Of a DNA stretch of 31,296 bases, positions 1-31,296 are shown piece after piece. The notes under the pieces were generated by a model. The model was given only the letters and a program-made list of their open reading frames with translations. It did no database searches and was not told the DNA's origin. Source of the stretch: a virus. Position numbers and translations under genes: made by a program. The DNA lies in the IMG/VR virus record IMGVR_UViG_3300022864_000011, positions 1 to 31,296 of that record; one strand, given 5' to 3'. How positions within the stretch are numbered: position 1 is the stretch's first letter; every line of letters starts with the position of its first letter.

Positions 1-135
1 GGGTATTCTAAGGAAACAATCTCCATCAACTGTAGCACCACCTATATAAACTACAGTATTAAGAAATCCTGCTCCCGCCGCCCACGAATAACCATCATCC
101 CCGTTTGCGCCTGGCCTACCTGTAAACGTAGTCAT
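1..135 (-). CDS. Partial virion or tail-fibre protein, N-terminal 45 residues
   Basis: The ATG at 133-135 directly abuts the TAA stop (136-138) of the upstream gene, and the frame stays open to the window edge, so the C-terminus is missing. The visible part begins MTTFTGRPGANGDDGYSW and is rich in Gly, Ala and short beta-prone stretches. It has no signal peptide or membrane segment. Its place at the end of the tail module suggests a tail-fibre or other surface structural protein, but no family is recognised. The start is supported by tight coupling to the upstream gene rather than by a separate ribosome binding site. Confidence 0.55.
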   Translation of the reverse strand, partial: MTTFTGRPGANGDDGYSWAAGAGFLNTVVYIGGATVDGDCFLRIP

Positions 136-567
136 TTATATGTAGAAAACCCCACCACTCCCAGGAGCAGTCATTTGAATAACAAAATTAGACCCACCAG
201 GGTCTTGGTTTGCCCCAAAGTCAAAATACCCAATCAACTCGTTCCCAGTAGAACTACGCAGCACTCCGTACCTAAATGGAGATGAAGGCGTTAATGCAGT
301 CCATGTTTGATCTGTACAATCAAAATATGCGCGGTCGTTTGTGTCGTCAGCAGCTATCGTGTTTCCGGCTACTGTTTCACCGCCTGTTGTATAGTTACCA
401 GACGCAGCCAACTCGTTAGACAAATCAGAATACGCCGAATCTGCATCTATGTCTGGTGAGTAGGTACTGGTATGCAAACTTATTTTAAGTGTATCATTGA
501 TTAAGTCTATTGCATTATTTAATATATCTTTCTTTCCGTCGTTATAAAATGTAAATGTTGTTGCCAT
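136..567 (-). CDS. Small phage structural protein (143 aa), tail or head-surface type
   Basis: The protein begins MATTFTFYNDGKKDILNNAI and continues with a segment like 'DTLKISLHTSTYSPDIDA', then Gly/Thr-rich beta-prone sequence ending in GSGGVFYI. This order (short N-terminal strand, amphipathic helix, 'tlKvaLltssYtPd', then a Gly-rich sheet) is typical of a widespread family of small virion proteins in tailed phages that I recognise by pattern but cannot name. No enzyme motif is seen. It lies between a 55-residue Cys protein and a truncated gene at the window edge, in one transcription unit with the tail genes. The ATG is preceded only by a weak SD (GGATAAG), so coupling to the upstream stop one base away is likely. 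Confidence 0.7.
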   Translation of the reverse strand: MATTFTFYNDGKKDILNNAIDLINDTLKISLHTSTYSPDIDADSAYSDLSNELAASGNYTTGGETVAGNTIAADDTNDRAYFDCTDQTWTALTPSSPFRYGVLRSSTGNELIGYFDFGANQDPGGSNFVIQMTAPGSGGVFYI

Positions 568-568
568 T

Positions 569-736
569 TTACTTATCCATAATCGTTAGTTTCTTTAATA
601 GTTTCTTCTCGCTCCACCTAAAACAAAGTGAATCGCGCCTCTCTTTATTTTCTGACGGCGTAAAACACATCTCTTTCCTAGTATTGTAGACACAATGAGT
701 TTTCTTGCATTTTGTTCCTACTTTTGGTATATTCAT
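569..736 (-). CDS. 55-residue Cys-containing basic protein
   Basis: A short reading frame fills the gap between two tail genes. It starts at an ATG (734-736) with an AGGAG SD that overlaps the end of the preceding gene, and its stop lies one base before the next ATG. The product begins MNIPKVGTKCKKTHCVYN, has Cys at residues 10, 15, 24 and 38, and ends in a Lys/Arg-rich segment. Four cysteines in a small basic protein suggest a metal-binding mini-domain, but the spacing fits no finger I can name. The good SD and exact fit between neighbours are the main support. Function unknown. Confidence 0.6.
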   Translation of the reverse strand: MNIPKVGTKCKKTHCVYNTRKEMCFTPSENKERRDSLCFRWSEKKLLKKLTIMDK

Positions 737-744
737 TTTATCTC

Positions 745-1365
745 CTATCTAAACCAAGTAAGCATCAGGCTTGAATTAAGTTCAAGGGTAACTCCACTTG
801 TTTGTCTTGCTTCAATAACCAGGTATTCTGCATCTGTTGAATAAGTAATCGGGAATGAAAATGTTTGGTATGTTGTTTGTGTAGCTGCGGGCAAAGCTAA
901 CATGGTAAAGTTTTGCTCTTCTACATCACTGGAATTGTAGGTAGTCCAGGTTAGGGTTCTATCCCCGGTAGAATTAGCCTCCCATTGAGCGAACACTGAT
1001 AATAATAAGACCTTCTTTTTGCTACCGCCCTTAATGTATATTCTGGTAGGTTCCGAACTATCCCATGTAACAAGAGGCCCGTGATTATATTCCAATTCCT
1101 GCCAAATAACGCATGTTGATGTGGCGGTGTCGATGTCCTGTTTTCCCCCCCCAGCATCTAGGATAAGGTTGGCTGTGTATAACGGAGGAGTAATTCTAAA
1201 ATCACCACTTTCTGCATTTAAGTGAGCAATATCAAGATTATCCGCCCCAGAAAAGTTTTTAAGTTTGCCGCTTGCGTCAGAAATCCAATCCTGAACCAGT
1301 TTTTTGTCCTGGTTAGATGGATTTTCTTTGAATATAATAGCAGTAATTTCTTCGCTAGATGGCAT
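745..1365 (-). CDS. Beta-rich virion protein (206 aa), probable tail or fibre component
   Basis: The N-terminal third is polar and helical (MPSSEEITAIIFKENPSN, then a Lys/Asp-rich stretch to about residue 50). The rest, about residues 60-206, alternates hydrophobic and Thr/Ser residues as in a jelly-roll or C1q-like sandwich, ending in a strand-like LELNSSLMLTWFR. That plan, a helical attachment region then a beta domain, is common for phage fibre or appendage proteins. The ATG overlaps the previous stop as TAATG, so translation is coupled. No catalytic motif is seen. A carbohydrate-binding role is possible but not demonstrated. Confidence 0.65.
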   Translation of the reverse strand: MPSSEEITAIIFKENPSNQDKKLVQDWISDASGKLKNFSGADNLDIAHLNAESGDFRITPPLYTANLILDAGGGKQDIDTATSTCVIWQELEYNHGPLVTWDSSEPTRIYIKGGSKKKVLLLSVFAQWEANSTGDRTLTWTTYNSSDVEEQNFTMLALPAATQTTYQTFSFPITYSTDAEYLVIEARQTSGVTLELNSSLMLTWFR

Positions 1366-1682
1366 TATGTATTTCCCTGTTGCTTTATTATTCTAAACTC
1401 TCCCTTTCTTAGCTCCGTGTTTCCCCCTCTAGTTACCTGTAAATTAACCTCTAAGTTTCCTGCATGTTCTTCTAAAGCCACTAATGGTTTCATAGTTACT
1501 ACATTTCCACTAGCAGAGGCGGAACCGGACGGCATTACATCAGATGTAACATTCTTCTTTTTCCAAAACACAGTTACTACCGGACTTGTCACATCCGTTG
1601 TTCCCAAAAATAACACCGAATATGTAACTGTTTCACCGGCAATCATTTCAACTGGGCTTTCTGTAAAATATAAGTCGGTCAT
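1365..1682 (-). CDS. Small Ig-like virion protein (105 aa)
   Basis: The sequence reads like a single immunoglobulin-like sandwich: short alternating strands such as ETVTYSVLFLG, PVVTVFWKKK and NLEVNLQVTRGG, with a C-terminal strand GEFRIIKQQG. No Cys pair, signal peptide or catalytic residues are present. Proteins of this size and fold are frequent as small tail or decoration components. It overlaps the nuclease-like gene upstream by four bases (ATGA) and the next gene by one base (TAATG), which places it in the tail operon. Exact role unknown. Confidence 0.65.
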   Translation of the reverse strand: MTDLYFTESPVEMIAGETVTYSVLFLGTTDVTSPVVTVFWKKKNVTSDVMPSGSASASGNVVTMKPLVALEEHAGNLEVNLQVTRGGNTELRKGEFRIIKQQGNT

Positions 1683-2119
1683 ATTAATTCCCTCGCCACA
1701 CGGTCTGCTAATTCCTGTGTCTCTAATTCATTCCACAGTATATGCTTTATATCGTTATACCCCATTTTTCTTAGTTCTGGGTTAAGTTGTGCATCTCTTA
1801 ACGCATCTTTGGCTTGCTGTGCTGATGTTTTGTGTCCAATCTCTCCGTCTATTTCTACCGGTCTTATCAAAGACGGAACCAAGAAGTCAAGCTCTTTAGA
1901 CTCTCTAGGCAAAGAAAATGCGGTAGGTATCAATGTTTTGAATTTATACCCAATTCCAGCATTGTCTAATCCTCTAGCAAATCGCTCTTCAAGGTCAGAC
2001 GCATCAATGCCATGTACCCACCCAGTCAAAGGGGGATCATCTCCTGTAAGGGGAGGTTTCAACCGATCCAAATTCATTGTGGGGGTACGGTTTGACCTCT
2101 TTTTATATCTAAAGCTCAC
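1679..2119 (-). CDS. PD-(D/E)XK nuclease-like protein (DUF559/Vsr-like), 146 aa
   Basis: Residues about 40-146 follow the restriction-endonuclease-like pattern of DUF559 and Vsr-type proteins: a helix with E44/E45 and a buried 'LDNAGIGYKFKTLIP' strand, then ELDFLVP with D78, then RPVEIDGEIGH with E89, D91 and H96, then a helix with D105 and D109, and a final 'GYNDIKHILWNE' strand. This matches D...(E/Q)-x-(K/D) active-site spacing, although the usual Lys is replaced by Asp (E-I-D), as in DUF559 relatives. Residues 1-38 are a basic, Pro-rich tail. It overlaps both neighbours by four bases inside the tail operon. A DNA-end or host-DNA cleaving role is plausible. A purely structural role for a decayed nuclease fold cannot be excluded. 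Confidence 0.65.
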   Translation of the reverse strand: MSFRYKKRSNRTPTMNLDRLKPPLTGDDPPLTGWVHGIDASDLEERFARGLDNAGIGYKFKTLIPTAFSLPRESKELDFLVPSLIRPVEIDGEIGHKTSAQQAKDALRDAQLNPELRKMGYNDIKHILWNELETQELADRVARELI

Positions 2120-4725
2120 GCTTCCCTCAATGTTATCTGGATTGTCCCACCCCAGATTTTGCGAACGTTATTAGAGAAGTCCCTAAATAAACTAGGCGGT
2201 TCTACAATAATAAATATCTTATCCATGTTCTTCCATAAAGAACGCATTTCTATCCGCTTAGAGCTTACGGATGCTTCATAAAGCCATGCCAATAAATCAT
2301 CTGGGTTATGGTCTTTAGTTGAACCACCCAATACCCGTTGGTTTCCATGCACCCTTATTCGCATTATCCACTGTCGTTTTACTGGCGTTCTTGCATATCC
2401 CTCTAAAACAGTTGCGGTTAGAACCGGCGGAGTAGCGGGTGTACTTGTTAAAAATCTAAGTCTTATCCTTACCTTAAAAACCTCTCCTAAACTAACCGGA
2501 ACCGTGTACTCTGGACTACTTAAAAATGCCTCTAATGGAAACCAAGTTGAGCTATCGATATATTGATTCTCAAAGTCGTCAACCTGTACTTCTGCGCGTA
2601 TCTCAATTCCAGTTGCTAAGTTTTCCGTCAAACAAGTAAACTCTTTTATGAATTTAGGCAGTCTTGCTGACCCCATATCTATATCGGCTAACTCGATAAC
2701 GCCCTCGGGAGCATAATTTACGTTACTGTCCTCTAATGGATTTAGCGTTCCTTGAGGCCATTCTTGGAAATATAATTCTCCGTTACACTCAATCCACAAT
2801 CGAGGACGTGTCCCAGGATTATCTTGCCAATGAATACTTCTAATTCTCTGTCCTGCCCCAGGAGCGCGGAATATTTCATGCCATGCTTGGTTTCTATCAT
2901 CTCTAAATAAGAGAGAGGAAGTCCCAGAACCAGCGTCTACACAAGCAAACAAACCTACAGGATGAGATGCCATCCAAGCGACTTTTCCTTTCCTTGCTGA
3001 CGGTAATCCCCTTCCCGCATCATAACCAACACTGTCTAACGTTGAACCATACCTGCGTTGTAATGAGAAGTCTGCCCACGAAAAGAATAGAAACTCTTTA
3101 TGTGATAAAGCCGCTTGTCCGTTATTGCTTGTTTTAATAAAGTCTAATCCAACATTCAATCTGTCTGCCCTATCGTTGCTAACAGTGTAAACCCCGTCCC
3201 CTTTGAATGCCATAATTCGTTTATCATAATCTATGACGTTTATAATATCTTGGTTGTCGTTACCTATTTCTATTTCTGTCCCGAATGCAAAATCAGCAGC
3301 TTGCGCTACAGCATTAGACCTGGAAATATCCACATCATCATTTTCAAATCTCCACATCTGCGGGCCGTCCACAGGGTCGTGGAATACATGAAACCCGTCT
3401 GCAAACACAGAGTCGTCGTAATATCTCAGAACAGGTGGTGAAGCACCAAAGTTTATATCTATACTTCTAATTGCATCCGATGCCCCTTGTGCAAAATAAG
3501 AAATATTATTAATCACAGCAACGTCTTTTACTGTACCTAACCCAGTTGTCCCAGAAGCAAAAGCCTGATAAGCATTTCCAGCATAAATAACATACACCGT
3601 ATCTGTCGAGGGAGCGATGTCTAACGCCGGAGAAACGGTAATTGTGTCTGTGGTAGCAACTGTGTCTGTGATAAGGCTATCCTGCCCCTTGCCCGTTCCT
3701 GATACAAACTTTATTCTATATCCATTCCACTGGTCGTCTATCCAAGAACCTTCAAGCCCATTATCAGTATCTATTACCGTAGTGGTTGTCCCACCCGTAG
3801 CTTCTCCTATATCTCCATTCAGATATAAATTGCTTGCACCACCACTCGCTAATTTATCAACCCACAATAACGCCCCATTCATCTCAAATGGAATAAGTTC
3901 TCTTTTTGTGTCAGCGTCAGTGATTCTAAAGAACATCGTATAACCTGCTGTAGCCCACGTAGAGCCGGCGGTAGAAGATTTAGAGCCAGTAGTGCCACTA
4001 TCTACCCCAATTTCCCACCTGTTAGTTTCTCCATCTGTTGAAGCCCCATATACAACTATGTGATATTTAGTGCTAGCAGTCAAATCGCTCGCAGCAGATA
4101 AATCAAAAACCCTCCACTGGCTAATAACATCTGTGATTGTGGTGGTGGTTATTGTCGCAGAAGCACTTGTCACGGCTGCATTAGGTTCGCCGCCGGTATC
4201 TGTATATATCTTTACTGTTAATGTGCCAGGGGAGCCGATTCTGCGAAGCCAAATATAGGCATTGTCTGCCCCAAAGTTAGAACCACCCACTGTGAAATCA
4301 TCCGACATGAATCGGTTGCTTCCAGTAAGGGGTTGCCATGTAAATGCGGCAGCATCTTGTTGTAAGTAACGATAATCTTCTCTCAGTCCTGTAGGCAAAC
4401 GCCACTGGAATGTAGGAAATACTTTTCCTTCTAAGAATGTAAACAAATTTTGGCTATCCCAGAAACGGGTAGGGTCTTGCGAAAAGTCATCAGAACCCCT
4501 GCCCCCTTCCCAAGTCCTTTGCTCAATATGTGACATTCCAGGTTCATAGTCACCAAACTTAGTCCCACCGCCGGTAAACTGAATCGTAGACGGGGTTTGG
4601 GAATGTTCTTGTAACGACCTTACTCCCTGGTGAAGTCTTAGTCCCCATTTATAGCCACTTCTATCTTCTAGACTAAGTTCATGGGTATGGTTTTTTACGC
4701 CAGGATAACATTTTATTGCGGCCAA
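2116..4725 (-). CDS. Large beta-rich tail protein (869 aa), candidate tail nozzle/tubular B
   Basis: The start is TTG at 4723-4725, with an AAGGA SD seven bases upstream; it overlaps the adaptor gene's end. Residues about 140-270 look like a lectin-like sandwich (FTVGGSNFGADNAYIWLRRI ... GYTMFFRITD). Residues 309-380 form a small beta domain beginning ATGGTTTTVIDT. Residues 380-760 consist of repeated short strands with Trp/Asp, as in a beta-propeller. The C-terminus is a mixed region ending WGGTIQITLREA. Size, and the place right after a short adaptor, parallel T7 gp12-type nozzles, so I infer a podovirus-like tail tube or hub. No lysozyme or endosialidase motif is visible. Confidence 0.6.
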   Translation of the reverse strand: MAAIKCYPGVKNHTHELSLEDRSGYKWGLRLHQGVRSLQEHSQTPSTIQFTGGGTKFGDYEPGMSHIEQRTWEGGRGSDDFSQDPTRFWDSQNLFTFLEGKVFPTFQWRLPTGLREDYRYLQQDAAAFTWQPLTGSNRFMSDDFTVGGSNFGADNAYIWLRRIGSPGTLTVKIYTDTGGEPNAAVTSASATITTTTITDVISQWRVFDLSAASDLTASTKYHIVVYGASTDGETNRWEIGVDSGTTGSKSSTAGSTWATAGYTMFFRITDADTKRELIPFEMNGALLWVDKLASGGASNLYLNGDIGEATGGTTTTVIDTDNGLEGSWIDDQWNGYRIKFVSGTGKGQDSLITDTVATTDTITVSPALDIAPSTDTVYVIYAGNAYQAFASGTTGLGTVKDVAVINNISYFAQGASDAIRSIDINFGASPPVLRYYDDSVFADGFHVFHDPVDGPQMWRFENDDVDISRSNAVAQAADFAFGTEIEIGNDNQDIINVIDYDKRIMAFKGDGVYTVSNDRADRLNVGLDFIKTSNNGQAALSHKEFLFFSWADFSLQRRYGSTLDSVGYDAGRGLPSARKGKVAWMASHPVGLFACVDAGSGTSSLLFRDDRNQAWHEIFRAPGAGQRIRSIHWQDNPGTRPRLWIECNGELYFQEWPQGTLNPLEDSNVNYAPEGVIELADIDMGSARLPKFIKEFTCLTENLATGIEIRAEVQVDDFENQYIDSSTWFPLEAFLSSPEYTVPVSLGEVFKVRIRLRFLTSTPATPPVLTATVLEGYARTPVKRQWIMRIRVHGNQRVLGGSTKDHNPDDLLAWLYEASVSSKRIEMRSLWKNMDKIFIIVEPPSLFRDFSNNVRKIWGGTIQITLREA

Positions 4726-5552
4726 CTTAATATCCTTTGGTTTCTAGTCGGTCGCCATATTCTATGGCTTCTCATAAACCTGTCCAGTTTATCGGCCGCT
4801 TTGTTATACCTTTGCTCTAATTCTTCTCCAGCGCCAGCCGTATTTATCTGAAAGTCGATTGCCGCCAATGTGCATACAGCTACAGCTAAACCAGGAAAGA
4901 TAAACTCGCTAACAACATCGTCAAAATCATTCAGGCGGGTATGTGTCCCCATATAAACAACTCTTATATCTCTACCCGATGTAAGTTGTGGGACTAATTC
5001 AAGTGTAGACGCTGAACCAGCAGTGCCAGGAATCAGTCTATAGTGTGGAACGCCTTCCCATAAATTATCGTTAGTGTCACCCGTTTTTCCTTGAAAATCA
5101 ATGGATAGTGGTGGTTTACGTTTCCACGCAACAACGTAATCATATTCTGTCTGATTTGCAACCGTATCAATCGTGGTCGTGTCTGTTTCTGGGACATCTC
5201 CCAAGTCTGCTAGCGCATCATTGCAAATCTCTATCATGTCGTGTAACGGGTAAATATCATCAATGAACCCATACCGATCACCAATGGCCGGAGATGCTGA
5301 AAATACAGTATCTACCGTGAATGTTCCAGTAGTATCATCGTATGCTGATATTCTCTGAAATTCGCCTTGAGGTGCAGTGCCAGCAGTATCACGCACGATA
5401 AACAAAGTGCCTTCTTTCCAGACATCATCTTCCTCTTGTCTATCTATTTGCTTGGTATCAACCACTGTGGTAGTAGTTCCACCTGTAGCTGTAGACACCT
5501 GTATTTGCCCCAATGCTCGTAGGGTTCTTTGAAGTAAATCGCTAAAAATCAT
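4713..5552 (-). CDS. Head-tail adaptor / tail tubular A-like protein (279 aa)
   Basis: The N-terminal helix (MIFSDLLQRTLRALGQIQV) and C-terminal helices (DVVSEFIFPGLAVAVCTLAA, then AGEELEQRYNKAADKLDRFM) flank a central domain, the layout of gp6/gp11-type adaptors that join the portal to the tail. Residues 23-98 are an inserted beta domain starting ATGGTTTTVVDT, nearly the same as one in the neighbouring 869-residue protein. The ATG at 5552 overlaps the previous TGA as TGATG; an in-frame GTG one codon upstream is less likely. There is no clear SD, so translational coupling is assumed. Assigned by architecture and order. Confidence 0.65.
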   Translation of the reverse strand: MIFSDLLQRTLRALGQIQVSTATGGTTTTVVDTKQIDRQEEDDVWKEGTLFIVRDTAGTAPQGEFQRISAYDDTTGTFTVDTVFSASPAIGDRYGFIDDIYPLHDMIEICNDALADLGDVPETDTTTIDTVANQTEYDYVVAWKRKPPLSIDFQGKTGDTNDNLWEGVPHYRLIPGTAGSASTLELVPQLTSGRDIRVVYMGTHTRLNDFDDVVSEFIFPGLAVAVCTLAAIDFQINTAGAGEELEQRYNKAADKLDRFMRSHRIWRPTRNQRILSWPQ

Positions 5553-5833
5553 CACTCATACCATACGGTGCATGCAGCGTTTGTTCCTGTAATATCAGCA
5601 TAGATGCCCAATAAACACTTTATGCCACCGAGTTTTGCTAAGTCTACGAAAGAGGTTGTCCCGTTCAGTGCCGATATTTGAATTGCTTTTGTGCCAGAGG
5701 CAGCCGAGGTGTTATCGTACAAAACAATATCAGCATCGTTAGTGGGCGCAGTCAAAAGAACTGCCATTATGGTTGCTGGTTTCGCTTTTACAACCGCATC
5801 CGCAGAAACCTGTTCTACATTAAATTTATTCAT
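5552..5833 (-). CDS. Small beta-rich virion protein (93 aa)
   Basis: Starts at ATG 5831-5833 with an AAGGAG SD six bases upstream. The sequence (VSADAVVKAKPATIMAVLLT ... DIVLYDNTSAASGTKAIQIS ... CTVWYE) has the strand pattern of small phage head-surface or fibre-like proteins related to 'ADAVVSTKPGrl..vlvt'-type families. The C-terminus ends in a short strand CTVWYE. It lies between the glycosyltransferase-like genes and the adaptor. A decoration or tail-completion role is likely but unproven. Confidence 0.65.
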   Translation of the reverse strand: MNKFNVEQVSADAVVKAKPATIMAVLLTAPTNDADIVLYDNTSAASGTKAIQISALNGTTSFVDLAKLGGIKCLLGIYADITGTNAACTVWYE

Positions 5834-5853
5834 ACTTTACTCCTTATGTGGCT

Positions 5854-5940
5854 TCAAACCACGCCTTCACATAGATATTCCTTGCCGTTGCCAGTAGCAC
5901 CAGCAACATTTTGAATTTTCAGGATGCGGTCAATTATCAT
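5854..5940 (-). CDS. Possible 28-residue ORF, perhaps frameshifted
   Basis: ATG at 5938-5940, preceded by AAGGA at good spacing, opens a frame MIIDRILKIQNVAGATGNGK ending in TGA at 5854-5856. In the adjacent frame the same stretch ends ATARNIYVKAWFEAT with TAA at 5844-5846, which looks more protein-like than the tail of the first frame. So this may be a ~34-residue protein with a real or sequencing frameshift, or simply an untranslated spacer between 5952 and the gene starting at 5833. Treat as tentative. Confidence 0.3.
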   Translation of the reverse strand: MIIDRILKIQNVAGATGNGKEYLCEGVV

Positions 5941-5951
5941 ATTCTGTTCCT

Positions 5952-6683
5952 TCAGACATACGAAACTCCAATATGTGCGCATGACATATCCCAATCGACA
6001 TGAATATCAAACCCTAAATCATACACCTTCTTACATAGCACCAAATCTTCTCCACCTGAATTCATGTCGTAAGGACTTTCTCCCAATGCTTCTGCTAAAT
6101 CTCGTCTCATTAATAAACAACCAGCGCCTAGCCCGTCAACCCTTTCTAGACCTTTCCCTGGGATGTGTTTGCGCCGGTAATTGTTTATTCCATCTTCTGT
6201 GTTGATATAATCATATACCACTGGTTGATAAATCTTCTCGTTTCCTATACTTTCTGGATCTTTGTGGTGATACCACCCACCCACTAAGGACTTGTCGTAT
6301 TTCAAGAGCTTGTCGACAAACCAGGGAGGCACTAACACATCGCTATCTACCATCACTAACCAATCGGTACTTGTTTCCTTCAAAAAACTGTTATGAACTA
6401 AATTTCTTGCCGCTGGTAAATATGTGCTTTGAGTAGTTATCAACGAATCCCACGGCATAATATTCAAGTTTGTAATGCTGTTCACGAAGAACTTAGAAAA
6501 CATCAACTCGTCCATCGGAAATCCGAAACAAATCGGGTCTGAGCGCAACTTCAATTCAACGGTATTATGCTTTGTTGTTCCTTTTGCATAACTTACTGTA
6601 TTACGACTCTTCGGTGCTTTCCCATCCAAGCCGTCTACTACGGATTGATACTTCCCTTTTCGCGTTCTTTTCCTCTTTGACAT
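5952..6683 (-). CDS. GT-A fold glycosyltransferase-like protein (family 2 type), 243 aa
   Basis: The core has the family-2 pattern. QSTYLPAARNLVHNSFLKE is followed by WLVMVDSDVLVPPWFVDKLL, with the metal-binding DSD at residues 113-115. Next comes an acceptor-side VDGLGAGCLLMRRDL (182-196), then GGEDLVLCKKVYDLG with E212-D213, as in the catalytic ED motif. Residues 1-40 are a Lys/Arg-rich tail. ATG 6681-6683 has AGGAG five bases upstream; the in-frame ATG at 6707 lacks one, so I chose the shorter form. It is the last of four sugar-related genes between capsid and tail genes. It probably transfers a sugar to a virion protein or host glycan; donor and target unknown. Confidence 0.75.
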   Translation of the reverse strand: MSKRKRTRKGKYQSVVDGLDGKAPKSRNTVSYAKGTTKHNTVELKLRSDPICFGFPMDELMFSKFFVNSITNLNIMPWDSLITTQSTYLPAARNLVHNSFLKETSTDWLVMVDSDVLVPPWFVDKLLKYDKSLVGGWYHHKDPESIGNEKIYQPVVYDYINTEDGINNYRRKHIPGKGLERVDGLGAGCLLMRRDLAEALGESPYDMNSGGEDLVLCKKVYDLGFDIHVDWDMSCAHIGVSYV

Positions 6684-6780
6684 AAGCTCCTCTTCCACAC
6701 ATCTCACAAAATTGAGAGTGTTCTAAAAACTCTGAAAATCTATCTTCTTCTATTAGCGTTTTTCCTATGTAACACTGCAC
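6601..6780 (-). CDS. Overlapping 59-residue ORF with a CxxC knuckle
   Basis: A frame opened by GTG at 6778-6780, with AAGGA five bases upstream, spans the 81-base gap between two sugar-related genes and runs 83 bases into the next gene. It reads VQCYIGKTLIEEDRFSEFLE, then HSQFCEMCGRGAYV, then a charged tail ending in TAA at 6601-6603. The first 35 residues look like real protein, with Cys3, Cys25 and Cys28. The part overlapping the downstream gene is low-complexity in both frames. It could be a small zinc-knuckle protein or the remnant of one. Not certain. Confidence 0.45.
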   Translation of the reverse strand: MQCYIGKTLIEEDRFSEFLEHSQFCEMCGRGAYVKEEKNAKREVSIRSRRLGWESTEES

Positions 6781-7505
6781 CGTAATCCTTCTTTCTCCAA
6801 CAACCCACCAGAATGGTCAGTCCACTTTAGCCCGTCACTGAGCATAACATCGTCGGCTGTCTTCATATATTCTGCGGTTTCTACCCAAAACCACATTGTC
6901 TTAAGTCCTTTATAATCAATAAACATATCCTCTGTAAAAAACCTAGTTTGTTCATAGACTGGATATTTGTACCAGTGGTGCGTGTCCTGAAGGCATAAAT
7001 CAAATCCGATTGTATGAACTTCGTCACACCCTAATATTCCAGCAAGATGAATCGCTTGTAAAGCTACAGTTCCTACCCTAACTGCCCCTCTCATCCCCTC
7101 TGAGTGTTTCAATAATGAACCGTTGATAAAGCCTTCCTCGTATCTCCTGAAGCTGTACCGGTGTAAATCTTCTGCTTCTACCCCGATCCTATCAATTGTT
7201 AGTACACCTATCTTGTCAGCGAGATATTGATAACTTTTTGAATTCACTAACCTTTGTTTTGCTCCAGTAGTCTGGAACATTTCCATAATCTCAACGTATC
7301 GTTGTTCGCCTTTCTTTGACATCTTTACTGGGTAATTCATGTTCTCGGTACACAGCCAGTAATCAAGTTTCTTTATCTTTTGGTTGACACCATTTACACC
7401 AATAACAACATCGGCTTTTATATCTCTCCAGTCTTTGGCACTTGGGCCACCTAGCACTACTAGAGCCTTACCACCTTCAAATCTATTGCGATGTTCTCTT
7501 ATCAT
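6765..7505 (-). CDS. DUF115/MptE-like sugar-related protein (246 aa)
   Basis: Residues 14-26 (ALVVLGGPSAKDW) match the nucleotide-binding 'GxGPS' loop of the DUF115/MptE-like and sialyltransferase-like group. VVIGVNGVNQKIKKLDYWLC (33-52) matches its second strand, and VGTVALQAIHLAGILGCDEV with IGFD (144-169) matches the conserved 'aLqlA..lG...I.liG.D' helix-strand. In bacteria such proteins accompany flagellin or surface glycosylation genes. It overlaps the upstream gene by four bases (ATGA). The likely role is a CMP-sugar or other nucleotide-sugar transferase or processing step. The substrate cannot be read from sequence. Confidence 0.65.
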   Translation of the reverse strand: MIREHRNRFEGGKALVVLGGPSAKDWRDIKADVVIGVNGVNQKIKKLDYWLCTENMNYPVKMSKKGEQRYVEIMEMFQTTGAKQRLVNSKSYQYLADKIGVLTIDRIGVEAEDLHRYSFRRYEEGFINGSLLKHSEGMRGAVRVGTVALQAIHLAGILGCDEVHTIGFDLCLQDTHHWYKYPVYEQTRFFTEDMFIDYKGLKTMWFWVETAEYMKTADDVMLSDGLKWTDHSGGLLEKEGLRCSVT

Positions 7506-8407
7506 AGATAGCTTTCCAATATGCCCACAAACTTTTCGCTACTAAACTGACTTCCTATATACGTTTCTCTCCAGTCAGCAACTTCTTTATTGTCTTTTCC
7601 GGCGGCGTTAAGTAATTCTCTAGCACTTCCTTCTGCCATAAAATCCAGCGGAAACATCAATTCATCTTTGTATTTGTCCCAAGAAGCAACCGTCTTTACA
7701 TTTTTAGGGTTGTTACCGCTTATCGGAACCTTTTCTTCTGACATAAACATCGCTGGTTTTCCTCTAGCAACCGCCAGGTATCCCATGTTTTGATGAGATA
7801 TAATCACGTCAGATTCGTCTATTTCTTTGGTGGACTGGTCTGGTTGTCCCTGAACATAAGTAACCCCAGGAACCTCCCATAACCCGTTCCACTCAAGATA
7901 ATGTAAGTACCTAACAGTTAATTCAATATCTTTTGCTTCTAAGAGTTTTTTGAATACGTCCGCATTTGTAAGTCGCTCTCTTGTTGTCATAAAGCCGTTT
8001 CCGTTTACATGGATAGGCGCATACAAAACTTTCTTAGGGTGTTCACATGGCTGAAAATCTTTCAGCTTACAGAATGTCCAACCAACTGCGTGGATAGGTT
8101 TCTCAAATCCATAACGTCTCGGAACATTCATCCCGCCTTTGCCCGTGGTAAACACTGCTGTTACGTGCGGGTGTGGTTCATACATACCGTCCCACTGTAA
8201 AACAGGTCTGCCTGTGTGGGGATAAAGAAAAACATTCTCTCCGGTTGTTTGGTAGTGGTCGATATATCTTCGTCTGGATAATACATCAATGTCTATTAGA
8301 AGGAATGAACTTGCATCCATATTGTCTGCATGATGGTGTCCTGCATCAACTAGTGCTTTTATGTACACATCGCCTTTATTCTGGTGGTTATAGCAATAGA
8401 AATTCAT
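7502..8407 (-). CDS. GT-B-like transferase resembling CDP-glycerol glycerophosphotransferases (301 aa)
   Basis: The second half carries the GT-B C-terminal pattern of TagF/TagB-like proteins: KKVLYAPIHVNGNGF (125-139, compare 'ilYAPTwR'), a strand-helix with DIELTVRYLHY, and then the donor-site segment ESDVIISHQNMGYLAVARGK (198-217, compare 'sDvlItDySS..fe.l..gkP'), followed by PAMFM. The N-terminal half has weaker Rossmann-like strands and several His residues. It overlaps both neighbours by four bases. It is probably a glycosyl- or glycerophosphate-type transferase acting on a surface or virion acceptor. The usual TDYS motif is altered (ISHQN), so specificity is uncertain. Confidence 0.6.
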   Translation of the reverse strand: MNFYCYNHQNKGDVYIKALVDAGHHHADNMDASSFLLIDIDVLSRRRYIDHYQTTGENVFLYPHTGRPVLQWDGMYEPHPHVTAVFTTGKGGMNVPRRYGFEKPIHAVGWTFCKLKDFQPCEHPKKVLYAPIHVNGNGFMTTRERLTNADVFKKLLEAKDIELTVRYLHYLEWNGLWEVPGVTYVQGQPDQSTKEIDESDVIISHQNMGYLAVARGKPAMFMSEEKVPISGNNPKNVKTVASWDKYKDELMFPLDFMAEGSARELLNAAGKDNKEVADWRETYIGSQFSSEKFVGILESYL

Positions 8408-9021
8408 AGTGGCATCCAGGGAATAATTCTGTCTGGCAGTCTAGTAAGCGGAGCAATGTTATACATCTCTGCACCAATTCCTTCTCGTATCTTTTTGTAT
8501 CCTTCTGCCCATTTATCTATTTTTCCTATACCAGGTTGTGCTTCATCAACTCCCCAAAACTTCTCTCTGTTATCAACTGAGTGGTCTATCACAGTAAGTA
8601 TCTTTGAAAAGCCCATATAGTCTGCGATCTGCATCTGAACGTGCATGATGCAGTGATAGTTTATTCCTGTTTCAAGGTTTCCTGGCATCTCTACTTCTTT
8701 ATGATCCCAGAAATAAGTATCTTCTCCAATCCACATTTCTAACTTCGGTGAGGGGAAGAACTTGATTGAACTCATCCGATCTACTTCTTCTCTGAATTCT
8801 ACGAATACTCTTGTGTCTACTGCTGTGTAGTAGTTTGGGGTAAATCCTTTGAAGATAGTATTTGCTCCAATCGTGATATTTTTCTGTAGAAACTCTAACG
8901 GGATTTCTGCTAAAGACGGCCCGTTTCCTAAAAGTAAACACATTTCATCTTTGTGTATGTTTTTAAAGTGCTGAAGGGGGAGATTGCTCTCCCCCTCATA
9001 GTTATTATTACAAGTATTCAA
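8404..9021 (-). CDS. DUF115-like protein with GNGPSL motif (205 aa, TTG start)
   Basis: Residues 16-37 (LQHFKNIHK ... CLLLGNGPSL) match the N-terminal pattern of DUF115/glycosyltransferase-29/42-like proteins. ITIGANTIFKGFTPNYYTAV and the later MQIADYMGFSKILTVIDH fit the same fold. It resembles the 6765-7505 product in plan. The open frame begins with TTG at 9019-9021, inside the end of the upstream gene and without a clear SD. The first ATG (M27, 8943) would remove the conserved FKNIHK stretch, so I keep TTG. A strong hairpin (8976-8995) lies within the first codons. First gene of the sugar-related block. Confidence 0.6.
   Translation of the reverse strand: MNTCNNNYEGESNLPLQHFKNIHKDEMCLLLGNGPSLAEIPLEFLQKNITIGANTIFKGFTPNYYTAVDTRVFVEFREEVDRMSSIKFFPSPKLEMWIGEDTYFWDHKEVEMPGNLETGINYHCIMHVQMQIADYMGFSKILTVIDHSVDNREKFWGVDEAQPGIGKIDKWAEGYKKIREGIGAEMYNIAPLTRLPDRIIPWMPL
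8976..8995 (-). terminator. Strong GC hairpin downstream of capsid genes (attenuator candidate)
   Basis: Read on the minus strand, GGGGGAGA-GCAA-TCTCCCCC is a perfect eight-pair stem with a GCAA tetraloop, 13 bases past the stop of the decoration-like gene. No T-run follows (TTCAGCACTTT), so it is not a classical Rho-independent terminator. It may attenuate or process transcripts between the abundant capsid genes and the sugar-related genes. It also overlaps the start region of the next gene. Confidence 0.45.
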
Positions 9022-9400
9022 TCTGTACTCGGTACTTTCCTACCTGAGTAGTTGCTATACCTGTGTGGCGTACCGCCAGAATTCCATCTGCAAGCACAAC
9101 GCCAGCACCTTCAACGATGGTTGCATCTGTGTAGGTTCCAACAGATTTAGCCTCTTCTAAGTCAGTAGCAGCAACGATCTGCGCTCCGCCTACAGCGGTT
9201 CCTACTTTGAAATTAGCTGCTTCCATGCTTGAGTCGGATGCTTCGGTGTAAACTGCTCTGACTCCAACAACTTTGATTTCGCCAGGAGGCGCCCAAACGT
9301 CGTCGTCAGTAGTAGTAGAGCCGTTGTCGATGTTGAATTCTTTTGAGCGCCAGATTTTGATTTCTTCTGGTTTTGGGCCAGGAAGGTAACGTTTAACCAT
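9008..9400 (-). CDS. Probable head decoration or capsid-accessory protein (130 aa)
   Basis: Lies 11 bases after the major capsid gene and has a GGAGG SD. The N-terminal 25 residues are basic and Pro-rich (VKRYLPGPKPEEIKIWRSKE). The rest alternates short strands (IKVVGVRAVYTE, ANFKVGTAVGG, ILAVRHTGIATTQVGKYRVQ) without Cys or catalytic motifs. Small beta-sandwich proteins directly after the capsid gene are usually decoration or head-stabilising proteins, and I infer that here. A fibre or other surface role is also possible. Confidence 0.6.
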   Translation of the reverse strand: MVKRYLPGPKPEEIKIWRSKEFNIDNGSTTTDDDVWAPPGEIKVVGVRAVYTEASDSSMEAANFKVGTAVGGAQIVAATDLEEAKSVGTYTDATIVEGAGVVLADGILAVRHTGIATTQVGKYRVQIEYL

Positions 9401-9411
9401 TGTAAACCTCC

Positions 9412-10551
9412 TTATGCTGTATTAAGACCGCTGATATAGGCGTGAGCCTTCTCAAACGATAGCACGAACCCATACTCTCCAACCACTTGTCCTGAGTCAG
9501 CATCACCAGTCTTAGCTAATCGTTCATAGAAGAATGGGTCAATTGTGATATACCCGCAATAACTTCTATCAATTAGATAAATTGAGGCTGCTTTACAGTG
9601 TCGGTCTACGATTACTTGGATAGGATTTCCACCAATCGGGTCAATCAGAGTGCTAATCAAGTTTCCACCAACAGATTCGGTTCTCTCTGTACGGATAAAA
9701 CCTTCATAAATCTGATTAAGTCGTCTTTGCTGGAAAGTGCTACAGAAAAGTGCATCTGGCATACCGCCAGCGTTGTAGCAATCCTCCAATGCGTCGTCGA
9801 TGTGGTTTCTGGTCAAGTCAACCGAACCAGCGGCAGTAGCGTTAGTTGAGATGTATTGCTCAAACCCACCAGCCCCACGCCCTTGAGAGTGAGAACTAGA
9901 ACCAGATTGCCTAATCCCATAGTACGGGACTTTGTTAAGCATCATGATTAATTCATCCATCTTCTTATCAATGTAGTAATCCTCTAACTCAGTAATCCCA
10001 TAAAGAGGGAACAACTGGTCAGAACGAGACAATTCGATAGTCCGTTGGAAAATCTGTGAGTTGTTGGTTGTGCTGGTTGCTTCGGTAGTTGGTGAGTCGT
10101 CAGCATCAGTGCCTTCTAGTCGCGCATTAGACACAATGGTTACAGTGGTGCTGTCGGTGTGAGTCGCTTGCGTTCCGCCCCTGTCACGAACTAATGTCAG
10201 TGTGCCGGTGGCTGTAGCTACTGCTGCAACCCAGATGAATTCTGCGTCGATTAAAATAACATCGCCAACATTGTAAATTTCAGGGGTCGTTACCAAACAA
10301 GTTGTTGCGGTTGAAGATGAGTGAAGTCCACCTGCGGCAGTCAATGAGTCAGAAGTTCCTACATAAGTATCTTCAAGCCACTCGTATTGACGATGTGGTT
10401 TGTTGACAAAGCGGAACTTGCTCATATTGTCTAGCCCAAGCGCATCAATAGTCCGACGTTCAAAGACGTCAGCTTTTTGAATTCGATCTGAAACCATCCT
10501 CTTTTGGGGGACAGTATTATCATAACTGTCTACCCGTCCGTGAATAGTCAT
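9412..10551 (-). CDS. Major capsid protein, SU10/DUF5309 type HK97 fold (379 aa)
   Basis: The protein follows the DUF5309 'SU10 major capsid protein' pattern. The N-terminal arm (residues 1-60) ends in a DTYVGTSD segment. A beta insertion at about 68-148 contains NVGDVILIDAEFIWVAAV and LTLVRDRGGTQATH. Then come the spine-helix region (ITELEDYYIDKKMDELIMML), the A-domain (MPDALFCSTFQQRRLNQIYE), and a C-terminal GEYGFVLSFEKAHAYISGL. The start ATG has AAGGAG. It follows a scaffold gene, the standard order. Here the scaffold is separate, and no capsid protease is visible in the window. Confidence 0.9.
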   Translation of the reverse strand: MTIHGRVDSYDNTVPQKRMVSDRIQKADVFERRTIDALGLDNMSKFRFVNKPHRQYEWLEDTYVGTSDSLTAAGGLHSSSTATTCLVTTPEIYNVGDVILIDAEFIWVAAVATATGTLTLVRDRGGTQATHTDSTTVTIVSNARLEGTDADDSPTTEATSTTNNSQIFQRTIELSRSDQLFPLYGITELEDYYIDKKMDELIMMLNKVPYYGIRQSGSSSHSQGRGAGGFEQYISTNATAAGSVDLTRNHIDDALEDCYNAGGMPDALFCSTFQQRRLNQIYEGFIRTERTESVGGNLISTLIDPIGGNPIQVIVDRHCKAASIYLIDRSYCGYITIDPFFYERLAKTGDADSGQVVGEYGFVLSFEKAHAYISGLNTA

Positions 10552-10580
10552 ATTTTACTCCTTACCCCTGCTAACGACAA

Positions 10581-11270
10581 TCAATCAAATTCCCATTCGA
10601 TTTTGTCCCAGGCATTAGCGTGTTTTTTACGCGCCTCTGACTGGATACGATTTGCCTTATTGGTATTGCCGCTATTAAGGGCTTCTGTGTAGTTTTTAAT
10701 ATATTCTTGCAATTCCGATAAATCTGCGTCCACTGATGGGTTCCCCGTCCCTGCCGGAATTGTAACGCCGGCAGCAGGAGGCGGAGGAGCATTCCCTAGT
10801 TTTCCGACTTCGATAGCAAAACCGATTGTGTCTGTTGAGAACTGCGATGCAAGCTCTACTATCTTTGGGTCGGATGGATTAAGATTTGCCTTTCTAATGA
10901 TCTCTGCGTAGTCCACTGAGGTCTGAGATTGGGGAGTGGCTTCTACCGTTCCCTCAAGTTGGTCTGTGAGATAATTCACCTTTTCTTGCAAGTCCATCAC
11001 TGCTAGTTTCTCTTGCAGGTCTGGTGTTACCTCAATTCCCAGGGAATTCAATTTAGTAGTCATTGTGTTTTCAAACTTGTCTGCTCTGGATTGTCGTCCT
11101 TTTACTTGTTTAGACAAGTCCGTCACCACACCAACTAACTTTTCAAAATCCGCTTTACTCACCGAACTGGGCTGAGAAAGTGGCTGAACCTCTTCGCTCG
11201 CAGAAAGGTTTTGCTGTGCCACAGCATTGCCCTCCGGTTGAGTCTGAGTGCCTTCCTCATTTTCATTCAT
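10581..11270 (-). CDS. Scaffolding protein (229 aa)
   Basis: Directly upstream of the capsid gene. It is acidic and Gln-rich at the N-terminus (residues 1-45), with long helical/coiled-coil segments (about 40-115: FEKLVGVVTDLSKQVKGRQ, then LQEKLAVMDLQEKVNYLTDQ), a Pro/Gly-rich linker (about 165-180) and a basic, helical C-terminus ending WDKIEWEFD. The charge pattern, with a basic C-terminal helix, is typical of phage scaffolds that bind capsid subunits and leave or are degraded after assembly. No protease motif is fused to it. The ATG has an AGGAG SD at a rather long 11-base spacing. Confidence 0.8.
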   Translation of the reverse strand: MNENEEGTQTQPEGNAVAQQNLSASEEVQPLSQPSSVSKADFEKLVGVVTDLSKQVKGRQSRADKFENTMTTKLNSLGIEVTPDLQEKLAVMDLQEKVNYLTDQLEGTVEATPQSQTSVDYAEIIRKANLNPSDPKIVELASQFSTDTIGFAIEVGKLGNAPPPPAAGVTIPAGTGNPSVDADLSELQEYIKNYTEALNSGNTNKANRIQSEARKKHANAWDKIEWEFD

Positions 11271-11298
11271 TTGTTTTTTTTCTCCTTACATAGTTAAT

Positions 11299-11330
11299 AA
11301 AAAAAGCCAAGAGTTATGACGCTCTTGGCG
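11299..11330 (-). terminator. Rho-independent terminator, minus strand
   Basis: On the minus strand GCCAAGAG pairs with CTCTTGGC across an eight-base loop and is followed at once by TTTTTTTA. It sits between the Com-like gene and the scaffold. The stop codon of the Com-like gene (11314-11316) falls in the loop, so gene end and terminator are merged. It should lower read-through from the portal/1795-residue genes into the scaffold and capsid genes, which implies a separate promoter or partial read-through. Confidence 0.8.
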
Positions 11331-11469
11331 TTCTTTTGTTTCCTGTGAAAACAATTATCTTATGACATCTGTGGCATTTGATCTCTATTTTTAGTTTTTC
11401 GCCCTGCGCCTTAAACAATAGTTTATTGCAACTCGGACATCTGATTTCTTTTAATGGGATCATTTCCAC
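11314..11469 (-). CDS. Com-like zinc-ribbon protein (51 aa)
   Basis: An unlisted short gene: GTG at 11467-11469 with AGGAG nine bases upstream, or ATG at 11463 two codons later. Its core EIRCPSCNKLLFKAQGEKLK, then IEIKCHRCHKIIVF, has two CxxC pairs spaced as in Mu Com and related phage zinc ribbons. In Mu, Com activates translation of the mom DNA-modification mRNA. Com-like proteins are also common beside phage packaging genes, where their job is unclear. No mom-like gene is adjacent. The stop codon lies inside the terminator hairpin. Confidence 0.75.
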   Translation of the reverse strand: MEMIPLKEIRCPSCNKLLFKAQGEKLKIEIKCHRCHKIIVFTGNKRTPRAS

Positions 11470-11500
11470 TTGTCATTACTCCTATTGTAGCAGGTTTTTT

Positions 11501-11520
11501 GTTAGAACGCAAGTTCTAAC
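11501..11520. repeat. Perfect inverted repeat at the 3' end of the 1795-residue gene
   Basis: GTTAGAAC-GCAA-GTTCTAAC is an eight-pair stem with a four-base loop that includes the TAG stop of the upstream gene (11516-11518). On the minus strand it is followed by AAAAAACC, not Ts, so it is not an intrinsic terminator. It could protect or process the mRNA 3' end. Confidence 0.5.
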
Positions 11521-14500
11521 GACCGATTGAACTGGCTACTTGGTTGATTATTGCGTCCTCTTCTATACCTGTTTGTGCTGTTATCGCATCTAATTTGTTA
11601 GTCACGAATGTATCTAGCGGGTCTCCGTCGATAATAAAGTCTACTATCTGATTGAATGTAGGCTCGCCAAGCGACGCTATTAACTCTTGCGGTGTTACAT
11701 TTGGCTCTGCGCCAAAAGCCTCTTGTAGTGCTTGCGGAGACGCGTATGTGGGCGGGTTTTCTGACAAATATGGTGCTACACTGGGGTTTCTTTCTAGGAA
11801 GTCCCACTTCCAATCCCAGTAAGCCTTTAAGTCAGGGTTCTGTCTAAGATATGTTTTCCTAGCACCGCCCTTATCCATTTTGTAATATAAGTTTTGTTTC
11901 TCAAAATAGTCTGGAAACGACTGTGATCTATAGTCGTAGAAAAATTGAGCAACTTGCCCTATCTCAGGAGGTGCAAAATTAATAGGAACTGCATCATCTC
12001 CCAAAGAACCAGGGGGATCTCCACCCATCATAGTTAGCCACGATGAAAGCATTTCTACCGGTAGGCTATCTGTGGATCGAGTTTCATTGTTCAAAAAAGC
12101 ATTTACAAAGTCATCGCCAAGTCGTTCTCTTACCTCTCTCTTATCTAAACTCGTCAATCCATTATATGTGTCCCACATCTGGTCTACTACAAACAACCTA
12201 GTTCTCTCTTCTGGTGTCTTAAATAAACCAATACGCGCCTCGTACTCAGGATACTTTTCTATAAATCTACCGTAGGCTTGGTGATCTCCGGCCTCATACT
12301 TCTCATACATTTTTTCATAAAGCTCTTTCTGTTTTCTAACATTTTCTTCGCCAGGAGGATACGACTTTGTAGGAATACCCGTAATTGAACCAAGAGAATT
12401 GATTCCTGACTCTATCAATGAGCGTCTTTTCGCCTCTTCGTATAATGGCCCAGCACGTTCTATGGTAGCTCTCTGCAAAGCGTCAATCGTAACAGGAATA
12501 CCATCTATCACTTCCTTATCAGACAACATATTCACCATCATTCTATCTATACGATAATCGTCCCATTCGCTAAATGGCGCAAGCCCTATAGACTGCCGTA
12601 TCTTTCCACCAATACCGAGAACGGGCATATCGTTAGTGTCTACACCAAAAAGACCAGCAATCCCTCTTAGAGACCTCCCTAATGGTGTAAAAGCACCTTC
12701 TTGTACTTGTTTGCCCTGTGACTCGTTATACGCCCACATAATTGGAGCATGAGGACTAAGAAGCATAGAACCTAGGTCAAAAGCGTTCATTCTACCTTCC
12801 GTATCGTCTTGTCTTGCTAATCCAACCGCCCTTTCCCAGGCAGCACCAGCGTGCGCATTTATAGCTTCTGTATATTCGTCTTGTGTTATTTGTCCGTCTC
12901 CTAACAACTCTTCCAACACCCTCTCGGCTGCCCCTTCATCTCTACGTTCTTGTCCTAAATATTCTTCGTATGGTCTAGTAAAGTTATCTATAGGAATAGC
13001 AACACCCATAGGATTAACAAACAACTCGTCACCTATCCAATCACCGAATATTTTTGGCAAGAATGGGGTTTTTATTCTTAAGTGTCCTTTTAGTCTTTGG
13101 GGAAATCCAGACTCGGGTCTAAAACCCGTGTCAGTAAACTTCTTTAGTCTAAGTATATTTGCTACTGCGTGTGTTCGGTCTACTGTACGCAATGCCCAAT
13201 TCCATGCTGTGTGCATAGTCCAGAACTCATAAGGAACTATAGTCTGTAACCAGTTATCCATATTTGTTGTTCTGCTGTAATTGAGTAACGCCGAATCTCT
13301 GGTATATTCTGCATATTTCAAAGCACCTAAACGTAAATCGCTCATTTGCCCTTGAACATGGGATACATAATTCTTTACGCCTTTCTGTGCTTCTGGTGCT
13401 AAGTCAACAAATTTAAGTGGCTTGTCTCTTGCTATTTCTAGCGCACTTTCTTTTAGTGCGTTAAGAGCAGGTATACCTCTGTTGTAATATAATTCATCAT
13501 AGGCTGACCCAGCGGAAAGCTCTCTTTTTACAATAGAGTGAAAGTCTGGTATGTGTACTTTTGATATTCCCTCTGGAACTTCTTCCGCTACTCTTGCAGT
13601 ATCTACAACTCCCTCTACCGCCCGTGCTGTATCGGAAACATCGTCTAATGCTTCTCCTGCCTGAAAAGCCTCTTCTTGTGTTTTGAGCTTATATGTCGAT
13701 TGCGCTTTTCTGCTTCCCTCAACAGCGGCTAATGCTTTTTGTTCCTCTTGCCAAAGGTCTGAATAATTTTTCATCCTCTGTTTCCAGAACACTTGATACG
13801 CATCTTCAATCTCAGAGGGGCTTAACCCGTCTAACGACTTTCTAAAACCAGCGACATACTCTCTGTCACTCAATCGCATATCAGCAATTTGATCTCTTGT
13901 GTGCTTAAAAAGCAATCTTTGATTTTCTGGCAAAGCCTCTGTTAAAAGGTCATCTATCTCTCTGGCAATTCTATCTTCTGTTGCAATGGCGTTTGTGTAT
14001 TTTGTGTCGAGTTCATCAAGTATCGCCCGATATGTCTTTTTAGGAGTTTTGCCTGCTATTTTGGCATCGCTATAGTTATTCCACAAACGTTTTCTCGTGT
14101 TATAAAAACCCTTCCACTCTTTACGGATTTCTTTGAAGTTAGAAACAACTCTTCTTCCTTGATTCCCTCCATATACCTTAGATACTTTATTTACGATTTT
14201 TTCTTGCTTATCCCAAAATCTACCCCAATAGTTATCTGCATCCTGAAAATATTTTCTCCAGGCGATGTCTGCTATAGCTGGGTCTGTACCTTTCTTGATG
14301 TCAGCGACAATGCTATTTGTCTCAATAGCATGCCTACTACTAGTCGCGTATGTACTATCTGATAAGTCAGACCATAATCCAGTAAAAGCTCCTGGCCCTT
14401 CCGTTTTTGCCCTCGAAGCAGCTTGATCAACCATTACCTCAACGGCTCTATCTACCATTTCTGATATGTGCTTCTCCATTTTATTAGATGTCTGTAACAT

Positions 14501-16903
14501 AACATCGTTTAGTGCTGTTTCGCCTTTCTTTGCGGCAGCTACTATATTATCTTGAATAGAGAATAAGAAATCATCTCCAAGTATATCGCCAAGTTCTACT
14601 CCTAGTTTTTTCTCAGCACCCCTTACAATATTAGGCATATTCAGAGCAAGATTGTCACTCTCAAAAACCTTTGAGATTAAATCCTTTTCGTTCATTACGC
14701 CTTCTAAAACAGTTTCGATTATTTTAGACTGGTCTGTCCCCAACACACCGGCAAGTGCCTTATCATAATCCGCAACAGACGATAATCCTACTCCTGTCTT
14801 TGCGTATTTTCCCCAAAACTTTGTATATCCCAAATATAGAGAACGTTTCGACGCACCACGTTCAATCTCTTGCGCCCAGATACCAAAGTCCCACTTTTTC
14901 TCAGCGCCAACCAGGTCGGATACAGAGAAATCTCTAATTTTATCAGCTACCTTACCTAACCACCCCCTCTCTCCACGAACAATTTCATATATAGATTGTT
15001 GGCCTCTTTGAAGTGCTTCTGCCGCGGCAGAAGAAGCTTTCCTGACACCCTCTACCGTCTGTTGAGCTAATCCGGCAGCGGTAAACGCTTCCTCTGCTCT
15101 AGCAGGAATGAAGCCTAACGTGTCGTAAAACTTTTCGACTTCATTAATAGACACAACACCAAAGTTTCCGTCAGCAATAGAAGTGGCTACATTATTAACG
15201 AGGTTTTTTATGGGATATGCGGGGTTGAGCCTAAGATATGCTAGAGATTCTGCTGCTTTTACTGTATCAGCAATTTGTTTCACAAAACCCTGTTGCTTTA
15301 CTCCATACTGAATTACTGCCTGTTTTGATAAATTGTCAATCATAGAATTCAATACTGTTCCCTTAAAGAAGTCCACATCAAATAAATCAACGCCGTCTCC
15401 AAGTGACTTTGTTATGCTTTCTAGGACTTCGGCGCTAAGTCCAGCCTTTCCATTAATCTTAAGAATATCCTCTATGCCAAGACGTTGTTCCTCAGTCATA
15501 GCTTCGGCTAATCGACTATATATTTGTTGCCCCTCACCATTCTTAAGTTGGTGAAATATTTTTGGTGCAGAGTCCCCTAAAACGCCAGTAAGCATTTCAA
15601 GTAACGGTCTTTCAAACTCTCCTAACTTTTCCCATGTGCGCAACAAGCTCTCTCCATCAGAAATTGATTTTTTCATCAACCCCTGAAATATCCTTCCTGT
15701 TGGCGTAGCTACCATGTGTCCTAAATCGCCGCCGATAGTACCATCCGATGCTCTTCTCAGTATTCGCATAAACTCAAGTGGGTCATCACTCTTTGCTAGT
15801 GCGTATACAGAAAAATGATTTATAATGTTGGTGAAAAGTTCTGATGCTCTAGCCTGGGAAGTAAGAGATAATGGATTATATCTTCGTAAAGCCTTTTGAA
15901 ATCCTTTCAGTTCATCAAATGGGGTATCTAGTCCCTTTAAGTTTCCAGAATACTGTAATAGTTTTTGTTCTGCCCAAGACATTTTTTCAAATGTTTCTAT
16001 GTTTTGTGTAAGCTCAGCTAACTTTTCGGTAAGCGTTATATTCTCAGGAAGATCATCAATAATATTCCTTAGTTTAGCAATGGCTTCTAGCTTTTCTATA
16101 TCATCAGCCTTACTAGCTATTTTTTCTAGTTTGGCTAAATCTTTTAAGTTATCAGCCTGTTTTGCTAACTTTGTAAGGTCTTCAAAATCACCAGTTATTC
16201 TTGCTAAATCACTCGGTAGAGATTTTGTCGTAGCGGCTTTTATTATTTTTGTATTTAGAAACTCAATAGGTTTTACATACTTTCCCACAATAAACAGGGG
16301 GTCTCCTACTATATGTTGGAATACGTCCTGTATCTGAGAACGAATAGCCAATGCCCCCAAATCATCCATCATGCTTCCGCGAACATCTTCTAAGGACTCA
16401 CCGTTTATTATTCTTCGCCTTGCAGTAAGTATTCCCTCCATACCAGGTAAATCGTCTGGTACAGAAAACTTAACTCCATCATCGTCTATTCTTATCTCTG
16501 GAATTCTTGCGAAATCTGACGTTAAAGAACCGGCTTGCCATGCAGCAGACAGGTTAGTTTTTAGCTCGTTTAGCTTTTCGTCATCACCTAAAGCATCTAA
16601 GTATTGCGCCCCCAACCCGAATGTTCTTTCTGCGCCTTCTGCTAAGATGTCTAACTTCTGTAACGCCTTTCCTGCCCACCCCTCATTGAAATCAGCTAGC
16701 ACCTTACCGAATCCAGTATCAGCTATCCCTGGAAGTTTACCCATGATCCATTTTTCGCTACGAGTTAGCTTTTCGTAGTTCGGGAGTTCATTAATATCAC
16801 CCGAGCGGGGTTCGTATCCACCTTCTACACTATACTTAGCCCTTCTAGCTGCATCGGGATCAACGGTTCCGCCAGTAATTTTTAATTTTGAAAAGTCTAC
16901 CAT
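11516..16903 (-). CDS. Giant probable internal virion/ejection protein (1795 aa)
   Basis: A very long, mostly helical protein between the LysM protein and the scaffold. The N-terminus (MVDFSKLKITGG) is followed by long charged helices (about residues 235-335 are Lys/Glu/Leu-rich and coiled-coil-like). An amphipathic stretch contains LRLNPAYPIKNLVNNVATSI, and an aromatic segment near the middle-to-late part reads LQTIVPYEFWTMHTAWNWAL, a possible membrane-active region. The C-terminal third is Pro/Gly-containing and ends near DAIINQVASSIGR. Size, helix content and location fit podovirus internal or ejection proteins, but no nuclease, polymerase or lysozyme motif is visible. ATG 16903 overlaps the previous stop as TAATG; the in-frame TTG at 16921 is rejected. 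Confidence 0.6.
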   Translation of the reverse strand: MVDFSKLKITGGTVDPDAARRAKYSVEGGYEPRSGDINELPNYEKLTRSEKWIMGKLPGIADTGFGKVLADFNEGWAGKALQKLDILAEGAERTFGLGAQYLDALGDDEKLNELKTNLSAAWQAGSLTSDFARIPEIRIDDDGVKFSVPDDLPGMEGILTARRRIINGESLEDVRGSMMDDLGALAIRSQIQDVFQHIVGDPLFIVGKYVKPIEFLNTKIIKAATTKSLPSDLARITGDFEDLTKLAKQADNLKDLAKLEKIASKADDIEKLEAIAKLRNIIDDLPENITLTEKLAELTQNIETFEKMSWAEQKLLQYSGNLKGLDTPFDELKGFQKALRRYNPLSLTSQARASELFTNIINHFSVYALAKSDDPLEFMRILRRASDGTIGGDLGHMVATPTGRIFQGLMKKSISDGESLLRTWEKLGEFERPLLEMLTGVLGDSAPKIFHQLKNGEGQQIYSRLAEAMTEEQRLGIEDILKINGKAGLSAEVLESITKSLGDGVDLFDVDFFKGTVLNSMIDNLSKQAVIQYGVKQQGFVKQIADTVKAAESLAYLRLNPAYPIKNLVNNVATSIADGNFGVVSINEVEKFYDTLGFIPARAEEAFTAAGLAQQTVEGVRKASSAAAEALQRGQQSIYEIVRGERGWLGKVADKIRDFSVSDLVGAEKKWDFGIWAQEIERGASKRSLYLGYTKFWGKYAKTGVGLSSVADYDKALAGVLGTDQSKIIETVLEGVMNEKDLISKVFESDNLALNMPNIVRGAEKKLGVELGDILGDDFLFSIQDNIVAAAKKGETALNDVMLQTSNKMEKHISEMVDRAVEVMVDQAASRAKTEGPGAFTGLWSDLSDSTYATSSRHAIETNSIVADIKKGTDPAIADIAWRKYFQDADNYWGRFWDKQEKIVNKVSKVYGGNQGRRVVSNFKEIRKEWKGFYNTRKRLWNNYSDAKIAGKTPKKTYRAILDELDTKYTNAIATEDRIAREIDDLLTEALPENQRLLFKHTRDQIADMRLSDREYVAGFRKSLDGLSPSEIEDAYQVFWKQRMKNYSDLWQEEQKALAAVEGSRKAQSTYKLKTQEEAFQAGEALDDVSDTARAVEGVVDTARVAEEVPEGISKVHIPDFHSIVKRELSAGSAYDELYYNRGIPALNALKESALEIARDKPLKFVDLAPEAQKGVKNYVSHVQGQMSDLRLGALKYAEYTRDSALLNYSRTTNMDNWLQTIVPYEFWTMHTAWNWALRTVDRTHAVANILRLKKFTDTGFRPESGFPQRLKGHLRIKTPFLPKIFGDWIGDELFVNPMGVAIPIDNFTRPYEEYLGQERRDEGAAERVLEELLGDGQITQDEYTEAINAHAGAAWERAVGLARQDDTEGRMNAFDLGSMLLSPHAPIMWAYNESQGKQVQEGAFTPLGRSLRGIAGLFGVDTNDMPVLGIGGKIRQSIGLAPFSEWDDYRIDRMMVNMLSDKEVIDGIPVTIDALQRATIERAGPLYEEAKRRSLIESGINSLGSITGIPTKSYPPGEENVRKQKELYEKMYEKYEAGDHQAYGRFIEKYPEYEARIGLFKTPEERTRLFVVDQMWDTYNGLTSLDKREVRERLGDDFVNAFLNNETRSTDSLPVEMLSSWLTMMGGDPPGSLGDDAVPINFAPPEIGQVAQFFYDYRSQSFPDYFEKQNLYYKMDKGGARKTYLRQNPDLKAYWDWKWDFLERNPSVAPYLSENPPTYASPQALQEAFGAEPNVTPQELIASLGEPTFNQIVDFIIDGDPLDTFVTNKLDAITAQTGIEEDAIINQVASSIGR

Positions 16904-18150
16904 TATAGTTTTATTCTCCAACTAACAAGTCCAGGCGCGTAACTATATCCACCCTGACTCGTACCACCGCTATAGTAGTTACCACTACCACTGCGTCTCC
17001 TAGAACCCCCTCCTGTTGTAAGCAACGGATTAGTTGACATGGACATATCTTGTCCGCCAGCTTCATATACACTGTTCTCTAACTTATTCCATACACCTTC
17101 GGCTGTTTCCTCATAACCCATGACGGCCATCCATTCCTGAATCGAATCATACTGATCTCTCCAAATAGGTGCTAGGTCTAAAGCGACGCGGTTTGTTAAT
17201 GTAACTGGAAGCAAACTTCTATCTCCAGTTTCAGCCGCGTCTAAAATTCGTTTTGTGGTAGCCTCTGTTTGTACAACATTCCTGCGTTCAACTTGTTCAT
17301 TTCTATAAAGGTCTCTTACTCTTTGGTCTTGAGGGGTAAGTTTCTCTTGTGGTGTTGGTGGCAAAGTAGGGGGAGTACCTACTGGTATAGGATTAAACCC
17401 TTGCGCTGCCCCTAATATGTTTGTTGTGGTAGGAGCAAATTCTGGTTTAGGTGTTGGCTTAAACCCCTGTGTTGCACCTAATACATTTTTTTCTGTGGGG
17501 GCAAAACCTATTTTCGGGAGTTCGGTTGGTTTGAATCCCTGCAACGCGCCCAATCTAGCATTTTCTGTTGTTGGAAGTGAGATGCTCTGATTTTGTGATT
17601 GTAGTTTTCCAATAAGGTCTACTTGCTGCTGTCCCGTTAACCCCTGAATATCTGACGCTGTTGCCAGGTTAGATGCTGCCTGGGAAGAAGATGCCTGAAC
17701 TTGTGCTTGTGTCGCTTGGCTTCCAGTTAACTGTGTCCCAAATTTTGAAGTTAGTAGGTCTCCTCCTCCGGCCAACAAATTGCTTGCAGACTGTTGGGAT
17801 TGAGTAAGCGCCGCACTGGTTCCTAATGGAACATCAAGTCCCATTACTTGTTCTGTTCCTAATCCCTGAGTAGCCCCCTCCGTAACAATAGAACCCTCTC
17901 GATTAAGAGCTAAATTAGGGCCTCCCTCAACACCGGTAGAGGAAATACCTTGTCCTGCAAAAAACGCCAGCCCCCCTGTGCGTCCTTGTTCTTTTATTCG
18001 TCTTAAATTTACTCTATATCTTACTCCGGCACGAGGGGTTCCGATTTTGCGTTGTAACGCAGCGACTTCTCTGGCGTTAGTTATTCCAAGCCGTTTTGCA
18101 ATAGTCCAAATATTATCGCCCGATTTGGCTCTGACTCTCTTGACTGCCAT
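16903..18150 (-). CDS. LysM-domain virion protein with internal repeats (415 aa)
   Basis: Residues about 4-50 form a LysM-like module (KRVRAKSGDNIWTIAKRLGI ... GVRYRVNLRRI), which normally binds peptidoglycan or chitin-type glycans. Residues 80-190 are Gln/Ser/Ala-rich and disordered. Residues about 195-260 contain three repeats built on LGA(L/T/A)QGF(K/N)P and GFAPT/EFAPT. A helical part (about 275-360) and a Gly/Ser/Arg-rich tail follow. ATG 18150 has AGGAG seven bases upstream. Sitting between portal and the giant protein, it probably travels in the particle and engages cell wall during entry. No hydrolase domain is seen, so it is likely a binder rather than an enzyme. Confidence 0.7.
   Translation of the reverse strand: MAVKRVRAKSGDNIWTIAKRLGITNAREVAALQRKIGTPRAGVRYRVNLRRIKEQGRTGGLAFFAGQGISSTGVEGGPNLALNREGSIVTEGATQGLGTEQVMGLDVPLGTSAALTQSQQSASNLLAGGGDLLTSKFGTQLTGSQATQAQVQASSSQAASNLATASDIQGLTGQQQVDLIGKLQSQNQSISLPTTENARLGALQGFKPTELPKIGFAPTEKNVLGATQGFKPTPKPEFAPTTTNILGAAQGFNPIPVGTPPTLPPTPQEKLTPQDQRVRDLYRNEQVERRNVVQTEATTKRILDAAETGDRSLLPVTLTNRVALDLAPIWRDQYDSIQEWMAVMGYEETAEGVWNKLENSVYEAGGQDMSMSTNPLLTTGGGSRRRSGSGNYYSGGTSQGGYSYAPGLVSWRIKL
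17390..17575 (-). repeat. Three tandem ~20-22-residue protein repeats in the LysM protein
   Basis: Within the coding frame, the motif LGALQGFKPTELPKIGFAPT recurs as LGATQGFKPTPKPEFAPT and LGAAQGFNPIPVGTPPT. The DNA copies have diverged at synonymous positions, which suggests an old duplication kept by selection for the protein repeat. Confidence 0.6.
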
Positions 18151-18277
18151 TAAATTCTCCTATCTCCTCTTTCCGCATAGCTCTTTTCCCCAAGAAAGCA
18201 GAAATCGCTTCTTGTATTAATAAATCAGCTTTTATTTTTGCTTCCTCAACTGCCTTTTCAAACTCTCTCTGGTTCAT
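18113..18277 (-). CDS. Small helical protein (54 aa) between portal and LysM genes
   Basis: ATG 18275-18277 overlaps the portal stop as ATGA. The product, MNQREFEKAVEEAKIKADLL followed by IQEAISAFLGKRAMRKEE and a polar tail, is a single amphipathic, charged helix with coiled-coil character. It runs 38 bases into the LysM gene, whose own SD lies within it. No family is recognised. The overlap with both neighbours and its composition support it being real. A small head-completion or chaperone role is only a guess. Confidence 0.55.
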   Translation of the reverse strand: MNQREFEKAVEEAKIKADLLIQEAISAFLGKRAMRKEEIGEFNGSQESQSQIGR

Positions 18278-20040
18278 ACTGGTATTCCTTCTGGAGTTTC
18301 TCCAGTAACCTCTTCCCTAACTGGTGCGCCAGCTCTTACTGGCGAAGTTCCGCCTTGTGACGGATCAAACCCCTGTCCACCAGCTCCTTGAGCCTGCTGC
18401 TGTTGTGCTTGCATCGCTTGTTGCTGAGCCTGTAGTTGAGCTTGCATTAATATAGCTTGTGCCTCAGCATCGAACCCTGCTTTTATAACACCCAACTTTC
18501 CGGCAAACACGGTATCATCAATTGCCTCTTGCTTTGATTCGTCTACTGCTTTTTGTGGATCAGTAACATTCATTGTTTCAAATGCCCGAACTCTTGGTAC
18601 ACCAGCTTGAATTTGCATCTGAGCAGCGTTTACTCTGGCAACTAAGTCAATAGGTTGCTTGGGTTGTAATGTTACATCTATATACATATCTTTTAGGTCG
18701 TAATTTTCTGGGTCTATAATAACCTGGTTCCCATTACCAGTTGCATCAACTATCAATGGGTCTCCGTCTGCTTTAATAAAAGCGAAGAACAGCCAAGCTA
18801 TCTCTGCGATTGCTCTAGCCGCTGCATTTCTAAACGGATTTATGGTTTGCATCCCAGTCTCAGTAATAATACTAACTGCGCCCATTGGCGTTCCACTTGG
18901 GAATTCTCCAGTCTGAATTTGTCTTGGCACAGTAGCTTTATCTATTCTGGCTGAAACTCTATCTGAAAGCATTAGCATACCTTGATCTAATGCCCTTACA
19001 TCAATAGGAATCAATTTGCCACCAAACGGAATATGTACAATCGGCTGCTCTAAAGTCCCAATTATTTCTGGTACTTCACCGGTGGGGCTTTCTATTCCTA
19101 CCGTAGCGGCATAGTGTAATCCGATAACTTTTGTGAATATCAAAGATTCTAATGCGCATTGCGTTTGCCATTGTCCAGAATCATATACGGATTTCAGCAT
19201 CGGCATAAGTTGATGTTCTGATGCTGTTTCTGACATCGTACCACTCATCTGCACAAACCAATTCAAGAAATCTAATCCGGTATCTTCTCCGTTTAGAATA
19301 GGAATCGCATTTTGGGGGGTAGATGCTAATACTGGGCTGGCGTGTAAAACGCAACCGACCCACCTACGACCTGGTTCCTGTAAGTCAAATAATGTAGCCC
19401 ACTCAGAACCCCCATCTTTATCAAATGCCTTTTTAACTTTCTTAGCATGTTGTCCAAAAAGTTGCAAAACCTCACGAGTTGGCATCAACTTATGAAGCAA
19501 AACCATCTCTGGCCCCCAGGATGAGTATTGGACATGTACATCTTTGGCATTGTGTACCTCTACAGCGAAAGGCCCATAGTGTTGTGCTAACTCAAGTCCT
19601 TTAGTATCTCCGCCAAAAGTTTTCCTGGCTTTTATTTCTCTAGGTAAATACATTACCTGTCCAGCAATCATGGCGTATTTGGACGCTTCCCACGTAAGAG
19701 CTTCTGTAAGTCCACCTGGTTTTCTTTTTCCAGCCAGGTTATACAGTTGAGATATAGCTAATTCTAATTTATCTGTCTCTGCTCTATTTTCCATGTCAGC
19801 AACAAGTGGCGCTATTTTGAATTGCGGAGTAGAAGAAGATAGGTGTCTTTGTGCAGTTGAGACAGCATCTCTTGGGTCTGTGGACTTGACCATGTACATT
19901 GCATCTTTGAATTCAGTAGGCAATGTTTTTGGGAATTCATAGTCAACATGAATCATGTCATCAATCCCAGTCAGCATTTCATTACGCTTTACATCTTTTT
20001 CTATTAGATATTCAGTTGCATTAATAAATTTTTTATCCAT
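18274..20040 (-). CDS. Portal protein (588 aa)
   Basis: The dodecameric portal forms the DNA entry channel at one capsid vertex. Evidence is the order after TerL (8-base overlap) and before scaffold and capsid. The length is usual, the N-terminal region is helix-rich (ATEYLIEKDVKRNEMLTGID), and a central wing-like alpha/beta part contains AVEVHNAKDVHVQYSSWGPE. Long helices follow (about residues 285-440, including VRALDQGMLMLSDRVSARID). The C-terminal barrel is Gln/Ala-rich (AQAILMQAQLQAQQQAMQAQ) with a Gly/Pro tail. It lacks fused protease or MuF domains. It ends ATGA-overlapped with the small helical gene. Portal subtype cannot be stated from sequence alone. Confidence 0.85.
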   Translation of the reverse strand: MDKKFINATEYLIEKDVKRNEMLTGIDDMIHVDYEFPKTLPTEFKDAMYMVKSTDPRDAVSTAQRHLSSSTPQFKIAPLVADMENRAETDKLELAISQLYNLAGKRKPGGLTEALTWEASKYAMIAGQVMYLPREIKARKTFGGDTKGLELAQHYGPFAVEVHNAKDVHVQYSSWGPEMVLLHKLMPTREVLQLFGQHAKKVKKAFDKDGGSEWATLFDLQEPGRRWVGCVLHASPVLASTPQNAIPILNGEDTGLDFLNWFVQMSGTMSETASEHQLMPMLKSVYDSGQWQTQCALESLIFTKVIGLHYAATVGIESPTGEVPEIIGTLEQPIVHIPFGGKLIPIDVRALDQGMLMLSDRVSARIDKATVPRQIQTGEFPSGTPMGAVSIITETGMQTINPFRNAAARAIAEIAWLFFAFIKADGDPLIVDATGNGNQVIIDPENYDLKDMYIDVTLQPKQPIDLVARVNAAQMQIQAGVPRVRAFETMNVTDPQKAVDESKQEAIDDTVFAGKLGVIKAGFDAEAQAILMQAQLQAQQQAMQAQQQQAQGAGGQGFDPSQGGTSPVRAGAPVREEVTGETPEGIPV

Positions 20041-21625
20041 CTTTACTCCAAGCCTGAGTAGGCGTTAGTCTATTATCCATCTCTTTAGTGTCTCTATAAA
20101 ATGGGTTAGAGTCATATTCTTTTGAAAAACTTTTTCCAATTGGGGTCACATGTATTTTTGCTCTATCTGGTTGTATCATGGCATACACCGCATCTAAGGT
20201 GTCATTGGTGTAGTCTTTTTCTAATTTATCCCCACGCCAGTTCAGCCACTCATCTACAAACGCATCTATAAATACGTTATCTTTTCTGTCAGACAGTTGT
20301 ATTCTTTTTTCTTTGAACAAGGGGGCCATGATGTTTTCAAATCGATGTCCCTTACTTTTATTGAACCTGACAGGGAATGGTGCAATTCTTAAAGACTTTA
20401 ACCTTGCGTTCCCAAGCAAGTCTTTATAAAATTCGTTACCCGTTATAATTGCTTCTATCCCCAATGAGATTAATCTTGGGTATGCTCCAACCTGCGAGAT
20501 GACGTGATCTGATGCTTCTGCTCTAGGAAGTTTCTCTCTCACACCATCTATAATCACTACCCCGTGTCCGCCAGGAATTACTTTGGCTACAACCAACGCA
20601 AAATAGTCACCAACTTGTCTGGTAGGGTCTTCGGTCGATGTATAGTCAACTCCAATAAGAACAGGCCAATCCTGTCCGTACTTTAGCAATTCTTCATGGG
20701 GGTAATACTCAAGCCAATCCTTTTTCAAAGTTAATCCCCTCATCTTTTCTAGGTCAAGGTCATACATTCTCGCCCAGCCAATAGCTGTGCCGACCCGCTC
20801 TCTTTGTCTCTCGATAAATTCCGGTGTCCATTTCTCAGGCCAGACACAATTCCCTTTCTTGTCGTGCAATGGCGTAAAGATGTGTTTCACATACTTACTT
20901 TTTTTAGACGTTGCAATAACATCTTTGAAATTCCACGGTGTCCCAATCAAAATGTACCAAACACCAGGCTGGTCAATCATCGGCATAATAGTATCTGTGA
21001 AAATGTCGATTGCTTTTTTAGACTCCCTATCAGTACGGGTATTTTTCTCCGAGTGATAGTCGTCAATCAAACAAATCCCAGTAGGGTGCGGCCCAGGAAG
21101 ATAGGTAGACTCATAACCAACTCCGATAATAGTAGGGATACGCCCCTCTCTAGCAGTCATTTGTTTCCATTTGTCATAAGGGATACTTTTATCCTTTACG
21201 GTATACCCTCCCTCATCACCCCACTTGCCAGCTTTATCTGGAATGACATCTGGGTAAATCTTCTTCCAGGCAGGGTTAAACTCTATCATCCCAGCTACGC
21301 CCTTAGCTATCTGTTTGGCATCATCACCACCTGCTGAAATAATCAAGTTGGTCTTATGAGGTTCTTTGCCAATCCTAAACCCCATAAATCCTTCCATCAC
21401 AGTAGACTTTGTGCTTCCACGAAACGCCTCAATCACAATATCAAGATCAGCTGCATGCCCAGAGAATATATCCCTAATCCATCCCATTACATGTCTTGGG
21501 GGGGGACGGTTATAGATAAGCGAATAGAACGCAGAAAAACCATCTGGGCTATCCTCTTGGGCCAGCCTAACTAACGCCTGTTCAAGCGCAGCAACTTTAC
21601 CTAATTCTTTAATTGTATCGTTCAT
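20033..21625 (-). CDS. terL: Terminase large subunit (530 aa)
   Basis: The ATPase-nuclease motor that cuts and packages phage DNA into the procapsid. The N-terminal ATPase shows an adapted Walker A, FRGSTKST (68-75), and Walker B, GICLIDDY (183-190) with D188-D189. The C-terminal RNase H-like nuclease shows VLIGVDYTSTEDP with D327, ITGNEFY with E397, and NDTLDAVYAM with D477. Length is typical. Its ATG overlaps the stop of the small Zn-binding gene (ATGA), and its end overlaps portal. The Walker A lacks the usual GxGKS spacing (RGSTKST), but Lys and Ser/Thr are kept, as in other phage terminases. Confidence 0.93.
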   Translation of the reverse strand: MNDTIKELGKVAALEQALVRLAQEDSPDGFSAFYSLIYNRPPPRHVMGWIRDIFSGHAADLDIVIEAFRGSTKSTVMEGFMGFRIGKEPHKTNLIISAGGDDAKQIAKGVAGMIEFNPAWKKIYPDVIPDKAGKWGDEGGYTVKDKSIPYDKWKQMTAREGRIPTIIGVGYESTYLPGPHPTGICLIDDYHSEKNTRTDRESKKAIDIFTDTIMPMIDQPGVWYILIGTPWNFKDVIATSKKSKYVKHIFTPLHDKKGNCVWPEKWTPEFIERQRERVGTAIGWARMYDLDLEKMRGLTLKKDWLEYYPHEELLKYGQDWPVLIGVDYTSTEDPTRQVGDYFALVVAKVIPGGHGVVIIDGVREKLPRAEASDHVISQVGAYPRLISLGIEAIITGNEFYKDLLGNARLKSLRIAPFPVRFNKSKGHRFENIMAPLFKEKRIQLSDRKDNVFIDAFVDEWLNWRGDKLEKDYTNDTLDAVYAMIQPDRAKIHVTPIGKSFSKEYDSNPFYRDTKEMDNRLTPTQAWSKDG

Positions 21626-21825
21626 TCGGTAGGATGTCTGTCTACTTCACCACGAACAAAGCGACGGTCATTTGTACCCTTACCTTTATATAAAACCCCA
21701 GATATTCTTGGAGGGTACTGTCCGAAGTCCTTCCCGCAGTCTAAACACACCCTATACTGAATAATATACTGACCACGCTCGGTAACTTTTTCGCGCAATT
21801 CAGTGTTTTCATGCTGACATGTCAT
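21622..21825 (-). CDS. Small zinc-binding protein upstream of terL (67 aa)
   Basis: The N-terminal half carries C3-H5 and C27-x2-C30 in the pattern MTCQHEN ... YRVCLDCGKDFGQ, a compact CxH/CxxC ribbon like many small phage zinc proteins. Residues 35-67 are charged and lack structure cues. It overlaps TerL by four bases, so the two are co-translated. A DNA- or RNA-binding packaging accessory is plausible. No function is known to me. Confidence 0.7.
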   Translation of the reverse strand: MTCQHENTELREKVTERGQYIIQYRVCLDCGKDFGQYPPRISGVLYKGKGTNDRRFVRGEVDRHPTE

Positions 21826-21855
21826 CCGTTATTTCTCCGTTATATTGCCGATAAC

Positions 21856-22215
21856 CTACATACCCATCCTGTGAATAATTCTGCTTATGGACGTGACGGT
21901 GTATTCTTCCAGTGTCTTGTCTTGTGTTAATCCATCAACCAAAATGTGAGTAAGCTCATGTAATATGTGACCTTGCAAATCGCAATCGTTCACCATTTTC
22001 ACTATGGATAAATCAAAGTTGATTGTTGCGCTCAAATAATTGAAGTCAGATTCAACACAAGCGATAGAACCGCCAGGCACATCTCTTGGCATATCTCTTG
22101 TTTCTTCGTGGTACATAACATTGAACTTCCACCCCAACTCTGTTACTATCCATTTCCATTTCTTTATATACTTTTGTATCCTCTTTATTTGTTTACCGCT
22201 AGAATCCTTGCTCAC
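21856..22215 (-). CDS. Small HExxH metallopeptidase-like protein (119 aa)
   Basis: Residues 83-94 read HILHELTHILVD, a clean HExxH zinc-peptidase motif (H86, E87, H90). E103/E104 in TLEEYTVTSI is placed as a possible third ligand. The fold is minimal: a basic N-terminal helix (1-30), a few strands, the motif helix and a short C-terminal helix. GTG start with AGGAG six bases upstream. It lies beside terminase genes, where small predicted metallopeptidases occur in other phages. Head-maturation protease, host-factor protease or a non-catalytic fold are all possible. I cannot choose from sequence. Confidence 0.65.
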   Translation of the reverse strand: MSKDSSGKQIKRIQKYIKKWKWIVTELGWKFNVMYHEETRDMPRDVPGGSIACVESDFNYLSATINFDLSIVKMVNDCDLQGHILHELTHILVDGLTQDKTLEEYTVTSISRIIHRMGM

Positions 22216-22290
22216 CAGGTTCTCCTCTGTCTATATCCTATTTTGCTCTAAAATCGTTTCTTATACTCATTTTTTGCTGTCTATGACCAA

Positions 22291-22494
22291 CTACCCGTCT
22301 ATCTCGTTCTCCAAATTCCTGCAAGCCTTCACGAAAAGAACAGCTAGGTCAAGTCTGTGGAATGTAGCTATAACAAAACCTTCGCTTCTCACGTAAACCT
22401 CGTCGCCCTTCCTAAAAATAGTCAACTGCCCAATTTTGTTTCCGTGGCTGTATTCGGAAACATAAATATCGTCGATGTGATAGTAATTATTCAT
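22291..22494 (-). CDS. Hypothetical 67-residue protein
   Basis: ATG 22494 has an AGGAG SD about seven bases upstream. The product MNNYYHIDDIYVSEYSHGNK then IGQLTIFRKGDEVYVRSEGF and LDLAVLFVKACRNLENEIDG suggests a four-strand sheet followed by one helix, a compact alpha/beta protein with no catalytic signature. It sits between a G-poor non-coding stretch and the HExxH gene on the same strand. No family recognised. Confidence 0.6.
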   Translation of the reverse strand: MNNYYHIDDIYVSEYSHGNKIGQLTIFRKGDEVYVRSEGFVIATFHRLDLAVLFVKACRNLENEIDG

Positions 22495-22755
22495 AGTTAA
22501 AACTCCTCTACATAACTTTCATAGTTAATCATATGCCTGTCTCGGAGGCAAGGGAACCCACACACAAACCACCAACAAGCACTCACCAACGTGTCCCCCC
22601 TCCTCTCGCACACCCCCACACACATATCTCGCACACTCTCACTACCTCACTTGCCATCACACCCCTGGTCTCGTCGTCTGTCACGTACACCACTTACCCC
22701 ACACAACCACCAAGTAACCAGCTAACAGCTCCCTAATGTCAACAAGCCAGCCGTT
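22495..22755. other. Gene-poor stretch with extreme C-over-G strand bias
   Basis: No convincing gene is seen. In 22561-22680 I count 58 C but only 11 G on the plus strand, so the transcribed minus strand is G/T-rich with runs of GTG and GGGG. A plus-strand frame (22533-22736) has Pro/Thr/Ser-rich content and no SD, so it looks like a by-product. A minus-strand frame from a GTG near 22698 encodes about 35 residues but has weak support. The stretch lies inside the leader of the late transcript, between the candidate small terminase and the 67-residue gene. Confidence 0.5.
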
Positions 22756-22845
22756 TCACCAGGTAAGGTCACTATAATATACATTATCGTAACCATCCAA
22801 CACAGTCCATTGCATAACACGCCACATCTGCACAATATCTTGCAC
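22756..22845 (-). CDS. Possible 29-residue peptide after the small-terminase candidate
   Basis: GTG 22843-22845 overlaps the previous TAG as TAGTG and has GAGGA six bases upstream. The frame reads VQDIVQMWRVMQWTVLDGYD and ends NVYYSDLTW before a TGA at 22756-22758. The coupling and SD are good and the sequence is not low-complexity, but 29 residues give little support. Confidence 0.3.
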   Translation of the reverse strand: MQDIVQMWRVMQWTVLDGYDNVYYSDLTW

Positions 22846-23339
22846 TATTCATCCTCTTTCCACTCCGCATCCACCACATTGCCGAGTATCCCGATAATCT
22901 CCCTCGCCGCATCCAATGACAGTACGTTCACCTCAACCTTGCCGACTGACACTTCCTGCTTATCAAGCATTTGGGTAGCTTGGCCCACCAGTTTTGCCGC
23001 ACCTGTACTCGCGTGACCCATATCTGGTGTCATTGCTAACTCGGTCTGTGCCTCTATCACGTGTGACCATGCGATGTGTGGATCATCTACCAACTGAGTA
23101 GCTGCCACACCACGAAGGAGGCCTAACCTTGCCGACTCGACTGCCTTATCATGTATTGCAATTCGGCTTGCACGTTGCATGATTCCTGCATTTTCTTTTG
23201 TAATTGGCCCGCTGACTATCTTGTTGCGCACCGGATCAAATATCGTCCCACTCTCATACTCCCTATTTCCGTCCTCTAATATACGATAGCGTTTACCGGT
23301 TATGCTCTGCTCTGGGAAGTCTGATTGTATATCATTCAT
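22845..23339 (-). CDS. Candidate small terminase subunit (164 aa)
   Basis: First gene of the minus-strand late unit. It has an N-terminal strand-rich part (KRYRILEDGNREYESGTIFD, about 17-36), then helices (KENAGIMQRASRIAIHDKAV; DPHIAWSHVIEAQTELAM; STGAAKLVGQATQMLDKQ), and a C-terminal beta/helix part ending DAEWKEDE. This plan recalls phage proteins with 'GRsS..aakfvGqatgml' segments that sit at the TerS position and recognise packaging sites. There is no clear HTH, so the assignment rests mainly on order and size. A transcriptional or replication accessory is the alternative. Confidence 0.45.
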   Translation of the reverse strand: MNDIQSDFPEQSITGKRYRILEDGNREYESGTIFDPVRNKIVSGPITKENAGIMQRASRIAIHDKAVESARLGLLRGVAATQLVDDPHIAWSHVIEAQTELAMTPDMGHASTGAAKLVGQATQMLDKQEVSVGKVEVNVLSLDAAREIIGILGNVVDAEWKEDE

Positions 23340-23350
23340 GTCCTTATCTT

Positions 23351-23395
23351 AGCACACTTGTTCTGAGTACGCAAGCACATCTGTTCTGTGTATCA
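23351..23395. promoter_or_regulatory. Tandem imperfect repeat in the divergent control region (operator candidate)
   Basis: Two adjacent copies share AGCACA, TGTTCTG and GTA at the same offsets: 23351-23373 (AGCACACTTGTTCTGAGTAC) and 23374-23395 (AGCACATCTGTTCTGTGTAT). Period is about 23 bases, roughly two helical turns. They lie between the minus-strand late genes and the plus-strand early genes, the usual place for repressor or activator sites. Confidence 0.5.
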
Positions 23396-23409
23396 GTGTA
23401 TGTTTTCAT

Positions 23410-23437
23410 ACTTAAAGAGGTTGTTTTGTTGTATAAT
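23410..23437 (+). promoter_or_regulatory. Promoter for the plus-strand genes, copy 1 of a repeated cassette
   Basis: ACTTAAA (23410-23416), a 15-base spacer ending TGTTG, then a consensus TATAAT (23432-23437). The first gene starts at 23466 after a GGAGG SD. The same ACTTAAA-N15-TATAAT arrangement recurs at 25148-25175, which supports both as real. The -35 element is not the standard TTGACA. Confidence 0.65.
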
Positions 23438-23465
23438 GTAGGTAACTAACCAACTGGAGGTAAAG

Positions 23466-23756
23466 ATGAATGAGCTAAAAAAAGACGCATTGGAATCACT
23501 GAGGGAGTATCTTGAATGTTCCCCAGATACGGACAAGGACGACGCTATCCGTGAAGTTGCTGACAGCTCAGTACCTGTCTATAGCTATGATCTTTTACAA
23601 CTGGCTGCAAACAACCCTTATCTTGGGGTAGATGAACCCGAGTGTGGGCCAGCCTTCGATGGATCAGCTACACCGGTTAACATCATTGCCGCTAATGCAT
23701 ACGAAGACATCATAAATTACTTATACGAACACGTGGAAGATTTAGTAGCTAAATAG
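23466..23756 (+). CDS. Small acidic phage protein (96 aa)
   Basis: First gene rightward from the divergent promoter, with GGAGG five bases before ATG. It has a helical, acidic N-terminus (MNELKKDALESLREYLECSP), a middle that includes YSYDLLQLAANNPYLGVDEP, and a C-terminal helix NIIAANAYEDIINYLYEHVE. This matches small early phage proteins ending in 'tp..iia.niYe.i...l', of unknown role. No motif for an enzyme or DNA-binding fold. Early expression is inferred from the promoter. Confidence 0.7.
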   Translation: MNELKKDALESLREYLECSPDTDKDDAIREVADSSVPVYSYDLLQLAANNPYLGVDEPECGPAFDGSATPVNIIAANAYEDIINYLYEHVEDLVAK

Positions 23757-23814
23757 TATATATCCTCTTGGTCATAATGTCCCCAGGTTCTACCAGGCAG
23801 ATTGTGACCCTGAG

Positions 23815-23830
23815 ATTGTAAACTATTGAA
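23815..23830 (+). repeat. Leader repeat ATTGTAAACTATTGAA, copy 1
   Basis: A 16-base identical repeat (second copy at 23982-23997) located 13-14 bases before the start codon of a small gene. Flanking bases TGAG/TGAA are also similar. The equal position relative to the next gene suggests a shared leader element. Confidence 0.55.
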
Positions 23831-23843
23831 AGAGGACATTAAT

Positions 23844-23957
23844 ATGAGGACAATTAAAACCATTATCAAAACCATAGTCTCACTAGCACAAAACGACGTA
23901 GAAACAATAAAAAGAGAAATACAAAACATATTAAAAAGTATTTACGTTATCTGGTAA
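23844..23957 (+). CDS. 37-residue basic/helical peptide
   Basis: ATG 23844 follows AGAGG at eight bases. The product MRTIKTIIKTIVSLAQNDVE then TIKREIQNILKSIYVIW is one amphipathic helix with Lys/Ile periodicity. It is preceded by the 16-base leader repeat that also precedes the next gene, which supports expression. Function unknown. Membrane-interacting or coiled-coil roles are possible. Confidence 0.55.
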   Translation: MRTIKTIIKTIVSLAQNDVETIKREIQNILKSIYVIW

Positions 23958-23981
23958 TGCCAAGTCTGGGTATACACTTGA

Positions 23982-23997
23982 AATTGTAAACTATTGA
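23982..23997 (+). repeat. Leader repeat ATTGTAAACTATTGAA, copy 2
   Basis: Identical to 23815-23830. It ends 13 bases before ATG 24011, in the same relation to its gene as copy 1. Confidence 0.55.
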
Positions 23998-24010
23998 ATT
24001 GGAGAATGAA

Positions 24011-24331
24011 ATGAGTTTATTGAATCTATTTGAAAGCAATATAGCGTACTCCTGTAAGTTGACCTATGAGAATATAAAAGATCACACTGTTTCACTTGGT
24101 AAAGGCACTTGCCCCGATGGTTGCTTTGGTGAGCGTGCTAGTGTGGAGTTTTTATTTCATGCCGAGTCTGGGTATACTTGGATACTAACTGAGTGTGGTT
24201 TCTTTCGGAGTCTTTTGCCTTGTGCAGCAAGCGCAGAAGAAGCATCCTGGTTATTGATAACTCACCCCTCAGCGAAGAGAATATATAAAGTTACTATGCC
24301 CCACTGGACATTAGATGGTTATGGTTGTTAG
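24011..24331 (+). CDS. Hypothetical 106-residue protein
   Basis: ATG 24011 has GGAG six bases upstream; a TTG four codons earlier contains that SD and is rejected. The protein begins MSLLNLFESNIAYSCKLTYE and has CPDGCFG (C34, C38), then alternating strands (VEFLFHAESGYTWILTECGF) and a helix SAEEASWLLITHPSAKRI, ending TLDGYGC. An alpha/beta fold is likely. No family is recognised. Confidence 0.65.
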   Translation: MSLLNLFESNIAYSCKLTYENIKDHTVSLGKGTCPDGCFGERASVEFLFHAESGYTWILTECGFFRSLLPCAASAEEASWLLITHPSAKRIYKVTMPHWTLDGYGC

Positions 24332-24381
24332 TTGATAGGGCGCAAGGTGCTTACCCCTGTAGGCGCTTTGCCTGTGTCAAC
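24331..24381 (+). other. Leader with GTTGATAG ... TGTGTCAAC ends (copy 1)
   Basis: The stretch between two genes begins GTTGATAG and ends TGTGTCAAC, so GTTGA can pair with TCAAC around an internal GCGC/GCGC. A related pair of ends occurs at 25358-25392 ahead of another small gene. Possibly a folded leader. Weak evidence. Confidence 0.3.
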
Positions 24382-24400
24382 TATATAAATGGAGGATAAA

Positions 24401-24913
24401 ATGATTAAGCTTAATAAGGTACAGTCTAGGAAGTTGCAATTCATAAAATCGGCAACAAGCAAAGACAATTCCAGGCCAGCACTACAAACAGTCAACGTTA
24501 ATGGCCAAGTAGCCGGCTGTGATGGATTCAGGCTCCATATTGTAGAATCCATCTCCCCTGAGTTTGACCATCTACAAGGTATGGTTGAAACTGGCAAGGT
24601 GCGGGCAGGCGAAAACATCCTTGATACGTCGATGTATGAATATGCTACCTACCCAGAGTATAAGCAAGGATGCCCAACGGGCGATTCTGGTAATATTATA
24701 GCGATGGACCCTGCCTTCCTATTGGATATCTGCAAGTATGCCGACAAGGGATCAACATTATATATTAGGCAATCTCAGCCAAGTATGCCTATTGTAATCA
24801 AGGGTACAATCCAGGATGATGACTTTTATGCAGTGGTTATGCCCAAGCTGGCAAATAAAGATGGCTTCGATAATAAATTCCAACCCGTGGAATACGATAA
24901 GCCACAAGAATAA
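24401..24913 (+). CDS. Sliding-clamp-like protein (DnaN-related), single chain of 170 aa
   Basis: Residues 12-45 (LQFIKSATSKDNSRPALQTV ... CDGFRL) match the bacterial beta-clamp motif 'sRPaL..v ... a.DG.RL' (R25-P26, D41-G42-R44-L45). The C-terminal PIVIKG (130-135) and YAVVMPKL (143-150) match the clamp's last-domain 'p..i....y.imPm'. A normal clamp is about 366 residues with three domains. This protein is less than half that length, so it is a reduced clamp or clamp mimic. ATG 24401 has GGAGG; the ATG four codons earlier overlaps that SD. It could form a higher oligomer or bind host polymerase partners. Confidence 0.65.
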   Translation: MIKLNKVQSRKLQFIKSATSKDNSRPALQTVNVNGQVAGCDGFRLHIVESISPEFDHLQGMVETGKVRAGENILDTSMYEYATYPEYKQGCPTGDSGNIIAMDPAFLLDICKYADKGSTLYIRQSQPSMPIVIKGTIQDDDFYAVVMPKLANKDGFDNKFQPVEYDKPQE

Positions 24914-24936
24914 CTAAACGCACTACGGTCCCCATT

Positions 24937-24963
24937 GCCCCTACTTGTTAGGGGCTTTTTTTA
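24937..24963 (+). terminator. Rho-independent terminator after the clamp-like gene
   Basis: GCCCCTA-CTTGT-TAGGGGC is a seven-pair GC-rich stem followed by TTTTTTTAT on the plus strand. It separates the first group of plus-strand genes from the next, which has its own promoter (25148-25175). Confidence 0.9.
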
Positions 24964-24998
24964 TCCCATCTGTTGTAATTACATAAGATTATATACGG

Positions 24999-25016
24999 TT
25001 CCGGTACAGTGTCGGA
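24999..25016. promoter_or_regulatory. Dispersed palindrome, copy 1
   Basis: TTCCGGTACAGTGTCGGA, in the non-coding stretch between terminator and promoter. It matches the TTCCGATACNGTGTCGGAA consensus with one change in the left arm. Unlike three other copies, it is not next to an SD. Confidence 0.6.
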
Positions 25017-25040
25017 TGCCAGTTTGTTTTATGTGTAGTA

Positions 25041-25060
25041 AATACCAAGTTCATGGTATT
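25041..25060. repeat. Inverted repeat before the second promoter
   Basis: AATACCA-AGTTCA-TGGTATT, a perfect seven-pair arm with a six-base loop, about 90 bases upstream of promoter 2. It is not followed by a T-run. It may be an operator. The remaining sequence of 24964-25203 holds no gene. Confidence 0.45.
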
Positions 25061-25147
25061 ACCGGATCACAAAACGAAAATAAGGAGTTGTACTATTTTT
25101 ATTAGTGTATGAGTGTATCAATCCAGAAAAGTCAGAACAGGCGTTCG

Positions 25148-25175
25148 ACTTAAACATGCTGAGATGTTGTATAAT
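25148..25175 (+). promoter_or_regulatory. Promoter, copy 2 of the repeated cassette
   Basis: ACTTAAA (25148-25154)-N15-TATAAT (25170-25175), with the same spacer length and the same TGTTG before TATAAT as copy 1. The leader to ATG 25204 also resembles copy 1 (TAACTA, then GGAGGTA and GATGAAT). Confidence 0.65.
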
Positions 25176-25203
25176 AGGAGTAACTAGACAAATGGAGGTA
25201 GAG

Positions 25204-25362
25204 ATGAATCACACACAAAGAGAAAAAGATAGAGCTGAGAAAAAAGTAGAAATTGCCATTGATAAAATGATTGACCTGAAAGATATGGGGTTTGGAGATA
25301 GTAGCACAGAGAATATACTAGACCAACTCAACCGCCTTTGCAATAAGATACGATCTAGTTGA
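25204..25362 (+). CDS. 52-residue helical protein
   Basis: ATG 25204 has GGAGGTA five bases upstream, in the position that matches promoter cassette 1. A longer in-frame reading from 25105 would cover the promoter and is rejected. The product MNHTQREKDRAEKKVEIAID and following LKDMGFGDSSTENILDQLNR is mostly charged helix with a short hinge. Function unknown. Confidence 0.65.
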   Translation: MNHTQREKDRAEKKVEIAIDKMIDLKDMGFGDSSTENILDQLNRLCNKIRSS

Positions 25363-25409
25363 TAGATGCTCTAGGGGGTTGCATGTGTCAATTAGTGAAA
25401 GGATGAATG

Positions 25410-25523
25410 ATGACCTGGATACTCTCACACCCCACTGAGTTTGTAAATATCGTTATGGGTATCATTGTGTACCTTGTAGTAGGTAGACCGATTATTAAAC
25501 TATTTTGGAATGTGTTTAACTAA
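25410..25523 (+). CDS. 37-residue single-pass membrane peptide
   Basis: ATG 25410 follows AAAGG. The product MTWILSHPTEFVNIVMGIIV then YLVVGRPIIKLFWNVFN has one strongly hydrophobic stretch, about residues 11-25, and a short basic end, so it should be a small membrane protein. Its stop (25521-25523) directly precedes palindrome copy 2. The size is below that of usual holins; a lysis or superinfection-exclusion role is only a possibility. Confidence 0.6.
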   Translation: MTWILSHPTEFVNIVMGIIVYLVVGRPIIKLFWNVFN

Positions 25524-25524
25524 C

Positions 25525-25543
25525 TTCCGATACAGTGTCGGAA
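25525..25543. promoter_or_regulatory. Dispersed palindrome, copy 2
   Basis: TTCCGATACAGTGTCGGAA, the best full-length copy. It starts one base after a stop codon and ends two bases before the AGGAG SD of the 25557 gene. Confidence 0.7.
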
Positions 25544-25556
25544 ATAGGAGAATTAA

Positions 25557-26138
25557 ATGACTAAACTAAGAGTAACGTATAAGCAGGTGATGGGTTGGAA
25601 ACCGTGCGAAGATAATTATCCCGCACAGAGAGTTAAAAAGTTATTCGGTCGCAAGAAATATCTGATGGCTATAGATATTCTGAAATTAGATATTCCGGCA
25701 GAAGATAAATTATGGACAGTATTACGGCCTGAATTAATATCTGAAAATGATTTACACGAGTTATCGTGTAGATACGCAGAAAGTGTATTGTATATCTACG
25801 AAAATGAATATCCTAATGATGACCGTCCCAGGAAAGCCATTCAAGCAAAACGTGCCTGGCTGCGAGGGGAATTGTCGGACGATGAATTAAAGAATGCTGA
25901 GGCTGCTGCGAGTAATGCTGCGAGTAGTGCTGCGAGTGCCGCGAGTGCCGCGAGTGCTGCGTGGAGTGTTGCGGAGAGTGCGTGGAGTGCCGCGAGTGCT
26001 GCGTGGAGTGCTGAGTGGAGGACTGCGGAGAGTGCTGCTGCGAGTAGTGCTGCGTGGAGTGCTGCGAATAGTGCGAGGAGTGCTGGGCGAGAGAAACAGG
26101 TAGAAATAACACTAGCTTATTTGGAAGAAATGATATGA
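25557..26138 (+). CDS. Imm5-like N-domain with Ala/Ser/Trp heptad tail (193 aa)
   Basis: Residues 1-110 form a helical domain (MGWKPCEDNYPAQRVKKLFG; ISENDLHELSCRYAESVLYI; KAIQAKRAWLRGELSDDELK) that resembles phage and bacterial proteins labelled putative immunity (Imm5-like) proteins. Residues about 113-178 are an Ala-Ser tail with Trp at seven-residue spacing (AWSVAESAWSAASAAW), an Alacoil-like helix. A short helix EKQVEITLAYLEEMI ends it. AGGAG precedes ATG, with palindrome copy 2 just upstream. An immunity role is by name only; the tail may mediate self-association. Confidence 0.6.
   Translation: MTKLRVTYKQVMGWKPCEDNYPAQRVKKLFGRKKYLMAIDILKLDIPAEDKLWTVLRPELISENDLHELSCRYAESVLYIYENEYPNDDRPRKAIQAKRAWLRGELSDDELKNAEAAASNAASSAASAASAASAAWSVAESAWSAASAAWSAEWRTAESAAASSAAWSAANSARSAGREKQVEITLAYLEEMI
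25897..26090 (+). repeat. Ala/Ser/Trp-coding DNA repeat tract, copy A
   Basis: Short units built from AGT, GCT, GCG, GCC and TGG codons recur with 9- and 21-base periods. Codon choice is far more uniform than in the rest of the gene. The 32-base block 26023-26054 is identical to 27345-27376 in another gene. Confidence 0.85.
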
Positions 26139-26185
26139 ACGCAAACAAACAAATCATCCACACATCGGAACGAGAGGAGCAAGAC

Positions 26186-26431
26186 ATGAAGAACGGATAT
26201 GATCGTTACTTGGATTTTCAGTTTAGAATGACGGGAGATTTTTTCACCCATCTATTTCAAGCAATTTCCAGGGCAGATTCCAACAATACAGAAAAGTTGC
26301 GACTGGCTTTCCCTGAAGAGGTAGACGCTTATTTGACATGGGCACGAGAGGGATCAGAATTCCTTTTAGAAAAATGTTCACCAAATAGCCCCCTATTAAA
26401 AGAAATAGAGGAAGGGACAAAAGCGTTATGA
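26186..26431 (+). CDS. Conserved small phage protein (81 aa)
   Basis: ATG 26186 has AGGAG six bases upstream; the ATG at 26135 in the same frame overlaps the previous gene but has a weaker site. The product MKNGYDRYLDFQFRMTGDFF, then THLFQAISRADSNNTEKLRL and AFPEEVDAYLTWAREG, follows a pattern I recognise in many phages ('fqfrm.GdFft.Lf.AI..AD..N..kLrl.FPeEV.ay'). The function is unknown. It overlaps the next ATG by four bases. Confidence 0.75.
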   Translation: MKNGYDRYLDFQFRMTGDFFTHLFQAISRADSNNTEKLRLAFPEEVDAYLTWAREGSEFLLEKCSPNSPLLKEIEEGTKAL

Positions 26432-26802
26432 CTGACAAGAAAATCATCTGCGTATTCACCGCTGACGGAAAACTAAAACATATCGATAAGAATTATGAGC
26501 TTAAGGTTATTGATATGGATAAGTTGCACCATTGGATATGTCCGGCGTGCAAGCAAGCTCTAGGCTATGAATACTATAACAGTCTAACTAACTCGTTTTG
26601 TTCTCATTGTAAAATAGACTGGAACCTGTTTACCTCCTACGAAGATTACATTGATAAGATATTGAAGCCGGAGTTGTCAGATGTGGAAATAAATAAAGCG
26701 TACCACTGGTATTGCCCTAACGGACACAATAACTTCCGAATAGGTTTTATTAAAGACACTGTTACTTGCCACAAATGTAATGAAATATTTAACGTAAAAT
26801 AA
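26428..26802 (+). CDS. Double zinc-ribbon protein (124 aa)
   Basis: C38-x2-C41 with C58-x2-C61 forms one ribbon. C96, H100 (CPNGH) and C114-x2-C117 form a second. Between them is a helix with KILKPELSDVEINK. The N-terminus ICVFTADGKLKHID is strand-rich. Such paired ribbons usually bind nucleic acid or a protein partner. It overlaps the upstream gene by four bases. No family is recognised. Confidence 0.65.
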   Translation: MTDKKIICVFTADGKLKHIDKNYELKVIDMDKLHHWICPACKQALGYEYYNSLTNSFCSHCKIDWNLFTSYEDYIDKILKPELSDVEINKAYHWYCPNGHNNFRIGFIKDTVTCHKCNEIFNVK

Positions 26803-26839
26803 GTACCCAAATTCAGTAGAATAACAAAGGAGTATAACG

Positions 26840-27478
26840 ATGCTTATTTACAAACTTACAGATCAGAATTTGAGAACACATAACGGCTTTCAATACAAAA
26901 AGAATAGATGGATCACCGCTCCCAACCACGACCCCGATAAAAGTCTATGTAGTGACGGCTGGCTTCACGCTTATGAACACCCACTAATCGCTGTCTTTAT
27001 GAATCCTGTTCATGCCCGAATTAAAAATCCAAAACTATTTGAGTGTAAATGGAAGGGGAACCACAAAAAATACGGTCAACTAAAGTTGGGCGTAGAGTCT
27101 ACTATACTCAAAAAAGAGATTGGGTTACCCACATTTACCCCCGATGAGCTAGTGACAATTGCTATAAATTGCGCACTACTCGTTTATGACAACCAATATT
27201 TTGTGGACTGGACCAACAACTGGCTGTCCGGTACAGATAGATCGGCGAGTAACGCTGCGAGGAGTGCGAGTAACGCTGCGAGGAGTGTTGCATGGGCTGC
27301 GAGGAGTGCTGCATGGGCTGCGGAGAGTGCTGCTGCGACGAATTCTGCGGAGAGTGCTGCTGCGAGTAGTGCTGCGGAGAGGGTTGCGTGGAGTGCTGCG
27401 TGGAGTGCTGCGAGGACTGCGTGGAGTGCTGATTTCCCCCTGCTAGACATTATCAAAAATGCGATAGGAGATAAGTGA
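26840..27478 (+). CDS. DUF7666-like N-domain fused to Ala/Ser/Trp repeat tail (212 aa)
   Basis: Residues 1-120 match a phage family with YKLTDQNLRTHNGFQYKKNR, then CSDGWLHAYEHPLIAVFMNP and HARIKNPKLFECKWKG, of the kind annotated DUF7666 (recalled, not searched). Residues about 133-198 are an Ala/Ser-rich heptad tail (RSASNAARSASNAARSVAWA). A short hydrophobic end DFPLLDIIKNAI follows. AAAGGAG precedes ATG. The N-domain differs fully from the 25557 product, yet the tail is the same type and shares identical DNA, so the tail is an exchanged or co-opted module. Confidence 0.65.
   Translation: MLIYKLTDQNLRTHNGFQYKKNRWITAPNHDPDKSLCSDGWLHAYEHPLIAVFMNPVHARIKNPKLFECKWKGNHKKYGQLKLGVESTILKKEIGLPTFTPDELVTIAINCALLVYDNQYFVDWTNNWLSGTDRSASNAARSASNAARSVAWAARSAAWAAESAAATNSAESAAASSAAERVAWSAAWSAARTAWSADFPLLDIIKNAIGDK
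27241..27431 (+). repeat. Ala/Ser/Trp-coding DNA repeat tract, copy B
   Basis: Unit GCGAGTAACGCTGCGAGGAG is present twice in a row (21-base period) and then varies. 27345-27376 is identical to 26023-26054. Composition is G-rich on the plus strand, unlike the surroundings. Confidence 0.85.
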
Positions 27479-27666
27479 TGCTTACCCAACCAAGTTACAA
27501 CCCCCACGCTAAACGTCAAGACGCTCTACTCAATGCACATAAACGTTTTTTAGCTATGGAATACCCCACTGAATACTATAACAATATAGTGATCCCGCAA
27601 CTTAATGAGTTGTTAGACGAATACGATAGCCTAGCTGCTGCCGCTAACGAATGGAGGATGACATGA
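27478..27666 (+). CDS. Hypothetical 62-residue helical protein
   Basis: ATG 27478 overlaps the previous TGA as TGATG and has AGGAG seven bases upstream; a GTG one codon before is rejected. The product is basic at the N-terminus (HAKRQDALLNAHKRFLAMEY) and ends in an acidic helix (VIPQLNELLDEYDSLAAAAN). No motif seen. Confidence 0.6.
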   Translation: MLTQPSYNPHAKRQDALLNAHKRFLAMEYPTEYYNNIVIPQLNELLDEYDSLAAAANEWRMT

Positions 27667-27890
27667 CCTGCGAAAGTTGTCAAGGATATGTACCACAAGA
27701 AACTATTAGATTGCAAAAAGATGTGAAAGAACTTGAGAATAAAGTTAAAGAGCAGGAGGTTAGGTTCCTTAATCTCATACAAGCTCTCGACATATGTCCA
27801 GAGTGTTACCATAAACTAGAGTACGAAATACCGTATAGCGTACAGCCGGTCGAATTCTGTTGCACTAACTGTGACTGGACAGGAGAATAA
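27663..27890 (+). CDS. Zinc-ribbon/coiled-coil protein (75 aa)
   Basis: ATG 27663 follows GGAGG at five bases. CESC (residues 3-6) is followed by a coiled-coil segment (RLQKDVKELENKVKEQEVRF), then CPEC and CTNC pairs that could make a four-Cys site. Several small early phage proteins combine a short coiled coil with Cys pairs. Function unknown. It overlaps the previous gene by four bases. Confidence 0.65.
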   Translation: MTCESCQGYVPQETIRLQKDVKELENKVKEQEVRFLNLIQALDICPECYHKLEYEIPYSVQPVEFCCTNCDWTGE

Positions 27891-27891
27891 A

Positions 27892-28149
27892 ATGAACGAA
27901 TGGATTGATGTAAATGATAGGTTGCCCCCTAAAAGCAAAGATACAAAATACAGAATTAAAAGCGTGATGGTTATTTTTTATAATCACAAACCATGGAATG
28001 ATAGTTATTTACCTGTCACCATAGGGTTTTATGATTTTGACGAGGAGGTTTGGAGAGAGACTAACTATGAAATTGTGAACGCATCTCACTGGATGAAATT
28101 ACCCGAACCTCCAGACACTGTGTCGGAAACAGGAGATAATAATGAATAG
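27892..28149 (+). CDS. DUF551 protein (85 aa)
   Basis: MNEWIDVNDRLPP at the N-terminus, YLPVTIGFYDFDEEVW in the middle and ASHWMKLPEPP at the C-terminus are the DUF551 (PF04448) signature, a common phage family of unknown function. ATG 27892 has AGGAG six bases upstream; the frame's earlier ATG at 27871 lies before it and is rejected. Its last codons (PDTVSETG) are encoded by palindrome copy 3. Confidence 0.85.
   Translation: MNEWIDVNDRLPPKSKDTKYRIKSVMVIFYNHKPWNDSYLPVTIGFYDFDEEVWRETNYEIVNASHWMKLPEPPDTVSETGDNNE
28110..28128. promoter_or_regulatory. Dispersed palindrome, copy 3
   Basis: TCCAGACACTGTGTCGGAA: the right arm GTGTCGGAA is perfect, the left arm has diverged. It overlaps the C-terminal codons of the DUF551 gene and ends two bases before the AGGAG SD of the 28142 gene. 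Confidence 0.6.
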
Positions 28150-28492
28150 ATTCAAATTAGTAGATGGCGTAGTAGGACTCAATAAACCCTTCCCCGATAA
28201 CATAACGGATAAAGAGGCACTAAAGTTGTCCCTAGAGAAGTGGTATTTTATTAGGGATATGAAGAAGAAACGAAAGTATGTGCGTGCTGACGGCAGTAAT
28301 ACTTGTGCGCTATGTTTTATTCATCCAGGTTGTTGCGCATGTCCAATCTATAAAAAAACACAGGAAACCCGTTGCGATGGAACGCCATACAGCGACCTTT
28401 TGGGAGACCGCAACGAAGACGGCTCATTCAAAACGAAACACATCAAAGCTGAGATAAAATTCCTAGAGGGGTTGTATGAAACTGATAGTTAA
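28142..28492 (+). CDS. Cys-rich phage protein (116 aa)
   Basis: Residues 55-82 carry CALCFIHPGCCACPIYKKT ... RCDGTPY, a six-Cys pattern seen in conserved phage proteins of unknown role ('CalC..y....C..CPv...tg...C..tPy'). The N-terminal 45 residues are helical and basic. It overlaps the DUF551 gene by eight bases and has AGGAG. Last plus-strand gene before the convergent minus-strand unit; no terminator is seen in the 49-base gap after it. Confidence 0.7.
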   Translation: MNRFKLVDGVVGLNKPFPDNITDKEALKLSLEKWYFIRDMKKKRKYVRADGSNTCALCFIHPGCCACPIYKKTQETRCDGTPYSDLLGDRNEDGSFKTKHIKAEIKFLEGLYETDS

Positions 28493-28541
28493 CACTGATT
28501 TATTCTTTAGGCTTTATGGATACAAAACAAGATAACTCAAT

Positions 28542-28853
28542 CTAGGGGGAATTTACTTCTATTCTAGGAAATCTACCAGAACGCCTTCGCAATTCGTATA
28601 TCCCCTCTGTTAGCTGCCGTGCTGCCCCACGCTCAAAATTACACTTATTACAAGATAACACAGTAGCCTCCACCCCAGGCTCTGTTTTCCCCTTCATCCA
28701 ATCAAATCGAGTATACAAATGATCTACGGTCGCCGCATTATCAGGTATCCTTGCGTGTCTCTTTGGTTTCCATACAATCGTTTCTATCCCACACCAATGA
28801 CAAAAGGGACTTCTACTAAACAACTTCAACTTCCTCTTACGCATTCTTCTCAT
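28542..28853 (-). CDS. HNH endonuclease-like protein (103 aa)
   Basis: CHWC (C18, C21), ATVDHL (D44-H45) and LSCNKCNFERG (C68, C71) follow the HNH order with a structural zinc site, as in phage HNH proteins. Length is close to the minimal ~100 residues. It could nick DNA or, near packaging modules, aid TerL; here it is in an accessory operon. ATG 28853 with AAGG is the best start; ATG 28844 is an alternative. It overlaps the preceding gene's end. Confidence 0.75.
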   Translation of the reverse strand: MRRMRKRKLKLFSRSPFCHWCGIETIVWKPKRHARIPDNAATVDHLYTRFDWMKGKTEPGVEATVLSCNKCNFERGAARQLTEGIYELRRRSGRFPRIEVNSP

Positions 28854-29052
28854 ATTCACACCTTCGCCAACGTCTTAATGCAGCAGTGCTTCGATTATCT
28901 CTCCACGCCCGTATCCGCAACTTATCACCAACTACTGTATACCTAAATCTATGAACCAAATTACAATCACAACAAGCTATCTTATAGTCATCTTTGCGCC
29001 AATCCAAATCAACCTTCTGCCCTGCTTGTATTTGTGGGTATTTTTTACTCAT
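28837..29052 (-). CDS. Small Cys-motif phage protein (71 aa)
   Basis: Begins MSKKYPQIQAGQKVDLDWRK, then YKIACCDCNLVHRFRYTVVG, and ends with a basic RIRAWRDNRSTAALRRWRRC. A 'CCDCGLVH ... f....g.l..R.wRd.RaT..rRR' pattern is common in many phages and in HNH-like neighbourhoods. Likely nucleic-acid binding from the basic tail (inference). The SD is AAGG at a seven-base spacing. Overlaps the HNH gene. Confidence 0.65.
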   Translation of the reverse strand: MSKKYPQIQAGQKVDLDWRKDDYKIACCDCNLVHRFRYTVVGDKLRIRAWRDNRSTAALRRWRRCEYEKNA

Positions 29053-29054
29053 AC

Positions 29055-29654
29055 TTACACCTTCACTAACTCTTGCAACGCATCTTCCTGAATAATGTCA
29101 TCCTTAGATCGTTCCCACTCTTCCACCTGCTTAATAAATTCCTTTGCAGCCGTCCGTATATCTTCCGGAGGGTCCAGCGAGCCTAGCAACTTCTCGGCAT
29201 TTTTTACCATCCGCTGTGCGAAGATAAGGAACGCATACTCTGGAATGTCTTGGTGTTCAATGGTGATAGCGTATTCTAGGTCTCGGACGGTATAACCAAA
29301 AATGGACGCTTCTGTCAGATAATTAAATTTATCACTAGTTCCCATCAAATATTTATTGGAAAGTCTACCTATTCTTACAAAGTGCGAAATGGATAAATCC
29401 CGCCTGGCGGTATGCAGCATCTTCCGATACGTATCGGAACCGGTACTCTTCCAGCCACACCACTCCCGCAACTCCACGTACAGATCACCAGCGATCCGCA
29501 AATTCTCGATAACGTCTACTGACCTGGACAACTTCTTAGCTAGGTATTGAGTACCGGCCCCGTCAATACGTCTAGCGGCTAGGGCAGCAACCCACCTGTT
29601 GCTATCACCGGCTCTCATGGATGTAATAACTCTGTTTATGTTTTTATCGTTCAA
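29055..29654 (-). CDS. HTH-like DNA-binding protein (199 aa), regulator candidate
   Basis: Residues 34-57 (GTQYLAKKLSRSVDVIENLR) resemble a ParB/KorB-like helix-turn-helix. The rest is helical with a Lys/Glu-rich coiled-coil-like end (TAAKEFIKQVEEWERSKDDI). TTG start 29654 has a strong AGGAGG six bases upstream, so TTG is well supported. The gene contains the only perfect copy of the dispersed palindrome (29422-29439), encoding GSDTYRK, so it is a candidate to bind those sites and possibly control itself. That link is inference. A replication-initiator accessory is another option. Confidence 0.5.
   Translation of the reverse strand: MNDKNINRVITSMRAGDSNRWVAALAARRIDGAGTQYLAKKLSRSVDVIENLRIAGDLYVELREWCGWKSTGSDTYRKMLHTARRDLSISHFVRIGRLSNKYLMGTSDKFNYLTEASIFGYTVRDLEYAITIEHQDIPEYAFLIFAQRMVKNAEKLLGSLDPPEDIRTAAKEFIKQVEEWERSKDDIIQEDALQELVKV
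29422..29439. promoter_or_regulatory. Dispersed palindrome, copy 4 (perfect)
   Basis: TTCCGATACGTATCGGAA, an 18-base perfect palindrome inside the HTH-like gene. It lacks the single central base of the other copies. Confidence 0.6.
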
Positions 29655-29675
29655 TCACTACCTCCTACCACATAC

Positions 29676-30290
29676 TTATTGGTTAGCCTCAAAAAATGCC
29701 TTTGCAAATCCAGGGGGAGTAATTGCTCTTAATATTTTATCTTTCCTTCCCTTTATCTTATATTCACGAGGAATATTCCCATGATATTTTTGGAGTTCAG
29801 TTGTTCCTAGTTTGCTAATATTTATTTTATCTGGCATTACGGGACTCTTTACAGGATTACAAAACCATCCCCAAAGATTTGTACTTTTTTTATACGGGTC
29901 TCCAAATTCGTATGGATGGAAAACAAATGCCGATAATCCTAAAAAATATTTTAACATTCCGTTAGAGTTTTCTATTGCCCAAAACTTTAGCGGGGTTCTT
30001 TTCGATATTGTTGTTTTTATATTATATTGAGATTCCCATATGATTTCTAAACAACGAGATACCACCCTCATCGCCCCCCTCAAATCTCTAGGTGTTGAAG
30101 GCGTTAATCTGGCATACGAAAACATATCACACGGCGGGGCAGCTAATATTCCGTAGGGCTGGCAATCTAATATGTACTCATGCACATCATGCTCAGGCAG
30201 GGTAATTACCCTTACGTCATAACCAGCATCTTTATACGGCTTAGACCACGCCCCTGTCCCACCGCACAAATCGAGGATTATCTTACCCAT
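29676..30290 (-). CDS. DNA cytosine-C5 methyltransferase-like protein (204 aa)
   Basis: Motif I, LDLCGGTGAW (6-15), binds S-adenosylmethionine. Motif IV, APPCDMFSYAR (51-61), holds the catalytic Cys54. WAIENSNG (104-111) matches motif VI (ENV), and TNLWGWF plus TPPGFAKAFFEANQ near the C-terminus resemble motifs IX/X. At 204 residues it is short for a C5-methyltransferase, with a reduced target-recognition region. ATG 30290 overlaps the previous stop and has GGTGG. No cognate restriction gene is beside it, so a protective or regulatory phage enzyme is likely. A dCMP/base-modifying role is less likely given PPC-ENx. Confidence 0.75.
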   Translation of the reverse strand: MGKIILDLCGGTGAWSKPYKDAGYDVRVITLPEHDVHEYILDCQPYGILAAPPCDMFSYARLTPSTPRDLRGAMRVVSRCLEIIWESQYNIKTTISKRTPLKFWAIENSNGMLKYFLGLSAFVFHPYEFGDPYKKSTNLWGWFCNPVKSPVMPDKINISKLGTTELQKYHGNIPREYKIKGRKDKILRAITPPGFAKAFFEANQ

Positions 30291-30618
30291 GTTCCACCAC
30301 ATATTCAAGTATTGGCCTCAACGCTTCGAGGCGGGTTGTGCTTTCTGTCGCTACTAGCAATTCATTATCCCTAAACAAAAAATAACGATACCCACAGTAA
30401 AAATCACCAGCCATTTTTATCTTATACCCAACCCCACTTTTAAGAATTACATCCACCACCATATCGGCGTGGACGGGGTCTACGCCTGGTTGCCAGTCAA
30501 TAAGCCAACACCCCTCGTCATAATACTCATAACAATTATTACCGTTTGGATATTTACTTACTTTTACCTCATACCCCATATACTCAGCCAGCTTCCTGTT
30601 CAGTTCTTGGTCATTCAT
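30283..30618 (-). CDS. Phage ABA-sandwich-like protein (111 aa)
   Basis: Begins MNDQELNRKLAEYMGYEVKV and continues with CWLIDWQPGVDP, a helix HADMVVDVILKSG, strands CGYRYFLFRDNELLVATEST and a final helix. This resembles the small alpha/beta family found in phages as 'Phage ABA sandwich' (recalled pattern, moderate certainty). The ATG has GGAGG; it overlaps the neighbouring gene by eight bases and the methyltransferase by eight. Function unknown. Confidence 0.6.
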   Translation of the reverse strand: MNDQELNRKLAEYMGYEVKVSKYPNGNNCYEYYDEGCWLIDWQPGVDPVHADMVVDVILKSGVGYKIKMAGDFYCGYRYFLFRDNELLVATESTTRLEALRPILEYVVEHG

Positions 30619-30832
30619 TTAAGTCCTCCCACTTAGGATTCATTAATTCATCTATAATAAACAAGTGGTCTGCTATTTTTTTTTCTATGATGTCAATATT
30701 CATTTCCTTATCGGCTACCATATGTATTAGGATTGCATCTAGTAGATTGTGTAAATTTCCAAACTCTTTTATCGTTTTCCGTAGATATACTTTCAAAAGT
30801 TTATTTTCTCTTATTAATTCACCTTTTCTCAT
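30611..30832 (-). CDS. Small coiled-coil protein (73 aa)
   Basis: ATG 30832 has AGGAG seven bases upstream, and that SD follows palindrome copy 5 by two bases; a longer reading from 30868 would cover it and is rejected. The product MRKGELIRENKLLKVYLRKT then continues as a long helix with Leu/Ile periodicity (LHNLLDAILIHMVADKEMNI; IEKKIADHLFIIDELMNPKW). Function unknown. Confidence 0.65.
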   Translation of the reverse strand: MRKGELIRENKLLKVYLRKTIKEFGNLHNLLDAILIHMVADKEMNIDIIEKKIADHLFIIDELMNPKWEDLNE

Positions 30833-30833
30833 A

Positions 30834-31013
30834 TCACTTCTCCTCTTCCGATACTGTGTCGGATTCATATTTCACCATTACTTGATACCATAAACCCTGC
30901 TCACAAAAAACTCCCCCCAACGGCTGCCACGCATGGAGGATAAGAGTAACTCTCTTTTCCATATCACCCAAAAACTCCTCTCCCATAACCATATAATCAA
31001 CTATCTTATTCAT
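30834..31013 (-). CDS. DUF1737-like small protein (59 aa)
   Basis: ATG 31011-31013 overlaps the preceding gene as ATGA and has AAAGGAG. MNKIVDYMVMGEEFLGDMEK then LHAWQPLGGVFCEQGLWYQV with MVKYE follows the DUF1737-like plan (helix, 'GWqplGg', 'fyQamvk'). These are common short phage proteins of unknown function. Its last ten residues (ESDTVSEEEK) are encoded by palindrome copy 5. Confidence 0.7.
   Translation of the reverse strand: MNKIVDYMVMGEEFLGDMEKRVTLILHAWQPLGGVFCEQGLWYQVMVKYESDTVSEEEK
30846..30864. promoter_or_regulatory. Dispersed palindrome, copy 5
   Basis: Minus strand: ATCCGACACAGTATCGGAA, ending two bases before AGGAG of the 30832 gene and overlapping the end of the DUF1737-like gene. 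It faces the same way, relative to its gene, as copies 2 and 3. Confidence 0.65.
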
Positions 31014-31210
31014 AACTTCTCCTTTGGAGCATCAGCTAATGTACACCAACTGGGTATAGTATGCAGCGCGGGGACTACTTTATATTCCCGATCGCAATAA
31101 TTCATTATATTGTGTAGACAGTCTGCACACCTAAAGATATACTCTACTACCAAATAAGGCTCATCCATACTCATATCGTAATTAACAGTTTCTTGTATTT
31201 TTCCGATCAT
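31010..31210 (-). CDS. Small Cys protein (66 aa)
   Basis: ATG 31210 has AAAGGAGGAG just upstream; an in-frame ATG at 31249 has none. The product has FRCADCLHNIMNYCDREYKV and ends with VPALHTIPSWCTLADAPKEK. Two CxxC-like Cys pairs and 'IPsWCpLad' recur in small phage proteins of unknown role. It overlaps the next gene by four bases. Confidence 0.65.
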   Translation of the reverse strand: MIGKIQETVNYDMSMDEPYLVVEYIFRCADCLHNIMNYCDREYKVVPALHTIPSWCTLADAPKEKL

Positions 31211-31220
31211 AACTCCTCCT

Positions 31221-31296
31221 TTAACAAATAGGCCACTCATCCCTATCAATCCAATCTAATATCTCAAATACTTCCTCAATACATTTTACCACATTA
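31221..31296 (-). CDS. Partial gene at the right edge (C-terminal ~24 residues)
   Basis: The frame is open from the window edge to TAA at 31221-31223 and reads VVKCIEEVFEILDWIDRDEW then PIC. It has helical, acidic character. A GTG at 31292 might be the start, but the upstream part is outside the window. It is the gene preceding the 31210 gene in the minus-strand operon. Confidence 0.45.
   Translation of the reverse strand, partial: NVVKCIEEVFEILDWIDRDEWPIC

Follow-up and report, generated by a model that had tools for sequence, protein, structure and literature searches.

The window, by which we mean the entire stretch of 31,296 nucleotides analysed here (IMG/VR virus record IMGVR_UViG_3300022864_000011), carries in its virion operon a block of genes for cytosolic enzymes of the glycosyltransferase type, which probably modify the phage's own head proteins. 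As many as four enzymes are encoded, and no fewer than two of them are clearly sugar-transferase-like. The four open reading frames and their coordinates agree with the preliminary description; they lie on the minus strand, with a head accessory gene on one side and an adaptor gene on the other:

9412-10551, minus strand: SU10-type major capsid protein (MCP), candidate acceptor; PF17236 (SU10_MCP) E 3.8e-50, phrog_1328 (major head protein) E 4e-47
9008-9400, minus strand: head accessory (decoration-like) protein, 130 aa, after the MCP gene; candidate acceptor
8404-9021, minus strand: DUF115/GT42-like protein a (D115a), 205 aa; its TTG start is uncertain
7502-8407, minus strand: orphan protein, 301 aa; homologues in phages L070, L080, and L099
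6765-7505, minus strand: DUF115/MptE-like protein b (D115b), 246 aa; PF01973 E 6e-5, under the cut-off
5952-6707, minus strand: GT-A-type glycosyltransferase, 251 aa; PHROG matches and invariant motifs
5552-5833, minus strand: 93-aa protein between GT-A and adaptor; homologues in the same place in L003, L007, and L010
4713-5555, minus strand: adaptor-like protein that closes the slot; named "adaptor" from its position

The block had been described as four overlapping genes, which applies to those of D115a, the orphan, and D115b (4 bp each between 8404-9021 and 7502-8407 and between 7502-8407 and 6765-7505) but not to the GT-A gene, which is separated from its neighbour by 57 bp. The decoration-like gene and that of D115a overlap by 14 bp, and the adaptor-like gene keeps its position in all relatives in which the region is intact. 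The PHROG label "Rz-like spanin" for the decoration-like protein was rejected, because the protein and its homologues are located behind the MCP. No membrane segments were detected in the four proteins of the block (highest 19-residue hydropathy 0.5-1.5), which include no membrane-anchored transferase or flippase of the kind expected in a serotype-conversion (gtr-type) cluster.

The proposed GT-A identity of 5952-6707 is corroborated by matches to phrog_34859 (glycosyltransferase; E 3.7e-7) and phrog_1574 (E 6.7e-10); the score against the Pfam family PF00535 is below the curated GT2 cut-off (15.4 vs. 23.3 bits). R101, D121/D123, E220/D221, and H245 are invariant across 13 homologues; the last three represent a GT2-like arrangement of a DxD metal/nucleotide motif, a downstream ED, and a C-terminal His. 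Judged from its sequence, the protein is therefore transferase-like and has conserved, putatively catalytic motifs. Translation probably begins with the ATG at 6683, which follows AGAGGAG and is also the start in relatives. The protein belongs to the same similarity group as the phage GT-A proteins of phrog_1574, phrog_34859, and phrog_12406; however, the first of these families is filed under unknown function and the other two under moron/auxiliary genes, whereas the GT-A of the window has a stable place in the head module.

The DUF115/MptE type proposed for D115a is supported by both fold and profile. Although the protein itself remains under the Pfam cut-off for PF01973 (20.0 vs. 34.6 bits), its homologue in L010 clears it (39.3 bits). 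The predicted structure (pLDDT 63) resembles the central domain of Maf and Cst-II: when the candidates returned by Foldseek were ranked with VIA-align, Maf (5mu5) reached Z 11.8 over 159 residues, followed by Cst-I/II (about 10) and MptE (8sd5; 9.8), whereas Foldseek alone listed Rossmann enzymes, none of them significant. The family profile matches GT42 sialyltransferases (E 4e-7) but no MptE entry. Model and profile together assign D115a to the transferase-like proteins with a predicted sialyltransferase (GT42)/Maf/MptE fold. The residue before the motif F-[WY]-G, which may have a catalytic role, is Lys154 in the window but His in 17 of 26 homologues and Arg in 5. A phmmer match to the receptor Kit (E 3e-4) was attributed to chance, as Kit belongs to another fold class and is absent from the matches of the family profile.

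The same type had been proposed for D115b, where it is hinted at by a match to PF01973 (E 6e-5; 23.3 bits vs. a cut-off of 34.6). Profile comparison of D115b with D115a yielded a probability of 7%; a homologue with 47% identity and the same partners alongside is present in L070. Matches of D115b to kallistatin were dismissed as chance. The assignment of the orphan as a TagF-like GT-B enzyme could not be confirmed: the protein lacks matches in Pfam, PHROG, NCBIfam, and PDB, and a Pfam search up to E 10 returned nothing, including the TagF-like CDP-glycerol transferase family. Searches against plasmids and phages gave no match, and among about 800 genomes of two phyla there were only chance-level matches, two of which were examined and fell in unrelated proteins. 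Its homologues were obtained through the DUF115 search, and the profile built from them matched no PDB chain and no convincing family; the single-sequence structure model (pLDDT 34) was unusable. Nevertheless, many positions of the orphan are invariant across homologues from unrelated phages, and these homologues are located behind capsid or decoration genes in L070, L080, and L099. The orphan adds an uncharacterised protein family to those that follow capsid genes.

Ten of the 11 phages with a related MCP carry the GT-A gene in the interval from MCP to adaptor; in L035, it is immediately behind the MCP, and the 23.9-kb record of L003 lacks it. In the sequences compared, GT-A identity tracks MCP identity (r 0.84, permutation p <=0.001), as expected of any vertically inherited pair; the corresponding value for MCP and adaptor (r 0.19) may be low in part because sequences of 28% identity align poorly. 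The block is not a single unit but consists of GT-A as a core head gene and of D115a, D115b, and the orphan as accessory genes. The related prediction that the genes are not scattered in relatives holds only in part, since one relative has three further DUF115 genes upstream of the terminase. Homologues of the decoration-like gene immediately precede D115 in L006, L070, and L097. In the set defined by MCP and GT-A, decoration protein and D115 co-occur (3/3 vs. 1/8, Fisher p 0.024; a small sample that includes the window); L070 and L097 stem from the D115 search and provide no independent support for this count. The Ser+Thr content of the MCP (18%) was rejected as evidence for an acceptor, because it points to no site and because a similar MCP occurs in L003, a phage lacking GT-A.

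Distant GT-A homologues follow the MCP in five other phages, L013, Mel-JY34, ctvy9321, ctyzp037, and ct2t2046. A gene order comparable to that of the accessory genes recurs in phages with unrelated capsids. L070, whose capsid is unrelated to that of the window, has the order decoration-DUF115-DUF115-orphan-adaptor, and in L080 and L099, also with unrelated capsids, the orphan immediately follows the MCP. This pattern raises the possibility, which we consider somewhat short of an even chance, of a portable capsid-sugar module. In this view, a decoration protein, its own DUF115/GT42-like transferases, and a transferase family not previously described travelled together between phages of unrelated capsid types and repeatedly entered the interval from capsid to head-tail adaptor.

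Virion decoration, already favoured in the preliminary description, is now the best-supported reading, based on the placement behind capsid or decoration genes both in vertical relatives and in phages with unrelated capsids. The activity of the enzymes, the sugar they use, the protein that receives it, and any benefit to the phage are inferred. GT-A, inherited together with the capsid gene, would most likely move a sugar from a host nucleotide-sugar onto a head protein common to all relatives, probably the MCP. The DUF115/GT42-like proteins and the orphan would be accessory and variable, and they would extend or change the glycan or act on the adjacent decoration protein. Several observations speak against modification of head proteins, namely the missing GT-A in L003, Lys154 in D115a, the lack of a known family for the orphan, the absence of a CMP-type nucleotide-sugar gene, and the location of GT-A relatives in large cyanophages away from the capsid gene, in some cases near tail genes.

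Many phage glycosyltransferases act on host surface polymers, and the enzymes might, late in infection, alter such polymers (LPS, teichoic acid, S-layer glycan) and thereby exclude other phages or free the progeny, with the late operon providing only the timing. Two GT-A relatives are filed in PHROGs as moron/host-takeover genes, and in one relative, a glycosidase-like protein containing an S-layer homology domain is encoded nearby. However, this explanation is unlikely, given that the four proteins have no membrane segment, that an integrase is present in only 2 of 9 records, and that it accounts neither for the position of these genes right after a capsid or decoration gene in phages whose capsids are unrelated nor for the tracking of the MCP. 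Glycosylation of phage DNA bases by GT-A and its partners is highly improbable. Although phage glycosyltransferases that hypermodify DNA are known (cited in PMC12619734), a thymidylate synthase/dCMP hydroxymethylase-type gene is present in none of the 9 records (which may be incomplete), whereas 9 of 14 control genomes were positive; moreover, the genes sit in the head module, and the substrates of DUF115/GT42 relatives are glycans and proteins. Virion decoration is favoured over both DNA and host-polymer modification because of the repeated placement, the lack of membrane segments, and the lack of a thymidylate-synthase-type gene.

It is also rather doubtful that GT-A is the only true glycosyltransferase and that the DUF115 proteins and the orphan have another chemistry (e.g., as pyrophosphokinase or in binding) or are degenerate, which would leave a single sugar step. 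The similarity of the D115a model to the MptE pyrophosphokinase, the Lys at the usual His position, and the orphan's lack of a family are in line with this explanation, but the D115 profile favours GT42 over MptE by sequence, the reading frames are intact and tightly coupled, and the orphan, with its invariant positions in unrelated phages, is accompanied by GT2 and O-methyltransferase genes in L080.

Virion glycosylation of mycobacteriophages is reportedly the subject of a 2023 article by Freeman and colleagues in Cell Host Microbe. Glycans on the capsid and tail tube of mycobacteriophages are cited in PMC12619734, so that the block of the window would be a variant of a phenomenon already reported. 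The likeness lies in phage-encoded glycosyltransferases, represented here by the predicted GT-A, and in virion proteins (capsid, tail tube) as proposed acceptors; however, glycans were reported on mycobacteriophage particles, whereas those of the phage of the window are predicted. Moreover, the glycosyltransferase genes of Maravista are located close to the genome's 3' end (PMC11256854), and those of the window between the capsid and adaptor genes. Flagellin is a target of O-glycosylation by Maf (pfam01973; PMC11339370). D115a shares with Maf/PF01973 and the GT42 enzymes Cst-I/II the predicted fold, the profile match, and the motif GNGPSL, but the DUF115 proteins of the window are stand-alone (205-246 aa) and lack the N- and C-terminal domains of Maf, D115a differs from most homologues in its Lys, and the window encodes neither a flagellin nor the synthetase for CMP-sugars.

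Few phages are reported to have glycosylated virions, and a gene order that unrelated uncultured phages share would allow such glycosylation to be predicted from sequence. It would also single out capsid and decoration proteins as candidate acceptors and would name candidate enzymes. The idea is testable in the Microcystis phage Mel-JY34, which has a listed host and the same order of MCP and GT-A.

The virion operon of this single IMG/VR virus record (31,296 bases) lies on the minus strand and comprises, in order of transcription:

20033-21625, minus strand, terminase (PHROG, E 1e-49)
18274-20040, minus strand, portal-position protein, assigned by position
11516-16921, minus strand, protein of 1801 aa, preceding the scaffold gene
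10581-11270, minus strand, scaffold-position protein, assigned by position
9412-10551, minus strand, SU10-type major capsid protein (MCP)
9008-9400, minus strand, head accessory protein of 130 aa
8404-9021 (D115a), 7502-8407 (orphan), 6765-7505 (D115b) and 5952-6707 (GT-A), minus strand, four-gene block following 9008-9400
after the block and before the adaptor-like gene, minus strand, 93-aa protein
4713-5555, minus strand, adaptor-like protein

Overlaps of 4 bp join the first three block genes, and one of 14 bp joins the block to the accessory gene; the GT-A gene, whose true start is probably the ATG at 6683, is separated from its block neighbor by 57 bp. The PHROGs label "Rz-like spanin" (E 2e-7) of the head accessory family is probably a mislabel. 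Several relatives align with the 1801-aa protein only from about residue 1140 on, and the remainder differs strongly.

By sequence, the product of 5952-6707 is GT-A-like. It matches a PHROGs glycosyltransferase (E 3.7e-7) and phrog_1574 (E 6.7e-10), several Pfam GT families match it and its homologs with scores below the cut-off, and R101, D121/D123, E220/D221, and H245 are invariant across 13 homologs. In VIA-align, a model of D115a built with five homologs (mean pLDDT 63) scores highest against Maf (5mu5; Z 11.8), next against the sialyltransferases Cst-I/II (about 10), and then against 8sd5, an MptE-type pyrophosphokinase from archaea (9.8). Sequence matches of the D115a family profile include GT42 sialyltransferases (E 4e-7 and 2e-5), with pyrophosphokinases absent from them, and the D115a homolog in the related viral contig L010 exceeds the PF01973 cut-off. 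Maf enzymes O-glycosylate flagellin with nonulosonic acids, and their central domain (pfam01973) resembles Cst-II (PMC11339370). Because D115a of the window has Lys154 at a position occupied by His in most homologs, its activity is uncertain. D115b appears to be a weaker DUF115 member (PF01973, E 6e-5; profile comparison E 0.005, yet with a probability of just 7%). The orphan matched nothing in Pfam, NCBIfam, PHROGs, or PDB, which leaves its earlier TagF-like assignment unproven and the gene in an unassigned family.

Searches with MCP and GT-A recovered eight viral contigs (L002, L003, L004, L006, L007, L010, L011, and L014) and two contigs in genome bins (L034 and L035). The latter were binned into Polynucleobacter and Anaerolinea genomes; the binning is perhaps wrong and is not host evidence. 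In the window and in every relative except L003 (nine of ten), GT-A (42–50% identical) occupies a slot bounded by the adaptor on one side and by the MCP or a head accessory gene on the other; the entire 23.9-kb record of L003 has no GT-A. GT-A directly follows the MCP in L035. L011 is broken by the contig end, and its opposite end resumes with MCP, GT-A, and adaptor, with a protein of 209 aa encoded between the first two and one of 97 aa between the last two, so the contig is probably circular or permuted. Identities of MCP and GT-A are correlated (r 0.84, permutation p <=0.001; MCP versus adaptor, r 0.19), and L014+L034+L035 as well as L002+L006+L007 group together in both trees, in which some forks are weakly supported.

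D115a homologs adjoin GT-A only in L002, L006, and L010 (there in reversed order), the orphan is absent from all nine related-capsid contigs searched, and no further DUF115 gene resembling D115b was observed beside GT-A in these relatives. The four genes are therefore not one unit: GT-A is the core, and the other three are accessory. The glycosyltransferase island of the preliminary description largely stands, except for its treatment as a single block and the TagF-like assignment. In L014, a methyltransferase gene (PF13578, E 4e-8) adjoins GT-A. The contig of L002 carries one DUF115 gene beside GT-A and also three tandem DUF115/GT42-like genes upstream of the terminase, away from the head block (L031:2844-4869). 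Between GT-A and adaptor, L002 encodes a glycosidase-like protein (15407-16309; PF11790, E 4e-21) that also contains an S-layer homology domain (E 1e-6). The same slot around GT-A is taken in L004 (8990-9958, 11254-12414) and L010 (11195-12190) by genes for a beta-helix protein (PF13229) and for one of carbohydrate-binding/laminin-G-like type (PF02018, PF13385).

Among more distant phages, GT-A homologs of about 25% identity follow the MCP (21–22% identical, where measured) in L013, Mel-JY34, ctvy9321, ctyzp037, and ct2t2046. No transferase is annotated behind the MCP in seven phages with related MCPs, including LUZ24, so the slot is fixed and its occupation by the GT-A gene optional. GT-A-related genes of large cyanophages are located elsewhere.

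The accessory genes recur in phages with unrelated capsids. In L070, a 39-kb contig reached through a DUF115 search, one fused gene encodes capsid and prohead protease (PF03420, E 6e-12; E 3e-21 for the PHROG protease and only 0.003 for the PHROG major head protein), followed by a homolog of the head accessory (decoration) protein, D115a, D115b (47% identical), the orphan (34%), and a SU10-type adaptor (PF24175, E 2e-12). In L097, the decoration homolog immediately precedes D115. In L080, the orphan directly follows the MCP (phrog_422, E 7e-80) and precedes genes of the O-methyltransferase (PF13578, E 9e-25) and GT2 (PF00535, E 7e-10) types, after which comes the adaptor (phrog_541, E 5e-26); a DUF115 gene adjoins a major tail protein (phrog_820, E 8e-10). 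In L099, the orphan lies 13 bp behind an HK97-type MCP (PF05065, E 1.6e-26). The orphan thus occurs behind four different capsid types (window, L070, L080, and L099), which is not easily explained by shared head-module ancestry alone, so the simplest interpretation is a link to capsid or decoration proteins. This recurrence of orphan and DUF115 genes strengthens the original interpretation of virion decoration. GIY-YIG-like genes, homing endonuclease-like by eye, lie beside the transferase genes of both L010 (13969-14628) and L080 (3814-4419), which are unrelated phages.

Activity, donors, acceptors, and benefit of the block are putative. Most likely, the enzymes would be cytosolic, as none of the four block proteins has a membrane segment, and would modify head proteins before these assemble or while they do so, using host nucleotide sugars, since no CMP-sugar synthetase is encoded. 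The MCP, which is the head protein common to all GT-A-bearing relatives, is the probable target of GT-A; the accessory enzymes may further modify the glycan or act on the decoration protein, the recurrent companion of D115. The lack of membrane segments also disfavors a role in serotype conversion, as does the presence of an integrase in only two of nine perhaps incomplete records. Glycosylation of DNA bases is likewise disfavored, since the same number of records, again perhaps incomplete, contains no PF00303 gene. Glycosylation of virion proteins has precedent: capsid and tail-tube subunits of mycobacteriophages carry glycans at their C-termini, as reported by Freeman et al. 2023 (via PMC12619734 and PMC11256854). 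No account of the present gene order was found in the part of the literature covered. Outside the virion operon, the window encodes an Imm5-like putative immunity protein (25557-26138; PF21805, E 4e-10) and a DUF7666 protein (26840-27478).
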